Below are positions 1 through 64,000 of a stretch of 64,000 nt of DNA, in pieces; position 1 is the stretch's first letter; each line of letters opens with the position of its first letter. The position numbers were made by a program, and so were the translations under genes. Below the pieces are notes generated by a model. The model was not told the origin of the DNA, did no database searches, and saw nothing but the letters and a program-made list of their open reading frames with translations. The DNA comes from Pseudomonadota bacterium (GTDB lineage: Bacteria > Pseudomonadota > Gammaproteobacteria > Steroidobacterales > Steroidobacteraceae), in assembly GCA_018241505.1 (NCBI GenBank), contig JAFEDS010000005.1:310001-374000 (forward strand), given 5' to 3'.

Positions 1-1
1 G

Positions 2-271
2 CAGTTGCTGCGCTTTCCCGTGAGCTGGAGCGATTCGTTGCTGTTGGAAAGCCTGGGGCAGGCCATCCGGGCCGCCGGGTTTGCCATCCCCGGATCCCTG
101 GGGATCCAGGAGGGCGGCTACCTGCTGCTGGCGCCGCTCGTCGGCATGCGGCCGGAGACGGCGCTCGCGCTTTCCCTGGCAAAGCGGGCCCGCGAGGTGA
201 TCCTCGGGGGGCCGGGTCTGTTATACCTGCACTTTTCGGAGCGGGGCTGGCGCCGCCGCTCCGTAGCTTGA
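2..271 (+). CDS. C-terminal end of a flippase-like membrane protein (HpnL / lysylphosphatidylglycerol synthase TM family), partial
   Basis: The reading frame is open from the left edge, so only about the last 89 residues are seen. They contain the conserved tail of the UPF0104/HpnL-type family, with PGSLGIQEGGY and then LAPLVGM and ALSLAKRAREV. Proteins of this family are multi-pass inner-membrane proteins thought to move lipid-linked substrates or lysyl-lipids across the membrane. The TGA stop lies 12 bases before the ATG of the next gene, so it is probably the upstream member of the phosphonate operon. A role as flippase for a phosphonate-containing lipid is inferred from position only. Confidence 0.7.
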   Translation, partial: QLLRFPVSWSDSLLLESLGQAIRAAGFAIPGSLGIQEGGYLLLAPLVGMRPETALALSLAKRAREVILGGPGLLYLHFSERGWRRRSVA

Positions 272-282
272 GAGGCATTTTG

Positions 283-1035
283 ATGCGCGCGATTATATTG
301 GCCGCCGGGCGCGGCATGCGTTTACAACAGGCAGAGGACCAACATACGCCCAAGTGCCTTCTGTCTTTCGACGGAGTGAGCCTCCTCGAACGGCATCTGC
401 GCATTCTGCGCAAGGCGGGCGTCGACGAAGTGGTGCTGGCGCTGGGATTTCGGCACGACCTGGTGGAGGCTGAGCTCGACCGCCTGGCATGGCAGCCCCG
501 GCCGCAAATCGTGCTGAACCCCGGGTACGAGCTGGGCAGCGTGCTGACCGTTCATACCGTTGGCGAAGCGCTCACGCGCGGCGGCGATGTGTTGTTGATG
601 GACGCCGATGTGCTGTATCACGAAGGCATCATGAGCGCACTCGTCGCCGGCCCCAAGCCGGTGAACCGGATTCTCATCGACCGCAATTTCGAGCCCGGTG
701 AGGAACCCGTGAAGGTATGTGTCAGTGACGGCGTCCCGGTCGAGTTTCGCAAGAAGCTCGCCCCCGACCTGAAATACGACACCATCGGCGAGTCCGTGGG
801 TTTCTTCAGGTTCGATTCCGCCGGCGCACGCCGCCTCGCCACGCTAGTAGCCGGGTACGTCAACAGCGGCCGTTCCAACCTGCCTCATGAGGAGGCCATT
901 CGCGACATGCTGTTGGAACGCAGCCAGATCATCGAAGTGACCGATGTCAGTGGGCTCGCGTGGATTGAGATCGATTTTCCCAATGATATAACCCGGGCCG
1001 CACGTGATGTGTTGCCCAGAGTTGCACCGCTGTAA
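283..1035 (+). CDS. NTP transferase, phosphocholine/AEP cytidylyltransferase-like (LicC type)
   Basis: A 250-residue GT-A-fold nucleotidyltransferase. The N-terminus carries the signature LAAGRGMRL followed by [10 protein letters not shown], and MDADVLY is the usual metal-binding acidic motif. Such enzymes couple a phospho-substrate to CTP or another NTP. ATG 283 is preferred over the upstream TTG at 268 because the protein then starts directly at MRAIILAAG and GAGAGG-like bases lie at good spacing. It sits 11 bases before pepM in a tight operon, so phosphonate (2-aminoethylphosphonate) or phosphocholine is the likely substrate, activated as a CMP ester. A sugar-nucleotide enzyme cannot be excluded. 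Confidence 0.75.
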
Positions 1036-1046
1036 GGACCGCGACC

Positions 1047-2747
1047 ATGAATGCACAAATGGAAACCCGCCCGGCCGCCCATGCGGGCGCCACCCCGTCA
1101 CGCAGCGCCCGCCTGCGCCAGATGCTCCTGAGCGAGCAGCTCGAATTCATCATGGAGGCGCACAACGGCATCTCCGCGCGCATTGTGCGTGAAGCCGGCT
1201 TCAAGGGTATCTGGGGCTCGGGCCTCACGATCTCCGCCCAGTTCGGGGTGCGTGACAACAATGAGGCGAGCTGGACGCAGGTCGTGGACATGCTGGAGTT
1301 CATGGCCGATGCCAGCGACCTGCCGATCCTGCTGGACGGTGACACCGGCTATGGCAATTTCAACAATATGCGGCGCCTGGTCCGCAAGCTCGAGCAGCGT
1401 GGCATTGCCGGTGTGTGCATCGAGGACAAGCAGTTTCCGAAAACCAACAGCTTTCTGAACGGCGAACGCCAGCCACTGGCGGACTCGGCCGAGTTTGCCG
1501 GGAAGATTGCCGCGGGCAAGGACACTCAACAGGACCCGAACTTTTCAATCGTGGCCCGCGTGGAGGCGTTGATAGCGGGTTGGGGCATGGACGAAGCCTT
1601 GCGCCGCGCCGAAGCGTACCGGCGGGCCGGCGCGGATGCCATTCTCATCCATAGCAAGCTGTCGAAGCCGGATGAGATCGTGACGTTCGCACGCGAATGG
1701 GCGGGGCGCGCGCCGCTGGTCATCGTGCCGACGAAGTACTACAGCACGCCCACGGACGTGTTCCGCAAAGCCGGTATCAGCCTCGTCATCTGGGCCAACC
1801 ATCTGATGCGCGCGGCCACCGCGGCCATGCAGAGTGTCGCCAGGGAAATCCACAACAGCGAGACCCTGGTCAATGTCGAAGATCAGGTGGCTTCGGTCAA
1901 TGAGATCTTCCGATTGCAGAACGCCGATGAATATGAGGCCGCCGAGCGCCTGTACCTGGCCGCCGAGGCCTCGCGCAGCGCCGTGGTCCTGGCTGCCAGC
2001 CGGGGTCGTGGCCTGGAGTCCATGACGGCGGACAGGCCCAAAGTGATGTTGCCGATCGCCGGCAAGCCCTTGCTGCGGTGGTTGGTGGATGGCTTCAAGA
2101 AGGAGCACATCAATGACATCACCGTGGTGGGCGGCTATCGCGTGGATGCCATCGACACCTCCGGCATCAAGCTGGTTGTCAACGAGCGCTACGCCGAGAC
2201 CAGCGAGCTGGCCTCGCTCGCCTGTGCGCTGGACGCTCTCGAGTCGGACACCGTGATTGCGTACGGCGACCTGATTTTCCGCAGCTATGTGTTGCGCGGC
2301 CTGGCGGAAAGCAAGGCCGATTTCTCGGTGGTCGTCGATTCCTCACCCAGCGCGTCCAGCAATCTGACGGTGCGCGATTTTGCATACTGTTCGCGTCAGG
2401 ATGACCGGGGACTGTTCGGAACCCCCGTGTTGTTGAAGCGCGTGACCAGTGGCAAACAGCCGGCCACGAACGCGCAGGAGCCGGTCAGCGGCCGTTGGAT
2501 CGGGATGCTGAAGGTGAGCCGGGCGGGTGTCAGCCGGCTCAAGGCGGTCATGGCGGGGCTGCGCGAGCGCCCCGATTTCGACCGCCTGGATATGCCCGCC
2601 TTGATGAATGCCCTCATTGCCGAAGGCGTCAACATCGAGGTGTTGTACGTCCACGGGCACTGGCGCGGCGTCAATGACCTGGAGGATTTCCGCCAGGCCG
2701 TCGACTTCGCGCACGCACAGACACCATTCGGGACCAGCGGCGAATGA
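1047..2747 (+). CDS. pepM: Phosphoenolpyruvate mutase fused to a nucleotidyltransferase domain
   Basis: 566 residues in two domains. Residues about 20-290 are PEP mutase of the isocitrate lyase superfamily: GDTGYGN near 98 and the diagnostic [10 protein letters not shown] at 126-135 separate true C-P bond formers from lyases. The enzyme converts phosphoenolpyruvate to phosphonopyruvate, the first step of nearly all phosphonate biosynthesis. Residues about 312-560 are an NTP transferase whose signature reads [12 protein letters not shown] then [15 protein letters not shown]; the usual AAG-x-G-x-R is altered to AASRGRG. Fusions of this kind are known and are linked to cytidylyl activation of AEP (PntC type). 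AAGGA precedes the ATG. The downstream ORF starts inside the stop codon. Confidence 0.93.
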
Positions 2748-3913
2748 TCCAGGCGCGAGACTTCGTCGAGGCGGCCCGTGAGCGGGGTTTTGAGTGGTGG
2801 GCCGGCGTTCCCTGTTCCTTCCTCACACCGTTCATCAACTACGTGCTGCAGGATCCTTCATTGCGGTATGTGTCGATGGCCAACGAGGGCGACGCTGTTG
2901 CGCTGATCGCCGGCACCACGCTCGGCGGCCGGCGTGGTGTGTCCATGATGCAGAATTCGGGGTTGGGCAATGCCGTCAGCCCCTTGACCTCACTGACATG
3001 GACCTTCCGTCTTCCACAACTGCTGATTGTGACCTGGCGCGCGCAGCCGGGCGTCCACGATGAACCGCAGCACGCGCTCATGGGCCCGATTACGCCCAAA
3101 ATGTTGGAGACGATGGAAATTCCCTGGGAGCTGTTTCCCTCCGCGACCGCGGACATCGGGCCTGCGTTGGATCGAGCTACCGCGCACATGGATGCCACCG
3201 GTCGGCCGTATGCGTTGGTGATGCAGAAGGGTACGGTTGCCGCACATGCATTGAAGCCCGGCGCAGGGTTTTCCGGCCACTCGCGCCGGTCGCCAGCGAC
3301 CTTGTTGGCACCGACCCTCCCAACCGACCGGCGCGCCACACGTCGCGACGCCCTACAGGAAGTCATCGCCCGGACGCCTGTAAATTCCACTGCAGTGCTG
3401 GCAACGACCGGCTTCTGTGGCCGCGAGCTCTACGCGGTCGAGGACAGACCCAACCAGTTGTACATGGTGGGATCCATGGGATGCGTCACCCCCATGGCGC
3501 TCGGGCTGGCGTTGGCTCGACCTGACTTGCGAGTCGTAGCGTTGGACGGGGACGGCGCGGCGCTCATGCGCATGGGCGTCTTTGCAACCTTGGGAGCCTA
3601 TGGCCCTCCAAACCTCCAGCACCTGCTGCTCGACAATGGGGTCCACGATTCCACCGGCGGCCAGGCGACCGTTTCCGCCGGTGTGTCATTTGCCGAGATT
3701 GCGGCGGCCTGTGGGTACGCTTCATCCCTGGAAACTGACGAGGTGTCCCGTATTGGCGCATGGTTGAGCGAACCGCCATTGCAGGGCCCGCGGTTCGCAC
3801 GCTTGCTGACTCGCCCCGGTTCCCCCGACGGACTCCCCCGGCCTTCAGTAACGCCTATCGACGTCAGGACACGTCTGATGCAACACTTCGGCTCTTCTGT
3901 CGGAGTCACTTGA
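2744..3913 (+). CDS. ppd: Phosphonopyruvate decarboxylase (ThDP-dependent)
   Basis: 389 residues of the thiamine-diphosphate enzyme superfamily. The protein opens with the family N-terminus, where [10 protein letters not shown] and [11 protein letters not shown] include the catalytic Glu region. The C-terminal half has the ThDP/Mg motif starting at [10 protein letters not shown] and ending at LLLDN. It converts phosphonopyruvate to phosphonoacetaldehyde plus CO2, which pulls the unfavourable PEP mutase reaction forward. ATGA overlap with pepM (4 bp) and TGATG junction with the transaminase indicate coupled translation. The family also contains sulfopyruvate decarboxylase, but the flanking pepM and transaminase settle the substrate. 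Confidence 0.93.
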
Positions 3914-4959
3914 TGCTTTTGCTCAATCCCGGACCGGTCACCCTCACGGAGCGTGTCCGCCGCAGCCTGCTACAGCCCGATCTGTGTCACCGCGAAAGCG
4001 AATTCTTTGCCTTGCAGGACGAAATACGCGAGCGGCTGCTGGCCACCTACCATCTGGATCCCCAGGTCTGGACGGCGGTGCTCATGACGGGATCCGGTAC
4101 CGCTGCCGTCGAAAGCATGATGGCCGCCCTGGTGCCTGCAAACGGCCGGCTGCTGAACTTCGAGAACGGAGTGTATGGCGAGCGGATTGCGCAGATGTGC
4201 GCCCAGTATGGGATTGCCCATGAGCGGGCGATCGGGTCGTGGATGGAACCGATCACGCTGCCGGCGGCGCCAGCGGGATTCACTCACGCCGCGATCGTGC
4301 ACCATGAGACCACGACTGGCCGTCTGAATGACTTGAAGCCGGTGATAAAGCTATGTCACGAGCGAGGTATGGGGCTGCTCGTTGATGGTGTCAGCAGCTT
4401 CGGCGCCGAGAACATCGACTTCGGCGCCGAGTGTTTGCACGCTGTGGCAGCGACGGCCAACAAATGCCTGCATGGAGTTCCGGGCGCATCCTTTGTCATC
4501 GCGCGGCGCACGGCTCTGGCAAAGGCCGCGAGCCGCACGTACTACCTGGATCTCGGCCGCCTGGCTCGGCTGCAGGAGCAGCGAAATACTCCGTTCACGC
4601 CTGCGGTGCATGCTTACTATGCGTTGGTGGAAGCGTTGCGGGAGTTCGCCGACGAAGGCGGGCGCGCGGCTCGCTACCAGCGGTATGCAGCCTTGGCTGA
4701 GCAGGTCCGTGCGGGTCTGGCCGATCTGGGTATCCATCCGGTGATTGCGCCGGAACAGTCATCGGTGGTGTTGCGTTCGTATCATTTGCCGCCGCAGACG
4801 CCGTACTCGCAACTGCACGACGCTCTGAAGGCGCAGGGATTCGTGATTTATGCGGGGCAGGGGGATTTGTCCAAGATGTTGTTCCGGATTTCCACCATGG
4901 GTGCCGTGACCTGCGCCGATATGAACCGGCTGTTGAAGTGCTTCGCGCAGCGCGGCTGA
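3913..4959 (+). CDS. phnW: 2-aminoethylphosphonate--pyruvate transaminase (biosynthetic AEP transaminase)
   Basis: 348 residues, class V PLP aminotransferase. The true start is taken as ATG 3913, which overlaps the ppd stop and gives the family N-terminus [20 protein letters not shown]; an in-frame upstream extension to 3760 would lie inside ppd. DVVTGSG-type contacts appear as LMTGSGTAAVE, and ATANKCLHG carries the expected PLP lysine. The enzyme interconverts phosphonoacetaldehyde and 2-aminoethylphosphonate. The same family is used in catabolism (PhnW with PhnX), but there is no phosphonatase here, and pepM and ppd upstream show that it works in the biosynthetic direction. Confidence 0.9.
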   Translation: MLLLNPGPVTLTERVRRSLLQPDLCHRESEFFALQDEIRERLLATYHLDPQVWTAVLMTGSGTAAVESMMAALVPANGRLLNFENGVYGERIAQMCAQYGIAHERAIGSWMEPITLPAAPAGFTHAAIVHHETTTGRLNDLKPVIKLCHERGMGLLVDGVSSFGAENIDFGAECLHAVAATANKCLHGVPGASFVIARRTALAKAASRTYYLDLGRLARLQEQRNTPFTPAVHAYYALVEALREFADEGGRAARYQRYAALAEQVRAGLADLGIHPVIAPEQSSVVLRSYHLPPQTPYSQLHDALKAQGFVIYAGQGDLSKMLFRISTMGAVTCADMNRLLKCFAQRG

Positions 4960-6248
4960 CACTCATCTGCGGCTGGGCTGCCGCTTGCTTTTTCGCAGTG
5001 CCATCCTGGGCGGATTCCTCGGACGGCCCTACGGACGTGCCCACGCCTGATGCGAGCGGAGTGCGTCCTGACGCGCCGAGCCCCGATTTCTCGCAGCGTC
5101 ACTGGTACAACGCGTTGCCGTTCATACCTGTCCCGGAGATCGGTCAGGATCCGAACAGCGGTACCACGCTCGGCGTGCTGCCGGTCTGGCTGATCACCGA
5201 TGATGAGCATCGCATCAAGCGGATCATTGCTCCGGACATCCTCTATAACCCCAACTTCGGTGCCGGTTTTCACGGCCGCATCTACGACTATCCGTCGGAA
5301 GACAAGCAGTGGTCGCTCATTGCGGGACTCAAACAGCGGGTGGAGCGCGAGGTCGACGCCGAATACACGCTGGGCCGCCTGCGCGAGCACCGCTGGTCGT
5401 TTACCGGAAATGTTGTCTACGAGCGGGACGGCGCCGCGCGGTTCTTCGGTATCGGCAACGGCACCGCGCAGCGCGACGAGACCAACTACACCAGCCAGCA
5501 GGAAGTCCTGCAGGCGCAGTTGGGATACAACTTCAGCAGGGCCTGGCAGTTGTTGTACACGGCGCGCTGGCGCTCCGTGGACGTAATGCCGGGCACACTC
5601 GACAAGATCGCTTCCATCGAGGCGCGCTTTCCCGGCGTCCGCGGCTTCGGAACCAACTACGAGCAGCTCAACAGGCTGTCCATCATCTATGACACGCGCG
5701 ACAGCTTCACGGCACCCCGCTCCGGAATGAAGTGGGTTGCCTACGGTGGTGTTGCCAGCCGTAGCGGCATCTTCAACGACTCGTTGTACAGCGAAGCCGG
5801 CATCGACGGCCGTACTTTCTGGCCCATCAACGCTGAAACGGTCCTGGCGAGCCATGTTTCGCTGCGCTATCTGCCCAGCACGCATCGTCTGCCTTTCTGG
5901 GCCCTCAGCAGCCTGGGAGGTGGGCAAACGCAGATCGGTGGCGAGCAGCCGCTGCGAGGCTTCGGCGACGGGCGGTTCTATGACCGCAATGCGTTCTCGG
6001 CGAGCGTGGAGCTGCGGCGGGTTGCGTTCAGTTTCGACGCGATTTCGCACGTGGAGATCGAAGTCGCCCCGTTTGTGGATGTCGGCAATGTCTTCCACGA
6101 AGGCGCGCAGTTCCCCATCAAGGGACTGCATAAGGTGGGCGGCGTTGGGTTTCGCGGCATTGCCCGGCCATCCGTGGTGGGGTATGTGGATGTCGGGTAC
6201 GGCAGCGACGGAGCGGCGGTTTTCACAGGTATCAACTATCCCTTCTAG
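4938..6248 (+). CDS. Outer-membrane beta-barrel protein, BamA/TamA (Omp85, surface antigen) type
   Basis: 436 residues starting at GTG 4938, inside the last 22 bases of the AEP transaminase gene. A signal peptide is clear: a hydrophobic stretch from LTLICGW to AVPSWA, then a Pro/Asp-rich mature N-terminus. The rest consists of alternating strands with many aromatic and glycine residues and ends in the aromatic terminal strand GINYPF, as expected of an outer-membrane barrel. The conserved ETVLASHVSLRYLP and GGEQPLRGFGDGRFYD (the L6-loop region) match Omp85-like barrels; no POTRA repeats are evident before the barrel. Its overlap with the phosphonate genes suggests a part in presenting or exporting the phosphonate product. 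Confidence 0.75.
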   Translation: MLRAARLTLICGWAAACFFAVPSWADSSDGPTDVPTPDASGVRPDAPSPDFSQRHWYNALPFIPVPEIGQDPNSGTTLGVLPVWLITDDEHRIKRIIAPDILYNPNFGAGFHGRIYDYPSEDKQWSLIAGLKQRVEREVDAEYTLGRLREHRWSFTGNVVYERDGAARFFGIGNGTAQRDETNYTSQQEVLQAQLGYNFSRAWQLLYTARWRSVDVMPGTLDKIASIEARFPGVRGFGTNYEQLNRLSIIYDTRDSFTAPRSGMKWVAYGGVASRSGIFNDSLYSEAGIDGRTFWPINAETVLASHVSLRYLPSTHRLPFWALSSLGGGQTQIGGEQPLRGFGDGRFYDRNAFSASVELRRVAFSFDAISHVEIEVAPFVDVGNVFHEGAQFPIKGLHKVGGVGFRGIARPSVVGYVDVGYGSDGAAVFTGINYPF

Positions 6249-6278
6249 TTCGCGGCGCCGGCCCCATATAGTGGCGAT

Positions 6279-7106
6279 ATGCAAGCGCTGCGCGAGTTCA
6301 TAGACGCCCATCCCAAACTGTTCGTGCTGACCGGGGCCGGGTGTAGCACCGGCTCCGGAATTCCTGACTATCGCGACGAGACGGGCGCCTGGAAGCGGGC
6401 ACAGCCCGTTATGTTCCAGGCGTTCATGTCGGACATCCACGCCCGCCGCCGTTATTGGGCGCGCAGTCTGGTTGGCTGGCGCCGCTTCGGACATGCATTG
6501 CCGAATGATGCACATCGTGCTTTGGCCCGTCTCGGGCAAATGGGTCGTACCGAAGCATTGGTCACCCAGAACGTGGATGGTCTGCACCAGTCCGCCGGAA
6601 GCACCAACGTGATTGATTTGCACGGCCGTTTGGACACCGTGCGGTGCATGAGCTGCGAGCGGCGCATGCATCGCGCTGACTTCCAGGACTGGCTGTTGGA
6701 GCTCAACCCGTCCTGGGAGAAGTTGGATGCCCGAGTTGCTCCGGACGGCGATGCCGATCTGGATGGGCTGGATTTTTCGACTTTTGAGATTCCTGCCTGC
6801 GCGAGCTGCCGCGGTCTCCTGAAGCCGGATGTTGTGTTCTTCGGCGAGAGCGTCCCCCGGGAGCGGGTGGCCGCGGCCATGGAGGCAGTCGAGCGTGCCG
6901 ACGCCGTGCTCGTGGTCGGATCCTCCCTGATGGTCTACTCGGGATACCGGTTTGCCCATGCCGCCGCCAAGGCAGGCAAGCCGATCGCGGCGGTCAACCT
7001 GGGGCGCACCCGGGCGGATGATCTCCTCGCCCTGAAGGTGAATCAGGCCTGTGTCCCGGCTTTGGCATTTCTCTTGGACGGCATCGCTGGCGGAACGGCA
7101 TCATAG
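6279..7106 (+). CDS. NAD-dependent protein deacylase, sirtuin (SIR2) family
   Basis: 275 residues. The Rossmann NAD site GAGCSTGSGIPDYRD is near the N-terminus, TQNVDGLH holds the catalytic His (HGR in DLHGRLDTV is also conserved), and zinc ligands form two CxxC pairs, CMSCE and CASC, separated by a long insertion. VVVGSSLMVYSGYR is the C-terminal NAD-contact motif. The class removes acyl groups from lysines with NAD+ consumption. The order of motifs and the long zinc insert resemble SIRT4-like class II bacterial sirtuins. It starts 30 bases after the outer-membrane gene and ends 4 bases before the next ORF, so it may be co-transcribed with either. Confidence 0.9.
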   Translation: MQALREFIDAHPKLFVLTGAGCSTGSGIPDYRDETGAWKRAQPVMFQAFMSDIHARRRYWARSLVGWRRFGHALPNDAHRALARLGQMGRTEALVTQNVDGLHQSAGSTNVIDLHGRLDTVRCMSCERRMHRADFQDWLLELNPSWEKLDARVAPDGDADLDGLDFSTFEIPACASCRGLLKPDVVFFGESVPRERVAAAMEAVERADAVLVVGSSLMVYSGYRFAHAAAKAGKPIAAVNLGRTRADDLLALKVNQACVPALAFLLDGIAGGTAS

Positions 7107-7110
7107 GGAC

Positions 7111-7662
7111 ATGGAAGACGTCACCGAGGCCCCACCGCTGCCCCTGGATGCGGCGGGTGCCAAGAAGCCCATAGGACTGATCCTGGCGCTGCTGCTGACC
7201 CTGGCGGCCGCCGGGTGGCTGGCTTTCTATGCTCAATCGCTCGTCGACGAGAGAGCCCACCTGCGGGTGGAAGTCGCTGCCCAGGAACGCAAGATTCTCG
7301 ACCTGCGCGAGCAGCTCACCCGTGCCGAAGTGGCGGTCCAGGAAAAGGATGCCGCCCTCGCCACCCGCGAAGTGGCACTGGCCGATGCCACCCAGCCGGA
7401 GCTGCCCGTGCGGGTGTCGTTCAGACCGGCCTGGATGGGGCAGGGCATGGTTGCCACCTTCCTCAACACGGGCAGCCAGCAACTCACTCTGATGGTCGAA
7501 TTCCGCGACTCGAACCTGAAGACCTCGCGCGACTTCGCCCTCGTGGTGGAGGCAGGCGCCGCCGCTGAAGTGGGTCATCCGCAGGGGTGGCTGGTGAGCT
7601 CCGGCCAGAGCGTGCGGGTCGCCGCCAGCGGCTTCAGAAGTGTGACTGCCTTCGCTCCCTGA
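7111..7662 (+). CDS. Membrane-anchored protein with coiled coil, unknown function
   Basis: 183 residues from ATG 7111, just after the sirtuin stop (the frame is open further upstream, into sirtuin sequence). Residues about 20-42 are one transmembrane helix (GLILALLLTLAAAGWLAFY). Residues about 48-90 form a heptad-like coiled coil rich in Glu/Arg/Leu. The C-terminal 90 residues look like a small beta domain (FRPAWMGQGMVATFLNTG). No family was recognised. The topology suggests a short cytoplasmic tail and a periplasmic coil plus beta domain. Confidence 0.7.
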   Translation: MEDVTEAPPLPLDAAGAKKPIGLILALLLTLAAAGWLAFYAQSLVDERAHLRVEVAAQERKILDLREQLTRAEVAVQEKDAALATREVALADATQPELPVRVSFRPAWMGQGMVATFLNTGSQQLTLMVEFRDSNLKTSRDFALVVEAGAAAEVGHPQGWLVSSGQSVRVAASGFRSVTAFAP

Positions 7663-7704
7663 CATAAAATACCCCCACACATCACTCGTCGAAGGGGGAT
7701 CGCG

Positions 7705-8001
7705 ATGAAAGCTACAACAATGCTCGCGGCGACCGGCTTGCTGTTGCTGTCGATGTCAGTGCAGGCGCAGAACGCGCAGCAGGAGAAAATGAAGACCTGC
7801 AATGCACAAGCCAAGGAGCAGACCCTGAGCGGCGCCGCCCGCAAGTCGTTCATGAAGACCTGCCTGTCGAATCAGCCCGCGGCCGACTCGAAGTTGAATT
7901 CGCAGCAGCAGAAAATGAAACAGTGCAATGCCGATGCGAAGACCCAGAAATTGACCGGAGCGGATCGCAAGAGCTTCATGAGCACCTGCCTGAAGGGTTG
8001 A
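7705..8001 (+). CDS. psiF: PsiF repeat protein
   Basis: 98 residues: a signal peptide (LLLLSMSVQAQ) followed by two tandem PsiF repeats. Each repeat follows the pattern KMKxCNAxAKxQxLxGAxRKSFMxxCL, with two cysteines per repeat. PsiF was named in E. coli as a phosphate-starvation-inducible protein; its molecular role is not known. Purine-rich GAAGGGGGA precedes the ATG. A small secreted or periplasmic protein with possible disulfides is the most that can be said. Confidence 0.85.
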   Translation: MKATTMLAATGLLLLSMSVQAQNAQQEKMKTCNAQAKEQTLSGAARKSFMKTCLSNQPAADSKLNSQQQKMKQCNADAKTQKLTGADRKSFMSTCLKG

Positions 8002-8137
8002 TCCCCCGGTGCGATAAACCGCTTTGTCGGCACAGATTGGGATGCATCCCCCGAGCGCCCGAGTGCGCCGCGGGGGTCGGATAGGCCCAATTTTTGCAGG
8101 ATTGACAGGCTTGTGGCCTGTCCGGAGCATCGCGGCA

Positions 8138-8413
8138 ATGGAGTTGGAAGACGCCCTGAATCTCGGTTTGCCCCCGCACCACGTGAGTCAGTGCTGCAAG
8201 GGCGAGCGCGCGGCATTCCGAGCTGAAATTCTCGGTTATCCGCAATGCACCGGTTTTGGCGCTACCGCGGACGAGGCCGTACGTGTTGCGCGCCACCTGT
8301 ATACCCAGCTTCGGGACGGCCAGACGGCTGTTGCGGTCACTGAGATGGAGCATGACAACGCTGAAAGGCTGCGCGAGGCCATGCGTTTCGTGGTCACCCG
8401 CGCGCTTGTTTAA
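8138..8413 (+). CDS. Small hypothetical protein, weakly HicB-like
   Basis: 91 residues from ATG 8138; the frame extends upstream to 8024, but that part reads like non-coding sequence. The core FRAEILGYPQCTGFGATADEAV followed by a helix (ARHLYTQL) is reminiscent of HicB-type partial RNase H folds, where a strand-turn-strand ending in a G-x-T-x-x-E-A helix is typical. There is no HicA partner and no DNA-binding tail, so an antitoxin role is not claimed. Confidence 0.45.
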   Translation: MELEDALNLGLPPHHVSQCCKGERAAFRAEILGYPQCTGFGATADEAVRVARHLYTQLRDGQTAVAVTEMEHDNAERLREAMRFVVTRALV

Positions 8414-8456
8414 TAGCGTGGCCCTGGCCGCGCGGAGCCGCGGTTCCTTTTCCGCC

Positions 8457-8488
8457 GGCTACGCGCCCCGGCGGGCTACGCGCCCCGG
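8457..8488. repeat. 15-bp tandem direct repeat
   Basis: GGCTACGCGCCCCGG occurs at 8457-8471 and again at 8474-8488, separated by two bases, in the gap between the small hypothetical gene and the DUF2277 gene. The stretch is very GC-rich. No function is apparent. Confidence 0.6.
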
Positions 8489-8553
8489 ACAAAAAGCGTG
8501 GTTTTTGCGGGGGCGCCCATCCCGGCTGCATACTCAGGTAAGCTCCTCCGGCC

Positions 8554-8826
8554 ATGTGCCGGAACATCAAAACGCTTTTCAATTTCGAGCCGCCCGCCAC
8601 TGAGGCGGAAATTCACGATGCGGCGCTACAGTTTGTCCGCAAGCTGAGCGGTTTCAACGCACCGTCCAAAATCAACCAGGCGGCGTTCGAACAGGCGGTG
8701 GCAGAAATTTCCGCCTCCGCCGGTAATCTCATCGCCTCGCTTGTAACAACTGCCCAGCCGCGTGACCGCGAAGTGGAAGCCGCCAAGGCGCGGGCTCGCT
8801 CGGCCGAGAGATTCGGGGGCACCTGA
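8554..8826 (+). CDS. DUF2277 family protein
   Basis: 90 residues that match the conserved DUF2277 pattern: it begins MCRNIKTLFNFEPPAT and continues with AALQFVRKLSGF and PSKINQAAFEQAV. The family is widespread, single-domain and uncharacterised; the invariant Cys-Arg-Asn start suggests a functional cysteine. The protein looks complete. It is followed 41 bases later by the aldo/keto reductase. Confidence 0.85.
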   Translation: MCRNIKTLFNFEPPATEAEIHDAALQFVRKLSGFNAPSKINQAAFEQAVAEISASAGNLIASLVTTAQPRDREVEAAKARARSAERFGGT

Positions 8827-8867
8827 GGGGCGGTTAGAATGGCAGCCCGTTCAGCCTGTGGGGCGCC

Positions 8868-9854
<987 letters not shown>

Positions 9855-9894
9855 TTAGGCGCAGGTAGCGCGAGTGGGGGCCCGCGCGCTCGGC

Positions 9895-9926
9895 GCCGCG
9901 TCGCCGCAGCCGGCGGATCGCGCGGC
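9895..9926. terminator. GC-rich nested hairpin between convergent genes
   Basis: GCCGCG at 9895-9900 pairs with CGCGGC at 9921-9926, and inside it CGCCG 9902-9906 pairs with CGGCG 9911-9915. It lies between the stop of the aldo/keto reductase and the stop of zwf on the opposite strand. There is no T-run, so intrinsic termination is only a possibility. Confidence 0.35.
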
Positions 9927-9934
9927 GGTGTTTG

Positions 9935-11398
9935 CTAGGCGCCCGATTTGTTCGGGTCCCGCCACACCCGCTCGAACGGTAACCGCCATGCCCGGGGCGC
10001 AACGAGCTGGTGAATGGCGTTGGGACCCCATGATCCTGGCGCGTACAAACGCACCGGCGGCGGCGCTTCCAACAGCGGTGTTGACACTTCCCACAGCCGC
10101 TCGATGCCTTCCGCGGTGTTGAACAGAGTGTGGTCACCGCGCATGGCATCCAGTATCAGGCGCTCATACGCTTCCAACACATCGCCAATGAAGCCGGTGT
10201 CGTGCATTGCAAACTGCAAGCTGAGCTTGTCGAGTCGCATGCCGGGTCCTGGCCGCTTGCCATAGAACGACAACGACATCTTCGACGCATCCGCCAGATC
10301 GAATGTCAGGTGATCGGGCCCTTGGGCGCCCACGCCGGAATTGGCGGGAAACATGCTCTTGGGCGGCTCGCGAAAGGCAATGGAAATGATGCGCTGGCCT
10401 TCCGCCAGGCGTTTGCCGGTGCGCAGAAAGAAGGGCACACCCGCCCAGCGCCAGTTGTCGATCGAACACTTGAGCGCAATGAAAGTTTCCGTCTCGGACT
10501 CGGGATTCACTCCCGGCTCCTGCCGGTAGCCCGTGTACTGGCCCCGCACCACATCCGCGGGTTGGATGGTCTCCATACTGCGAAAGACCTTGTTTTTCTC
10601 TTCGCTGATGGGCCCTGGCTCCAGGGCCGTCGGCGGCTCCATCGCCACGAACGCGAGAATCTGAAAGAGGTGCGTGACTACCATGTCGCGAAAGGCCCCC
10701 GTCGCCTCGTAAAAGCTCGCACGAGTGCCGAGACTCAATGTCTCAGGTACATCGATCTGGATGTGGTCAATGAAGTTGCGATTCCAGATCGGCTCAAACA
10801 GACCGTTGGCGAAACGGAAGGCGAGGATGTTCTGCGCCGGCTCCTTGCCCAGAAAGTGGTCGATACGGAAAATCTGCTCTTCCGCAAATACTTCATGTAA
10901 CTTCGCATTCAGCGCCACGGCACTGCCGAGGTCCGTGCCAAATGGCTTTTCCATGATGATGCGTGAACGCGTGACGAGGTCAGCGTCGCCAATCATCCGC
11001 ACCGCACTCAGAGCCGCGCTGGGAGGCACACTGAGATAGTGCAGCCTGCGTGTTTCGCCCTCGATGGAGCTTTCTGCTCTTTGCACCGCCGCCTTCAACG
11101 CTTCGGGACCCGCTGAGAGCGGTACGTAGTCGAGGGTTTTGGCCCATGCCTCCCACTCTGAATCTACGACTGTACGGGTGGAGAACTCATCGAGGGCCTT
11201 ACGTGCCGCCGCCCGGAACCCATCGGCGTTCATGTCATCCAGCGACACACCGACGATCCGGCAACCAGGGATAAAGCCGGCGTGAGAGAGATAGAACAGG
11301 CCCGGCAACAGTTTGCGATGCGCCAAGTCACCGGTCGCGCCGAACAGCACCACCACCTGGGGAAATCGCGGCCCTACACCGGGGAGGATCTTTGCCAC
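9935..11398 (-). CDS. zwf: Glucose-6-phosphate 1-dehydrogenase
   Basis: 487 residues, GTG start. The N-terminal Rossmann site is VVLFGATGDLAHRKLLPGLF, and the active-site motif RIDHFLGKE with its catalytic His is intact, followed by the family's conserved FANGLFEPIWNRNFIDHIQI region. The enzyme oxidises glucose-6-phosphate to 6-phosphogluconolactone, making NADPH for the pentose phosphate and Entner-Doudoroff routes. No pgl, edd or eda is adjacent, which is unusual for many Gammaproteobacteria. It lies 88 bases downstream of the XRE-cupin regulator on the same strand. Confidence 0.96.
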   Translation of the reverse strand: MAKILPGVGPRFPQVVVLFGATGDLAHRKLLPGLFYLSHAGFIPGCRIVGVSLDDMNADGFRAAARKALDEFSTRTVVDSEWEAWAKTLDYVPLSAGPEALKAAVQRAESSIEGETRRLHYLSVPPSAALSAVRMIGDADLVTRSRIIMEKPFGTDLGSAVALNAKLHEVFAEEQIFRIDHFLGKEPAQNILAFRFANGLFEPIWNRNFIDHIQIDVPETLSLGTRASFYEATGAFRDMVVTHLFQILAFVAMEPPTALEPGPISEEKNKVFRSMETIQPADVVRGQYTGYRQEPGVNPESETETFIALKCSIDNWRWAGVPFFLRTGKRLAEGQRIISIAFREPPKSMFPANSGVGAQGPDHLTFDLADASKMSLSFYGKRPGPGMRLDKLSLQFAMHDTGFIGDVLEAYERLILDAMRGDHTLFNTAEGIERLWEVSTPLLEAPPPVRLYAPGSWGPNAIHQLVAPRAWRLPFERVWRDPNKSGA

Positions 11399-11486
11399 CG
11401 TACACCCTTAAATCTGCCAGCAAGCTGCGAATTTAACGCATCTGCGTGACAATCGGTGACAGGGGAAACAACTCGCGCCCCGTGGG

Positions 11487-12062
11487 CTATTGACGCATCA
11501 CCACGACGAGATACGTACAGGGCTCGCGGCCTCGCGTTTCATACGTGCATTCGGTGGGGGAGCCCAGGAGCAGGCAATCACCTGGCTCCATTGAGTGCAC
11601 CGTGTCTCCTTCATGAAAGTTGAGCTTGCCCTTCAGCAACCAGATCCAGTGGCGATTGAAGGTGTAGGACGATGCGGGAAATGTCGCTCGTGCACCCACC
11701 GGTAGCTCAACACGCACCAGGTCGAGAGGGAGGTCGGACTGCGGGGACACCTGCCGGCGAACATAGCCGGTTTCCGGATCCTGCCAGTGCGGTTGATCTG
11801 CGGCGCGCACAAGGCGGCCAGTGGCGTGCTCGGCGCGAGCCAGTAGCGTCGACAAGGTCAGGCCGAATGCACCGGATAGACGTCCTAGCAGAGTGGCCGT
11901 GGGGCTCGCCTCACCTCGTTCCACTTTGCTGATCATGGCCTTCGAGACGCCGGAGCGCTCCGCAAGATCGGCCAGCGACCAGCCGCGTGCTTCGCGTTCG
12001 AGCGCAATCCGCGCCGCCAACGAGTGAGTGGGGTCTCCGGTGTCGTTGACTATAGTGGACAT
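11487..12062 (-). CDS. XRE-family regulator with C-terminal cupin sensor
   Basis: 191 residues. An N-terminal HTH (ARGWSLADLAERSGVSKAMISKVERGEASPT) is followed by a cupin domain (FNRHWIWLLKGKLNFHEGD then MEPGDCLLLGS). Such proteins regulate amino-acid, polyamine or antibiotic-tolerance genes and bind a small ligand in the cupin barrel. ATG 12062 is chosen because upstream codons overlap the divergent gene and look non-coding. It is divergent from a phosphinothricin-type acetyltransferase with 48 bases between the starts and a dyad over its own start, so it probably controls itself and that gene. Confidence 0.88.
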   Translation of the reverse strand: MSTIVNDTGDPTHSLAARIALEREARGWSLADLAERSGVSKAMISKVERGEASPTATLLGRLSGAFGLTLSTLLARAEHATGRLVRAADQPHWQDPETGYVRRQVSPQSDLPLDLVRVELPVGARATFPASSYTFNRHWIWLLKGKLNFHEGDTVHSMEPGDCLLLGSPTECTYETRGREPCTYLVVVMRQ

Positions 12063-12074
12063 TGTACTACTATA
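12051..12074. promoter_or_regulatory. Dyad in divergent promoter region, possible operator
   Basis: TATAGT at 12051-12056 and its inverse ACTATA at 12069-12074 flank a 12-bp spacer that includes the ATG of the XRE-cupin gene. The AT-rich dyad stands out in GC-rich surroundings and sits between divergent genes, as an autoregulatory operator would. Confidence 0.4.
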
Positions 12075-12110
12075 AGAGACGACAGCGCCCCCTTGCAACC
12101 TGGAGCGATC

Positions 12111-12626
12111 ATGCGGATCCGCGACGCGACGATGGCCGATGTGCCGGCAATCCTCGGCATCTACAACGATGTCGTCACTAACACGACAGCCATTTACGAC
12201 CAGCACCCTTCGACGCTGGAGGAGCGCCAGGACTGGTTTGAAACGCGCAGCCGCCGCTTCCCGGTGTTGGTGGGGGAGTTGAATGGGGCGGTGGTGGGTT
12301 TTTCTACCTTTGGTGAATGGCGGTCACGCTGGGGGTACCGGTTTACGGTGGAACATTCGGTGCACGTGCGCGCCGATTGCCGCGGGAAGGGGTTGGGTCG
12401 CCAGTTGATCGAGGTGTTGTTTCCGCGCGCGGCCGCGATGAATGTGCACATGATGATTGCGCACATTGATTCAGCGGCTAGCGCATCGCTGCGCTTGCAT
12501 GAGAAGCTGGGATTCGAGCGCGTGGGGACCTTTCGGGAAGTGGGATTGATGAAGGAGGATTGGTTGAGTGTGGTGGCCATGCAGAAGGCGATTCACCAGC
12601 CGACGGCTTCGCCGTCCTTGCGGTGA
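12111..12626 (+). CDS. GNAT acetyltransferase, phosphinothricin / methionine sulfoximine N-acetyltransferase type
   Basis: 171 residues from ATG 12111 with TGGAGCG a few bases upstream. The fold-defining motifs are IRDATMADVPAILGIYNDVV, TLEERQDWFETR and the acetyl-CoA loop RADCRGKGLGRQLIE, all typical of the Pat/Bar/MddA group, which acetylates phosphinothricin-like or oxidised methionine analogues. Regulation by the divergent XRE-cupin gene is likely. Its last 34 bases overlap the end of ggt on the opposite strand. Confidence 0.87.
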   Translation: MRIRDATMADVPAILGIYNDVVTNTTAIYDQHPSTLEERQDWFETRSRRFPVLVGELNGAVVGFSTFGEWRSRWGYRFTVEHSVHVRADCRGKGLGRQLIEVLFPRAAAMNVHMMIAHIDSAASASLRLHEKLGFERVGTFREVGLMKEDWLSVVAMQKAIHQPTASPSLR

Positions 12627-14353
12627 TCCGACGCCGCCCGGTACACGCCTGGCACCGGCTGATCCGCGTTTGTAGCTTGCACCGGTGGCCCCTGGTACCA
12701 GATCGCCTGATAGCCACCCATGCCCTCGCCATTCACGGACTGTACCTTGTGCCCCAGTGCCTTCAGTTGCGCGCCGACCAGGTCGTAGAGGTTGGACTCG
12801 AGGCTCAGGGTGTTGGATGCTTGTGAGTGACTGAATCGCGCTGCGTCCGTGGCGGCCTGGGGGTTGGCGCCGAGGTCGATCATGTTCACCAACACCTGCG
12901 CATGTCCCTGTGCCTGCATGGAGCCACCCATCAGGCCGAATGCCATCACCGGCCGGCCGTCCTTCAGCAGAAATCCGGGGATGATGGTGTGAAACGGCCG
13001 CTTGTGAGGCGCGAGCAGGTTGGGGCTCTTCGGGTCCAGTGAGAACAGCCCCCCCCGGTCATTCATCAGAAAGCCATAACCGGGAATGGTGATTCCCGAA
13101 CCGAACGTGTCGTAGACGCTGTAGATGAACGACACCATGTTTCCCCAGCGGTCGGCGACCGCGAGGTACGTAGTGCCTCCAACCGGATCGCCCGCGCGCT
13201 CGGGATCTCGCGCCTTGTTTGGATCGATGCGCGGGCACAGCTCGGCGGCATGGGCCTTCGAAATCAATTTGTCGACCGGGACTTTTACAAAGCCCGGGTC
13301 GCCGTTGTAGGCATACAAGTCGGCGTAGGCCAGCTTCTTGGCTTCAACGAGCAAATGCCAGTACGCCGCTGAACGCGGTCCCAGGGCCGCCAGATTCATG
13401 CCCAACTTCGGCGCACAGACCTCGAGAATGTTCATCATCTCGAGGACGGCAAACCCTTGGGTGTTAGGCGGCATCTCATAGATGTCGTAGCCGTGATAGC
13501 GGGTGGTGACCGGTGTTTCCCAGGTCGCCTGGGTGGCGGCGAGATCCTCCATTGTAAAGCTGCCACCGAGCGCCTTCGACTTGGCGACTATCGCCTGCGC
13601 GATCTCCCCTTTGTAGAACGCATCGCGTCCCTGGGCCTCCAGCACCCGAAATGCGCGGGCGAGATCCGGATTGCGGAACACCGCATAGCGCTCAGGCGCC
13701 TTGCCGTTCACCAGATAGATTCTGGCGGAGTCAGGATCGGCGCGCAGCGCAGCGACCCCGCCCAACCAGTCGTTGTGAATTCGCTCCGTTATCCCAAAGC
13801 CCTGTTCGGCCAGCACGGCCGCCGGTTCCAGAACCTGTTTGAACGTCATGGTTCCTGCGCGCTTCAGTAGCGCGTCCCAGCCATCGACCGCGCCGGGAAC
13901 GGTGGCCGAGTCAATGCCGAGGGTGGGCATCTTGGTGAAACCATGCTGTGCCATGCGGGCTGGGGTGGCGCCTGAGGGCGCACGGCCGCTGCCGTTCAGC
14001 GCGATAAGCTTCTTTTCCTTGGCGACCCACGCAAGCACAAACACATCGCCGCCCATGCCGGTGCTCTCGGGCTCAACGAGGTTCAACACGGCGGCGGTCG
14101 CCACAGCGGCATCGAACGCATTGCCACCGGCTTTCAATATCTGCAGGCCCGCCTGGGCTGCCAGGGGCTGGCTCGTGGCCACAACACCGTTTCGCGCTAC
14201 GACTTCCGAGCGCGATTGCGCGAGATAGCCGCTCGTGCGGTCACCGCGAACCGCCGCAAAGGCCGGCGCCGCTGGCGCGGGGCTGGAGGTAAGTGTCAAC
14301 AGTGATGCCGCGACCACGGAGGCCAGCGATTGGTAGACCCGAGGTTGTTTCAT
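12593..14353 (-). CDS. ggt: Gamma-glutamyltranspeptidase
   Basis: 586 residues from ATG 14353, with a signal peptide (SLASVVAASLLTLTSSPAPA). Family motifs appear in order: GGNAFDAAVATAAVLNLVEP, STGMGGD, ALNGSGRAP and, at the autocleavage point, GGTTYLAVADRWGN, whose first Thr of the TTYL pair is the expected nucleophile. The precursor self-cleaves into two subunits and transfers or hydrolyses the gamma-glutamyl group of glutathione in the periplasm. The tail PGVYRAASDHRKDGEAVGW is the usual C-terminus. It converges with the GNAT gene with overlapping ends. Confidence 0.95.
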   Translation of the reverse strand: MKQPRVYQSLASVVAASLLTLTSSPAPAAPAFAAVRGDRTSGYLAQSRSEVVARNGVVATSQPLAAQAGLQILKAGGNAFDAAVATAAVLNLVEPESTGMGGDVFVLAWVAKEKKLIALNGSGRAPSGATPARMAQHGFTKMPTLGIDSATVPGAVDGWDALLKRAGTMTFKQVLEPAAVLAEQGFGITERIHNDWLGGVAALRADPDSARIYLVNGKAPERYAVFRNPDLARAFRVLEAQGRDAFYKGEIAQAIVAKSKALGGSFTMEDLAATQATWETPVTTRYHGYDIYEMPPNTQGFAVLEMMNILEVCAPKLGMNLAALGPRSAAYWHLLVEAKKLAYADLYAYNGDPGFVKVPVDKLISKAHAAELCPRIDPNKARDPERAGDPVGGTTYLAVADRWGNMVSFIYSVYDTFGSGITIPGYGFLMNDRGGLFSLDPKSPNLLAPHKRPFHTIIPGFLLKDGRPVMAFGLMGGSMQAQGHAQVLVNMIDLGANPQAATDAARFSHSQASNTLSLESNLYDLVGAQLKALGHKVQSVNGEGMGGYQAIWYQGPPVQATNADQPVPGVYRAASDHRKDGEAVGW

Positions 14354-14517
14354 GGATGGCGGTTCAGCGCGGGCGCCTGGAGGCGGGGCCCCGAGAATAC
14401 TTTGAAAAAGGCCAAGCGAATCTCGGGAACTGTCAGGAGCCATAGCTTGGCTGCGCCTGCGCCGGTGCGCTAACTAATTGATTTAAAATCCAATTAATAT
14501 GGACTCAAAGCGCGATT

Positions 14518-14554
14518 ATGGTAATTGACAATCATTCTCATTCCCAATTACCAT
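14518..14554. promoter_or_regulatory. Fur box inside a 10-bp inverted repeat
   Basis: TGACAATCATTCTCA at 14526-14540 matches the 7-1-7 Fur consensus TGATAATNATTATCA at 12 of 14 defined positions. It is framed by ATGGTAATTG (14518-14527) and CAATTACCAT (14545-14554), a perfect 10-bp inverted repeat. It lies 42 bases upstream of bfd, so iron-dependent repression of bfd is expected, as known for bfd in other Gammaproteobacteria. Confidence 0.8.
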
Positions 14555-14581
14555 GAGCGTCATACTGAAAGAGGAGACTCA

Positions 14582-14800
14582 ATGTACGTCTGCGTATGCC
14601 ATGCCGTGACCGATAAAGACATCCGCAAGGCTGTCGATCGCGGTGCGTGTTCGCTTTTCGATGTACAGAACGAGCTCCCCGTGGGTAGCTGCTGCGGCCG
14701 TTGCGAAGACACCGCCCAGAGCGTGGTCGATGAGTATTTGAGCAAGTGCCGCCGCGACTCCACACCGCAGTTGCTGGTACACGCCCAACCCGCCCTTTAA
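14582..14800 (+). CDS. bfd: Bacterioferritin-associated ferredoxin
   Basis: 72 residues from ATG 14582 with GAGGAG before it. MYVCVCHAVTDKDIRKAV and GSCCGRCED carry the four [2Fe-2S] cysteines of BFD-like domains (C-x-C and C-x2-C, with one extra Cys). Bfd reduces the ferric core of bacterioferritin so that iron is released. It is preceded by a Fur box and followed 55 bases later by bfr, its partner. Confidence 0.93.
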   Translation: MYVCVCHAVTDKDIRKAVDRGACSLFDVQNELPVGSCCGRCEDTAQSVVDEYLSKCRRDSTPQLLVHAQPAL

Positions 14801-14855
14801 ATTCGCGCGCGGCTCCGTCAACATTGCCGGCTACATGTGAAGTGGAGCGACGGCA

Positions 14856-15338
14856 ATGAAGGGCGACGCGAAGATCCTGCAGCACTTGAATGCGGTGCTG
14901 AAAAACGAGCTGACGGCTATCAACCAGTATTTCCTTCATTCCCGGATGTTCGGCCACTGGGGACTGAAGCGGCTGGAAGAAACCGAGAAGCATGAGTCCA
15001 TTGATGAAATGAAGCATGCGGATGAGCTGATCCAGCGCATCCTGTTTCTGGATGGACTGCCGAACCTGCAGGACCTGGGCAAGCTGCTCATTGGCGAGAA
15101 CGTGAAGGAAGCCCTCGAATGCGACCTCAAGCTCGAGATGGCGGCCCGCATTGACCTGAAGGCAGCGATTGCCGACAGCGAAGCGCTGAAGGACTACGTC
15201 TCGCGCGAGCTGTTTGAGGACATTCTGCAGTCGGAGGAAGAGCACATCGACTTCCTGGAAACCCAGCTCGATCTGATCACCCGCGTCGGTATCGAAAACT
15301 ACTGTCAGACCCAGATCGGAGCAGACGAGGGCGAGTAA
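14856..15338 (+). CDS. bfr: Bacterioferritin
   Basis: 160 residues, four-helix ferritin-like. [21 protein letters not shown] has the first ferroxidase Glu, [21 protein letters not shown] the bridging Glu and His, and [16 protein letters not shown] the second pair; the haem-ligand Met is probably in this N-terminal-to-middle region. It forms a 24-mer that stores iron. Placement directly after bfd, behind a Fur box, fits a coupled iron storage and release unit. Confidence 0.95.
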
Positions 15339-15354
15339 CGCCACGGCTGAACGC

Positions 15355-16032
15355 TCACCGCAGGGCGTTCAGCACCTCCTGCGCGGTGCCGGTGGATGAA
15401 GCCGGGTTCTGTCCCGTAATGAGATTGCCGTCGACCACCACATGCGCGTTCCAATCCGCAGCGCATGAATAGCGCGCACCCAACCGGCGCATTTCATCCT
15501 CAACCAACCAGGGCACGAGATTCGGACCGTTCACGGAAAGCTCTTCACTGTTGGAGAAGGCGGTGACTGCGCGTCCGGCGACCAGCGCAGTACCGGCTGG
15601 CGTACGCGCATTTCGCAGGGCGGCAACTCCGTGACACACTGCTGCGACCGGCTTGTTCGCGCGGTCCATCGACTCGATCAGCGACAACGATTCCGCGCTA
15701 TCCGTCAGATCAAACACCGGACCCAACCCTCCGCAATAGAACACTGCCGCATAATCGTGGGGATTGATGGCGGCCAAGGCTGCCGTGCCTGCCAGGGCTT
15801 TGCGTGCCAGCGGATCGGCCAGAAAGCGGCGCGTAGCGTCGGTCTGCGCTGCCGCAGCCTCACTGAGCGGGTCCAAAGGTGCGATTCCGCCGTTGGTGGA
15901 GGCGAGGGTCACATTCGCACCGGCATCCGCGAAGACGTAATAAGGGGCCGCGAGCTCTTCGAGCCAGGCGCCGGTCCTGTGGTCAGTGCCGGGCACGCAG
16001 TTGACGGAGGTGAGGACGATCAGAATGTTCAT
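15355..16032 (-). CDS. DJ-1/PfpI family protein (type 1 glutamine amidotransferase-like)
   Basis: 225 residues. The nucleophile elbow KPVAAVCHGVAAL holds the conserved Cys followed by His, and FYCGGLGPVFDL with a nearby Glu-rich segment (NSEELSVNG) completes the Hsp31/DJ-1-like active site. Family members act as glyoxalase-type deglycases or chaperones; the HGVAAL variant resembles the glyoxalase III/Hsp31 subgroup. It is divergent from the membrane hydrolase, with 48 bases between starts. Confidence 0.87.
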   Translation of the reverse strand: MNILIVLTSVNCVPGTDHRTGAWLEELAAPYYVFADAGANVTLASTNGGIAPLDPLSEAAAAQTDATRRFLADPLARKALAGTAALAAINPHDYAAVFYCGGLGPVFDLTDSAESLSLIESMDRANKPVAAVCHGVAALRNARTPAGTALVAGRAVTAFSNSEELSVNGPNLVPWLVEDEMRRLGARYSCAADWNAHVVVDGNLITGQNPASSTGTAQEVLNALR

Positions 16033-16080
16033 GGCAACGGTATATAATCACGCCGTGAGCCGTTTTAAACACCCCGCCGC

Positions 16081-16974
16081 ATGAAGCCCTGGCTGATCAA
16101 TACACTGGTAGCCGTGGCAGGCGCGGTCATTCTCATCATTGCCACGACCTGGCTCGCTTCAGGGGGTCTGCAGGACTCGTCAAACCACTTCGTGGGACGT
16201 CCGCCCCTGGATCTGCAGGCATCCAACATCACTTATGCCAGTGGCGCCGGTGTCCTCATTCACGGTTGGCTCGTTCCCGGAAAACCGAAGCAGGGCGTCG
16301 TGGTATTGCTGCACACCGTGCGAGCGGATCGGCGCGAGATGATTTCCCGGGCTGAATTTCTGCGCAAGCGCGGTTACGCCGTCCTGATGATCGACTTTCA
16401 GTCCCACGGTGAAAACCGCGGGCACCGCATCACCTACGGCGATCTGGAGTCGCGCGACGTGACCGGTGCGATCCAGTATCTGCATCACAAGTTGCCGGGC
16501 GAGAAGGTGGCGGTGCTCGGCGTGCAGATGGGCGCGGATGCCTTCGTGCTGTCTGAAGACCGCCCGGCTGTCGATGCGGTGGTGCTCGAACAGATGTATC
16601 CAACTATCGACCGCGCCATCGCCAGCCGCGTGCGATCCAACATCGGGCCGCTCGCACCGCTGTTCTCCTGGCTGGTGATGTTGGAAATGCAGTCGCGGCA
16701 GCCCATTCCGGCCGATCGCCTCAATGTCATCGGGCGGCTGCCGAAAATCAACACGCCGGTTCTGATTGTCAACGGCACTGACGATAGTCACACCACGATC
16801 GAAGAAGCGCGTGCCGAGTTCGCCGCTGCGGTGCCGCCGAAGGAGCTGTGGGAAGTCAAAGGGGCCGGGCACGTCAATCTGCATGATTTCGCGCCGGCGG
16901 AGTACGAACGCCGTGTTGGCGATTTTATCGCGCGCTACCTGCCGCCGGTCAGCGGCGAAGGTTCCGGACCATGA
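16081..16974 (+). CDS. Membrane-anchored alpha/beta hydrolase-fold protein lacking the nucleophile serine
   Basis: 297 residues. An N-terminal hydrophobic helix (LVAVAGAVILIIATTWLA) anchors a serine-hydrolase-like fold: GWLVPGKPKQGVVVLLHTVR, then FQSHGENRG, a C-terminal Asp in VNGTDDSHT and His in GAGHVNLHDF. The elbow that should read G-x-S-x-G reads LGVQMGAD, so Gln replaces the catalytic Ser. The protein is therefore probably not a classical esterase. Its stop overlaps the start of the next ORF (ATGA), implying a two-gene unit. Confidence 0.8.
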   Translation: MKPWLINTLVAVAGAVILIIATTWLASGGLQDSSNHFVGRPPLDLQASNITYASGAGVLIHGWLVPGKPKQGVVVLLHTVRADRREMISRAEFLRKRGYAVLMIDFQSHGENRGHRITYGDLESRDVTGAIQYLHHKLPGEKVAVLGVQMGADAFVLSEDRPAVDAVVLEQMYPTIDRAIASRVRSNIGPLAPLFSWLVMLEMQSRQPIPADRLNVIGRLPKINTPVLIVNGTDDSHTTIEEARAEFAAAVPPKELWEVKGAGHVNLHDFAPAEYERRVGDFIARYLPPVSGEGSGP

Positions 16975-17723
16975 ATAGACTGTTAGCGATTGCGCTCGCC
17001 TGTCTCGTGATCACGAGCACAGCCGCGTTCGGCAAAGACAAGGCTCCCTTCAGTCTGCCCAAGGGTACGCAGGTTGCCGTAGTCAATCTGCTGGACCCGG
17101 AGATCATGCACTACCACGCCGGCAAGAAGAGCATCGACAGCTACGTGAAGGTTCAACCTGTCAACTGGAATGTAGATGAGATGTTGATGGCGGCGTTGCG
17201 TGCACAACCTGTGTCTGCAGACCTCACGCTGACACCGGTGGCGCCCACAGACGCGCTTCTGCGCTCGCGCGAGAGTTGTTTCGTCAGTGCTCCCCTCGTC
17301 AAGGGATTGCCGAAGAACTGTGCCGCGCCCCTGGTCGGGCTGGCGAAGGATGCCAACGTGAGCTACCTGATTGTGATGGCGCCGGGGCTCAACAACTCCG
17401 CGCACGCGGATTCAAACCGGCTGGATATCAGCGAGATGCTACGGGGCTGGGGCATCGTGACGCACGAGTTCGCCGGAACGAAGGACAAGCCGAGCCTGTT
17501 CTGTGAGGTGGAGATGCTCTTGATCGGCATCACCCCGGAAGGGGCGGCCATCCGGGTGCGGGAGTGGGGCGGGTCCTATAACTATCAGTGGGCGGCGTAC
17601 ACCGTTCCCGCCGATCCGAAGCTGTTCCCGCCCGAACAACTGGATCAGTTGCAGCCCCTGTTCAGGGAGATCGTGCAAAATCAGGCCAAACAATTCATGG
17701 ACCAGGTGCACATCGGATCCTAG
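16971..17723 (+). CDS. Periplasmic protein of unknown function
   Basis: 250 residues with a signal peptide (LLAIALACLVITSTAAFG) and no recognised domain. The mature part begins with a beta-rich section (GTQVAVVNLLDPEIMHYHAG) and contains two cysteines in a short loop (CFVSAPLVKGLPKNC) that may form a disulfide. The 4-bp overlap with the serine-less hydrolase gene suggests that the two proteins act together at the inner membrane. Confidence 0.75.
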   Translation: MNRLLAIALACLVITSTAAFGKDKAPFSLPKGTQVAVVNLLDPEIMHYHAGKKSIDSYVKVQPVNWNVDEMLMAALRAQPVSADLTLTPVAPTDALLRSRESCFVSAPLVKGLPKNCAAPLVGLAKDANVSYLIVMAPGLNNSAHADSNRLDISEMLRGWGIVTHEFAGTKDKPSLFCEVEMLLIGITPEGAAIRVREWGGSYNYQWAAYTVPADPKLFPPEQLDQLQPLFREIVQNQAKQFMDQVHIGS

Positions 17724-17882
17724 CGCCCCGGGGGCCGACGGGGGTGGAGCTGAGTGACGGAATTCACAGTTTCGACCCCGGTCGTACGCGGGATTGCGCG
17801 GATGAGACGACAATCTACGTTGGGAACGGGCTCCGCACCGCACGCTGCGACATAAACTGGCGCAGGGCCAAGGAAACTCAAA

Positions 17883-19484
17883 ATGACCATCCGGCGTGTA
17901 TTCATGATCTCATTGGCAACCTTACTCGGCCTCAGCGCGTGTGGCGGAGGCGGAGGCGGGCAATCGAGCTCACTGAGCAATAACAATCCACCTGCTTCAA
18001 CTTACACCAAGGGTGTATTCCTGCAGGAGTCGACGTTCGCGGGCAAATGCGCAGCGCCTCGCAGCGGCACTGATCCCGTCACGCACGCCGCCTATCCGGA
18101 CACGCAGGGCACGAGTACGGATGAGAACAACTGGCTGCGTTCGTGGACCAATGATTTGTACCTTTGGTACAGCGAGGTCCCGGATCTCGACCCGTCCGGG
18201 TATCAAACAGTCGATTACTTCCCGTTGCTGAAAACCTCGGCGACCACGACTTCGGGAGCCCCGAAAGACAAGTTTCACTTCACGGAAAAGACATCGGATT
18301 GGGAGTCGTTGTCGCAGTCCAACGTGGACGTGGGCTATGGCGTACAGTTTGAAGTCCTTTCTCCGACCGTTCCGCGCCAGATCGTCGTCGCGTATACGGA
18401 GGCAGGGTCTGCGGCGAGTCAGGCTCCGTTGAATGTTGCGCGCGGCGCGGTAGTGCTTGCGATCGATGGCAACGACGTCAACACGGGCACCCAGGCAGGC
18501 GTCGATGCTTTGAACGCGGGCCTGTCTCCCGCGCAAGCGGGCGAAACCCATACCTTCCAGATCCAGGACGCCGGCGCCACCACTTCCCGGTCGGTGACCT
18601 TGACGTCTGCCACAGTGACCACCCATTCGGTTGGTGCGACGCAGACTTTCGCCACCGCCACGGGAACGGTGGGTTATCTGCTGTTCAACAACCAGCTCGC
18701 GCAGGCGGAAACACAGCTCGTGGACGCCATCAACACATTGAAATCGGCCGGTGTGACTGATCTGGTGCTCGATATGCGCTACAACGGCGGCGGCTACCTC
18801 GACATTGCCAGCGAGCTCGCCTACATGATCGCAGGTCCCCAAATGACCTCCGGTCAGACCTTCGAGCTGATCCAGTTCAATTCCAAACACCCGAGCACGG
18901 ACCCGGTCACCGGTTCCGCTATCACCCCGACGCCGTTCCTCACCACGACCCAGGGCCTGTCGGTCACTCGGGGCCAGGCGCTCCCGACCCTTAATTTGCC
19001 GAGAGTATTTGTCCTCACCACCTCCGGTACGTGCTCTGCGAGCGAGGCGGTGATGAACAGTCTGCAGGGAGTAGGCGTGCAGGTCGTTCAGGTCGGCACA
19101 ACCACCTGTGGCAAGCCGTACGGTTTCTATCCCCAGGACAATTGCGGCACCACCTATTTCAGTATCCAGTTCCAAGGCGTCAACGCGCGCAACTTCGGCG
19201 GGTACTCCGACGGATTCAAGCCGGACACCGGAACAACAACGAGCAGTGGTACCAGCAATACGCTCCCCGGTTGCGTGGTGCACGATGACTTCACGCACGC
19301 GTTGGGCGATCAAAACGAAAGTTTGTTGTTTTCCGCCTTGTCCTATCGGGCAACACAATCGTGCGGGACACCGCCCGCGGGATCGCTGGGCCCCGATGTC
19401 AGTGTCAAGCTGATGGAACGCGGCCAGCAGGCCGGCTATCTCGTGCGGTCACCCATGCGGGAGATCCGCATACTGCGTCCTTAG
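17883..19484 (+). CDS. S41 family C-terminal processing protease-like lipoprotein
   Basis: 533 residues. The lipobox LLGLSAC gives a lipidated Cys20 followed by a Gly/Ser linker. A PDZ-like region (GAVVLAIDGNDVN near 195) precedes the S41 peptidase core, with LVLDMRYNGGGYLDIASELAYMI and the nucleophile segment TTSGTCSASEAVMNSLQ, where the Ser after Cys is the expected catalytic residue; the Lys in TTCGKPYGF fits the dyad. Expected to be an outer-membrane-facing endopeptidase with unknown target. AAGGAAA precedes the ATG. Confidence 0.85.
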   Translation: MTIRRVFMISLATLLGLSACGGGGGGQSSSLSNNNPPASTYTKGVFLQESTFAGKCAAPRSGTDPVTHAAYPDTQGTSTDENNWLRSWTNDLYLWYSEVPDLDPSGYQTVDYFPLLKTSATTTSGAPKDKFHFTEKTSDWESLSQSNVDVGYGVQFEVLSPTVPRQIVVAYTEAGSAASQAPLNVARGAVVLAIDGNDVNTGTQAGVDALNAGLSPAQAGETHTFQIQDAGATTSRSVTLTSATVTTHSVGATQTFATATGTVGYLLFNNQLAQAETQLVDAINTLKSAGVTDLVLDMRYNGGGYLDIASELAYMIAGPQMTSGQTFELIQFNSKHPSTDPVTGSAITPTPFLTTTQGLSVTRGQALPTLNLPRVFVLTTSGTCSASEAVMNSLQGVGVQVVQVGTTTCGKPYGFYPQDNCGTTYFSIQFQGVNARNFGGYSDGFKPDTGTTTSSGTSNTLPGCVVHDDFTHALGDQNESLLFSALSYRATQSCGTPPAGSLGPDVSVKLMERGQQAGYLVRSPMREIRILRP

Positions 19485-19536
19485 GTCCCGGTTCGAACGT
19501 TCCCTAACACATAGTCGTTCCCCATAGAACTCCCAA

Positions 19537-19565
19537 CCTCGCCATCGGTGCTTACGGTGGCGGGG
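19537..19565. terminator. Weak hairpin after the S41 gene
   Basis: CCTCGCCA (19537-19544) pairs with TGGCGGGG (19558-19565), with one G-T pair, 53 bases after the S41 stop and before the next gene. There is no T-run; it could be a terminator or a leader structure of the following lipoprotein gene. Confidence 0.3.
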
Positions 19566-19617
19566 TGCATTCAACGCGGCCGGGCACTCGTCGTCCGGGC
19601 CGTCATGGGAGGTTTAT

Positions 19618-21339
19618 ATGTTTTCGGGATCGTATCGAGGCCGGCCGGCACTGCTGGGCGCGCAGTTGGTGACATTGTTGCTCGCCGGTTGCGGCGGGAG
19701 TGGCTATGGCGGCGGCGGCGGGAATATGGGGACACCCCTTACTCCCACGATAACACTATCGATTGCGCCCACGACCATTACTCTTGGTCAGAGCGCGACA
19801 TTGACTTGGACCACAATGAACGCTGCCACCTGTACGGCCAGTGACGGATGGAGCGGGAATGAAAATACCAGCGGTACTCAGGCGGTCACACCAACCGCCA
19901 CCGGTACCATCAAGTACACGCTAACCTGCACCGCGCCCAGCGGCGGCAGCTATTCCGGCGGTGGCGGTGGTACAGCCAACATGAGCGTCTCGTTGACGGT
20001 CAACGCGGCGAGCGCCTACTCGGCCACCAATCTCGTATCGGATACGGCCACCACGGGTGCACGGAATGTCGACGCACACCTCAAGAACGCGTGGGGCGTC
20101 GTGTTTGGCCCAACCAATCCGGTGTGGGTCGCCAACAACCACGACGAAACATCGACACTTTATGATGGAACGGGCAAACCGTTCCCCCAGCCCACCCCCC
20201 TGGTTGTCAACCTGCCGCCCACCGGAGCCGTGACTTTCGATCCGACCGGCGTCGTGTTCAGCGGCTCGGCAACTGACTTCATGGTGACCGAAGGCGCCAA
20301 CAGCGGTCCAGCGCGATTCATATTCACCGGCGAAGGCGGAATGATTGCCGGCTGGGCACCGAATGTGGATGTGGCGAATGCGGTGACCATGTATCCCGCG
20401 CCCGGCGGCGACAATGGCGGCGCGATCTACAAAGGACTCGCCATTGCGAAGAACGGGGGCGCGAGCTTCCTGTACGCCACCGACTTCCACAACAACCGGG
20501 TCGATGTCTTTGACGCCCATTTCGTCAAGCAGGCCTTGGCGGCCACCGCATTTGTTGATCCGAAGTTGCCCGCGGGCTATGCCCCCTATGGCATTCAGGC
20601 CATCAACAACGGAACCAATGGAGCAACGCAGATCTACGTGACCTACGCCAAGCAGGACGCCGATAAGGAAGACAACGTCAATGGCGCCGGCCTGGGCATG
20701 GTCAATATCTATGATCCGGCTGGAACCCTGGTGAAAGAGTTGGTCGTGACGGGCGGCGCGTTGAATGGACCGTGGGGCCTGGCGCTCGCGCCATCGGACT
20801 TCGGTACGCTCAGCGGCGCGCTGCTGGTCGGCAACTTCGGCGACGGCGTGATCAATGGATACGATCCCGCCAAGGGCACCTTCATGGGTTCGGTCAATGA
20901 CTCGACCGGCCATCCGATCGCGACGCCCGGCCTGTGGGGAATTGCCTTCGGTAATGACGCGTTGAACCAGCCACATAACACGCTGTTCATGGCTGCCGGC
21001 CCCAATGATGAAAATAATGGCGAATACGCGCGTATTGACCTCGGCGCAACGGCACCGACTCTGGGCGCTGCGCCGGTCGTGACGCTCGGTGTCCCTGCAG
21101 GCAATCTGACCGGCACGGTCACGTTGACCGCAACGGTTCAGGATACAATTGCGGTGGCCAAGGTCCGCTTCTACGCGAACTTCACTACGTTGTTGGGCGA
21201 GGTCACAACCTCTCCGTATACCCTGCAGGTAGATACCACCAAGCTAGCGAACGGGCCGGTAACTCTCACCGCCGTGGGGCTGGATGTGAATGGGAATGTC
21301 GGAGTGTCGGCAGCCGCGACTGGAACGGTAGCCAACTGA
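19618..21339 (+). CDS. TIGR03118 family lipoprotein with Ig-like C-terminus
   Basis: 573 residues with lipobox LLLAGC (Cys25) and a Gly-rich linker. Residues about 40-130 look like an Ig-like beta domain (TLSIAPTTITLGQSATLTW). Residues about 140-475 match the TIGR03118 beta-propeller-like family: TNLVSDTATTGARNVDAHLK, NAWGVVFGPTNPVWVANN, LAIAKNGGASFLYATDFHNN and NGPWGLALAPSDFG. The C-terminal 90 residues are another Ig-like domain (bacterial Big type). The family is secreted and uncharacterised. GGGAGG precedes the ATG. Confidence 0.82.
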   Translation: MFSGSYRGRPALLGAQLVTLLLAGCGGSGYGGGGGNMGTPLTPTITLSIAPTTITLGQSATLTWTTMNAATCTASDGWSGNENTSGTQAVTPTATGTIKYTLTCTAPSGGSYSGGGGGTANMSVSLTVNAASAYSATNLVSDTATTGARNVDAHLKNAWGVVFGPTNPVWVANNHDETSTLYDGTGKPFPQPTPLVVNLPPTGAVTFDPTGVVFSGSATDFMVTEGANSGPARFIFTGEGGMIAGWAPNVDVANAVTMYPAPGGDNGGAIYKGLAIAKNGGASFLYATDFHNNRVDVFDAHFVKQALAATAFVDPKLPAGYAPYGIQAINNGTNGATQIYVTYAKQDADKEDNVNGAGLGMVNIYDPAGTLVKELVVTGGALNGPWGLALAPSDFGTLSGALLVGNFGDGVINGYDPAKGTFMGSVNDSTGHPIATPGLWGIAFGNDALNQPHNTLFMAAGPNDENNGEYARIDLGATAPTLGAAPVVTLGVPAGNLTGTVTLTATVQDTIAVAKVRFYANFTTLLGEVTTSPYTLQVDTTKLANGPVTLTAVGLDVNGNVGVSAAATGTVAN

Positions 21340-21352
21340 CGGGCGCTTGATT

Positions 21353-21390
21353 GGAGGGCGTAACGAGTCTCGAGGCTTGTTACGCCCTCC
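21353..21390. terminator. Bidirectional terminator-like hairpin
   Basis: GGAGGGCGTAAC (21353-21364) and GTTACGCCCTCC (21379-21390) form a perfect 12-bp stem with a 14-base loop, between the convergent stops of the TIGR03118 gene and the AAA+ ATPase gene. The position and perfect stem support a shared terminator, although neither side has a T-run. Confidence 0.65.
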
Positions 21391-21411
21391 GCGGGCAGTG
21401 ATGCTTCAGAC

Positions 21412-23670
21412 TCACGCCGCTCCGTGAGACGACTCGATGCGCGGCAGCGCGCTCTTGATTTGACACTCGATCTCGAGCTGGTCGAGCCATTCTCCCGGCG
21501 TCAGACAGGTGTCCAATACGAGGCATTGCCGTTTGACGGTGGCAAAGTCTCCAGGAGTGAGATGGGGCATCAGCAGGAGCCGATGTTCCCATTTCTCCCG
21601 CGTTTCCGCGTCGATTCCGGTGGCTGCCGCCGCGAGACCCGCCTCCGCGAGAAACATCCTCCAACGCTGGCTCGCATCCAGCTCCCGAAATTCGATTTTG
21701 AACGTGAAGCGGCGCAGCGCCGCGACATCGAGATCACGGAACAGGTTGGTCGCAACGATGACAATTCCCTCGAAGCGTTCCATTCGCTGCAGCAACTCGT
21801 TGGTCTGAGTGACTTCCCAACTGTGTCGAGCACGCTCGCGGCCGCGCAGGAAGCTATCGCCTTCGTCGAAGAAGAGGACGGCATCCTCGGCGGCGGCCTG
21901 CTCGAAGGCAGCGGCAATGTTCTTTTCAGAATCGCCCAGCCACTTACTCAATAGAGCCGAAGCACTTTTGCTGACCAGTGGCAATTTGAGCTCAGCCGCG
22001 AGGTATTCCGTGAATTGAGTTTTGCCGGTACCGGGCGGACCGTATAGCAACACCGAGCCCTTGGGTCGACGACGGAAGCTGTCCAGAATTTGTTGCGGGC
22101 TGAATCGCCCGGAAGTGTTCAGATATTCAAGCGAATACGCCGTGACTGAGGGCATGTACGCGGGGGCCAGCTCCCTCGCGAGTGCCCGTTGGCTGCGCCG
22201 CAACGCCTGAACCAGCGCGTGATCGCGCGCAGCCTTCGTGCCGGGATTGATGAGGCGGGAGGCCCTGACGGCTGATTCGAGTTGCGCGCCCGAAATACCG
22301 TCGAGTTTCATGATCTGTTCCACCGCAGCCTTCCCCAGGCGCATCTTTTGAAGTCGCTTGCGAACGGCAGCTTCCTGTACGTCACGCGCAGCTCTCTTGA
22401 GAGGCGCATGAAAAACGAACCGGGCTACTGTGTCATCCGGCAATCCCGCAATGTTGGAGGTGAGCCAGAGCGCCGGAACCGGGTTGGTTGCCAGCAAGTT
22501 CTCATCGAAGGGCAGGCATTCCTCTTCACCGATTTCAATGCCGAAGAGGCGATTGAAGAAGTCGGACCGCGCGGTCTGAAGTACCTCTGACGGACGCTGA
22601 ATGACCAGCAGCGCCGGCGAGTCTTGCGCCGCCAGCAACTGGAACGCCACAAAAGTCAATGAAGGCAACACCTCGCGCGAGGCGTCATCAAACCGACGCA
22701 TTCGCCAGGGCGTGCGGGCGGAGCCGGCAACGACTTCTTGCAGTAGTTGGCGCTTGTCCAAGGTTACATCACCATAGAGCAACAGATTGACGCCAGGCTC
22801 GGTTGCGTTTTTCAGTAAACGGACGGCCAGTGCCAAATCCTCATCGAGCAGGCGGGCAGGGCGCCCTGACCCGACTTCGTCGTTCAGCGGCTCCAGCAAG
22901 GCGTCAATGAGAGAGTCGGACCCTGCAAGTACCTCCACCCAAAAGGAAGGAACTCGCGCGAGCTCGGTCCGGCGTCCCGTGGTTTGTAACAATCCACTCA
23001 ACCGCAAAGGTGAGCGGGGTCGCATGGCCTTGGCAAGCTCTTCGGTCGTAGTGTTGAACAACACTGTCCACAACACACGGGCCCTCCAGCGGTCATCCGC
23101 GAGCTGCTCGAAAATGGAGCTCAATTCATTCGAGATAGTGGTGAGAAAAGCGAAGGACAGGATGTCTCGCTCGAGCGGCGAGAGGTTGATGACGCGGCCG
23201 AGCTCCGCCACGCGCACCGCAAATGGTGATAGTGCTTCGAGAGCAGAACCCGGTGCATCCATTGCCGAGATCGCGCCATACGTTTGCGCAGCCAGCGCGG
23301 TAAATTCCTCCGCGTTTCGAGTCACCCAATCGTGGATTGCATAGCCTTCCAACACGAGTCGCGCCTGTGCCGCGTTGATTCGACCCGCGAATGTGTAATT
23401 GACCTGCGATAGAACTTTCAACATCCGCTCGAGCGATAAACGCTTCGCGCGTTCGCTTTTCTGAAGGCCGATGACAGCCTGCGGCCAGTTGATGGTATCG
23501 CCGATTGCGGCGTACCAGGCGGCAAAGGCCACGGGATCGGTCCGCAGTGCTCGTGCGAGCGCGGGATCAACTGCGATACGCAACAGCCAGACGGCCGCCT
23601 GCGGTATTGATATTTCTAGTGGAGTTTTCACTGACGTGTCAGGGGGGTGTTTGAGTGTATGTGGCGCCAT
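21412..23670 (-). CDS. AAA+ ATPase with long N-terminal region
   Basis: 752 residues from ATG 23670. The first 500 residues are largely helical and not recognised. The C-terminal AAA+ module has Walker A YGPPGTGKTQFTEYLAAE, Walker B AVLFFDEGDSFLRGR and sensor VIVATNLFRDLD with the second region FTFKIEFRELD. This arrangement, a large variable N-half before a single CDC48-like module, occurs in stand-alone chaperone-like ATPases and in ATPases of contractile injection systems. No injection-system genes are nearby, so the partner is unknown. Confidence 0.82.
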   Translation of the reverse strand: MAPHTLKHPPDTSVKTPLEISIPQAAVWLLRIAVDPALARALRTDPVAFAAWYAAIGDTINWPQAVIGLQKSERAKRLSLERMLKVLSQVNYTFAGRINAAQARLVLEGYAIHDWVTRNAEEFTALAAQTYGAISAMDAPGSALEALSPFAVRVAELGRVINLSPLERDILSFAFLTTISNELSSIFEQLADDRWRARVLWTVLFNTTTEELAKAMRPRSPLRLSGLLQTTGRRTELARVPSFWVEVLAGSDSLIDALLEPLNDEVGSGRPARLLDEDLALAVRLLKNATEPGVNLLLYGDVTLDKRQLLQEVVAGSARTPWRMRRFDDASREVLPSLTFVAFQLLAAQDSPALLVIQRPSEVLQTARSDFFNRLFGIEIGEEECLPFDENLLATNPVPALWLTSNIAGLPDDTVARFVFHAPLKRAARDVQEAAVRKRLQKMRLGKAAVEQIMKLDGISGAQLESAVRASRLINPGTKAARDHALVQALRRSQRALARELAPAYMPSVTAYSLEYLNTSGRFSPQQILDSFRRRPKGSVLLYGPPGTGKTQFTEYLAAELKLPLVSKSASALLSKWLGDSEKNIAAAFEQAAAEDAVLFFDEGDSFLRGRERARHSWEVTQTNELLQRMERFEGIVIVATNLFRDLDVAALRRFTFKIEFRELDASQRWRMFLAEAGLAAAATGIDAETREKWEHRLLLMPHLTPGDFATVKRQCLVLDTCLTPGEWLDQLEIECQIKSALPRIESSHGAA

Positions 23671-23923
23671 AGTAACTATCCATTCAGTGTCGTCAACGTG
23701 GGAAATGACACATGAGTTACTCGAGCAGGCACAACACAGTCGTGTGGTAAACGCACGCTGGCGAGGCACGTTTCAAACTACGTCTCGTAGTGACGTCGGG
23801 TCCGGACCTTGATTGCCCGCGTAACTTAGGGCGAGGTAAACTGGGAAGGCCGAACAGCCCAAAACGAGCAGGAGCCGCTATGTGGCATAGGTGCCAGCGC
23901 GGCTCTGACGCGCCGCGCGCTCG

Positions 23924-24901
23924 TCAATCCTGCGGCCGATATACCCAAATGGCTGCGGCCGTATTGCCCTGCGTGCGCACCGCCACGTATAGCCTGTCGA
24001 GCTCAGGGACGAAGAGCGAAGTACGAGCACCCGAAGAGGTCGTGACGCGTCCCGTGGACCGATAGCCGGCCCCATCACGGACAAACGTTTCAACAAATCC
24101 CGCCCCGCACGTCACGTAGACACGTGCTCGCTTTGGATCGGCGGATACATCGTCCGAATCGTCACATGTTTCAACTGCCTGCAGGAGCCGACCGTCGGTC
24201 TTGGCGAAGACCGCGGCCCGCGCCGGGTGCCGGAACACCGCAAACACGGTTGACGCGCTATCGAGGATCAAGGGGTAGCTGGCATTCAGAGGTGCGGTCT
24301 TCCAGGCGGCGATCTGTTTCCCCGCCTTTCGATCAACAACCGCAATCTCACCGGTATCGGGCACATTGATGAAAATCCGCGACCCATCGGGATCCAATCG
24401 GAAACTCTCCGGATGACCCTGGAGTCGAATGTCCGCCACTTTCCGGGCGCTGTCGGGATCAATTGCGGCGAGGGCGCCTCGTCCATGGCCGACCCAGACA
24501 TAATGAGTGTCGGGATCTATTCGAACGTTGTCTGCATCATCTCCCAGGGCGATCGGTGCGAGCGGATCGAGATTCGCACCTCTATAACCTCGGACCGATC
24601 CGCCGTCGCCGTTTGCAACATAGACGGTGTCCGTTGAGGACTCATACGCAATCCCTTGCGGCTCGTGAAGTCCGGTCAGAGTGCGTATGGTTTTGCGTTC
24701 CTTAATGTCAACGACCCCGACAGTGTCGTTGCCCAACTCCGCCACATAGAGCCTTTGGCGGCCGGGATCCACCGCGAGGTGATCGATCCGGCCCCGCACA
24801 TCGCCGAGTGGAATTTTCGCTTCCAACTCCAGTGCGGCGGCGAATGCACACGGGGTTGCAGCGCCTAACAGCAGGGCCGCGGCGACAATGTTCCGGATCA
24901 T
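23924..24901 (-). CDS. Secreted YncE-like beta-propeller protein
   Basis: 325 residues with a signal peptide (MIRNIVAAALLLGAATPCAFAA). Repeats of about 42 residues follow the YVTN pattern: DPGRQRLYVAELGNDTVGVV, STDTVYVANGDGGSV, DPDTHYVWVGHGRGALA and DPKRARVYVTCGAGF. Proteins of this kind are periplasmic or extracellular propellers; many accompany redox or metal proteins, but none is adjacent here. It is divergent from the TonB receptor. Confidence 0.82.
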   Translation of the reverse strand: MIRNIVAAALLLGAATPCAFAAALELEAKIPLGDVRGRIDHLAVDPGRQRLYVAELGNDTVGVVDIKERKTIRTLTGLHEPQGIAYESSTDTVYVANGDGGSVRGYRGANLDPLAPIALGDDADNVRIDPDTHYVWVGHGRGALAAIDPDSARKVADIRLQGHPESFRLDPDGSRIFINVPDTGEIAVVDRKAGKQIAAWKTAPLNASYPLILDSASTVFAVFRHPARAAVFAKTDGRLLQAVETCDDSDDVSADPKRARVYVTCGAGFVETFVRDGAGYRSTGRVTTSSGARTSLFVPELDRLYVAVRTQGNTAAAIWVYRPQD

Positions 24902-25303
24902 GCTTACACCAACCCGCGCGTCTTTGGGCCAATGCTGAAGTCAACCGGTCACGACCGCAATATATTCTACGAGCCCGAACCTGCGGCCCGACTGACTATC
25001 CCGATGAGCGGGCAGGGCAAATGGTTTAAATCGCGCAGCCACGCTCGTTCTTGCCGATTGGGCATTTCCGTCTCACTGGCGGCGCGCGACAGCGCGAGTA
25101 GACCACCCTCACCAAGTCCCTGTTAGACCCCCGCGGGCACGTTTGAACCCGGCAGGCGCGCCTGCGCTCATTGCCACGCTTGTGACGCAATTCGCAGCCA
25201 TTCGCGGCAAAAAACCAACTGCTGCAAGCCCACGTTTCGAGCCGGTTGCAGTTCATGTTGCATTTGTGTTACATGATAAAGTATATGAAAATGGGAGGGT
25301 GCG
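24902..25303. other. Divergent intergenic region between YncE-like and TonB receptor genes
   Basis: About 400 bases without a convincing gene. The right end holds a possible promoter for the receptor: TTGCAT at 25258-25263 and TATATG at 25282-25287, 18 bases apart, followed by GGAGGG before the ATG. The stretch 25250-25290 is distinctly AT-rich. No Fur-like site was seen. Confidence 0.45.
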
Positions 25304-28078
25304 ATGGGATTGGGACATTCACACATGATGTGTGTAGCTGCTGCGTTGTTGTTGACTGGCCAGACGGGCTTTGCGGCAGTAGCGGATCGAGCGCCTTCGG
25401 ACGCGGATATGGCCGAGGTCGTGGTTACGGGCTCTTTGATTCCCCAGGACCAGGTGCATCTGGGCGCCCCGACGCCGATCACCGTCATAACGCCTGCTGA
25501 CATTGAGTCACGCGGCTTCAGCAACCTGACTGAAGCTCTGCAACGCTCATCCTTCGCCACCGGAAGCGTGCAAGGACCGCAGTACAACGGCGGATTTACA
25601 CCTGGTGCGCAGACAATCAGTGTATTTGGTCTCAACCCGGCCTATGTTAAATACCTCATTGACGGGCGGCCGCTGGCGGACTACCCGGCCCTGTACAACG
25701 GCACCGACATCATAGCGAGCTTGAACGGCATCCCGATTGAGCTCGTGGAGCGGGTTGACTTCCTGGTGGGCGGCCAGTCCTCGATCTACGGTTCCGACGC
25801 GATCGCCGGTGTCGTCAATATCATCATGAAGAAGAAGCTGGCGGGCCCCATCCTGGATGCTCGCTACGGCTGGACCAAGGACGGCGGAGGTACGAGCCGC
25901 CGGCTCGCCGCCGCTGATGGCGTCAGCTTCGCCAATATCGACATCGTCTTCGGCGGGCAATACGAAAAAACCGACCCGATTTACGGTTTCCAGCGCCCCG
26001 CGACCCGGCAGTTCTTTGACCAGGGCACCAGTCCGCAGACCGCGGAGCGTGATTTCCTGCTCTTCGGTCTGTTCGGGGATGCCAATGGGAATACGTACTA
26101 CATGGAGGACCCCGCGAATTGCGGCAATCTAACCGGTCTGTTCGGGGGGACCCTGGGCGCGGCGTCACGCGTGAACCGAGGCAACTACTGCGGCACCAAG
26201 CGCACGGGTTACTACACAATCGGTAACGGGGCCGAATCCACACAAGGGTATCTGCATCTCAATGCGGATCTGAACGAGCACGTTCAGCCCTTTGTCGATG
26301 TGCTGGTCAGTCATGATGTCGCGAAGTACAACAACGGCGGCGGCTACTTTGGTACGCAGGGCGACACCACCGGTCCGTACAATTACTACGAAGACCCGAA
26401 TCTCGGCGACCTGATGAACATGCAGCGTGTTTTCGCTCCGGAGGATTTCGGCGGCATGAAGGCCATCACGAGCAAGAACACCAACAATATGGTGCGCGCC
26501 ACCATCGGGACGAAAGGAGCCCTGGTTGGCAACTGGAGCTACAACGCCGACGCCACGTTCACGAAGAACGACCTGACGGAACGTCTGCACATGTTGTTTA
26601 CCAGCAAGATCAACGAGTTTTATGCGCCGATCTTCGGGCCGTCGCTGGGCGTCGATCCGGATTTCGAGGTTAACATCTACGCTCCTGACTATGCGGCGTT
26701 CTATCAGCCCATTACCCCGGCCCAGTATCAGAGCTTCAGCGGCTATGCCACGTCCTATTCACGTACAGAGGAGAGCCTGTTCCGGGGCCAGGTGACGAAC
26801 ACCAGTCTCTTCAGCCTGCCGGGCGGCGACGCGGGGATTGCTGCGGTCGTGGAGGGTGGACGCCAAGGTTGGGACTACGCGCCGGACCCCAACTACGCGA
26901 GCGGAGAAACATATCTATACACCTCGACCGCGGGCTCGGGTCACCGCACCCGGTACGCGGGCACAGTCGAGATGCGCTTGCCGGTTCTGAAGTCCCTGAC
27001 AGTGACCGGATCGGGCCGCTACGACGCCTACAAGGTATCCGAGGGCACTGTCGACAAGGCCACCTACAACTTCGGAGTGGAGTATCGGCCGATCGAGATG
27101 GTCATGTTGCGCGCCCGGTATGGAACCGCCTTCAAGGCGCCAACCCTGTCGGACGAATACCAGGGTCCGAGCGGCTACTACCAGACGACGACCGATTACT
27201 ACACCTGTTTCAAGAATGGCTTCACCGGCAGCACGCTCGGCGATTGTCCGCAAGCGCAGCAGAGTTATTTCGGCACGACTTCCGGCAACGTCAAGCTGCA
27301 ACCCATCACCGCCAAGGTCTGGGATGTGGGTTTTGTGGTCACCCCCATCGAGCGCACCTCGCTGTCGGTCGACTATATTGATTGGGATATCAACAACGAG
27401 GTGGTCGCCGAGAATGCCATCCAGCTTCTGCTGACCGAGGCCGATTGCCGGCTGGGGCAGGCCGACATCAATTCAGCCGCCTGCCAGGCCGCTTTGGCCC
27501 AGGTCACTCGGGATGGGGCCGGTAATCTGGTGGCCTTCTCCACGCCGAAGATCAATCAATCGAAGGAGAAGCTCGGCTCGCTGACGGTCGCACTGGATCA
27601 CCGCCTGGACGCCGGATTCGTGGGTGCATTCGAGCTGACGCTCTCCTACACCAACCTGCTGAAGCACGATGTGCAGCGGTACTCCACCGATCCGCTGGTG
27701 CGCTATGGCGACGATCCGATCGACTATTCGCCGGAATTCAAGAGCAAGGAAAACGTATCCGTCCAATGGAGCCGCGGTCCCTTGTCCAGCACCTTCTATG
27801 TTGAGCACTACGGTCGCTCCGCAAACTACCTGGCGACCATCAATGGCTGGGGAGAAGAGGGGTCCGCCTACCTCCCGAGCTGGACACTGGCCAACTGGAG
27901 TGTGGGCTACGAACAATCCGGGTTCAGCACCACCTTTGCGGTGAACAATGTGTTCAACAAACAACCGCCGGTCGATCACAGCTATGACGGTACCTTCGGA
28001 CAGCCCTACAACGAGCTGCTCTATACCGCTTTGGGGCGGTCGTACTTCATTGAAGTAGGGTACAAGTTCAAGCGGTAG
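25304..28078 (+). CDS. TonB-dependent outer-membrane receptor
   Basis: 924 residues. A short signal peptide (AAALLLTGQTGFAA) precedes the TonB box-like AEVVVTGSLIP and the plug domain (TPITVITPADIESRGFSNLTEALQRSS; VDFLVGGQSSIYGSDAIAGVVNIIM). The long beta-barrel ends in YFIEVGYKFKR. This sequence type resembles Xanthomonas/Caulobacter receptors for oligomeric nutrients rather than classical siderophore receptors; the substrate is unknown. It has no N-terminal STN signalling domain. The amidohydrolase fusion begins 113 bases downstream, so uptake of an amide- or peptide-containing compound is plausible. Confidence 0.9.
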   Translation: MGLGHSHMMCVAAALLLTGQTGFAAVADRAPSDADMAEVVVTGSLIPQDQVHLGAPTPITVITPADIESRGFSNLTEALQRSSFATGSVQGPQYNGGFTPGAQTISVFGLNPAYVKYLIDGRPLADYPALYNGTDIIASLNGIPIELVERVDFLVGGQSSIYGSDAIAGVVNIIMKKKLAGPILDARYGWTKDGGGTSRRLAAADGVSFANIDIVFGGQYEKTDPIYGFQRPATRQFFDQGTSPQTAERDFLLFGLFGDANGNTYYMEDPANCGNLTGLFGGTLGAASRVNRGNYCGTKRTGYYTIGNGAESTQGYLHLNADLNEHVQPFVDVLVSHDVAKYNNGGGYFGTQGDTTGPYNYYEDPNLGDLMNMQRVFAPEDFGGMKAITSKNTNNMVRATIGTKGALVGNWSYNADATFTKNDLTERLHMLFTSKINEFYAPIFGPSLGVDPDFEVNIYAPDYAAFYQPITPAQYQSFSGYATSYSRTEESLFRGQVTNTSLFSLPGGDAGIAAVVEGGRQGWDYAPDPNYASGETYLYTSTAGSGHRTRYAGTVEMRLPVLKSLTVTGSGRYDAYKVSEGTVDKATYNFGVEYRPIEMVMLRARYGTAFKAPTLSDEYQGPSGYYQTTTDYYTCFKNGFTGSTLGDCPQAQQSYFGTTSGNVKLQPITAKVWDVGFVVTPIERTSLSVDYIDWDINNEVVAENAIQLLLTEADCRLGQADINSAACQAALAQVTRDGAGNLVAFSTPKINQSKEKLGSLTVALDHRLDAGFVGAFELTLSYTNLLKHDVQRYSTDPLVRYGDDPIDYSPEFKSKENVSVQWSRGPLSSTFYVEHYGRSANYLATINGWGEEGSAYLPSWTLANWSVGYEQSGFSTTFAVNNVFNKQPPVDHSYDGTFGQPYNELLYTALGRSYFIEVGYKFKR

Positions 28079-28191
28079 AGGCACCCGCGCGCGGTGGTGC
28101 CCGCCGCACACCAGAGTACGACTCCTTTGGCATCGAAACGGGCCGGTAGGGGCGCCTATGATCGAGGCTCCCGTTTACGCCGGATTTTCGA

Positions 28192-31100
28192 ATGGCCCTG
28201 CAGATTTTCCGACTTTTCAAGGCTCGGCGTGCCCGGCTGTCATTCTGGCCGGGGCTGCTGCTCATCAGTCCCGCATTCGCCGATGCGTGGGATGTGACCA
28301 ACACGGGTCAACCGTACCACGACGTGGAATTTTCGGTGACCGAGGGAAGCTGGATGAGCGTCGACGTGAGCCCGGACGGTTCGTCGCTTGTATTCGACCT
28401 ACTTGGTGATCTCTACACAATACCTTCGAGCGGGGGGACGGCGACTCTGATTCAAGGCGGCCCGGCCATGCAGCGTACACCGCGTTTCAGCCACGATGGC
28501 CGACGGATTCTGTTTTTGAGCGATGCCACGGGCGCTGACAATGTCTGGATCGCCAATGCCGACGGTAGCGCGGCGCATGCCGTGACTCACGAAGAGCACG
28601 ACATGCTCATGGGCCCCGCATGGGGCCCGCAAGACGACTCGATCGCTGCGGTGAAGATTGTTGCCAGCTTCTCCAGAATGCATGCTTCGGAGATTCGTCT
28701 GTTCGACGTTAGCGGTGGGGCTGGGCGCGTCGTCGTCGACACGCCGGCGAACGGGCGAGATGTTCAGGAGGCGGTATTCAGCCCGGACAGGCGCTATCTT
28801 TATTACACAGAGCGAATTACTGATCCGCACATCTACGTCGACGCCAACCATGTGAACTTTGTGATCCGTCGCCGGGACCTGACTACCGGCGCGACGACCG
28901 AGGTGGCTGGCGGGTTCGGCAGTGCTATCGCCCCGCAAGTCTCGCCGGATGGACGCAGGCTTGCCTTTGTCCGACGCGTGAAGGACAAAACGGTGCTGTT
29001 CACCTTGGATGTGGAGACGGGGGAGCAGCGGCCGGTATACGACCAGTTGGATCGGGACATCCAGGCGGACTTCGTCCCGCACGAGAACTACTACCCTCGT
29101 TACAACTGGTTTCCGGACAATCGGCACGTCGTCATTTGGGGCAAGGGACATCTGTTCAACATCGACACCGAAACGGGTGTCGCGCGCCCCATACCGTTCC
29201 GAGTCAACGCGCATCACCGCATCACCGATGCGCCGCGATTCTCGCACGATCTGGCACCTGATCATTTCCAAGTGCGTGCTGTGCGACAGGTTGCGGTATC
29301 GCCGGATGGTCACACCACCATTGTTGTCGCCCTTGGACAGCTCTGGGTTGTCCCTCCCGGCAGTAACAAACCGACTCGGCTGACGCGCAGCTCGAAGTTC
29401 GAATTTGACCCGGCGTTTTCATCCAACGGCAAGGAGCTTGCTTACGTTGAGTGGGACGACGAACGGGGCAGCACTTTGAAGGTCCTGTCCTGGCCGCGCG
29501 GAGCATTGAAAAATGTCGTGACCAGTCGCGGAGTCGTTCGTCACCCGGCGTTTTCGCCGGATGGGAAACAGCTCGCCTATGCCATTCAGGAGGGCGACAA
29601 GAGCATGAGCGGCTACCGTGCGAAGTCGGGCGTGTACTGCGTGCCGGTGACAAGCGGAGAGCCGCGTTTTCTCGGCAAGGGTGAGGAAGGGCTGATGTTT
29701 GCGCCCGACGGCGCGCGTTTATATTTCACACGCACCGATTTCACCGAGTCCCAGTCCATCCAGACCCTTGTGAGTACCGATCTCGCGGGACTCGACCCGA
29801 GAGTTCACGCGAAGGCGCGGGATACCGACGCCAACGAGCTGAGGTTGAGCCCCGATGGACACTGGATTGCGTTCAAGGATCGTCAACAGTACTACGTTGC
29901 GCCCATCCGGGACGGTGGCAGGCCGCTGACCGTCGGAGCGGACAGTGAGGAAGTTCCAGTCCGGAAGCTCACCACGCTGGGAGGTTACGCAATTACCTGG
30001 CGAGCTGATTCCTCCGCCGTGCATTGGCTGCTGGGGCCGCAGATGCACAAGGCGCAGGTTGCTGGGCGCACAAGCGGGATAACCGCCGACGAGGACGCGC
30101 CCTATGCCTCGATTGATCTCGATGTCTCAACCGACAAGCCGCAAGGCAGTGTCGCCTTCGTGAATGCAAGACTCATCACCATGCGAGGTGCTGAAGTCAT
30201 CGAAATCGGCACGTTGGTCGTCACCGGCAATCGAATCACCGCGGTGGGACCTGCCGGCACGGTGACCATACCACCCCGGGCAGCGGTAATAGACTCGAAG
30301 GGCAAGACGCTCATGCCGGGGCTGATTGACATGCACGGACATATCGATTGCTGCTTCATGACCGGCGTGACTCCCCAGAAGCAGCCGACTCGCTACGCCG
30401 CTCTCGCTTACGGCGTGACAACCAACTTCGACCCCTATACGAGCGACGTAACGAGTTACGAGAGCACCGAAACGGCACTCGCAGGCTTGACGGTCAGTCC
30501 TCGCTGGATCGGTTCGGGGCGGGTCATCTACGGGCGCTCACAAAAACCAGACCTGTACTTTACGCCCATCGAATCCTTTGCGGACGCGCAACGGGTCATG
30601 AAGGGCAAGCAGGCGTTGGGGGCTACGTTCATCAAGAGTTACAAGCAGCCGACCCGGCGACAGCGGCAGGAATTGATAAGGGCCGGGCGCGAGGCCGGCA
30701 TCATGGTGGATGTCGAGGGCGAAGAGCATTTCTACAACAACGTGGACATGATCATCGACGGGCACACGAATCTGGAGCATAGCCTGCCGATCGCTCACTA
30801 CTATGATGATGTGGTTCAACTGTTATCCCACAGCTCGACGTCGAATACGCCGACGCTGGTAGTCGCCTTCGGCGAGTTATTCGGGGAGAACTACATCTAT
30901 CAGACGACACGGGCGTGGGAAGAGCCCAAGGTCAGGGCCTATGTCCAGGAGACAACCAGCGACTACAGCGCCTTGGCGCCCTTGGAGTCGGCACCACCGC
31001 ATGTTCGGGCAATGACCTCGATTCATGTGGCCGATGAGCTTTGGGATATAGGATTCCGCTCGGTCGCGCGCTCCGTGAAAGACTTGGATGAGGCGGGCGT

Positions 31101-31476
31101 GTTGATCAACGTGGGGTCGCATGGACAGCTTGCCGGGCTCGCGATGCATTGGGAAATGTGGCTCATGGCCGAGGGTGGCATGAGTAATGCGCGAATCCTG
31201 CGCGCGGCAACGCTCAACGGTGCCCGGGCTCTGGCCTTGGACGGTCAAATAGGGTCGCTGGACACGGGCAAGCTCGCAGATCTCATCGTCCTCGATCGCA
31301 ACCCCCTGGAGGACATCCATAATTCCAACTCAGTTCGCTACACCATGTTGAACGGCCGCCTGTATGACTCAACCACCCTGAACGAGATCGGCAACCACCC
31401 GCGTCCACGCGGAAAATTCTATTGGGAGAGTGGTACCCGAAAGGACTCGGATTGGAACGAGGCTTGGGCACAATGA
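28192..31476 (+). CDS. Secreted WD40-like (PD40) propeller fused to amidohydrolase
   Basis: 1094 residues: signal region (LSFWPGLLLISPAFA), then a TolB-like propeller whose blades contain VSPDGSSLVFDL, FSHDGRRILFLS, FSPDRRYLYYT, VSPDGRRLAFVR and FSPDGKQLAYAI (to about 640), then an amidohydrolase from about 650. Metal ligands appear in LMPGLIDMHGHIDC (HxH), the Lys of FIKSYKQP, DGHTNLEHS and VGSHGQLAG. LDTGKLADLIVLDRNPL closes the barrel. Fusions of this kind are annotated as secreted amidohydrolases or prolidase-like enzymes. No clear ribosome-binding site precedes the ATG. Confidence 0.87.
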   Translation: MALQIFRLFKARRARLSFWPGLLLISPAFADAWDVTNTGQPYHDVEFSVTEGSWMSVDVSPDGSSLVFDLLGDLYTIPSSGGTATLIQGGPAMQRTPRFSHDGRRILFLSDATGADNVWIANADGSAAHAVTHEEHDMLMGPAWGPQDDSIAAVKIVASFSRMHASEIRLFDVSGGAGRVVVDTPANGRDVQEAVFSPDRRYLYYTERITDPHIYVDANHVNFVIRRRDLTTGATTEVAGGFGSAIAPQVSPDGRRLAFVRRVKDKTVLFTLDVETGEQRPVYDQLDRDIQADFVPHENYYPRYNWFPDNRHVVIWGKGHLFNIDTETGVARPIPFRVNAHHRITDAPRFSHDLAPDHFQVRAVRQVAVSPDGHTTIVVALGQLWVVPPGSNKPTRLTRSSKFEFDPAFSSNGKELAYVEWDDERGSTLKVLSWPRGALKNVVTSRGVVRHPAFSPDGKQLAYAIQEGDKSMSGYRAKSGVYCVPVTSGEPRFLGKGEEGLMFAPDGARLYFTRTDFTESQSIQTLVSTDLAGLDPRVHAKARDTDANELRLSPDGHWIAFKDRQQYYVAPIRDGGRPLTVGADSEEVPVRKLTTLGGYAITWRADSSAVHWLLGPQMHKAQVAGRTSGITADEDAPYASIDLDVSTDKPQGSVAFVNARLITMRGAEVIEIGTLVVTGNRITAVGPAGTVTIPPRAAVIDSKGKTLMPGLIDMHGHIDCCFMTGVTPQKQPTRYAALAYGVTTNFDPYTSDVTSYESTETALAGLTVSPRWIGSGRVIYGRSQKPDLYFTPIESFADAQRVMKGKQALGATFIKSYKQPTRRQRQELIRAGREAGIMVDVEGEEHFYNNVDMIIDGHTNLEHSLPIAHYYDDVVQLLSHSSTSNTPTLVVAFGELFGENYIYQTTRAWEEPKVRAYVQETTSDYSALAPLESAPPHVRAMTSIHVADELWDIGFRSVARSVKDLDEAGVLINVGSHGQLAGLAMHWEMWLMAEGGMSNARILRAATLNGARALALDGQIGSLDTGKLADLIVLDRNPLEDIHNSNSVRYTMLNGRLYDSTTLNEIGNHPRPRGKFYWESGTRKDSDWNEAWAQ

Positions 31477-31637
31477 AGCAACTTGCGCTGCTGCTGCTGG
31501 CATTGCTGTCTATCGCAAGTGGCCCCGGGCGAGCCAGCGACTGGAAGGGGAACTCGACAGTAGAGACGCAAGTAGTGTCACTGTGTTGTCTTGCGACGCT
31601 GCATTCGCCGGTCGGGACGCACCGGCGCTGCCTATAA
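31473..31637 (+). CDS. Small ORF with signal peptide, translationally coupled
   Basis: 54 residues, starting inside the stop codon of the amidohydrolase fusion (ATGA overlap). It begins with a clean signal peptide (MKQLALLLLALLSIASGPGRAS) followed by only about 32 residues (SDWKGNSTVE, two Cys). A signal peptide with almost nothing behind it suggests either a very small secreted protein or the 5' remnant of a longer gene whose body is lost; the next 200 bases show no continuation. Confidence 0.4.
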   Translation: MKQLALLLLALLSIASGPGRASDWKGNSTVETQVVSLCCLATLHSPVGTHRRCL

Positions 31638-31856
31638 CACAAACGTTGATGAGTTTCGTACCTCACCATTGCGCGTCATTGTCGTAATGTGCGAGCGGGC
31701 ACATTTCGACATGAGAAGTGTGCATGGCATTGGGGACGCGCTCATCATGTGATGGAATCGAATCAACAGGGACGGTGAGTGCGCGCCAGCCACTGATGCG
31801 CCCCAGTTTCAGTTATATCCACAGACTTTCCCGCACTCGGTGCGCACGGAGGCCCC

Positions 31857-33104
31857 ATGTTCTCATCCCAAAAGCCTCATGTTATCGGTCTTGGCCTCGC
31901 TCTGACGGCCGCAATCAACATTGCGGAGGCACGCAACCATGCGCCTACGATCTCGGGTTCTCCAGCGACCGCCGTTACGGCCGGATCGAGCTATAGCTTC
32001 ACGCCAACCGCTCACGATGTAGACGGGAACACGCTGCATTTCTCGATTGCCCACGAACCGTCGTGGGCCTCTTTCAGCCCGTCGACGGGCCGCTTGTCGG
32101 GCACGCCAACCAACGCTCAGGCAGGCACATACCAGCAGATTCTGATCTCCGTCAACGACGGCCGCGCGAGCGTTTCTTTGTCGCCGTTCTCAATCAAGGT
32201 GAACGCGACCGGAACAACTACACCTCCCCCAGGACCCGTTCCGGACCTAGGAACTAATGCCAGTCTGCATGGACTGCAGGTATTCCCACCCAGCGATCCG
32301 TGGAACGAGCCAGTCGATGTATCACCGGTCGATGCCAATTCAGCGGCCATTCTGGCCAATATCGGCACCTCCATTTCGCTGCATCCGGATTTCGGCGCCA
32401 ATTTTGATGGCGGCCCGTTCGGGATTCCCTACGTGGTTGTTCCCGACTCCCAAGCCAAAGTGCCGGTCACGTTTGACATCGCCGACGAGAGCGATGCAGG
32501 GCCGTATCCAATTCCCCCTAATCCGCCGATAGAACCCGGAGACGGCGATAACCATCTGTTGATGATCACACGCACAAAGCTCGAGCTTTATGAGCTGTTT
32601 GGGGCAAATCTGACAACCAGTGGCAATTGGGCCGCCGGTTCGGGAGCCATCTTCGATCTCGTCAACGGAACGCAGCGGCCGCCTGGCTTTACTTCGGCGG
32701 ATGCCGCCGGATTACCGATTTTCCCGGGCTTGGTGCGCTATGACGAAGTGTATGAGCTGGGGCAGATCAATCATGCCCTGAGGTTCACCGTCGCCAAAAC
32801 ACGGGCCGCCTACATTCCACCGGCCAATCATCTGACGGGCAGCAGCACAAACACTCTTCTTGCGCCGATGGGCATGCGTGTGCGTCTCAAGGCGAGCTTC
32901 GATATCTCCAGCTATCCCGCCCCCGCGCAAGTGATTCTACGGGCGCTCAAAAAGTACGGCATGATGGTTGCGGACAACGGCAGCAATTTCTTTTTGTCAG
33001 GCACCGCGGATGCGCGGTGGGATGACACGGTGCTCAACTCGCTGAAGAAAGTGAAGGTGAGCGACTTCGAAGTGATTCAGATGCAGGGTATCGTTACGCG
33101 CTGA
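31857..33104 (+). CDS. Secreted Ig-domain protein (putative Ig, He_PIG type)
   Basis: 415 residues. A signal peptide ends near AEA, then a cadherin-like Ig domain (PTISGSPATAVTAGSSYSFTP; VDGNTLHFSI; ASFSPSTGRLSGTPTNAQAG) covers residues about 25-115. A Pro-rich linker leads to a second, larger domain (ASLHGLQVFPPSDPWNEPVD; PVTFDIADESDAGPYPIPPN; RVRLKASFDISSYPA) that is found in secreted proteins of unknown function. GGAGG lies before the ATG. Confidence 0.72.
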   Translation: MFSSQKPHVIGLGLALTAAINIAEARNHAPTISGSPATAVTAGSSYSFTPTAHDVDGNTLHFSIAHEPSWASFSPSTGRLSGTPTNAQAGTYQQILISVNDGRASVSLSPFSIKVNATGTTTPPPGPVPDLGTNASLHGLQVFPPSDPWNEPVDVSPVDANSAAILANIGTSISLHPDFGANFDGGPFGIPYVVVPDSQAKVPVTFDIADESDAGPYPIPPNPPIEPGDGDNHLLMITRTKLELYELFGANLTTSGNWAAGSGAIFDLVNGTQRPPGFTSADAAGLPIFPGLVRYDEVYELGQINHALRFTVAKTRAAYIPPANHLTGSSTNTLLAPMGMRVRLKASFDISSYPAPAQVILRALKKYGMMVADNGSNFFLSGTADARWDDTVLNSLKKVKVSDFEVIQMQGIVTR

Positions 33105-33110
33105 AGGGAT

Positions 33111-33141
33111 GGGGTGACAGTTCCGCCGGGACTGTCACCCC
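33111..33141. terminator. Bidirectional terminator hairpin
   Basis: GGGGTGACAGT (33111-33121) and ACTGTCACCCC (33131-33141) form a perfect 11-bp stem with a short loop, then GTTT. It starts 7 bases after the Ig-domain gene stop and serves both this gene and the convergent surface-protein gene. Confidence 0.72.
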
Positions 33142-33191
33142 GTTTCAGCCGAGGCCGAGAAGGGCGATCACAGCATCACTCGGCCCAACGA

Positions 33192-34271
33192 TCAGTGCGT
33201 CGGGGCGTCATATTTCTGTGCGAGCTGAGTGACTCGTTGTTGTAGCTGTTGGAGCTGCCGGTCCTGCGCATGCAACTGTTGCGCCTGCAGCGCCATCTTG
33301 CTCTTTTGCTTTTGCAGCTCGTTCAGCAGCAGCGGTGCGAGCTCGTCATAGCGAACGCCCTGAACTGTGCCGGCCTCATCTCGGATGACGAGGTCCGGGT
33401 AGACACGGCTGACTTCCTCGGCAATCAAACCGTATTGAAGGGCTCCGTGCGGTTCGGTCTTGAGATGGAACGTCACAGGGCGTAGCTGCTGCAGCTTCTC
33501 CGATGTGTCTCCCATCGGACTGATGGCGGTCTTGTATCGCTCCGAGGAAGCAAGTACGCCGAGTTTACCGGCCGCGGTGACGTAAACGGCGCTCCCCGTA
33601 ACCTGGCTGGAGTTGATGCCGGCAATGAATACGTGCTTTTGGCTGCCGGAGGTGCCGATTCGAATCGTGCCGCTGTCGCTGGCGACTCCTTGGTTTCCGA
33701 TGTCGATATTTTCTGAACCGGATACCAGGTCTCCGGCGAAGTAGCCGATGGCAATGTTGTTGGCGCCAGTGGTATTGGCAGACAAGGCTTGATATCCCAT
33801 TGCCGTGTTATTGGAACCGCTCGTGTTGGCGGCAAGCGAATTGGCGCCGGCAGCCGTATTGTAGTTGCCGGTGCTGAAGATCAGTGAGAAGGCGCCGAGC
33901 CCCGTATTGAAAAACCCTGTCGTGTTGTTTGTGAGCGTCTCATTGCCGAAGGCGCTGTTGCCGTTGCCGGTGGTGTTCGCAGAGAGTGAATTGCTGCCCA
34001 ATACGGAATTGAAGCTTCCTTGCGTGTTCGAAAGGAGCGCAGCCGAGCCGACCGCGGTGTTGTCAGCCCCGGTGGTGTTGGAGCTGAGAGCGCCGAAACC
34101 GGCTGCGGTATCGCGCTGGGCTCCCAAGGCTGACAGCAGCGCGTTCGTTCCCATTGCGGTGCTTTGATTGCCATCGCTCTGCACAACATCCGGGGGTTGT
34201 TGCGCGTGGGCGGTGACTGAAAAGGCGGCGAGGGCGGCGATGCAGAGGCGGGTTCGATAAGCTGAGTTCAT
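33192..34271 (-). CDS. Surface protein with trimeric head repeats and S74 intramolecular chaperone
   Basis: 359 residues from ATG 34271 with signal peptide (LCIAALAAFSVTAHA). Residues about 40-230 are short repeats of the YadA-head/left-handed roll type: LGSNSLSANTTGNGNSAFGN, FNTGLGAFSLIF, NTAMGYQALSANTTGANNIA. The C-terminal 100 residues are a Peptidase_S74 chaperone (SERYKTAISPMGDTSEKLQQ; YGLIAEEVSRVYPDLV; GVRYDELAPLLLNEL) that trimerises and cleaves itself from phage tailspikes and similar fibres; a coiled coil follows. Phage tail genes are absent, and the signal peptide indicates a bacterial secreted or surface fibre. Confidence 0.85.
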   Translation of the reverse strand: MNSAYRTRLCIAALAAFSVTAHAQQPPDVVQSDGNQSTAMGTNALLSALGAQRDTAAGFGALSSNTTGADNTAVGSAALLSNTQGSFNSVLGSNSLSANTTGNGNSAFGNETLTNNTTGFFNTGLGAFSLIFSTGNYNTAAGANSLAANTSGSNNTAMGYQALSANTTGANNIAIGYFAGDLVSGSENIDIGNQGVASDSGTIRIGTSGSQKHVFIAGINSSQVTGSAVYVTAAGKLGVLASSERYKTAISPMGDTSEKLQQLRPVTFHLKTEPHGALQYGLIAEEVSRVYPDLVIRDEAGTVQGVRYDELAPLLLNELQKQKSKMALQAQQLHAQDRQLQQLQQRVTQLAQKYDAPTH

Positions 34272-34491
34272 GATGAGTTTCCTCACAGTTCCTTGTTGAG
34301 AGCGAGAGCCTGGACCGCTGACGAGCAAAGGCCGCGGCGGCTGCCGCGAGTCTACGCTCTTGGGTGCTCGACTGAGGACTTCCGTGTGCGCTAGCGAGGC
34401 GGGTGACGTTTCTTGTGACACCCTATGTTACTATCGGTATACACCGAAGCGTGACACTTGCGACATTGTGCAGAGCGTCGAGTAAAGAATC

Positions 34492-35079
34492 ATGGCGGAC
34501 GTCCTGGGAAAAACCGCGCTACCCATGCGGAGCTTCCGCTCCGCCGCGGACTTCCGTGAGTGGCTGGCAAAGGAGCATGCCAACTCGAACGGCGTGATCT
34601 TGCGCATCTATAAGAAGGAGTCCGGTGTCCCCACGGTGTCATATGCCGAAGCGCTTGACGAGGCGTTGTGCTTCGGTTGGATAGACGGCCAGAAACTGCC
34701 ATACGATACGAAGTCGTGGCTCCAGAAATTTACGCCCCGCCGATCGCGCAGCGGGTGGTCGAAGAAGAACACCGAACACGTTGAGCGGCTCATTGAATCA
34801 GGCGCGATGACACCCGCTGGGGTCAAAGAAGTGGAAGCCGCCAAGGCCGATGGTCGATGGGCGGCTGCCTATGAGTCGCAGTCATCGGCCAAGGCGCCCA
34901 AGGAGCTCATTGAAGCATTGGCCAAGAACAAGAAGGCCGGCGCGTTCTACGCGACCCTCAACAAGGCCAATCTGTATGCCATCGCCTATCGGTTACAGAC
35001 GGCCAAGAAGCCGGAAACCAAAGAGCGACGGCTAAAAGCGATTGTCGCAATGCTCGCTCGCGGCGAGAAGTTCCACTAG
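34492..35079 (+). CDS. YdeI/OmpD-associated family protein
   Basis: 195 residues, with FRSAADFREWLAKEHANSNG, ALDEALCFGWIDGQKLPYD, FTPRRSRSGWSKKNTEHVERL and a C-terminal FYATLNKANLYAIAYRLQTAK characteristic of the bacteriocin-protection YdeI/OmpD-associated family. Only indirect functional data exist for the family. Upstream at 34434-34447 is a short dyad (TCGGT-ATAC-ACCGA) that may be regulatory. Confidence 0.85.
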   Translation: MADVLGKTALPMRSFRSAADFREWLAKEHANSNGVILRIYKKESGVPTVSYAEALDEALCFGWIDGQKLPYDTKSWLQKFTPRRSRSGWSKKNTEHVERLIESGAMTPAGVKEVEAAKADGRWAAAYESQSSAKAPKELIEALAKNKKAGAFYATLNKANLYAIAYRLQTAKKPETKERRLKAIVAMLARGEKFH

Positions 35080-35127
35080 CGCGGACAGCACTGCTGTCAA
35101 GCCGCGGCGCGACCGCGCGCGAGCTCA

Positions 35128-36297
35128 TCAGCCCCAAACTTCTGTCATGACGCGTGCGAAATTGCCACCCAGTATTTTGGCTATTCGCGCGTCGGAGTGA
35201 CCGCGCCGCGATAGTAGAGATCCCAGTGTCTCAAACCGGCGCGCATGATTGAGGTCAGTAACAAAGAGATACAGATCTTCGGGGCGACCGCGGTCGAAGA
35301 TCCGCTCAGCGACCAATCGTTTAATCAACTCTCGGTTGGACTTCTCAAACTGAGGCGTTCGGTCTACCGGCGAAGCGCTGACATCGGTGCCGATGCCAAC
35401 ATGGTCCTCGCCGCAGACGTTGATTGCATACTCGATATGACGGATCACATCCGCCGCCGTGGGTGTATCTTTCCTGGTCAGGTAGGGCCAGAAAACGATT
35501 CCCGCGACACCGCCACGATTGGCCATCGCCCGCAGTGCGTCGTCGGTCACGCAGCGCGGCACATCCGCGAGCGCTGCGCACCCTGTGTGAGAGATGACCA
35601 CGGGTGCTTGTGAGGCTGCAATTCCTTCACTGACCGTCCTACGACTACCGTGTGCGACATCGACGAGAATTCGTTGCTCGTTCAGCTTGTCGATGACGGC
35701 ATGCCCGAACTCGCTCAGTCCGGCATTGCCGGGCTCCATGCAACCGTCGCCCACGAGGTTTCGCTGATTGTGCGTGAGTTGAATGACACGGACGCCGCGC
35801 TTGTAGAACCGTTCGACACTGTCCAGGTCCTCACCGAGAGGCGCGGAGTCCTGGAAACCATAGATCAGGCCGACTTTATGACTGCGATGTGCGAGGGCCA
35901 GATCGGCTCCCCGGGCGATCTGCATGAATGTGTCGGGGTGTGCGGCAAGCTCCCGGTCCCACGAGGCCATTTGTGCCTCGACTGCCTCGAGGGCGACTGG
36001 CCCATAGCGGGGAGAGCCGTTCGGCGCCAGCGTGATCACCGAGGCAGACAGGCCTGATTCCCGTGCGTCAGCCAGGTCCGCGGCGTTCAAAGTAGCGTCT
36101 TCTCTTTCAGGGACAAAGCGCCCGAAGCTGCCGGCTGCATCAATTGCAACGGTGTTGGCGTACGGAGGCCATTTTGTCGGGGACTGCGTCCCCGCAAGTG
36201 GCGCCGCCGCCGGCTCGCCGGAAAAGGCGCCCGATGTGTAATACGCGGCAACGGCCGCCCCTGCGCCCAGGGCCCATTCTCGTCGGTTCATGCTCAT
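35128..36297 (-). CDS. M19 membrane dipeptidase homologue with incomplete metal site
   Basis: 389 residues with a Tat-like start (NRREWALGAGAAVAAYY). The renal dipeptidase fold is recognisable from VIQLTHNQRNLVGDGCMEP, LVDVAHGSRRT, VVISHTGCAALADVPR and GEDHVGIGTDV. The two metal-binding His of the DVAH and SHTG motifs are present, but the usual N-terminal HxD (in DGHND) is replaced by IDAAGSF and the bridging Glu by Gln in GFQDS. The classical family cleaves L-D dipeptides. This variant may use another mechanism or have no peptidase activity. It sits beside the FecI/FecR/TonB locus on the opposite strand. Confidence 0.82.
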   Translation of the reverse strand: MSMNRREWALGAGAAVAAYYTSGAFSGEPAAAPLAGTQSPTKWPPYANTVAIDAAGSFGRFVPEREDATLNAADLADARESGLSASVITLAPNGSPRYGPVALEAVEAQMASWDRELAAHPDTFMQIARGADLALAHRSHKVGLIYGFQDSAPLGEDLDSVERFYKRGVRVIQLTHNQRNLVGDGCMEPGNAGLSEFGHAVIDKLNEQRILVDVAHGSRRTVSEGIAASQAPVVISHTGCAALADVPRCVTDDALRAMANRGGVAGIVFWPYLTRKDTPTAADVIRHIEYAINVCGEDHVGIGTDVSASPVDRTPQFEKSNRELIKRLVAERIFDRGRPEDLYLFVTDLNHARRFETLGSLLSRRGHSDARIAKILGGNFARVMTEVWG

Positions 36298-36435
36298 TCT
36301 GCGCCTGACTCCAGGGGTGCCCCGATGGCACTTTGTTGGCTCGCAGACTATGACGGGTCGAGGTTGGGTGATCGGCTACCGGCGACGTGCTCTCGAGGCT
36401 GGTAGCCGATTTGCTCGCCTCAACCCGTCTGCGTC

Positions 36436-37035
36436 ATGGGGAAGACCCGATATTTGAGAATGCCCGAGCAATCCGAACAGCAGTACCGCAAGCAATGGCT
36501 GCAGCAGCTCGTCTCGTCTGTCGGCAGCGATGTACTGCGCTTTCTGCGCTCCCGTCTGGGACATGGCGACCTGGCACAGGATCTGGCCCAGGAGGTGTAC
36601 CTGCGGCTGCTGCGCATGGACGACGTCCGCCTGATCCGAAACCCGCGGGCTTTCGTGATCCATCTCGCCGCGCACGCCGCCCACGAATGGCGTGAGCTCG
36701 CCCGCAATCGACTGGCGCATTCCGATGAGGGGCTGGATGAGCTGGTGGCCGAATTCAGCGATCCGGCCGAGATGTTGGAGCGCCATGATCGCGCCAAGCA
36801 ACTGTTTAGGGTCCTGGGCACCTTGAGCCCAAAGCGACAGGCGGTCGTGCTCATGCATCGTCGTGATGGGATGACCTGTCAGGAGATTGCAGCCCGATTG
36901 AACCTGTCCGTCGCCATGGTCAAGAAGCATTTGGCGCTGGGGCTGGCGGAGTGCCACAAGCAAATGAACCCCACGGCACTGGGATCGATGGAGGGGCTCA
37001 CGATGGCCTCGCGGCAGCCAGGAGAGGAGGGGTAG
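36436..37035 (+). CDS. ECF sigma factor, FecI-like
   Basis: 199 residues. Region 2 is LQQLVSSVGSDVLRFLRSRL with GDLAQDLAQEVYLRLLRM, and region 4 is MTCQEIAARLNLSVAMVKKHLALGLAEC, the HTH that recognises the -35 element. It belongs to the iron/nutrient-type ECF group regulated by FecR and a TonB receptor. ATG 36436 or ATG 36460 could be the start. It is followed directly by the FecR-like gene and the STN-receptor gene, the usual signalling order. Confidence 0.9.
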   Translation: MGKTRYLRMPEQSEQQYRKQWLQQLVSSVGSDVLRFLRSRLGHGDLAQDLAQEVYLRLLRMDDVRLIRNPRAFVIHLAAHAAHEWRELARNRLAHSDEGLDELVAEFSDPAEMLERHDRAKQLFRVLGTLSPKRQAVVLMHRRDGMTCQEIAARLNLSVAMVKKHLALGLAECHKQMNPTALGSMEGLTMASRQPGEEG

Positions 37036-37037
37036 GG

Positions 37038-38138
37038 GTGGCTCCAGGAAATGACAAGTCTACGGCGCTCATCGTCGATGAGGCTGCGGAATGGGTGGTG
37101 CGGATGACGGCACCGGCCGTATCCACTGAGGATAAACGCGAATTTCTCGCCTGGCTGAAACGCTCGCCTGTGCATCTGGATCAGTACTTGCGCCTCGAGC
37201 GAACCTGGTCGGACCTGGCGCGTGCCGACCCTGAGTACCGGATCGACATTGCGGCGCTCGTTGCCGCTGACTGCACCAACATTGTGGAATTCGCCGATAC
37301 CGGCCGCCGGACTCGCAGCCGCGGGGATTTGTCAGCGAGGTCAGGGACAACCGGCGATGTACGAGCTGGCCGGTCCGCCGCGATGGGTGCGGGCCGGCGG
37401 GGGCGCATCTACGCTATAGCCCTTGCGGCGACGCTGGCCTGCGTGGCGTTTGCAGTGTTCTGGTTCCACGGGCAGTTGGCGCAACAATACAACACCAGTG
37501 TCGGCGAGCAGCGAACCATCAGGCTGGAGGATGGATCGACCGTCGTGCTCAACACCGATTCCCGGGTCGTGGTTGACATGAGCGAGAGTTTCCGCGAAGT
37601 CCGCCTCGTGCGCGGCGAAGCATTGTTCGATGTTGCAAAGGACCGGCTGCGCCCGTTCCGGGTGATCAGCGATCAGGCCATTGCTCAAGCCGTCGGGACT
37701 TCGTTCATTGTGCGCCGTAAGGCGCAGCAGACGGAAATCACTGTAATCGAAGGACAGGTCGCCGTGATACCGACGGCGCCTGTCGATGAGGTGCCGGCGG
37801 CGCGGCCCGAGGGGCCGGTGCAAGTCTCCGCGGGCACCAAAGCCAACGTCGTCGCCCGGCATGTCACTACGACGGCTATTGAAAACCCCGGCGCCGTGAC
37901 TGCATGGCGCTCGGGCCGGCTCATATTTGATGGCGAGCCTCTGGCCAATGTCATAGCGGAGTTCAATCGCTACAATCAGGTACAGCTCGTGGTCACCGAT
38001 TCGCGGCTGTCGGGCGAGCTCATCAGCGGTGTGTTTGATGCCGGCCAGCCGCGCTCGCTGGTCAGGTTCCTCGAGCAGTCCGGCGCCATCGGGCCACCTG
38101 AGCAGTCCGGCAACAATCTCATTCTCACGTCGCAGTAG
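37038..38138 (+). CDS. FecR-type transmembrane anti-sigma regulator
   Basis: 366 residues from GTG 37038, just after the sigma factor stop, with GGAGAGGAGG upstream. A cytoplasmic DUF4880 segment (EAAEWVVRMTAPAVSTEDKREFL; SPVHLDQYLRLERTW) is followed by a TM helix (YAIALAATLACVAFAVFWF) and the periplasmic FecR domain (RTIRLEDGSTVVLNTDS; VRGEALFDVAKDRLRPF). A C-terminal STN-like partner region (GEPLANVIAEFNRYN) contacts the receptor. It conveys the ligand signal from the receptor to the sigma factor. Confidence 0.9.
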   Translation: MAPGNDKSTALIVDEAAEWVVRMTAPAVSTEDKREFLAWLKRSPVHLDQYLRLERTWSDLARADPEYRIDIAALVAADCTNIVEFADTGRRTRSRGDLSARSGTTGDVRAGRSAAMGAGRRGRIYAIALAATLACVAFAVFWFHGQLAQQYNTSVGEQRTIRLEDGSTVVLNTDSRVVVDMSESFREVRLVRGEALFDVAKDRLRPFRVISDQAIAQAVGTSFIVRRKAQQTEITVIEGQVAVIPTAPVDEVPAARPEGPVQVSAGTKANVVARHVTTTAIENPGAVTAWRSGRLIFDGEPLANVIAEFNRYNQVQLVVTDSRLSGELISGVFDAGQPRSLVRFLEQSGAIGPPEQSGNNLILTSQ

Positions 38139-38206
38139 CCGATTCGAATGGCTGTTCCCGTCTTACTCCACGAGGCGATGTTGTCATTGCCGTGGGGGAG
38201 TGGGGC

Positions 38207-40915
38207 TTGAAGAAGAAAACGTTGCGACAGTTGGGTTCGCTGGGGGTTCTGTTGTGCGCAAGCGCGATGGCCTGCGCCGCCCAGGTCTATAAGTTTGATA
38301 TTCGCGCTACGAATCTGTCCGCCGCACTGCGGCAGTTTGCCAGTCAAACGGGGCTGCAGGTCGCGTACTTCACGAAAGTGGGCGGGGATCGGCCGACGCG
38401 GCCGGTCTCCGGCGCGCACACCGCGGATGAGGCATTGCGTATCATTCTCGACTCGAGCGGCCTGACATTCGAGCGCATCGACGATACGACGATTGCAATT
38501 CGCGCCACCGCGCCTGCCACGAGCGCCGAGAAACCAGCGGCAATGCCACCGTCTCTGTATGGGGTCCGTGTCGCCTCGACTGGCGAAGTGCCCGCGGAAC
38601 CGGTCGGTACCGCAACCGTGGTTGACACTTCATCCACCGACGCGGCACGCGCTCCGATCCTGGACGAAGTGGTTATCACCGGAAGCAACATCCGCGGCGT
38701 GCAGAACGATACCGCGCCGCTCATGACTTTCGACCGCAGCTACATCGAGCGCTCAGGCTATACGAACCTGATGCAACTCGTCGAGTCGTTGCCAATCAAC
38801 TTCAATGGCGGAGCCAGCGGTTCCAGTGAGTCGGCGCCATTTGGCAATTCCTACAATTATGGCCAGAACCTGACCCGTGGCACGGGTTTCAATCTGCACG
38901 GACTCGGCTCCACCGCCACTCTGACGCTCATCAACGGGCATCGCGTGGCGCCTTCGGCGCAGGGGCAGTTCGTGGACATGAGCACCATTCCTCTGTCGGC
39001 GGTGGAGCGCATCGAGATTCTGACTGACGGCGCTTCCGCCATATACGGAGCGGATGCAGTTGCGGGTGTCGTCAATATCATTTTGCGCAAGAACTTCCAG
39101 GGGGCGGAGACCGGTGTTGAGTACGGCACAGCCACCGACGGTACGGTCGACGAGCAACGCGCAACTCAGACGCTCGGCACGAGCTGGAACAGCGGAAACG
39201 TGCTGTGGGTTGGTGAGTTCTACCACCGCGATCCGCTGAATACACAGGATCGCGACTACATCATGGACGCGGGCTCCGAGGCCCCCATCTATTTGCTGCC
39301 ACGGCGCGTGCTGGGCACCATGCTGTTTTCTCTCAACCAGAAGCTGACAGACTCACTGGAGCTGTCCAACACCATTCTCTATTCGTATGAAGCCGTCCAC
39401 AGCAAGCAGATGGGTCAGCGCTCGTTGCTCGGGACCCAGGATCCGGGCACGAATCAGTGGAGTGTCAATTTAGGATTGGGATATGACCTGTTCGCGGACT
39501 GGCGGCTGAATGTCGATAGCACAGTGTCGCAATTGGTCACCCATACGGACCTTACCTACACGGACGTAACGACGAATGAGCCGCAATTGCTCATCAAAGA
39601 CTACCATGACCGATTCAATACCTGGATCGTTGACGCCAAGACAGACGGCTCGTTGTTCTCGCTACCGGCCGGCGACGTGCGACTGGCCGTGGGCGGCTCA
39701 TACCGCGAGGACGGCGTCAGATCCACTCGTGTGCGAGTGATTCCCAATAGCGGATACCAAGTGCGAGCCCAGGAGTGGCGCGGTGTGGTATCCGCATATG
39801 GTGAGTTATATGCACCCCTCATCAGTGAACAGCAGGGCATCCCAGGCGTCAGGCGCGTCGATCTGTCAGTGGCCGGCCGCTTTGACCACTATTCCGATTT
39901 CGGCAGCACGAGCAATCCGAAGATCGGCCTGGTCTGGACTCCCGTTGCCGGCCTGGATATGCGGGTCGCCTACAGCACGTCATTTCGAGCGCCGAGCGTT
40001 GCGGAGGAATCCCAGGTCGCCCGGGGTGTTACGATCTACACCAGCACATTTGCCAACGGGACGATCCCGGCCTTGGTCCTGCAGGGGAGCGCGCCGTTGG
40101 TGGCTGAGAAGTCAAAGAATCTCGCGCTCGGGTTTACCTTCAAGCCCGTACCTGTGCCGGGCGCCGAGCTGTCGTTGAACTACTTCAAGATCGACTATAC
40201 GAATCGGATCTCCACGCCGCCCTACGACGACAACGCTCTGTCGGAACCGACAAAGTACGGTGAGCTGATTACCGGCCTGCCGAGTGATGCGGGGGCCCAA
40301 GCCTACCTCAACCAGCAGATCGCCTTGGGCGATGAATACTTCGACGACATTGGAAATGGCGTCGCGGGCATTCGCTATGCCGTCGATCTGCGCCAACGCA
40401 ACGCCGCGCGCACTCAGATCAGCGGGCTCGATCTGGCAACCAGCTACCTGTGGCAGCGCGCGGTGGATACGTTCTCCGTCAGCCTGAATGTCACGCACAT
40501 CAACAAAATCCTGACCTCGCTCACCAGCGACAGTCTCACCTTCGACCAGGTCAATCGATACAACGAACCCCTGTCCTGGCGTGGGCGGGCGCTCGGCACC
40601 TGGGTGCATGGCGGCCTGAGCTCGAGTCTGAGCATCAACTATTCGAACCGGTACCTCAACGATAGTCTGCTCGTCCCGGTGCCGATCGCGGCGTGGACAA
40701 CCTTTGATGCCAATGTGAGCTACGACTTTGACAAACGGGTCAGCTCGGGTTGGCTCGCCGGTGTGAAGACGGCCGTGGGCGTGACCAACTTGTTCAATCG
40801 ACGGCCGCCCTATGCGATCGGGCCACCCTCGTCCGACCCACAGATCGGTTTCGACGCCTATAACGCTGATGCCATGGGGCGCTACGTCAGCTTCCGTCTC
40901 AGCAAGCACTGGTAA
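38207..40915 (+). CDS. TonB-dependent transducer receptor with STN domain
   Basis: About 902 residues. A signal peptide (LGVLLCASAMACAA) is followed by the STN/secretin domain (YKFDIRATNLSAALRQFASQ; ADEALRIILDSSGLTFERI), then a plug (EVVITGSNIRG; IERSGYTNLMQLVESLPINF; VERIEILTDGASAIYGADAV) and barrel ending with an aromatic strand. TTG 38207, preceded by GGGGGAG, is my preferred start; GTG 38192 is the alternative. With the FecI/FecR pair upstream it forms a cell-surface signalling unit that induces the locus when ligand binds. The ligand is probably a peptide-like compound, judging from the hydrolases downstream. Confidence 0.9.
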   Translation: MKKKTLRQLGSLGVLLCASAMACAAQVYKFDIRATNLSAALRQFASQTGLQVAYFTKVGGDRPTRPVSGAHTADEALRIILDSSGLTFERIDDTTIAIRATAPATSAEKPAAMPPSLYGVRVASTGEVPAEPVGTATVVDTSSTDAARAPILDEVVITGSNIRGVQNDTAPLMTFDRSYIERSGYTNLMQLVESLPINFNGGASGSSESAPFGNSYNYGQNLTRGTGFNLHGLGSTATLTLINGHRVAPSAQGQFVDMSTIPLSAVERIEILTDGASAIYGADAVAGVVNIILRKNFQGAETGVEYGTATDGTVDEQRATQTLGTSWNSGNVLWVGEFYHRDPLNTQDRDYIMDAGSEAPIYLLPRRVLGTMLFSLNQKLTDSLELSNTILYSYEAVHSKQMGQRSLLGTQDPGTNQWSVNLGLGYDLFADWRLNVDSTVSQLVTHTDLTYTDVTTNEPQLLIKDYHDRFNTWIVDAKTDGSLFSLPAGDVRLAVGGSYREDGVRSTRVRVIPNSGYQVRAQEWRGVVSAYGELYAPLISEQQGIPGVRRVDLSVAGRFDHYSDFGSTSNPKIGLVWTPVAGLDMRVAYSTSFRAPSVAEESQVARGVTIYTSTFANGTIPALVLQGSAPLVAEKSKNLALGFTFKPVPVPGAELSLNYFKIDYTNRISTPPYDDNALSEPTKYGELITGLPSDAGAQAYLNQQIALGDEYFDDIGNGVAGIRYAVDLRQRNAARTQISGLDLATSYLWQRAVDTFSVSLNVTHINKILTSLTSDSLTFDQVNRYNEPLSWRGRALGTWVHGGLSSSLSINYSNRYLNDSLLVPVPIAAWTTFDANVSYDFDKRVSSGWLAGVKTAVGVTNLFNRRPPYAIGPPSSDPQIGFDAYNADAMGRYVSFRLSKHW

Positions 40916-40920
40916 CAATC

Positions 40921-42342
40921 ATGTTAGATATAAGAGTATGCCGCGGCGCGCTGCGGCGAGCGGTGGTTTGCGGCTTGATCTTCCTGCAGGCCCCGCTCGG
41001 AGTGACAGTTTCGGGTACGGTCTACCCGTCTACATACGAGGCAGCGCCCAGCCCGCCTACGCTAATTCGAAATGCCGTCATACTCACCGGCACGGGCACG
41101 CGTATCGACAATGGAGACGTGCTCATTGAAAACGGGCTGATAGAGGCCGTTGGGCACGACCTGCAGCCACCCCCGAACGCCCGCATTATCGACGCAACGG
41201 GTCGCTGGGTTACACCCGGCCTCATTGATCCCCATTCGCACATGGGGGTCTACTCGAGTCCCAGTGTGCCGGCCAACGCGGATGGGAATGAGACGACTTC
41301 CCCCGTCACTCCGAACGTTTGGGTGGAACACTCAGTGTGGCCGCAGGACCCCGAGTTCCAGACGGCGTTGGAAGGGGGAGTGACCACTTTGCAGATATTG
41401 CCGGGCTCCACCAACTTGATTGGCGGACGCTCGGTGGTGCTCAAGAATGTGCCGGCGCTGACCTACCAGGCAATGAAATTCCCAGGCGCGCCCTACGGCA
41501 TGAAAATGGCGTGCGGGGAAAACCCCAAAACGAACTATGGTGACAAGGGTCAGGCTCCCGCCAGCCGCATGGGAAACGTGGCGGGTTACCGTCAGGCGTT
41601 TCTGGACGCACAGGAATATCAGCGACAGTGGGACAAATACGAGCGCGACCTGGCCGCCTATGAAAAAAAGAGGAGCGGCGCCGCAGCGCCACCGGATCCG
41701 CCGCGGCGCGATCTGAAGAATGACACGCTCGTCGGCGTGCTGAAGGGTGAGATTCGCGTTCACGTGCATTGCTACCGCGCCGACGACATGGCAACCATGT
41801 TGGATCTCGCGGATGAGTTCGGATTCAAGATCGCAGCCTTTCATCATGGCGTTGAGGCCTACAAGATCGCGGACCGCCTGGCCCAAAAAGGGGTGTGCGG
41901 CGCACTGTGGGCGGACTGGTGGGGGTTCAAAATGGAGGCCTACGATGGCATCCAGGAAAACGTAGCGCTCGTTGACCGCCCAGCGAATGGCTGCGCTATG
42001 TTGCATTCCGACTCCGCTCAAGTCGTCCAACGTCTGAATCAGGAAGCCGCGATTGCCATGTCGCGCGGCGTGCGCATGGGGCTGAAGATTCCTCCGGAGC
42101 GGGCCATCCGCTGGATAACGGCCAATCCCGCGAAATCGCTGGGGATCGAGGCTCGTGTCGGTACTCTAGAAGCGGGCAAGATGGCGGATGTCGTGATCTG
42201 GAATCGTGACCTGTTCAGCGTCTACGCGCTGGCGGACCAGGTCTTCATTGACGGTGTGTTGCTCTTCGATCGCTCCCATCCGCCTGAGCGGCCGCGCTCC
42301 GATTTCATGCTGGGACAGTCAACCGAGGTACCTTCCCCATGA
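40921..42342 (+). CDS. Secreted amidohydrolase (imidazolonepropionase-like)
   Basis: 473 residues, signal peptide near the start. TPGLIDPHSHMGV supplies the HxH metal ligands; RVHVHCYRADDM and AAFHHGVEAYKIAD carry the later His residues and LHSDSAQV the catalytic Asp. SLGIEARVGTLEAGKMADVVIWNRD is the usual end of the barrel. It starts 5 bases after the receptor stop and its own stop overlaps the next gene, another member of the family, so the two are translated together. The substrate is unknown, but cyclic amides or N-acyl peptides are typical. Confidence 0.87.
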   Translation: MLDIRVCRGALRRAVVCGLIFLQAPLGVTVSGTVYPSTYEAAPSPPTLIRNAVILTGTGTRIDNGDVLIENGLIEAVGHDLQPPPNARIIDATGRWVTPGLIDPHSHMGVYSSPSVPANADGNETTSPVTPNVWVEHSVWPQDPEFQTALEGGVTTLQILPGSTNLIGGRSVVLKNVPALTYQAMKFPGAPYGMKMACGENPKTNYGDKGQAPASRMGNVAGYRQAFLDAQEYQRQWDKYERDLAAYEKKRSGAAAPPDPPRRDLKNDTLVGVLKGEIRVHVHCYRADDMATMLDLADEFGFKIAAFHHGVEAYKIADRLAQKGVCGALWADWWGFKMEAYDGIQENVALVDRPANGCAMLHSDSAQVVQRLNQEAAIAMSRGVRMGLKIPPERAIRWITANPAKSLGIEARVGTLEAGKMADVVIWNRDLFSVYALADQVFIDGVLLFDRSHPPERPRSDFMLGQSTEVPSP

Positions 42343-43580
42343 GATCACTAGTCGCATTTACGGTCCTCGTCGCGGTTGGACTCGGCATGTCCTCGGTCCG
42401 AGCCCAGGACCTGCTGATCCGCTCGGCCAAAGTGCACACGGTCTCCTCGCGCGGAACGGTGGACAGCACCGATGTGTTGGTGCGCGGCGGCAAAATTGCT
42501 GCAATCGGTGCGGGACTGGCTGTACCGGCAGGCGCCGAGGTTGTTGAAGCTCACAATCAATCGCTCACACCCGGCCTCTGGGCCGGGTTGTCCAACCTCG
42601 GAATTACCGAGGTATTTGCGGTACAGGACACCTTGGACGACACGCTCAGCTTCGGCGCGCCCGCGTGGCAGCAGCGCTGGCGGCCTGAGTTTGATGTGAC
42701 TCGTGCCTTCAATCCACGCTCGACACTGATTCCCGTCAGTCGAATTGAGGGCCTGACCTGGACAGTATTGTCGCCGTCGAGCCCTGACAACGTACTAGGG
42801 GGGCAAGGCGCGGCCGTAACACTGGACGGTCGCTATGACGCCGTGTTGGATGGTAGTCGGAGTCTCTTCGTGAATTGGATGGGGCCCGGCACGTCATCGG
42901 GTGGAAGTCGCGCGGCGCTATACATGCTCTTCGAGCAAGCAATCCGCGAAGTGCGTACGAAGATCGCAGGTGAGGCCTTGTTGCATCCTGCAGGGCGAGA
43001 GGTGCTCGCAGAGTATCTCAGCGGGGGCCGCATCGTTTTCAGCGTCGATCGAGCGGCTGACATCCACGAGTTGATTGCCTTCGCCCGGCGCAACAATCTC
43101 AAGCCGGTGATCTCCGGAGGTGCCGAAGCCTGGATGGTGGCGAATGAGCTGGCACGCGCACGGGTGCCGGTCATTCTCAATCCTTTGACGGACTTGCCCG
43201 ATTCCTTCAACCAGTTGACGGCCCGGCTCGACAACGCAGCTTTACTGTACCAGGCCGGCGTTCAGATCGCCTTCACGTCAGAACAGACGCATAACGCACG
43301 CATGATTCGGCAAGCGGCAGGAAATGCGGTGGCTCATGGGCTGCCATGGGAGGCGGCGCTAGCGGCCGTCACGGCAACACCAGCGGAAATTTTCGGCATG
43401 GGCGCCACCCGCGGCCGCATCGCCGTGGGGCAGGTAGCCGATCTGGTGTTGTGGGACGGTGATCCGCTGGAAGTGACCTCCGCGGCGGCTCGGGTGTGGA
43501 TTGCCGGGCGGCCGATCGAGATGCGCTCGCGTCAAACACAGTTGCGGGACCGATATTTCAGCCGGAGCTCAGCGCAATGA
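42339..43580 (+). CDS. Amidohydrolase-family paralogue without the HxH motif
   Basis: 413 residues with a signal peptide (FTVLVAVGLGMSSVRA). The amidohydrolase fold is evident from LLIRSAKVHTVSSRGTVDSTDVL and the C-terminal FGMGATRGRIAVGQVADLVLWDGDPL. At the position where PGLIDxHxH should be it reads LTPGLWAGLSNLGITEV, so both first metal ligands are missing. It is translationally coupled (ATGA) to the intact amidohydrolase before it and to the serine hydrolase after it. The likely role is a non-catalytic or altered partner of the upstream enzyme. Confidence 0.82.
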   Translation: MRSLVAFTVLVAVGLGMSSVRAQDLLIRSAKVHTVSSRGTVDSTDVLVRGGKIAAIGAGLAVPAGAEVVEAHNQSLTPGLWAGLSNLGITEVFAVQDTLDDTLSFGAPAWQQRWRPEFDVTRAFNPRSTLIPVSRIEGLTWTVLSPSSPDNVLGGQGAAVTLDGRYDAVLDGSRSLFVNWMGPGTSSGGSRAALYMLFEQAIREVRTKIAGEALLHPAGREVLAEYLSGGRIVFSVDRAADIHELIAFARRNNLKPVISGGAEAWMVANELARARVPVILNPLTDLPDSFNQLTARLDNAALLYQAGVQIAFTSEQTHNARMIRQAAGNAVAHGLPWEAALAAVTATPAEIFGMGATRGRIAVGQVADLVLWDGDPLEVTSAAARVWIAGRPIEMRSRQTQLRDRYFSRSSAQ

Positions 43581-44782
43581 AGAGTCGTTTCGTACTTTGT
43601 CGTGGAGGCTGGAGCGTAGTGGGCCTCGCTCTGCTGCTGGTCGGCACCGCGGAGGCATCCGCCAAGCCGGTCGTGCCACCGCAATGGAACAAGGTGGCAG
43701 CGACATTCGACAGCGCCATGCCTGCGGACAGCATGGTGGGGGGAAGCGTTGCGTTCGTGCAAGATGGAAAGATCATCGCCCACCGCGAATACGGCTTCGC
43801 GGATCGGGCGCACGGCGTTCGGGTCGACCCCGACACGATCTTTCATTGGGCCTCGATTACCAAGACCATCAATGCGATTACGGTCATGCAGCTTCGGGAC
43901 CGGGGGCTGCTGTCGCTGAATGATCCGATCACCCGGTACGTACCGGAGCTTCGTCAGATACACAATCCGTTCGGATCCATGGATGCCGTCACGATTCGCA
44001 TGCTGCTCACTCACACAGCCGGCTTTCAGGGCTCAACGTGGCCGTATACGAGCGGCGCGGACTGGGAACCGTTTGAACCGACAACGTGGCAGCAACTCGT
44101 CGCCATGATGCCTTATCAACAGATTGCGTTTCCTCCCGGCACTCGTTTCAGTTACTCAAACCCCGCCTGGATCTATCTGGCGCACGCTCTCGAGGGCCTC
44201 ACGAACGACCCCTGGGAGTACTACGTGCAGAAGAACGTATTTGCGCCTCTCGGTATGTCGCGCAGCTACTTTGGACGTACGCCGCCCTATCTGGCGGCTC
44301 ATCGCTCGAGTCGTTACGCGAATTCGGATAAGGAGGGTAGCGGAACGCCGGTTACGCAGGATCTCGGGGGTGAGTTCGATCCCGGCATCACGATTCCCAA
44401 CGGAGGTTGGAACTCGCCGCTGGCCGATGTCGCGACCTACATTGGATTTCTGACCGGAAACACCGGCAGTGATGCGCAACTGAAACAGCGCTACGAGAGT
44501 GTATTGAAGCGGGCTACTCTCGAGGAAATGTGGAAGCCGCAGGCTCCTGGCATGGAGGGAAACGAGAACATCGGCTTGGCCTTCTTCCTGGAAGAGCATG
44601 GCAAGCACCACCTCGTGGGTCATACCGGCAGCCAAGGGGGGTTTACCGCGTTTTTCTATTGCGATCCTGCTACGGGGCGCGGTGTCATTGCCGCCTTCAA
44701 TACCAACCACACCACACGCCCGAGGACCGAGTCGAGTGCGTTCGTCAAGATCAAAGAACAGGCAATGAAGCTGTTTGACTGA
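43577..44782 (+). CDS. Serine hydrolase, class C beta-lactamase / D-aminopeptidase-like
   Basis: 401 residues from ATG 43577 with signal peptide (VVGLALLLVGTAEASA). The three penicillin-recognising motifs are present: S-x-x-K as WASITKTINAI, Y-x-N as FSYSNPAW and HTG as VGHTGSQGG. Members of this family include D-stereospecific aminopeptidases, esterases and DD-peptidases as well as AmpC. The operon around it suggests a D-amino-acid peptide substrate rather than antibiotic resistance. The start codon overlaps the stop of the preceding gene. Confidence 0.9.
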   Translation: MKSRFVLCRGGWSVVGLALLLVGTAEASAKPVVPPQWNKVAATFDSAMPADSMVGGSVAFVQDGKIIAHREYGFADRAHGVRVDPDTIFHWASITKTINAITVMQLRDRGLLSLNDPITRYVPELRQIHNPFGSMDAVTIRMLLTHTAGFQGSTWPYTSGADWEPFEPTTWQQLVAMMPYQQIAFPPGTRFSYSNPAWIYLAHALEGLTNDPWEYYVQKNVFAPLGMSRSYFGRTPPYLAAHRSSRYANSDKEGSGTPVTQDLGGEFDPGITIPNGGWNSPLADVATYIGFLTGNTGSDAQLKQRYESVLKRATLEEMWKPQAPGMEGNENIGLAFFLEEHGKHHLVGHTGSQGGFTAFFYCDPATGRGVIAAFNTNHTTRPRTESSAFVKIKEQAMKLFD

Positions 44783-44798
44783 CCGGCGCGCAGTCGCC

Positions 44799-45773
44799 AT
44801 GGCCGCAAGTGATCGGCTGAGTCGGGTTCCGCCGTTGCAATGGGTCAGAGCGTTCGAGGCAGCGGCACGGCACGAAAGTTTCATTACGGCGGCGAAGGAG
44901 CTGTCGCTGAGTGCCGGTGCCGTCAGTCGCAGTGTCAAACAGCTCGAAGCGTTCCTGGGAACAGGATTGTTTGTTCGAGGTGTCAGCAGCGTGAAGCTCA
45001 CTGACGGTGCGCGTGCGTATGCCCATGCGCTTGCGCCAGCCCTGCGGCAGATATCGGTAGCCTCCCTGGAAGTTCGCACTGAATCGCGACACCAGCTTTT
45101 GCGAGTCAGCGCGCTGCCGGCTCTCGCCCAATGTTGGCTGGTGCCTCGGTTGAACGAGTTCAATCAGTTGTACCCGGATATTACTGTGCGCATCGCCGCG
45201 GAATCTGTTTTGCTCGATCCAACGCGAGATGAGTTGGATGTGGCATTGCGATGTGACGACGCCCCATCCCATGTGAACCCCAGCGCGGATTGCACGCGCG
45301 TGGATCTCTTTGCCGAAGATCTGTTCCCGGTGCTCAGCCCGGAATTGGCACAACGGGTCCGAAAGCCCGAGGACTTGTTTGAGCTCACCGCCCTCCACGA
45401 TACCTGTTGGGAGACCGATTGGGCGACGTGGCTGACCGCTACGGGGGCGCCACTGCCAAAACGCTGGCGCGGCCTGCATTTCACGCTCTACGCCATGGCG
45501 TTGGATGCGGCAATCCGCGGGCAGGGAGTGCTGATCGGGCACTCCGCATTGATTCAGGATGAGCTGCAAAGCGGCAAGCTGATCGCTCCCTTCAGCACAC
45601 GCCTGGCCTCCAAGAGACGTTACTACGCGCTCACGAGGTCGGCGCGAGCATTGACCTCGACGGCAGTTCAAGCATTTCTGGGCTGGCTGACGGCATACGT
45701 TGAATCAGCCGCCTTCGTACTTCCATCCGCCAAAACGAGTAACTCCCATGCGACTGAGTCGTGTCATCGGTAG
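44799..45773 (+). CDS. LysR-family transcriptional regulator (GcvA/AmpR-like)
   Basis: 324 residues from ATG 44799, 17 bases after the serine hydrolase stop; TTG 44775 is a possible earlier start that overlaps it. The winged HTH is LQWVRAFEAAARHESFITAAK through SLSAGAVSRSVKQLEAFLG, followed by the effector-binding domain (LLRVSALPALAQCWLVPRLN). The group of LysR proteins with this N-terminus includes GcvA and AmpR, which sense amino acids or muropeptides. It is placed inside the operon it likely controls. Confidence 0.9.
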   Translation: MAASDRLSRVPPLQWVRAFEAAARHESFITAAKELSLSAGAVSRSVKQLEAFLGTGLFVRGVSSVKLTDGARAYAHALAPALRQISVASLEVRTESRHQLLRVSALPALAQCWLVPRLNEFNQLYPDITVRIAAESVLLDPTRDELDVALRCDDAPSHVNPSADCTRVDLFAEDLFPVLSPELAQRVRKPEDLFELTALHDTCWETDWATWLTATGAPLPKRWRGLHFTLYAMALDAAIRGQGVLIGHSALIQDELQSGKLIAPFSTRLASKRRYYALTRSARALTSTAVQAFLGWLTAYVESAAFVLPSAKTSNSHATESCHR

Positions 45774-47382
45774 AGCCGTTCGAGTTTCCATGTGTCTGGC
45801 GGCGACGGCCGCGAGCTCCCAGGCGAGCACCACTTATGACTTGTGGATCCGCAATGGCACTGTTGTGGACGGTACCGGGCGGCCGCGTTTTGCGGCCGAT
45901 ATTCTCGTATCGGGCGACACCATTGCATACGTTGGAAGCACCGCCGGCCGCAATGTAAAGGCACGCCGGACGATTGATGCTGCCGGCAAAATCGTGACCC
46001 CTGGGTTCATTGATCTTCACGCGCACGGTGATCCGTCCAAGCAGGCTTTCACAAATTTTCTGCAGGAAGGGATCACGACGGTGTTGCTGGGACAGGACGG
46101 CAACACAGCGAGTTACGAGGATGAAGACCCGCCGACACTGGCGCAATGGAAGGCAGCTCGCGCTGCCGGCCTCGCGCTCACCGACGATCAGAAACCCGTC
46201 ACTCTCGCGCAATGGCTGCACCACTCAAAAGTTGAACACTCTCTGGTCAACGTCGCCGCGTTGTCCGGTCACGGTAGTCTACGCACGACCGCCGGCGTGG
46301 GGGATGCGCCCCAACCGACTGCAAAGCAACTGGCGGCCATGAAGGAGATTCTCAGAGCCGATCTCGATGCCGGTGCTTTTGGCATGAGTTTCGGCCTCGA
46401 GTATGCCCCCGGGCGCTTTGCCCTGGAACCCGAAGAAAAGGCGCTGGGTGCGATTGTGGGCGAATATGGTGGCGTCGTCATGAGTCACATGCGCTCGGAG
46501 GACTTCGACAAGATCGCCGGTGCCATTGATGAGCTGCTGCAGATCGATGCGCACGTGCATGTTTCTCACATCAAGATCGTTGCGGGGAAGCGCCCGGAGG
46601 AGGCGCAAGCGGTGCTCGATCAACTCGCGCGGGCACGCGCGGGCGGCAAGACCGTGACCGCCGATGTCTACTCCTATCCGGCCAGCGCCAGTAATCTGGT
46701 ATTCCTGTATCCAGAATGGGCGCGTAGCGAGAGCCAATATGCCGATGCCGTGAAGCATCGGCGCGCCGAGCTGGAGGCGCACCTGCGCAAGCGCGTAGAA
46801 GAGCGTAATGGTCCACAGGCCATTCTGTTTGTCAGCGGCCCCTATGCCGGTAAGCGGCTGTCCGAGCTCGCCCAGCAGCTCGGCAAGCCGTATGAAAAGG
46901 TTCTCATTGACGACTTCGACTACGGCGGCCCCGAGCAGGCGCACTTCCTGATGTCCGAAGCCGTACAGAGCGTGTTCATTGCCGCCGACAACATCGGTTA
47001 CAGCACCGATGCCTCGCCGGAGTTGAAACATCCACGCGCCACCAGCTCCTTCGCCAAAGTGCTCGAGGACTATGTCGGACCGGCCCCCAAAATGAGCCTC
47101 GAGAAGACAATCCACAAGATGTCGGGCCTGGCGGCTGACATTGTGGGAATCAAGGACCGTGGAGTACTGGCCGTGGATCGTAAGGCGGATATTGTGGTGT
47201 TATCGCCAAACCGGCTGCATGTTCGCGCTACCTGGGCTGCCCCGATGCAGTCTCCCACCGGATTCGATGCCGTTGTTGTGAACGGCGCAATTGAGCTGGA
47301 GAACGGGAAGGTTGGTACTCCCAATGGCCGGATACTGCGTCGAGAGGGGCATCCTGTGGCTCACAACGCCAGCAGCAAATAG
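45748..47382 (+). CDS. N-acyl-D-amino-acid deacylase family amidohydrolase (D-aminoacylase)
   Basis: 544 residues from ATG 45748, overlapping the LysR end by 26 bases; a signal peptide (LAATAASSQASTTY) makes it exported. TPGFIDLHAHGDPSKQ supplies the HxH metal pair; the DAGAFGMSFGLEYAPG segment is diagnostic of the D-aminoacylase family, and HVHVSHIKIVAGKR and YSTDASPELKHPRA contribute later His and Asp. It removes acyl groups from N-acyl-D-amino acids. The tail ends 22 bases inside the convergent antiporter gene. Confidence 0.87.
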   Translation: MRLSRVIGRAVRVSMCLAATAASSQASTTYDLWIRNGTVVDGTGRPRFAADILVSGDTIAYVGSTAGRNVKARRTIDAAGKIVTPGFIDLHAHGDPSKQAFTNFLQEGITTVLLGQDGNTASYEDEDPPTLAQWKAARAAGLALTDDQKPVTLAQWLHHSKVEHSLVNVAALSGHGSLRTTAGVGDAPQPTAKQLAAMKEILRADLDAGAFGMSFGLEYAPGRFALEPEEKALGAIVGEYGGVVMSHMRSEDFDKIAGAIDELLQIDAHVHVSHIKIVAGKRPEEAQAVLDQLARARAGGKTVTADVYSYPASASNLVFLYPEWARSESQYADAVKHRRAELEAHLRKRVEERNGPQAILFVSGPYAGKRLSELAQQLGKPYEKVLIDDFDYGGPEQAHFLMSEAVQSVFIAADNIGYSTDASPELKHPRATSSFAKVLEDYVGPAPKMSLEKTIHKMSGLAADIVGIKDRGVLAVDRKADIVVLSPNRLHVRATWAAPMQSPTGFDAVVVNGAIELENGKVGTPNGRILRREGHPVAHNASSK

Positions 47383-48728
47383 CCGAAGGTCGCCAGCGCC
47401 GCGGCAATCAAGGCGTAAGGTAGCTGGGTTCGCGCATGGTCGATCACAGGCGTGCCCGCTGCGGCGCTGGCGACAATAGTCGTGTCGGATATGGGGGAGC
47501 TGTTGTCCCCGAACACTCCACCCGAGATGCAGGCGCCGAATAGCAGCTCCTGATTGATACCGGTAGCGGCTCCAAGCGGTAGTGCGATGGGCACCATGAT
47601 GGAGAACGTGCCGTAGGAGGTGCCTGTGGAGAATGAGATCATGGCGCTCAACAGAAAAACCAGTGCCGGCAGGACGACGCTCGGCAGAGAGGTTCGCAGA
47701 ATCTGGGCGATGAAGGGGCCCGTGCCAAGATCCTGCGTGAGCTTGCCCAGTGACAGTGCGAGCACGATGAGTGCACCGACATCGAGGAAGCCGGCACTGC
47801 CTGCGACGATTTTCTTCTCGAGCTCTGCCGCGCTGAATACGCCATCGATACGCAAAATCACCGCCGTGAACGCTAACGTAAAAATGACGGCATAGAGTAT
47901 GGACAGCGATCCGTCGCCGGCCGTGATGTTGCCGTGCCCAGTGCTCCACAGCCCGAACAGCACGGTCACTATCAGACACAGCACAGGGAGCACCATGTGG
48001 CGTAGGCGCGGCGTTCTCGAGCTGTTGACCGGACTGGCAACGGGACCCTCAGTGGCCCCGTACGAGCGCATGGGACCGATGGTTAGTCCCGTCGCCATCG
48101 CGAATGCGACCAGCGCGAGGCTGATCCAACAATACAGGAAGTAGGGTACCGCGCCGATCAGGAACTCGAGGGGCCGGGCGACTCCCTGGGCGCTGACCAG
48201 CACCAGGTAGAAGGCACCCCAGGAATTGATGAGTATGAGCGCGACGATGTTTATGCCGATAGTGTGGATGAAGTACGCGAGTCGCACGCGGGCGATGCCT
48301 AACCGATCGTAGAGCGGGCCGGTCGCGGCGCCGTTGATCAGGACATTGCTCCAGCTTTCCAGAATCAATGTGGAGCCGAAGAGCCAATTGAGCCCGAAGA
48401 GAGTGCGTTTGCCGTACGAACCACGCCAGCGTTGCAAAGCCAACGCAAAGGCGTCGAAGCCGCCACTGCTCTTCATCAGCTCGAGCAGCCCCCCGACCAG
48501 TACACTGAAAATGACCAGCCGCAGATTGTCCGGTTTCCCCAGGACGGTAACAACATAATCAATCGCCCAGACGAAACTGGCGTACGGTGCCTGGAGATTA
48601 CAAATCAGACTGGCGCACAAAACACCCACGAGCAGTGAGGACAGGACGCGTTTGGTTAGCAGCGCCGTTACCAGAGTCAGAGCGGGCGGCACGGCACTGA
48701 GCCAGCCGAGCGTGGCTGGGGTGCTCAT
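47361..48728 (-). CDS. Na+/H+ antiporter, NhaC family-like
   Basis: 455 residues with about eleven hydrophobic segments. LLVGVLCASLICNLQAPY, GSTLILESWSNVLINGAATGPLYD and FGACISGGVFGDNSSPISDTT are typical of NhaC-type transporters, the last containing the conserved ion-binding Asp and Ser/Thr. Several members move small carboxylates or amino acids in exchange for cations. ATGA overlap with the PLP enzyme gene on the same strand indicates a two-gene operon, so transport of a D-amino acid or its breakdown product is a fair inference. Confidence 0.87.
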   Translation of the reverse strand: MSTPATLGWLSAVPPALTLVTALLTKRVLSSLLVGVLCASLICNLQAPYASFVWAIDYVVTVLGKPDNLRLVIFSVLVGGLLELMKSSGGFDAFALALQRWRGSYGKRTLFGLNWLFGSTLILESWSNVLINGAATGPLYDRLGIARVRLAYFIHTIGINIVALILINSWGAFYLVLVSAQGVARPLEFLIGAVPYFLYCWISLALVAFAMATGLTIGPMRSYGATEGPVASPVNSSRTPRLRHMVLPVLCLIVTVLFGLWSTGHGNITAGDGSLSILYAVIFTLAFTAVILRIDGVFSAAELEKKIVAGSAGFLDVGALIVLALSLGKLTQDLGTGPFIAQILRTSLPSVVLPALVFLLSAMISFSTGTSYGTFSIMVPIALPLGAATGINQELLFGACISGGVFGDNSSPISDTTIVASAAAGTPVIDHARTQLPYALIAAALATFGYLLLAL

Positions 48729-49702
48729 TCGAAGAGCTGGGCCGCGCCGCCTGTATGCAGGAACAGAACGTTCTCGCCGCTGTTGAATCGGCCTTCGCGG
48801 CCGTATGCGATCAGTGCGGCTGCCGCCTTTCCTGTGTATACCTCGTCCAGGAAGATGCCTTCCCGACGCGCGAAGATCTCGATGGCCTCGTTACATCCAT
48901 CAGTCTTTTGGCGATAGCCACCTCCCATAAACCTGTCGTCGATAATGGGGTGCGCTTGGTCCAGGAGTTGACGGGGCAGCGTTTGCGCAAGGACTGCGCG
49001 GACCTTGGCTTCCTGTTCGGTTGCTGAGCGGGAGACGGCTATACCGTTGATTTCCCCGGGCCAACTCCCCAACATACTGCCGGCGATCAGGCCCGCTTGT
49101 GTGCCCGCGGACCCGGTGGCGTGGATGATTCGGGAGAATCGCAGGCCCGCGGTGCGCTCGAAGCTGGCGATTTCCGCCAACGCCCGCACGTATCCGAAGG
49201 ATCCCAGGCCAGTCGAGCCGCCCATGATGATCCGATAGGGTCGCCGTCCCCTGGCCCTCAGCACATCCTCCAGCTCACCGGCGGCCGACTCCAGGACGTC
49301 GTCGTCAGTGGTATCGACATGCGAGATGCGGGCGCCGGCAATCCGCGCGAGGCGCAGGTTCCCGGTGTCAACTTTTGGAACCGGGCCGCCGAGAACCAGG
49401 TATACATCCATGCCCAGGGCCGCGCCGGCGACGCTCGTCATGCAACACCAGTTGGATTGGTTGCTTCCGCAGGTGATCAGACAATCGCTGCCGTAGCGCA
49501 GCGGCTCGCTCAGCAAGTACTCGAGCTTACGGACCTTGTTGCCGCCAAAGCCGAAGCCGGTGAGGTCATCGCGCTTGCAGTAGATTTGCGTGCCGAGCAT
49601 TTTGCTCAGGTGGGGCAGCGCGTGAATGGGTGTCGGCGTTTGAGACAGCGCCACGCGATCGGCCACCTTTAACGGCAGCTCGCTGAAGTCGATGGACATC
49701 AT
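48725..49702 (-). CDS. D-cysteine desulfhydrase / ACC deaminase family PLP enzyme
   Basis: 325 residues from ATG 49702 (ATG 49699 also possible). Fold type II PLP enzyme: TPIHALPHLSKMLGTQIYCKRDD, then GFGFGGNKVRKLEYLL with the PLP lysine, CGSNQSNWCCM as the phosphate or substrate loop, and HATGSAGTQAGLIAG. Members deaminate D-cysteine, 1-aminocyclopropane-1-carboxylate or other D-amino acids, giving keto acid plus ammonia. Here, with the D-amino-acid deacylase next door and a transporter in the operon, D-amino-acid use is likely. Confidence 0.9.
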   Translation of the reverse strand: MMSIDFSELPLKVADRVALSQTPTPIHALPHLSKMLGTQIYCKRDDLTGFGFGGNKVRKLEYLLSEPLRYGSDCLITCGSNQSNWCCMTSVAGAALGMDVYLVLGGPVPKVDTGNLRLARIAGARISHVDTTDDDVLESAAGELEDVLRARGRRPYRIIMGGSTGLGSFGYVRALAEIASFERTAGLRFSRIIHATGSAGTQAGLIAGSMLGSWPGEINGIAVSRSATEQEAKVRAVLAQTLPRQLLDQAHPIIDDRFMGGGYRQKTDGCNEAIEIFARREGIFLDEVYTGKAAAALIAYGREGRFNSGENVLFLHTGGAAQLFE

Positions 49703-49903
49703 GGTGGAGAACCTTCGTTTCCGCTCGCGAGCCTCGCCCGCGGGAGCGGTGTTTGATAGCAAGGCAGGTTCTCGAGCCGCAACTCATTATCGGTGGCCCT
49801 GGACGTGCAAATGCTGAGCCTTGGGGCCGACTGCTCGAGGATCGCGGCCAGGTAAGGTCGCGATGGGTGTGGTCGAAATCAGCGAAGACTATTTCTGGAT
49901 AGA

Positions 49904-49922
49904 AGGTCTGCCCGGAGCCGGA
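49904..49922. repeat. Left copy of 19-bp direct repeat (putative att core)
   Basis: AGGTCTGCCCGGAGCCGGA at 49904-49922 recurs identically at 52762-52780. The next positions differ (G versus C), then TC matches again. The repeat is the reverse complement of the 3' end of tRNA-Leu (T-arm and acceptor), the usual place for integrase crossover. Confidence 0.7.
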
Positions 49923-49967
49923 GTCGAACCGGCACAGCCTTACGGCCGAGGGATTTTAAGTCCCTTG
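49909..49967 (-). tRNA. 3' fragment of tRNA-Leu(UAA), island boundary
   Basis: Reading the minus strand, the anticodon stem-loop AGGGA-CTTAAAA-TCCCT gives anticodon UAA; a long variable arm (CGGCCGTAAGGCTGTG) and the T-arm GGTTCGACTCC plus acceptor GGGCA follow. The 5' acceptor strand and D-arm, which should precede CAAGGGAC, are not there: the sequence before it (GGGGTACCTG) does not resemble them. This is therefore not an intact gene but about 59 of roughly 86 bases, as left at the distal edge of an element inserted at the 3' end of a tRNA-Leu gene. Confidence 0.82.
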
Positions 49968-50021
49968 CAGGTACCCCTAAATTACTGATTTAGAAGGGAG
50001 TTTAGCCCACCTCAAGAGCTT

Positions 50022-50042
50022 ATGTGCAAGAAAATGTGCAAG
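50022..50042. repeat. Two 9-bp direct repeats next to the att site
   Basis: ATGTGCAAG occurs at 50022-50030 and 50034-50042, spaced by 12 bases, about 60 bases from the tRNA fragment on the island side. Short direct repeats in this place fit arm-type integrase binding sites; that reading is inferred from position. Confidence 0.4.
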
Positions 50043-50235
50043 TGCGAGGTGCCGGGGGTGCCAGGGAAGCGCTCGGGGGAGGTATGACCGAATCCCATTT
50101 CACCGGCGCCAGCCCTCGGCGTCAGCACGGTCGGATCTTGGATTAGCGCGACCGAAACGGAGCGCAACAGGCCGCGCTTGGCAGCGATCCCCCTCCGGTG
50201 GCTCAGGGCCGCGTGAATGGCATAAAATCCCGCCC

Positions 50236-50547
50236 ATGATCGAGCAGATACGGAAGGCACGCGCGGAATTGGCAGCCATCTGCCTGCGACACAACGTGCG
50301 CAGGCTGGATCTTTTCGGCTCGGCCGTTGGAACAGATTTCGACCAGGCTACCAGCGATCTCGATTTTCTGGTCGAGTTCGGCCCGTTTCCGAAGGGCGGA
50401 TACTCAGAGCACTATTTTGGGCTCATTGATGACCTGACCGGCTTGTTCGGTCGCCCGGTGGACCTGGTCGTGGCGCGTGCGGTCCGCAACCCCTATCTCC
50501 TCGAGAGCATCAACCAGACACGCGAGCCTCTCTTTGCCGCCGCGTGA
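50236..50547 (+). CDS. mntA: MNT-domain nucleotidyltransferase, antitoxin of a MNT-HEPN pair
   Basis: 103 residues. The minimal nucleotidyltransferase signature GSx10DxD is present in DLFGSAVGTDFDQATSDLDFLVEF, with a third Asp in RPVDLVVAR. In characterised pairs the MntA protein neutralises HepT by AMPylating a tyrosine near the HEPN active site. The toxin gene starts 14 bases before this gene's stop. It opens the island cargo directly after the tRNA fragment. Confidence 0.87.
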   Translation: MIEQIRKARAELAAICLRHNVRRLDLFGSAVGTDFDQATSDLDFLVEFGPFPKGGYSEHYFGLIDDLTGLFGRPVDLVVARAVRNPYLLESINQTREPLFAAA

Positions 50548-50941
50548 CGCTCGCAAGTATCTCTTCGATATTGCCCAGGAGGCCGCTCAACTCTCCGAGT
50601 TCGTCTCCGGCAAATCACTCGAGGACTACCTCGGCGACCGACTGTTGCAGAGGGGCGTCGAGCGTCAGTTTGAGATTATAGGTGAAGCCCTGAGTCAGAT
50701 GTCGAAGCTCGATCCCGCGCTTGCCGAACGAGTTTCGGACTACCGAAAAATCATCTCGTTCCGGAATATCCTCATCCATGGATACGCTGATGTTGACGAC
50801 GAGCTTGTGTGGGATATCGTTGAAACGAGGCTTCCAACTCTCCGCCAGGAAATCGTGCAAATTATTGCGGACCTGAAGATGTCGCCGGAGCTGGACTCAA
50901 ACCGTATCGACACAGGGCGAGAGCCGGCGTCCAACACGTGA
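50534..50941 (+). CDS. hepT: HEPN-domain RNase toxin (DUF86, HepT)
   Basis: About 135 residues. The frame is open upstream to 50477, but TTG 50534, overlapping mntA, gives the family start (PPRDARKYLFDIAQEAAQ). The catalytic Rx4-6HxY motif is RNILIHGY, which includes the tyrosine that the partner modifies. HEPN toxins cleave tRNA or other RNA. Paired arrangement and motif agree with a functional toxin-antitoxin module. Confidence 0.88.
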   Translation: MPPRDARKYLFDIAQEAAQLSEFVSGKSLEDYLGDRLLQRGVERQFEIIGEALSQMSKLDPALAERVSDYRKIISFRNILIHGYADVDDELVWDIVETRLPTLRQEIVQIIADLKMSPELDSNRIDTGREPASNT

Positions 50942-50959
50942 TGCGTTAACATCAGATTC

Positions 50960-51145
50960 ATGCAAACCAATTCAGCAAACGACGTTCCTCAGGTTGACTC
51001 GGGCCAACCCGCTCGGACTGCGTCCCCGGAGTTGTCCTCAGTGGATGATGCGGAAGCGGTCCATGGGTTCCTGCCGTTCTCGGCGCGCGGCGGGGTCGTG
51101 ACGAATGAGTTGATCGATGTGCTTCGCGATGACGACGCTTGGTAG
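50960..51145 (+). CDS. Small ORF, possible antitoxin-like protein
   Basis: 61 residues with a flexible N-terminus and a conserved-looking C-terminus (FLPFSARGGVVTNELIDVLRDDDAW) that reminds me of the short DNA-binding or partner-binding tails of VapB/Phd-like antitoxins. The call is weak. It starts 18 bases after the HEPN gene on the same strand and has no toxin behind it. Confidence 0.4.
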   Translation: MQTNSANDVPQVDSGQPARTASPELSSVDDAEAVHGFLPFSARGGVVTNELIDVLRDDDAW

Positions 51146-51221
51146 CGGATCGAACGGAGTCCTCAGCAAATCGATTTAATCCTGCTGCGTACTGGATTGC
51201 CAGCAGTGAGTTTTAAATCCG

Positions 51222-52055
51222 ATGATTCAAAAGGGGCCGGCAGCGGCGCCAGGGGAAACGAATCACGTGCAAGTGTTTCTATGCTGGTCGGGTCCGGCAG
51301 GCCATAAGATCGCGGAAGCCTTCCACGGTTTTCTCGGAGACGTTATTCAAGATCTGAAACCATTTCTATCGAGCGAGAGCATCCGCAAGGGACAAAATTG
51401 GAGCTCCGTCATCGGCAATCAACTCAAGGAATCAAACTACGGCATCGTTTGCCTTACGAAGGATAATCTAGATGCTCGTTGGATCATGTTCGAGTCAGGC
51501 GCGCTGTCGAAAAACTTAGCGGAGAGTCGCGTCACAACGTTGCTTGCAGGAATTCAACCGACGGATGTATTGGAGCCCTTGAGCCAGTTCCAGCATACCC
51601 GAACGGATCGCGATGACGTATTCAAACTCACCAAAGATCTGAATGCTTTACTACCCGAGTCTCAGCGCCTCACCGAAGACCGACTGACTCGCTCGTTCGC
51701 ACGATGCTGGGACGACCTGGAAGCCAAGCTCAACCACGCAATGGCATCGAGCAGCGCAACGACAACGAAGGTCTTTGAACGCCCAACGGGTGACATGGTA
51801 GCGGAACTGCTTGAATTAGTCCGAGAGTTGAAGCGCGAATTGGTTGCTAAGCGAGAATTTGAGGAACGAGCCGAAAGGGATCGGTTTGAAGAACTGCAAC
51901 ACAAGCTCGCTGAGAGAGAAAGCCGAATGCACATGCTAATGGGGGAACATGAATCGCTGCACCACGAGTTGGTAAAGTTGAGATCCGCCAATGACAAGCT
52001 GGATGAACAATTACGTGTCGCGGTCAGGGAGCTGAAGAAGAACCCTTCCAGATGA
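51222..52055 (+). CDS. TIR-domain protein with C-terminal coiled coil
   Basis: 277 residues. Residues about 10-145 are a TIR-like domain: VQVFLCWSGPAGHKIAEAFH (first strand and helix), FLSSESIRKGQNWSSVIGNQ, YGIVCLTKDNLDARWIMFES with the Glu of MFESGAL at the expected catalytic site. Residues about 175-275 are a long coiled coil (LVRELKRELVAKREFEERAE and onward). Bacterial TIR domains degrade NAD+ or make cyclic ADP-ribose signals in anti-phage defence. There is no ThsA or TcpB-type partner beside it. A weak ribosome-binding site precedes the ATG. Confidence 0.82.
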   Translation: MIQKGPAAAPGETNHVQVFLCWSGPAGHKIAEAFHGFLGDVIQDLKPFLSSESIRKGQNWSSVIGNQLKESNYGIVCLTKDNLDARWIMFESGALSKNLAESRVTTLLAGIQPTDVLEPLSQFQHTRTDRDDVFKLTKDLNALLPESQRLTEDRLTRSFARCWDDLEAKLNHAMASSSATTTKVFERPTGDMVAELLELVRELKRELVAKREFEERAERDRFEELQHKLAERESRMHMLMGEHESLHHELVKLRSANDKLDEQLRVAVRELKKNPSR

Positions 52056-52285
52056 GCGCCATCCGTATCGATTGATGCCTCGATTTCCTGCTGGTCAAGC
52101 TCTCCCAGGTGCACGCAATTCTCCGCAGACGATGGAGGCTGTCTCGTGACCACGGTTGATACCGGCCCGCACCGACGTGCGATTCTCACGGAACGTCTCG
52201 GTGCCTATGGGCATTCGCGCTCCTGAACCCAGCCCACGTCATATCAGCTGTATCCGCTCGGCGACGTTCAAGTCGAGGACGAACA

Positions 52286-52486
52286 TCAGGACAAGTCAGC
52301 CGGAACGTAGAGGTTTCTCAGACGCGGAGGATCGAAATCAACTTCTACTCCATCGGGCTGAGCAAATGCTTCAATCAGCGTCAGCAGGACGTGAGCGGGG
52401 CCACTGCCTTCGGAGATGAGCGCAGCTTTTTCGGCGCGGCCCGTATCCAAGTTAAATTCTCGGCTAAAGAATGTTTTGACGGTCAT
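52286..52486 (-). CDS. Orphan, shortened Phd/YefM-type antitoxin
   Basis: 66 residues from ATG 52486; the frame continues upstream to 52609 but without likeness to known proteins. The start MTVKTFFSREFNLDTGRAEKAA and GPAHVLLTLIEAF match the DNA-binding region of Phd/YefM antitoxins, and the tail VEVDFDPPRLRNLYVPADLS the toxin-binding end. The stretch between them appears shorter than usual. No toxin gene is adjacent in either direction, so it is probably a relic or regulates elsewhere. Confidence 0.6.
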   Translation of the reverse strand: MTVKTFFSREFNLDTGRAEKAALISEGSGPAHVLLTLIEAFAQPDGVEVDFDPPRLRNLYVPADLS

Positions 52487-52761
52487 TGGGCTCTCACTCC
52501 GGGGGCATATGCGAGCGCGGCGGCATTCCTGTTGTGCAGAAAGTGCGGCGGAGGGCAAAACTGTGTAAGGAATGTGTAAGTCCCGTGCCTCGGAAAAGTC
52601 GCGATTCAACGTACTGAAAATCCCCTGCGTGTACTGAGATGCCGCGGGGCGGATGATTGACTACTTGAAACAGGTCCGCATTCCGTCGTTGCTCCCGTGA
52701 GAAATAGTAGATAGTTCAATGGCTAACTGCTGAAGCTGACGGCGATCAATGCCAGATGCAC

Positions 52762-52780
52762 AGGTCTGCCCGGAGCCGGA
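52762..52780. repeat. Right copy of 19-bp direct repeat (putative second att site)
   Basis: Identical to 49904-49922, so the pair delimits about 2.86 kb holding the MNT-HEPN pair, the small ORF, the TIR gene and the Phd relic. The flanking bases beyond the repeat no longer resemble tRNA-Leu, so only the crossover core is shared. Confidence 0.65.
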
Positions 52781-52796
52781 CTCACGTTTCCGGCGT

Positions 52797-52819
52797 AACG
52801 CTTTGATTAATCAAGCGTT
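52797..52819. promoter_or_regulatory. AT-core palindrome beside the att-like repeat
   Basis: AACGC, an extra T, the perfect 12-bp palindrome TTGATTAATCAA, then GCGTT. It could bind an integrase, excisionase or an HTH regulator such as the XRE protein encoded 200 bases downstream; no further evidence is available. Confidence 0.4.
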
Positions 52820-53019
52820 CTCGCAGACACCCTAACACCTGTACCCCCGGCAGTACCCCCTTCGACGGCTCCTGGTGGTCAAGAGCGGCGCCCGACCGTG
52901 CGTCAACACGGACGGACGCCTACCACAGCCACGTACTCGAGGTACGCATCCATGGGTTCTCAACTGCTTTTTGATTCTACCCGCGATATCCAGGCCCCGA
53001 CGTCCAGGGAGGGCCAGCT

Positions 53020-53277
53020 ATGACCACTCGTCTGCGCATTCAATCCGCTCGCGCCTTCGGGCATGCCCTCAAAGCCGCTCGCACAGAACGAGGCCTCAGC
53101 CAGGAGGACCTGGCCGAAAGAGGGGACTTCGACCGCACGTATCCCTCCATGTTGGAGCGGGGGCGGCGCTCCCCGACGTTCTTCGTGATCCTTCAGCTCG
53201 CTCTCGGGCTCCGGATGGATCCCGTCGAGCTGTTCGTCCAGGCCGTGGCACGCCTGCAAGGGGAGGTGCGGTCATGA
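53020..53277 (+). CDS. XRE-family HTH regulator
   Basis: 85 residues with a single HTH: FGHALKAARTERGLSQEDLA, ERGDFDRTYPSMLERGRRSP, then a stabilising helix (TFFVILQLALGLRMDPVELF). Similar short regulators control mobile-element genes such as restriction or conjugation genes. The stop overlaps the ATG of a 35-codon ORF. Confidence 0.85.
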   Translation: MTTRLRIQSARAFGHALKAARTERGLSQEDLAERGDFDRTYPSMLERGRRSPTFFVILQLALGLRMDPVELFVQAVARLQGEVRS

Positions 53278-53381
53278 ACAGTGCAACCGAGTCTTCGGAA
53301 ATCTCCGTTCGTATCGTGGAGGTCAGGGACGAAGAAGAAGTCCTTACGCGTCACTTCGGCACGCTCGGAACACTCATCTAG
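53274..53381 (+). CDS. Very small coupled ORF after the XRE gene
   Basis: 35 codons from an ATG that overlaps the XRE stop (ATGA), encoding an acidic peptide (MNSATESSEISVRIVEVRDE through TLGTLI). The coupling is typical of short accessory peptides, but the sequence is too short to recognise. It may also be a broken gene start. Confidence 0.35.
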   Translation: MNSATESSEISVRIVEVRDEEEVLTRHFGTLGTLI

Positions 53382-53435
53382 TGTGCCGTTCAGATGCAAG
53401 CATCGAGGCTGTGCTCGCGCATTAGGGTCAGTCGC

Positions 53436-53705
53436 ATGCGATGGAGATACTACGAGTTCTCCAGGGATGGGCTCTACATGGCTCCAGACGTTGAGGGCAT
53501 TCCGGTCCAAGATGACAGAGACGGGTTTCAGTGCACTTTGTCCTCACATGCGTTTGGGATTGCCGCGTCGCTTCTGGCGTTCTCCGGCTTCGCCGGAGTG
53601 GGAGAGGGATGCATTGAGCGACATGCAAGCGCATTGTTGGTACTTGCAGCCAAACACCCTGAGAGTGAGCTGCTACGACAGACAGTTGCCGGCGGGCTCA
53701 TCTGA
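53436..53705 (+). CDS. ArdB/KlcA-like antirestriction protein, probably truncated
   Basis: 89 residues from ATG 53436. RWRYYEFSRDGLYMAPDVEG and DGFQCTLSSHAFGIAASLLA agree with the middle and C-terminal part of ArdB/KlcA antirestriction proteins, which counter type I restriction on plasmids and islands. The expected N-terminal 40-50 residues are missing and the C-terminal part (LLVLAAKHPESELLRQTVAG) differs somewhat from the family, so the gene is likely damaged or divergent. Confidence 0.5.
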   Translation: MRWRYYEFSRDGLYMAPDVEGIPVQDDRDGFQCTLSSHAFGIAASLLAFSGFAGVGEGCIERHASALLVLAAKHPESELLRQTVAGGLI

Positions 53706-54056
53706 CGTAAGTCAATGACAGTCCAGGCCACGCGGGCGAAGCAGTTTCGTCCGCGCGGCCTGGAACCTGCCATAAGCGTCTTTGGATCTTGGTGGAATCG
53801 TCATGCCCGGAACGTCCGCGCTCGCTCGGACGTGAAACCCAGTACAACCTACGTTCTGATGTTGTGTTGCATACCGGCGCAATCAGTTGCACTCGGTGTT
53901 TCATGCCACTGTTGTATCAGTTTTTACTGTAATTGTGGGCTGGTCACGGAACGGATTCAGACCTACAGTTGTCCCCCTGGAGACGATTCCGCGCCTTACA
54001 GCCCGCGAGTCAACACCAGCCGATCTCACCACTTCCCTTACGCGTAGGACTGCCCC
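53706..54056. other. Gene-free gap upstream of the HTH protein
   Basis: About 350 bases with overlapping short open frames in several phases and no recognisable protein. Sequence 53880-53950 is AT-richer than its surroundings and could hold the promoter of the following gene. No repeat or RNA was recognised. Confidence 0.45.
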
Positions 54057-54344
54057 ATGGATAACCGCGTTCTCTATTCCATTAAAGAAGCCCGTCACCT
54101 GTTGGGCGGGATCTCCCGAAACTCGATCTACTCATTGTTCCGCAGTGGACAGCTCCCAAGTGTGGTCATCAACTGCCGAAGATTTGTTACGCACTCCGCC
54201 ATCACTGAGTTGGTCGAGAAGTCGACCACCAACGAAAGCCCTTCTGTCGATTCAGCACGACTGAGGAAGCCGGACCAGAACTCGTTACCGCTTCCGCTTC
54301 CCGCCGTCACTAGGAAACGCCGCAAGGACGCGGAGCCGGAGTAG
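54057..54344 (+). CDS. AlpA/excisionase-like HTH protein
   Basis: 95 residues. The N-terminal MerR-like helix-turn-helix (YSIKEARHLLGGISRNSIYS then LFRSGQLPSVVINCRRFVTH) is that of AlpA/Xis-type proteins and MobA-linked helix-turn-helix regulators. The rest is Ser/Pro/Lys-rich and disordered. On islands such proteins direct excision or activate integrase genes; the mobC gene lies about 150 bases downstream. Confidence 0.75.
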   Translation: MDNRVLYSIKEARHLLGGISRNSIYSLFRSGQLPSVVINCRRFVTHSAITELVEKSTTNESPSVDSARLRKPDQNSLPLPLPAVTRKRRKDAEPE

Positions 54345-54491
54345 AGCGCCGCGGGAAATTACTCGGGCAGGAATCTCGTATCATGGACCAGAGACCAACC
54401 AACCACGGAGATGGTTGTTTGAGGGGTTGGAATCGAATTGATGGCAGGATAGCGAAGTGTCCGCGTTTTGCTGCACGAGGCATCAACGCCC

Positions 54492-55049
54492 ATGGCTAGC
54501 GAGCGCGCCACTTCGCCAATTCCAACCATCACGGCTCGACCTTCGCCGGAAGAGAAGGCGCAGTTTGTCGAGCTAGCCGCCAGCCTTGGAGTCTCGGAAT
54601 CGGCATTGGCACTGACTGCCATTCGAGCACTGCTGGACACAAACCAGCCTCGGCCCGATGTGGTGCGGCCGGAAGAATGCCGCGAGCCCGCGAACAGCCG
54701 GCTCACGATTCGGCTCCGACCAGGCGACTCGGCCGCCGTCCGCGTTCGCGCGACGCGGCGCGGGTTCAAGCCCTCAGCCTACATTGCGGGGTTGGTACGA
54801 GCCCACCTCACGCACAGTCCGCCGCTGCCCAAGAATGAAGTGGACCTCCTGAAGCAGGCCATTTCGGTTCTTACTCGACTCGGGCACCTGCTAGCCGCCA
54901 TAACCCGCGAGGTAGCCAAGGAGGGGATCCTGCCCCCGGAGCTAGCAAAGCAACTCAGCCTGACCAGGGGCGTCGTGGCTGGCGTGGAGCGAATCGCGCA
55001 CGACTTGGTCAAAGCGGCGCTCATCGCTTGGGAGAGCAAATATGACTAG
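54492..55049 (+). CDS. mobC: MobC-like mobilisation accessory protein
   Basis: 185 residues from ATG 54492. A ribbon-helix-helix-like segment (PSPEEKAQFVELAASLGVSE) and the MobC-type core (RLTIRLRPGDSAAVRVRATR RG FKPSAYIAGLVRAHL) are followed by helices (EVDLLKQAISVLTRLGHLLA). MobC proteins bind near oriT and help relaxase to melt DNA. It overlaps the relaxase start by 8 bases, as in IncQ/IncP-type mobilisation units. Confidence 0.8.
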   Translation: MASERATSPIPTITARPSPEEKAQFVELAASLGVSESALALTAIRALLDTNQPRPDVVRPEECREPANSRLTIRLRPGDSAAVRVRATRRGFKPSAYIAGLVRAHLTHSPPLPKNEVDLLKQAISVLTRLGHLLAAITREVAKEGILPPELAKQLSLTRGVVAGVERIAHDLVKAALIAWESKYD

Positions 55050-56058
55050 GCGCCTCGTTCGACTACCTGGCGACGAGCCCATGCTGGATATCTTCAGTTA
55101 CGGGCATCCTGCCCCTGCAAAGCGGCTTACACCGCGGCAGATTGGACAGATCACTCGAACTGTACGGCGTGTACCAGAGGTGATGGTGAAAGTCACAGGC
55201 GGTGGCGCGAACGCGGGAGCTGTAGGCGCTCACTTCTCCTACATCGGCCGTAACGGCCAGCTTGAGATCGAAACCGACTACGGAGTTCGTATTGCAGCCC
55301 AGGAAGAACAAAAAACGCTTTTGGCGGACTGGCATCTTGAGCTCTCTGCTGGCCAATACCGCGGCGAGCAAGAGGAAAAGAAGAAGCCCCGGAAAACGAA
55401 GCTCGTCTACAACATCGTTTTTTCAATGCCGTTTCCGACGCCACCCGCCAAAGTCCTCGCCGGCGCCCGGCGGTTTGCGCAGGACAAATTTGCCTTCCAG
55501 CATCGCTACGCAATGGTGCTGCACGCTGACCAGCGGCATCCGCACGTGCATATGGTCGTCAAAGCCGAGGGCGATGACGGGCAACGACTCTACGTCGACA
55601 AAGCAATGCTACGGCAGTGGCGAGAGGATTTCGCGCGGATGATGAGAGAGCAGGGGATCGCCGCGAACGCCACTCCGCGTGTTGCTCGCGGTCGCAATCG
55701 CGATAAGACTCGCGACGCTCGCTACCGCGCTGACCACCACGGTACTGCAACGGCCTCGCGATCCACAGTGAAGAAAATCATGAAGGAGCTGCACGAGACG
55801 GGGACGTACAAAGATGCGGCTCGTCCGCGGCTTCTTGAAACTCGTCGGGCCGTTGTCGGCCAATGGATGTTGATTGCCGACACGCTCGAAACACAAGGCG
55901 AAACCGCCTTAGCCGGCGAGGTCCGACACTTCGCGCGTCAATTGCCGCCAGTATTGACGAAAAACGAGCTGCTCGCCGTTCAGGTCGCTAAATACCTTCG
56001 CCAGAAGCAGCGAGACAACGCGGTTCCTCTGGGGAAGGCCGACGAGCTGACCCGTTGA
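55042..56058 (+). CDS. Relaxase / mobilisation nuclease
   Basis: 338 residues. The relaxase core has VMVKVTGGGANAGAVGAHFS, FQHRYAMVLHADQRHPHVHM, where HADxxHPHVH is the three-His metal motif, and a possible catalytic Tyr in the N-terminal half (YIGRNG). It would nick oriT and pilot the strand in conjugative transfer. There is no coupling protein or type IV secretion gene in view, so the unit is mobilisable rather than self-transmissible, as far as can be seen. Confidence 0.87.
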   Translation: MTRRLVRLPGDEPMLDIFSYGHPAPAKRLTPRQIGQITRTVRRVPEVMVKVTGGGANAGAVGAHFSYIGRNGQLEIETDYGVRIAAQEEQKTLLADWHLELSAGQYRGEQEEKKKPRKTKLVYNIVFSMPFPTPPAKVLAGARRFAQDKFAFQHRYAMVLHADQRHPHVHMVVKAEGDDGQRLYVDKAMLRQWREDFARMMREQGIAANATPRVARGRNRDKTRDARYRADHHGTATASRSTVKKIMKELHETGTYKDAARPRLLETRRAVVGQWMLIADTLETQGETALAGEVRHFARQLPPVLTKNELLAVQVAKYLRQKQRDNAVPLGKADELTR

Positions 56059-56210
56059 GAGGCATCGGTGCGCGTCGAATAACGCCGGGAGTGCCGATGA
56101 ATTGCGACACTTGTCCGTTGAGTCCTGAGGATCGCCCGTTAGGTTAAGGACTCCAAATTTCATCGGACCAACGGGTCCGAAGGCGTCAGAGCCGATACAA
56201 CGTAGACCCT

Positions 56211-56423
56211 ATGAAAAAAGAATATGACTTTTCTCGTGGCAGGCGAGGACCTGTAATCTCCGACCGTGGCAAGACGCGCATCACGATCGACCTCGACGAT
56301 GACGTTTTTGACCATTTCAAGGCGGAATCAGAAAGAACCGGCAAGGGATATCAGACTCTCATCGAAGAAGCTTTGGCGATGAGCGTCGAGATCCTACATG
56401 TACAGATCGAGGCCATGGAATGA
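56211..56423 (+). CDS. BrnA-family antitoxin, without BrnT
   Basis: 70 residues. DFSRGRRGPV and GKTRITIDLDDDVFDHFKAE plus GYQTLIEEAL match BrnA/CopG-like ribbon-helix-helix antitoxins. A BrnT toxin is normally immediately upstream and is not present: the 150 bases before the gene code for nothing similar. This is an orphan antitoxin, which could act as an anti-addiction element. Confidence 0.75.
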   Translation: MKKEYDFSRGRRGPVISDRGKTRITIDLDDDVFDHFKAESERTGKGYQTLIEEALAMSVEILHVQIEAME

Positions 56424-56623
56424 GGACTAGCAATGTCGACTGATGTCTGTTGCGGAATGGAACGTGCCCGGTACATTGCTCGCCGCGAAGCGCCGAGCCA
56501 ATCAGATTTCCCTGGATCTACAACAGCGAAACGACCAAGCCAGCTCTGAAGTCAGTCGATAGGGCGCCACGGAACAACTCGAACTGCTCAGTGTCCATTC
56601 AGACGTCGCTGGAGATACATCTC

Positions 56624-57190
56624 ATGCCGAAGCCCAAAACTGGCCCACGAATCGGCGCCGACCTGGTGTCTCCCGAAAATATATCGCGGTCTATTGTCTT
56701 CCTGCGGGGGCAGCGAGTCATTCTTGACCGTGAGTTGGCCGAAATCTATGGGGTCGAGACGCGGACATTCAACCAGGCCGTCAAACGTAATACGCACCGC
56801 TTTCCTGAGGATTTCATGTTCCGGATCACGACCGAGGAAGTCGATTCTTTAAGATCACAATTTGTGATCTTAAACGCCGGCCGCGGTCAGCACACAAAAT
56901 ACCTGCCGTACGCCTTTACCGAGCACGGCGCGATCCAGGCCGCGAACATCTTGAACTCGCCTCGCGCTGTCGAGATGGGTGTCTACGTTGTGCGAGCCTT
57001 CGTGAAGCTGCGTGAAGTGATTGCATCCAATAAGGAACTCGCCCGAAAGCTCGATCAGCTCGAGCGCAAACTCCAGACGCATGACGAGGCTATTGTGGGT
57101 ATCCTGAGGGCTATTCGCGAACTAACAACTACTCCGACGCCCAAGCGTCGCGGTATCGGGTTTACCGCCGATCTAAACGAGAAGTCATAG
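56624..57190 (+). CDS. ORF6N-domain protein
   Basis: 188 residues from ATG 56624 (the frame runs upstream, without likeness to any protein). ISRSIVFLRGQRVILDRELA, EIYGVETRTFNQAVKRNTHR and FPEDFMFRITTEEVDSLRSQ are the ORF6N signature; YAFTEHGAIQAANILNSPRA follows; a coiled coil (LARKLDQLERKLQTHDEAIV) ends the protein. Such DNA-binding domains are common on phages and islands; the role is not established. Confidence 0.87.
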   Translation: MPKPKTGPRIGADLVSPENISRSIVFLRGQRVILDRELAEIYGVETRTFNQAVKRNTHRFPEDFMFRITTEEVDSLRSQFVILNAGRGQHTKYLPYAFTEHGAIQAANILNSPRAVEMGVYVVRAFVKLREVIASNKELARKLDQLERKLQTHDEAIVGILRAIRELTTTPTPKRRGIGFTADLNEKS

Positions 57191-57467
57191 AGCGGGAGGC
57201 CGCGACGCCCACAGGTATGTGGGTCCGGCTGGAAAAGAACGAAGCCCAATCGGCTCCTACCGGGCAGCCTCGCAGAATTGTCACCTTGCTCGCCGATCCG
57301 TGAGTCATTCGCCGCCGTTTCCGGAATGGCTCCTCTTGGCCGACGGCGGTAGCTCGCCAACGCTGCGTTCGGTGGCGCGTCCAATCCCAGTGGTCCCAAA
57401 CCCATCTGGAGACCATGCCGTTCGAGGAGTTTACGGCGTGCGCACACCGGAAGTTGAGAAGCTATGG

Positions 57468-58364
57468 TCAATATTCCGCACCCGGAGTAAGTCCAAACGC
57501 ATCTGCCAAGAGGTCACTCCAACTGATGGGTCCGAGCGAGATAAAGTCTAACGCCCAAAGAAGATGACACAGCCCGATTCCGATCGCGACTTTGTCTGCT
57601 TTCATGCTGGCCAACGCGCCACCTGGCACAATAAAGGGGGAGCGTATTGTTTTCGCGCCATTGGGCCCGCTCACAAATGACAGCGTGACATTAGATGAGC
57701 CAGCAACGATCAGATCGGGCGCAAGCCCGGCAAGGCTTCCCTTGGTAGCCAATGCCGACTCAATGGCCGAGGAGTCTGAAGTCTGTTTCTCCTTTTTATT
57801 GATCCGCACATGACGAGAAATAATTGCGGCGTAGACAGGGTTTCGCTTTGTGGGCCAACCCAGAAGCGAAGGAGTGTGAAATCCAGTTCCGAGATTAATA
57901 TGACGAGTGACTGCGTTCATAGGCACCGCCGTACGCTGATCGCATAGTGTCTTGACCTTGGAGACCTGGTCCAACGCTTTGTCCAAGGTGCAGTCAGGTT
58001 CTCCATTAGGACCTCCATTCGGATCACCATAAATCTCAAGGGTGTTCTTCGCCTCAATGTAAGCAGCTACAGCCTCAATGGGGACCTGCTCCTTTAACGC
58101 CAGATCACCTGGCAGAAATCGCCCAGTAGGGTACAGATGCGACTCGTAAATGATGATGTCGTCACCCTCAACCTTGCCGCTGCGATCTACGACATACCCC
58201 CGGCAGATCCCGAATCGCTGCGGAAGGATGCTGCGAATCGAATTGCAAAGAGCAATTTCAAACTCATCGCCATGTTCAAAGTTATGGACAGCCTCAATGG
58301 AGGACAGTGCGTTGTCGTACGCCTTCGCGATTCTGTCTATAAATCCGTTATATAGATTTGCCAT
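57468..58364 (-). CDS. DUF6602-like protein
   Basis: 298 residues. FEIALCNSIRSILPQRFGIC followed by RGYVVDRSGKVEGDDIIIYE, then a conserved FLPGDLALKEQVPIEAVAAYIEAKN, resembles the DUF6602 group. In these proteins an Asp-Ile-Ile-x-Tyr plus Glu-Ala-Lys pattern suggests a PD-(D/E)xK-type nuclease-like fold, but I do not see a fully proven active site. The gene is on the strand opposite to its neighbours and next to another minus-strand gene, between mobility and Qat genes, so a defence role is possible. Confidence 0.6.
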   Translation of the reverse strand: MANLYNGFIDRIAKAYDNALSSIEAVHNFEHGDEFEIALCNSIRSILPQRFGICRGYVVDRSGKVEGDDIIIYESHLYPTGRFLPGDLALKEQVPIEAVAAYIEAKNTLEIYGDPNGGPNGEPDCTLDKALDQVSKVKTLCDQRTAVPMNAVTRHINLGTGFHTPSLLGWPTKRNPVYAAIISRHVRINKKEKQTSDSSAIESALATKGSLAGLAPDLIVAGSSNVTLSFVSGPNGAKTIRSPFIVPGGALASMKADKVAIGIGLCHLLWALDFISLGPISWSDLLADAFGLTPGAEY

Positions 58365-58497
58365 TGAGTGCCATTCCTTCCGGTGTAAGGATGTCTTTAT
58401 TCGAGCTTAGGTCCGCGCGCGCCGTCGTGGGCCGGGTACGCAGCGGTGAGCGCGAGCGTGTACCGTCGGTCCTGGGGCCCGCGATTCCTCGCAACTA

Positions 58498-59103
58498 CTA
58501 GGGTCGTTCCGGCGAACCTGTGCCGGCTGCACTTTCCAAGACTGCTATCAGGGTGCGGAGCTGGTCGAGATACCGGGCGCACGCGTCCGCCGCCTCCACC
58601 CATTTACTGTCCACCTCGATGTAGAGTCCGGCACTGCTTTGCAGTCCTGCCGCGCGTGACACGCTGCCGTCAGGGTTTACGTGCTCCGCCTCGGGTGTGG
58701 GGCCGAAAAGGGCTGCGTTGCCAAACACAGTGAGCGAACCGTCTGCAATTGGGATCATTTTCCCCAGCGCCTCGGCGTTGACCTCACCGTAGTGAACGTC
58801 GCGATCGCGCAGATTCGTCATCCGGTGGAAAAAGGTGCGGCTCGCTTGGTCAAGAGCATTGTTGCGCCAGTCCGTCTCCGCTTGCTTGAATGTGCACCCC
58901 GCACTCTCCGAAAGGATGTAAAAGACGCTGCGCGCCGCGCCGAGGCAGGCGAAGAAGTACGTTGCGAGGAGCAGCTTGTGATCCATCGCCGACGAGGCTC
59001 GACGCAGATCCCGCGCGATCTGCTCTGGCAGAGTTCGCAGATGGGCGAGTAGGACCTCAGCCTGTCTCACCTTATAGCGCGCCGCGGCGCAATCGTTTCC
59101 CAT
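58498..59103 (-). CDS. Hypothetical protein, mainly helical
   Basis: 201 residues from ATG 59103. It is helical throughout (AEVLLAHLRTLPEQIARDLR; LLLATYFFACLGAARSVFYI) and has a motif RDRDVHYGEV that might belong to a HEPN-like RxxxxH site (R-D-R-D-V-H). No known family. It is 133 bases upstream of the DUF6602-like gene on the same strand, so the two may form an operon. Confidence 0.55.
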   Translation of the reverse strand: MGNDCAAARYKVRQAEVLLAHLRTLPEQIARDLRRASSAMDHKLLLATYFFACLGAARSVFYILSESAGCTFKQAETDWRNNALDQASRTFFHRMTNLRDRDVHYGEVNAEALGKMIPIADGSLTVFGNAALFGPTPEAEHVNPDGSVSRAAGLQSSAGLYIEVDSKWVEAADACARYLDQLRTLIAVLESAAGTGSPERP

Positions 59104-59610
59104 GCGAGGACCATCGCGCGTGGTCGGCGGCGCGTCAAGTATGGCAAAGCGACATTTTTTGAACCCGGTTGACTCTACCCCCGGAGATGGCCGAATTCAG
59201 CCACTACCCGTCAGGTGAGGTGTGACCTTTAGAGCTGACATTCTCGGCGCCCGCGGTGTTCCCTACGATCTGTAAGGACAGACGGCAACAGGAGTGACCG
59301 CTCTTCGGCCAACCGGGGCGCACCTCAATACATTGGCATTCCAGGCATTCTCGCCTGGCAGGAGCCGACGGCGGAAATCGCGCGCCCGATTGCATTCGGA
59401 TTCCTAATCAATGTCGGAGCATTGTGCGCGCGAAGCTTAACCGTATAATGGCCAGTGAGGCCGGCAAGGAAAGAGCCCATGCCATTAACGATGAATTCTC
59501 TACCCCGCGAACGACGGGAGCTGTGCTTGGGCGGCCTCTACCGCTCGGCGCAAACCACCTCAACACTGACAGCAGCGTTGTCCTATTTCGAGGTGGGCGG
59601 CCCGTAGCGA
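59104..59610. other. Gene-free gap before the Qat operon
   Basis: About 507 bases with only short overlapping open frames. It separates the minus-strand pair from the plus-strand defence operon and therefore contains two promoters, none of which I can place confidently. No repeat or RNA gene was recognised. Confidence 0.45.
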
Positions 59611-60174
59611 ATGGATTGGATGACCTTTATCACGAAGATTCTCGAGGCGTTCGCGTGGCCCGCTACCACTATCGCGCTCGTGATATTGCTTCGTAGTGAG
59701 ATTCGTCAACTCCTCCCATTCGTAAAGAAGCTCAAGGCGGGTCCGGTTGAAGCTGAATTCGAGCGCGACGTGAAAGCGCTCAAGCACGAAACTCCTGTCA
59801 TCCAGCAGGAGATCGCAGAACGGCCAACACCTGATTCCGCGTCGAAAGACTTCCTAATACAACTCGCGGAATTGCATCCTCGCTCTGCAATTCTTGAGTC
59901 GTGGGTGCGTCTCGAAGCTGCTGCTCGGGCGGTTCTTGCGGAAAAACTACAGTCTAACTCTGCGCCCGGTTATTTACCCGCTGCTCGGCTCGCGGAGCCG
60001 CTAGTTCAAAGGGACGCCATCAGCCAGCCTCAGGTCACGCTGTTTCACGAGCTACGGCGTCTCCGAAACGAGGTTGCTCATTCGCCTGAATTCGAACCAA
60101 CCGACGAGGCAGCAAAGGCATACGTTGACGTTGCGTCATTCCTGCAAGGTCATTTGGAAGGCCAGATCAAGTGA
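59611..60174 (+). CDS. Membrane-anchored HEPN-like protein upstream of qatA
   Basis: 187 residues. An N-terminal helix (FAWPATTIALVILLRSEI) is a membrane anchor; a basic-acidic coiled-coil-like linker follows (KKLKAGPVEAEFERDVKALK). The C-terminal part is helical and contains LRRLRNEVAHSPEF, where R-N-E-V-A-H matches Rx4H of HEPN domains. It is 113 bases before qatA on the same strand and in the same AT-rich block. It may be an unlisted component of the Qat module or an independent membrane-targeted RNase. Confidence 0.6.
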   Translation: MDWMTFITKILEAFAWPATTIALVILLRSEIRQLLPFVKKLKAGPVEAEFERDVKALKHETPVIQQEIAERPTPDSASKDFLIQLAELHPRSAILESWVRLEAAARAVLAEKLQSNSAPGYLPAARLAEPLVQRDAISQPQVTLFHELRRLRNEVAHSPEFEPTDEAAKAYVDVASFLQGHLEGQIK

Positions 60175-60287
60175 AGCAATGTTGCCGCGGGCAGTGCGGA
60201 GTTATACAAAAATAATTTGCGGCTCGGCTGCTCCGTCAGTTTCAATATTGATAATGCGGCGCAGGACAACAAGGGAGCGATTGCCGT

Positions 60288-62060
60288 ATGTGGTCAGACA
60301 CCGAAACTAAGGTTGATTACCTCAACTACCTCGAGGTTGCGGAAGTCGTCAGTGAAATCTTGCTAGACCCCTCGATGCGACCAGTCTCGGTCGGCATTTT
60401 CGGGACGTGGGGAACCGGAAAATCCAGCCTCCTGAATCTCATCGAAACAGATTTAAATAGGCGCGCAAAGGATGAGGTCATCGTCATCAGGTTTGATGCG
60501 TGGCTATATCAGGGATTCGATGACTCCCGGGCAGCATTGATGGATGTAATTGCACGAGCCCTATATGAAGAGGCTAAAGATAACGAAGGGCTTCTAGGGT
60601 TAGCGAAACGTCTGCGCGCACGTGTGAATACTGTTCGAGCTATTGGACTAGGTATCGAGCTAGTAGCTGCGGCCCACGGAATACCCGTCTTCGGCGCAGC
60701 AGCGCGAGCCACCAAAGCGGTTTCCGATTTCTTCGCAGGCACACCCAGTGAGGATGACGCCAAGGCCGTCGCTGAGGGCGCCAAGGAAGTCCGTAGCCTC
60801 ATCAAACCCGAAGAGAGAAAGAGCCCGCCCGAAGAGATTGATGCGTTTCGGACAGAATTCGGCGATCTTTTGACAAAATTGAAGAAGACCATGGTTGTAT
60901 TCGTAGACAACCTAGATCGTTGCCTTCCAACTCAGACGATACATACGCTTGAAGCGCTTCGACTCTTCCTGTTCATGCAAAGTACTGCATTTGTCGTTGC
61001 CGCCGATGAGGATATGGTTCGCCACTCCGTTTCACAACATTTCAAAGACGCAGACGAGAAGCACGTAAAGGACTATCTCGACAAGCTCATACAAGTACCC
61101 GTCCGTGTCCCTAGGCTAGGGGTCGCTGAAATTCGAGCCTACTTGTTCATGCTCTTCGCAAAGTCAGCAGGCCTGGGTAACGATGTTGTGGAAAAGCTTA
61201 GGGAGCGACTTGAGACCAACCTGAGACTCAGTTGGAAGGAACAACCTCTATCGATCGATGATGCGCTCACGGTACTTGGCGAACAGAGCAGACAGCTAAG
61301 GAACAGTTTCGATGTGGCCGACCGCATGGCCATATTGTTGGCGAATGCTCCGCTAATCGAGGGCAACCCTCGAATTGTAAAGCGTATGCTCAATGTAGTT
61401 CGTCTTCGGTCACGGATCGCTGAGCGAAGAAGCATGCCGGTCAATGAGCAGATGGTTGCGAAGTTCGCACTATTTGAACGCTGCGTTGAGACCGGCGCGA
61501 TCGCTAAGATGTACGCCCTGATCAACGACGCGGCCGGAGGAAAACCGGAGCTGATATCAAAGCTAGAGTCGTTGCAAGATGATCCCGCAAAGTTTGCGGA
61601 GGCATGTCCCGAGGAATGGAAGAAACACTCGACGTTCTTAGTTGATTGGTTCGGTCTAAGCCCGTCTGTTGGAGGTATTGATCTCCGGCCGCTGGTCTAC
61701 TTAAGCCGAGAAACGACTCCGCTTCGAGGCCAGGCGTCTGAGCTCTCTCAAATAGCAGCACAAGCGGCGCTTCGACTTAGGACCATTCGGACTTTAGCCT
61801 CTCCAGCGGCAAGAGTTGCTATTCAATCAATCCCGACTGGCGAACATGCCGGTGTAATGCGAGATCTCATAGCTGTCCTTAGGGGTCACACTGACTGGAA
61901 GAGCAAGCCGGATTCGTTCAATGGAGCGCAACTACTAGCCGATGCAAATTCCGCTGCTGCAGTGGAATTGGCCGCTTTTCTTCGCGACCTTCCTGGGCAA
62001 ATGCCGCCGTGGTTGCGCGCGGCGATTGGTCAGAAGGATTGGTTTTCGGAGGGAAAGTAG
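60288..62060 (+). CDS. qatA: QatA-like KAP-family P-loop NTPase
   Basis: 590 residues. Walker A is GTWGTGKSSLLN (residues 39-50), the KAP-specific FDAWLYQGFDDSRAALM follows, and a hydrophobic segment (GLGIELVAAAHGIPVFGAAARA) is inserted between Walker A and Walker B, typical of KAP proteins that attach to membranes. Walker B is MVVFVDNLDRCLP (202-214). In the Qat anti-phage system QatA works with QatB, QatC and QatD. Here qatB starts immediately after the stop codon (TAG then ATG). Confidence 0.85.
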   Translation: MWSDTETKVDYLNYLEVAEVVSEILLDPSMRPVSVGIFGTWGTGKSSLLNLIETDLNRRAKDEVIVIRFDAWLYQGFDDSRAALMDVIARALYEEAKDNEGLLGLAKRLRARVNTVRAIGLGIELVAAAHGIPVFGAAARATKAVSDFFAGTPSEDDAKAVAEGAKEVRSLIKPEERKSPPEEIDAFRTEFGDLLTKLKKTMVVFVDNLDRCLPTQTIHTLEALRLFLFMQSTAFVVAADEDMVRHSVSQHFKDADEKHVKDYLDKLIQVPVRVPRLGVAEIRAYLFMLFAKSAGLGNDVVEKLRERLETNLRLSWKEQPLSIDDALTVLGEQSRQLRNSFDVADRMAILLANAPLIEGNPRIVKRMLNVVRLRSRIAERRSMPVNEQMVAKFALFERCVETGAIAKMYALINDAAGGKPELISKLESLQDDPAKFAEACPEEWKKHSTFLVDWFGLSPSVGGIDLRPLVYLSRETTPLRGQASELSQIAAQAALRLRTIRTLASPAARVAIQSIPTGEHAGVMRDLIAVLRGHTDWKSKPDSFNGAQLLADANSAAAVELAAFLRDLPGQMPPWLRAAIGQKDWFSEGK

Positions 62061-62816
62061 ATGGGAACCTCAACGTCGAGCCGAGGACCAAACAGCGACA
62101 GTCCGTTAGTGCCACCTTGGGCCGATGTAGATGGAAAAGGCCCCGGTCCCCGTCCGCCTCCAAATCGGTTTCGGAGTTTTCGCACATCGCTCGGGAAGTT
62201 TGTTCCGAGTGGAGATCAAAAATATCTGCGGCGCGCTCTAAGCGGTTACGCCAAAAGTGCGACTGGCGGTTCGGGTGTAGGGCCGCGACGCTTTGGTGCG
62301 ATGTCCGCGACGGGAGGACAGCTCTACGACGTTCTCAATCAACTAAGGACAGACCCCGATCACGCCCCGATTAACCTACGCGGATTGGCAGGGCGCTCAA
62401 CTCAAGAGGCGATCAACGCAATTGTAGATGCGTTGGTTCCGGAAAATGGTGACGCGGACAGAATCCGCGCCGCACTGAATGAGGCCCTTTCTAGCTGCCT
62501 CGAAGGCGAGGACGAGTTCGATTTTGACAGCATCACTGACGAAATTCTGCTAGATGTAATGGTAGCCTACGCAGCCCAATGTGTGTTTGAGCAAATTGTA
62601 TTGGATTCCGACCGAGCATTCTCCAAGGCGAAAACGGCTAAACAAGCGGAGGACGCAGAGAAGGCACTTTTGGAGTTAGTAAGAGCCGTTACGGAAAAAC
62701 ATATGAGGCCACTGCTTGAGAGCCATCTCCAAGCAATGACAGCCAAAAAGATGCAGGCTGCGCAACTCTCGGCGATTAGGGAAGTGTGGCGGGAGTGGGA
62801 GGGGTATCAGCCATGA
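62061..62816 (+). CDS. qatB: QatB-like component of Qat anti-phage system
   Basis: 251 residues, without a recognised enzymatic domain. The N-terminal 60 residues are Ser/Pro/Gly-rich and probably disordered, then a helical body begins: FRTSLGKFVPSGDQKYLRRA (with an arginine-rich helix), GLAGRSTQEAINAIVDALVP and a long C-terminal helical section (AEDAEKALLELVRAVTEKHM). The length and position between KAP ATPase and QueC-like genes identify it as QatB by context. It overlaps qatC by 4 bases (ATGA). Confidence 0.78.
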   Translation: MGTSTSSRGPNSDSPLVPPWADVDGKGPGPRPPPNRFRSFRTSLGKFVPSGDQKYLRRALSGYAKSATGGSGVGPRRFGAMSATGGQLYDVLNQLRTDPDHAPINLRGLAGRSTQEAINAIVDALVPENGDADRIRAALNEALSSCLEGEDEFDFDSITDEILLDVMVAYAAQCVFEQIVLDSDRAFSKAKTAKQAEDAEKALLELVRAVTEKHMRPLLESHLQAMTAKKMQAAQLSAIREVWREWEGYQP

Positions 62817-64000
62817 CCAAGGTGATAGTTGATCCCACGTTATCGAACCTCCCGACAGCCAACCCCGACCGAATCTCTGTACATCTATATGGGGCGCAGG
62901 CGCAGTCAGGGATGGCGGCGATTGGTGGCCCTGTGCTTGATGTCGTGTCACGCATCGACTCGGAAGTGGATTCCGTCGGGTTTGATTTTTTATCACTGTC
63001 ACTCGCAGTGACGGCGGCCGATACCTTTGTCAATCGCCGTGGAGCCGCGGACGGCTGGGCGCGAGACATCCACCTCGTAGTCGCGTTGGCCGACGCAGGA
63101 CGTTGGAAGCCGGCCATTCCGCTTTTAGAGAAAGCGTTGCGATTTCTCAGCGGAGATCAGTGGACGCTCGAAATTGCAGAGGGAGATGACGTAAGACCTC
63201 CGAGGCGGCGGCGTGTGAGAAGCAAGCTCGTGATAGAGGGATGCCGCAGCGCGTGTCTGTACTCGGGCGGACTAGACAGCGCTATCGGTATGCTGAATCT
63301 TCGTGCTGAGGGGCATCAAACGGCGCTCGTCAGTCATGCCTATTCGCACGACGCTAGCCGGCAAGAAGAAATATTGCGCCACGTCCATGGAGCCAAGCCG
63401 CGCTTGGCCCTACATGCGCATCCTCAGCAGCGCCTAGATCATGCAAACGATGTGCAGATGCGGACTCGCAGCATTAACTTTTTCGCTATGGGTGCATTAG
63501 TGGCTGCAACGTTGGCTCGGAGCGTTCCGCCAGGAAGGCAGGTCCCGCTTTTCATTCCTGAGAATGGCCTGATCGCGATCAACCCACCCCTGACCAACCG
63601 ACGCATCGGCGCACTCAGCACTAGAACCACTCACCCACACTACCTCAAACTCATCCAAAACGTGCTTGACATGGTCGGTTTGCGGGTTCGGCTCGAAAAT
63701 CCATTCGCTAGCTCGACCAAAGGTGAGATGATTCGAGGCTGCCGCGATCAAAGTGTTTTGAAAGCCATAGCGCCGCGTACGGTTTCTTGCGGGAAGTGGA
63801 AACGATCAGGTGAGCAGTGTGGCAAGTGTGTGCCGTGTTTGATTCGGCGGGCTTCGTTTCATGCCGCGGGCTGGCGGGACAGAACGCCCTACAAAGCCCC
63901 CGGCAATGATCTTCGTGAGGTGCTCAAGCTTCCCATAGATTCAGACGACCTTAAGGCGATGATCATCGCCGCCCGGGCGATGAAAGACCGGAACGTTCTA
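62813..64000 (+). CDS. qatC: QatC-like QueC-family protein, partial at right edge
   Basis: The frame starts at ATG 62813 inside the qatB stop and is open to the window edge: 396 codons are seen. PP-loop SGGLDS at residues 151-156 is the ATP-pyrophosphatase signature of QueC-like enzymes, and Cys 326, 336, 339 and 342 (CGKWKRSGEQCGKCVPC) form the QueC zinc site. The N-terminal 145 residues are a Qat-specific extension. In known systems QatC is essential for defence, possibly acting in 7-deazaguanine-type nucleobase chemistry. A TatD-like qatD is expected beyond the edge. Confidence 0.87.
   Translation, partial: MTKVIVDPTLSNLPTANPDRISVHLYGAQAQSGMAAIGGPVLDVVSRIDSEVDSVGFDFLSLSLAVTAADTFVNRRGAADGWARDIHLVVALADAGRWKPAIPLLEKALRFLSGDQWTLEIAEGDDVRPPRRRRVRSKLVIEGCRSACLYSGGLDSAIGMLNLRAEGHQTALVSHAYSHDASRQEEILRHVHGAKPRLALHAHPQQRLDHANDVQMRTRSINFFAMGALVAATLARSVPPGRQVPLFIPENGLIAINPPLTNRRIGALSTRTTHPHYLKLIQNVLDMVGLRVRLENPFASSTKGEMIRGCRDQSVLKAIAPRTVSCGKWKRSGEQCGKCVPCLIRRASFHAAGWRDRTPYKAPGNDLREVLKLPIDSDDLKAMIIAARAMKDRNVL

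Follow-up and report, generated by a model that had tools for sequence, protein, structure and literature searches.

Where does the 2-aminoethylphosphonate (AEP) go that this locus seems equipped to make? The window, by which we mean the whole stretch of 64,000 nucleotides analysed, begins with one tight array of plus-strand genes and holds no tRNA or Rfam match over threshold. The array starts with the 3' end of hpnL (2..271, the last 89 codons), which encodes a flippase-like membrane protein; the start of this gene lies outside the window at about position 17288 of the extended locus L006, and the full-length protein scores 305.9 bits in a profile search with TIGR03476 (cut-off 195.65). There follow a stand-alone PntC-like cytidylyltransferase of the MobA/LicC-like type (NTase; 283..1035; PF12804, 49.3 bits, cut-off 27), the PEP mutase gene pepM (1047..2747; TIGR02320, 398.3 bits, cut-off 319.55), the phosphonopyruvate decarboxylase gene ppd (2744..3913; TIGR03297, 445.2 bits, cut-off 312.5), the AEP aminotransferase gene (AEPT; 3913..4959, or from a TTG at 3910; TIGR03301, 369.8 bits, cut-off 360.8) and a gene for an Omp85-superfamily outer-membrane barrel (4938..6248; PF01103, 60.2 bits, cut-off 24; 120.5 bits against NF047779, Omp85 family outer membrane protein, and thus under its cut-off of 200). 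The gene arrangement given by an earlier sequence-only reading is confirmed throughout: pepM, ppd and the aminotransferase gene form an overlapping array (4 bp between pepM and ppd), the cytidylyltransferase-like and flippase-like genes lie 5' of pepM, and the 22-bp overlap of the aminotransferase gene with the barrel gene, which starts at GTG, is real. By family assignment PepM, Ppd and AEPT are predicted to make AEP.

The region directly left of the window points to an answer. In L006 it reads idi-hpnH-FPPS-squalene synthase-shc-hpnG-hpnA-CDP-alcohol phosphotransferase-2OG oxygenase-hpnL, and from idi to aepT all genes share one strand, with a 4-bp overlap at six junctions. HpnH (526.6 bits, cut-off 225.05), SHC (828.6 bits, cut-off 431.1) and HpnA (490.9 bits, cut-off 367.65) are assigned over cut-off; HpnG (177.9 bits) falls just below its cut-off of 187.1, the family being its best match by far. 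FPPS, squalene synthase (SQS), SHC and HpnH presumably make squalene, hopene and adenosylhopane, with HpnG as the probable trimming enzyme. The CDP-alcohol phosphotransferase (CDPAP), an enzyme that the sequence-only reading had expected further left, lies 1.4 kb from the window edge (L006:15898-16581). It supports the combination of AEP synthesis, CMP activation, lipid transfer and flipping from which a lipid or glycan destination had been deduced; for the glycan part, a scan of ten upstream proteins yielded no glycan transferase. The lipid part stands, and since hopanoid genes adjoin the window directly, the target is most likely a hopanoid, which had not been considered. The upstream operon is complete, but it is hopanoid-related and not the unrelated one that would have spoken against the idea. 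The 74-bp gap between hpnA and the CDPAP gene holds a weak terminator-like hairpin of 6 pairs, 3 of them G-C (L006:15840-15855), and a promoter-like site extends across the hpnL-NTase junction (window 268-296), so that the genes may or may not be transcribed as one unit. Two scans gave 2 (shuffles 1.9, sd 1.5) and 3 (shuffles 1.5, sd 1.2) promoter-like sites and 13 (shuffles 8.4, sd 2.9) and 7 (shuffles 5.3, sd 2.4) terminator-like sites.

Among solved structures PntC is the closest relative of the NTase by sequence and fold, and the NTase scores higher against PntC than against LicC. In an alignment read by eye, PntC Glu196 corresponds to NTase E203, invariant in 29 rows, and PntC Glu104 to D107, likewise invariant and an Asp in LicC too; both PntC residues are placed at the AEP amine in PMC6697681. 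The NTase is predicted to convert AEP to CMP-AEP. PepM (566 aa) contains the motif EDKxxxxxNS, which sections of the same paper define as a PepM criterion. Fused behind the PEP mutase domain (residues 23-294) is a second NTP-transferase domain that the sequence-only reading had overlooked; PF12804 matches it at residues 312-430 (47.8 bits), and it probably extends to about residue 560. In this domain PK and GD are kept and LAAxRGxxL takes the place of the usual LAAGxGxR (alignment of 109 rows).

CDP-alcohol phosphotransferases share the motif D(x)2DG(x)2AR(x)8G(x)3D(x)3D. CDPAP contains it as DHTDGELAR...GHIYDLASD, with D78, D81, G82, A85, R86, G95, D99 and D103 invariant in 23 rows, and scores 51.4 bits against PF01066 (cut-off 22). 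In a profile search AF2299, IPCT-DIPPS and CEPT1 all match, and the sequence does not reveal the acceptor. An ordinary phosphonolipid could be envisaged, in which diacylglycerol (or ceramide) would receive AEP from CMP-AEP through CDPAP and the hopanoid genes would be neighbours only through common control of outer-membrane lipids; diacylglycerol-accepting enzymes are well-known relatives (CEPT1, 8gyw, E 2.9e-07). We consider this unlikely in view of the gene distribution described below. The 2OG oxygenase (OG) is fused to CDPAP in a single frame in all 16 of 16 Pandoraea loci. Its fold is that of the amino-acid halogenases BesD and HalD and of a related lysine hydroxylase (HalB Z 23.3, HalD 23.2, lysine hydroxylase 7jsd 22.5, BesD 22.3; tied within 1). 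In the halogenases HalD and BesD, however, an HxG iron site leaves space for chloride, whereas OG carries HYD, whose H121 and D123 do not vary among the 24 rows aligned. The halogenase reading is rejected on this ground, and the motif marks OG as a putative hydroxylase.

We propose, with a probability of roughly 65%, that the phosphonate genes are the headgroup arm of the hopanoid pathway and that the product is a phosphonohopanoid, acceptor and product being those that we infer from the gene context. AEP supplied by PepM, Ppd and AEPT would be activated as CMP-AEP by the PntC-like NTase, and CDPAP would transfer it from there onto a hydroxyl group of the hopanoid polyol side chain, analogous to the transfer to diacylglycerol by choline/ethanolamine phosphotransferases. 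OG may hydroxylate the headgroup or the conjugate, possibly yielding 1-hydroxy-AEP. With bacteriohopanetetrol as the acceptor, the AEP conjugate (C37H68NO6P) would have a calculated [M+H]+ of 654.486 and its hydroxylated form one of 670.481. HpnL would then flip the zwitterionic lipid, and the barrel, HpnM or MlaA-type proteins may carry it to the outer membrane. Known hopanoid headgroups are sugars, cyclitols or amines. Hopanoid clusters with the headgroup genes HpnI, HpnK and HpnJ have the hopene, adenosylhopane and HpnA/HpnL genes in common with the present locus, which differs by its CDP-alcohol phosphotransferase and phosphonate genes. HpnI (glucosamine headgroup) is not displaced: it is over cut-off in 7 of 18 class genomes with PepM and HpnH and in 9 of 25 with HpnH only.

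The array is not a chance assembly, because 60 of 80 related loci share NTase, PepM, Ppd and AEPT, and 42 of 80 share CDPAP, OG and HpnL in addition, several of the remaining loci being broken off by contig ends. Most neighbour genes were identified by tblastn with the proteins of this genome (E 1e-5 to 1e-15), so that diverged homologues may be missed in such counts. In a class sample of 321 genomes, HpnH was over cut-off in 18 of 21 PepM genomes compared to 25 of 300 others (Fisher test without correction for kinship), or in 19 of 24 when three PepM matches below cut-off (E 1e-60 or better) were added; this argues against a plain phosphonolipid. PepM and HpnH lie on one contig and at most 10 kb apart in 9 of 18 genomes of this sample, and in one of the three exceptions without HpnH (G343), PepM, SQS and HpnG are neighbours on a contig of 4 kb. 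HpnH was also over cut-off in the genomes of 49 of the 50 loci examined among the 80, the exception being Fukatsuia. Of the 80 loci, 41 have a hopanoid gene in the flanks retrieved, and so do 31 of the 51 with at least 8 kb on each side. The gene orders around the cassette differ between Gammaproteobacteria, where some loci include the hopene-associated glycosyltransferase hpnB, Pandoraea (dxs, hpnN, hpnM, ispH, hpnH) and cyanobacteria (hpnJ, hpnI, hpnH, hpnA). Within the genus, and perhaps within Burkholderiaceae, co-occurrence says little because these groups are rich in hopanoid genes. In a tree of 90 of 112 PepM rows (4 duplicate places and 18 thinned rows taken out), hopanoid linkage switches at least 11 times. 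L178 and L181 have very long branches in this tree.

In three genomes with a split cassette, one part remains with hopanoid genes, which again disfavours the diacylglycerol acceptor. In G001, CDPAP-OG-HpnL-NTase-Omp85 adjoins the hopanoid operon and PepM-Ppd lies about 530 kb away. In G114 and G123, two bins with the loci on different contigs, NTase and Ppd stand within FPPS-SQS-HpnG-HpnA-NTase-Ppd-DXS-HpnH and CDPAP-OG-HpnL-PepM-AEPT elsewhere. In 20 hopanoid loci hand-picked from PepM-less HpnH genomes (two of them short, 10.5 and 11.2 kb), CDPAP, OG and NTase were each found in 0 of 20. Two genomes found later are exceptions: G040 (95% complete) holds CDPAP-OG-HpnL-NTase-Omp85 and G032 (77% complete) HpnL-NTase-Omp85, and neither PepM nor Ppd was detected in them. 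Such genomes would fit a module of CDPAP, OG, HpnL, NTase and Omp85 that decorates hopanoids with phosphoethanolamine or another phospho-headgroup, with PepM-Ppd-AEPT as an add-on swapping in the C-P headgroup in some strains; G050, with partial OG, NTase and aepT matches only and no PepM over cut-off, may be counted with them. We hold this to be quite improbable, since both G040 and G032 are draft bins, PepM can sit far off as in G001, and the NTase prefers PntC to LicC as its match. G016 (78% complete) also fits the phosphonohopanoid poorly, with HpnL and NTase beside a fragmented PepM that stays below its cut-off, and with no HpnH match that exceeds the threshold.

The reverse case, PepM without HpnH over cut-off, is represented by L051, L175, L178, L179, L180, L182 and L183. 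Diacylglycerol is near universal, yet CDPAP, OG and HpnL were not found at the PepM locus in any of the seven; in parts of PMC12583986, moreover, the alphaproteobacterial genomes studied there that lack hpnH are reported to lack HpnL as well. On the other hand, no hopanoid genes were found in the flanks of 12 of 12 Cupriavidus loci or in the available flanks of G031, G052 and G058, so that the cassette can stand apart from them, as a phosphonolipid would allow. Three of four inspected loci with PepM and without HpnH carry glycan-type or lic-like genes (Glyphos_transf in L175 and L179, lic-like in L051), reminiscent of other PepM clusters, for which passages of PMC6697681 describe glycan targets; hpnB, too, is a glycosyltransferase. 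Delivery of AEP to a surface glycan (LPS, capsule) is nevertheless very hard to reconcile with the present locus, because those three belong to genomes lacking HpnH over cut-off and the array upstream of our window offers CDPAP and HpnL.

The outer-membrane step that had been tied to pepM did not withstand the comparison with relatives that the sequence-only reading had itself named as a refutation. The barrel accompanies the array in 3 of 80 related loci, and a homologue is present in 48 of 58 genus genomes while PepM is over cut-off in only 6 of 58; a pepM-specific export part is thereby rejected. Of the 52 genus genomes in which PepM is not over cut-off, 19 (G016 included) were tested for HpnH and 15 carry it; in 9 of the 15, the barrel and hpnH are separated by about 6 kb. 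A copy 3' of the aminotransferase gene is present in G031, G052 and G058. The barrel tracks the hopanoid operon, with or without pepM, rather than pepM.

A link of hopanoid and phosphonate genes has been described before: portions of PMC8776678 report a hopene cyclase-PEP mutase 'hybrid cluster' in Roseomonas and propose an 'undiscovered terpene-phosphonate'. That cluster concerns one family, and those portions do not name transferase, activation or flipping steps, whereas the present analysis finds a module that recurs, two genes fused into one and loci that are split, and predicts a route, across Gammaproteobacteria (including Burkholderiaceae) and cyanobacteria. In open-licence PMC literature (subscription papers and supplements lie outside), it was the only one among the matches listed to combine 'hopanoid' and 'aminoethylphosphonate'; PMC10942540, PMC9222137 and PMC6190654 deal, in their matching excerpts, with other matters. 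The Pnt phosphonyl tailoring pathway with PntC of Treponema denticola likewise combines Ppm-Ppd-AEPT with an AEP cytidylyltransferase and has Ppm fused to PF12804, but the targets proposed in excerpts of PMC6697681 are glycans or lipids in general, and the word stem 'hopan' is absent from its main text.

The pairing in many distant bacteria suggests a little-known class of membrane lipids, hopanoids with a carbon-phosphorus headgroup. With somewhat less confidence than for the locus itself, we favour the view that genes for phosphonohopanoids, meaning hopanoid polyols to which a CMP-AEP-dependent CDPAP has attached AEP or hydroxy-AEP as an ester, are widespread in Gammaproteobacteria (Burkholderiaceae among them) and in cyanobacteria, and that in Gammaproteobacteria such lipids are one of the chief end points of the phosphonate that PepM makes. 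Sedimentary hopanes derive from hopanoids, and phosphonates are of importance to the phosphorus cycle. PepM clusters for which we found no end product described would gain a concrete candidate product, and HpnL, whose function is not established according to sections of PMC12583986, a likely job. A C-P headgroup could escape routine hopanoid work-ups, and a lipid uniting hopanoid and phosphonate could be sought directly in cultivable Cupriavidus or cyanobacteria.

Profile scans and the sequence itself place every gene of the sequence-only reading where it had been put, overlaps included. PepM (566 aa) proves to be a fusion, its residues 312-430 resembling a MobA-like NTP transferase, and the flippase-like fragment at the window start comes from the 3' end of a gene of the HpnL family. 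The PepM-fused domain (window 1971-2744) is strongly conserved, although LAAxRGxxL replaces LAAGxGxR across 109 rows. The same reading had proposed looking further left for a CDP-alcohol phosphatidyltransferase or a glycan transferase, and a CDP-alcohol phosphotransferase (CDPAP) is present at L006:15898-16581 (locus L006 = C42:292001-312000; the window spans G000:C42:310001-374000, and L006:18001 is window base 1). It belongs to a run of genes on the strand of the window genes: idi (ORF 7973-8626), hpnH (8640-9878), farnesyl diphosphate synthase (FPPS, 9875-10822), a squalene synthase-like gene (SQS, 10946-12121), squalene-hopene cyclase (SHC, 12118-14130), hpnG (ending at 14837), hpnA (14834-15823), CDPAP, a HalD-like 2OG oxygenase (OG, 16578-17291) and hpnL (about 17288-18271), with the window genes next. 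HpnH, SHC, HpnA, CDP-OH_P_transf, HalD and HpnL score over the curated cut-offs of their profiles and HpnG slightly below; squalene synthase is the best-matching model of the SQS-like protein, yet its 99.1 bits lie far below the equivalog cut-off of 286.75. The 74-bp gap between hpnA and CDPAP contains a weak terminator-like hairpin, and co-transcription is therefore an assumption.

The pairing of hopanoid and phosphonate genes recurs widely. A PepM search of genome contigs yielded 512 relatives, and the 80 best were retained as loci. All seven genes (CDPAP, OG, HpnL, the PntC-like cytidylyltransferase NTase, PepM, Ppd and the AEP aminotransferase AEPT) occur in 42 of these 80, including 33 of the 35 that carry a Burkholderiaceae genus in their title. 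Within the flanks covered, a hopanoid gene is present in 41/80 PepM loci, or in 31/51 of those whose two flanks each reach 8 kb or more. Gammaproteobacterial loci such as L101 and L093 read SQS-hpnG-CDPAP-hpnA-OG-NTase-pepM-ppd-aepT-dxs(other strand)-hpnH-hpnB-hpnM, with an additional MlaA gene in L101. Pandoraea L062 reads aepT-dxs-hpnN(other strand)-hpnM-ispH-hpnH (HpnN 1247.5 bits, cut-off 1100; HpnM weak, 61.8 vs 160.1). The dxs gene directly follows aepT on the same strand in Pandoraea (L062:13973-15886); many gammaproteobacterial loci have it on the other strand, with aepT or ppd to one side and hpnH to the other (L093, L101, L176, L212, L213). CDPAP and OG form a single open frame in 16/16 Pandoraea loci and are separate in the other 43 loci having both on the same strand. 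Cyanobacterial L112 carries hpnJ (819.4 bits, cut-off 577.6) and hpnI (365.6, cut-off 310) ahead of a B12 radical-SAM gene, which is followed by CDPAP, a PhyH-family 2OG oxygenase, NTase, pepM, ppd and aepT; hpnH and hpnA come later, on the other strand. In L086 the best match of the oxygenase that comes after CDPAP is the methylphosphonate hydroxylase PhnY (201.8 bits, below the cut-off of 500). B12 radical-SAM genes adjoin CDPAP in cyanobacterial loci (L112:6654-8288, L086:1215-2864) and best match the PhpK P-methyltransferase family of NCBIfam (77 bits, cut-off 600); the headgroup may be P- or C-methylated there. None of 12 Cupriavidus loci shows a hopanoid gene in the flanks covered, though among the 50 loci tested for HpnH all 11 with a Cupriavidus title come from genomes that have HpnH over cut-off. 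Two records titled Klebsiella pneumoniae MAG (L056, L089) carry hopanoid-phosphonate genes; these titles look wrong.

The association also holds across the class. Among 321 genomes drawn from it, own genome included, PepM exceeds its cut-off in 21, HpnH in 43 and both in 18 (Fisher p = 5e-15, not corrected for kinship). With the own genome removed, HpnH is found in 17/20 PepM genomes vs 25/300 others (p = 3e-14, kinship likewise uncorrected); these 20 cover 12 families, and the two genes occur together in 10. Sub-cut-off PepM matches at E 1e-60 or better add G458 with HpnH, and G245 and G361 without it, giving HpnH in 19/24. In 9 of the 18 genomes having both, pepM and hpnH lie on one contig no more than 10 kb apart. 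As to PepM genomes without HpnH over cut-off, G343 has SQS and HpnG beside PepM on a 4-kb contig, G195 carries a distant PepM and G359 a glycan-type locus.

Control loci lack the module. Twenty hopanoid loci of PepM-less genomes contain no CDPAP, OG or NTase (0/20 each), and their HpnL-like matches are at most 36% identical. Seven genomes have PepM but no HpnH over cut-off, and their PepM loci (L051, L175, L178, L179, L180, L182, L183) contain neither CDPAP nor OG nor HpnL. A scan of proteins flanking four of them showed CDP-glycerol glycerophosphotransferase-type genes in L175 and L179; L051 (Candidatus Fukatsuia symbiotica) resembles lic loci in its choline-kinase, EamA and NTP-transferase genes, and both proteins scanned at L180 were uninformative. 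The NTase-PepM-Ppd-AEPT of L051, an insect symbiont, belongs to the same clade; perhaps the same head is re-used there for another target. G016 (78% complete) is a counter-case, with HpnL and NTase beside PepM in pieces below cut-off and no HpnH over cut-off.

Several genomes hold the pathway in parts. In G001 the hopanoid operon is followed, after 3.5 kb with opposite-strand genes, by CDPAP-OG-HpnL-NTase-Omp85, and PepM-Ppd lies about 530 kb off on the same contig. G114 and G123, both bins and the sources of L056 and L076, have FPPS-SQS-HpnG-HpnA-NTase-Ppd-(DXS)-HpnH-HpnB-HpnM at one site and CDPAP-OG-HpnL-PepM-AEPT on another contig, possibly because part of an older cluster was replaced laterally. 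In these three splits the parts of the pathway that stay near hopanoid genes therefore differ between genomes, a pattern not expected of neighbours by chance. Other findings count against the hopanoid link. PepM and Ppd were not detected in G040, which has the module, or in G032, which has its 3' part. G050 has no PepM over cut-off; its hopanoid operon retains remnants of the cassette at the corresponding position, seen as partial matches to OG, NTase and aepT (L205, G050:C60:18001-38000). In G031, G052 and G058, as in Cupriavidus, the cassette lies away from the hopanoid genes. HpnI is found as often with PepM as without it. In genus genomes whose hopanoid operon has, or once had, the module next to it, hpnI and hpnH are on different contigs (hpnI at G000:C4:30850, G001:C17, G005:C252 and C230, G038:C15, G050:C131); hpnI adjoins hpnH in several other genomes, such as G003, G025 and G045. 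Elsewhere in relatives (G032:C304, G040:C166, G001:C11; 465-476 bits to TIGR03301) there is another type of AEP aminotransferase, with roughly one third identity to that of the window; two of the three carriers are without detected PepM, and the enzyme perhaps serves AEP breakdown.

PMC8776678 describes for Roseomonas a hopene cyclase linked to PEP mutase, called a 'hybrid cluster', and suggests an undiscovered terpene-phosphonate; the hopanoid-phosphonate linkage is therefore not wholly new. PMC12583986 describes HpnA, HpnB and HpnL as proteins without an established function and hpnL as missing from the studied genomes without hpnH; PMC6697681 established PntC and PF12804-Ppm fusions. The breadth of the linkage, the full module, the CDPAP-OG fusion and the split-locus evidence were not found in what was read of the three papers.

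The occurrence of the Omp85 barrel does not track that of pepM, with which the sequence-only reading had grouped it: a homologue (E 1e-30) occurs in 48/58 genus genomes and PepM over cut-off in 6/58, and only 3 of the 80 best PepM loci contain the barrel. Of genus genomes tested, 15 have HpnH but no PepM over cut-off, and in 9 of them the barrel lies about 6 kb from hpnH; in five same-genus PepM-less loci (L184, L186-L189) the operon ends at hpnA, and an Omp85 gene on the opposite strand comes next. In G031 one copy adjoins the hopanoid operon and the other stands behind aepT; in G052 one likewise stands behind aepT, the other being on another contig. The window gene (4938-6248) scores below its NCBIfam cut-off, and the barrel ends hopanoid operons in the genus with or without pepM (L184, L186-L189, L206). 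A Sir2 deacetylase gene (window 6279-7106; NF003738, 464 bits, cut-off 305) starts 30 bp past the barrel, as a Sir2 gene also does after the barrel in L038. In this genus the barrel is thus linked first of all to hopanoids; this lends plausibility to an outer-membrane role for them, with the barrel as a candidate outer-membrane hopanoid factor.
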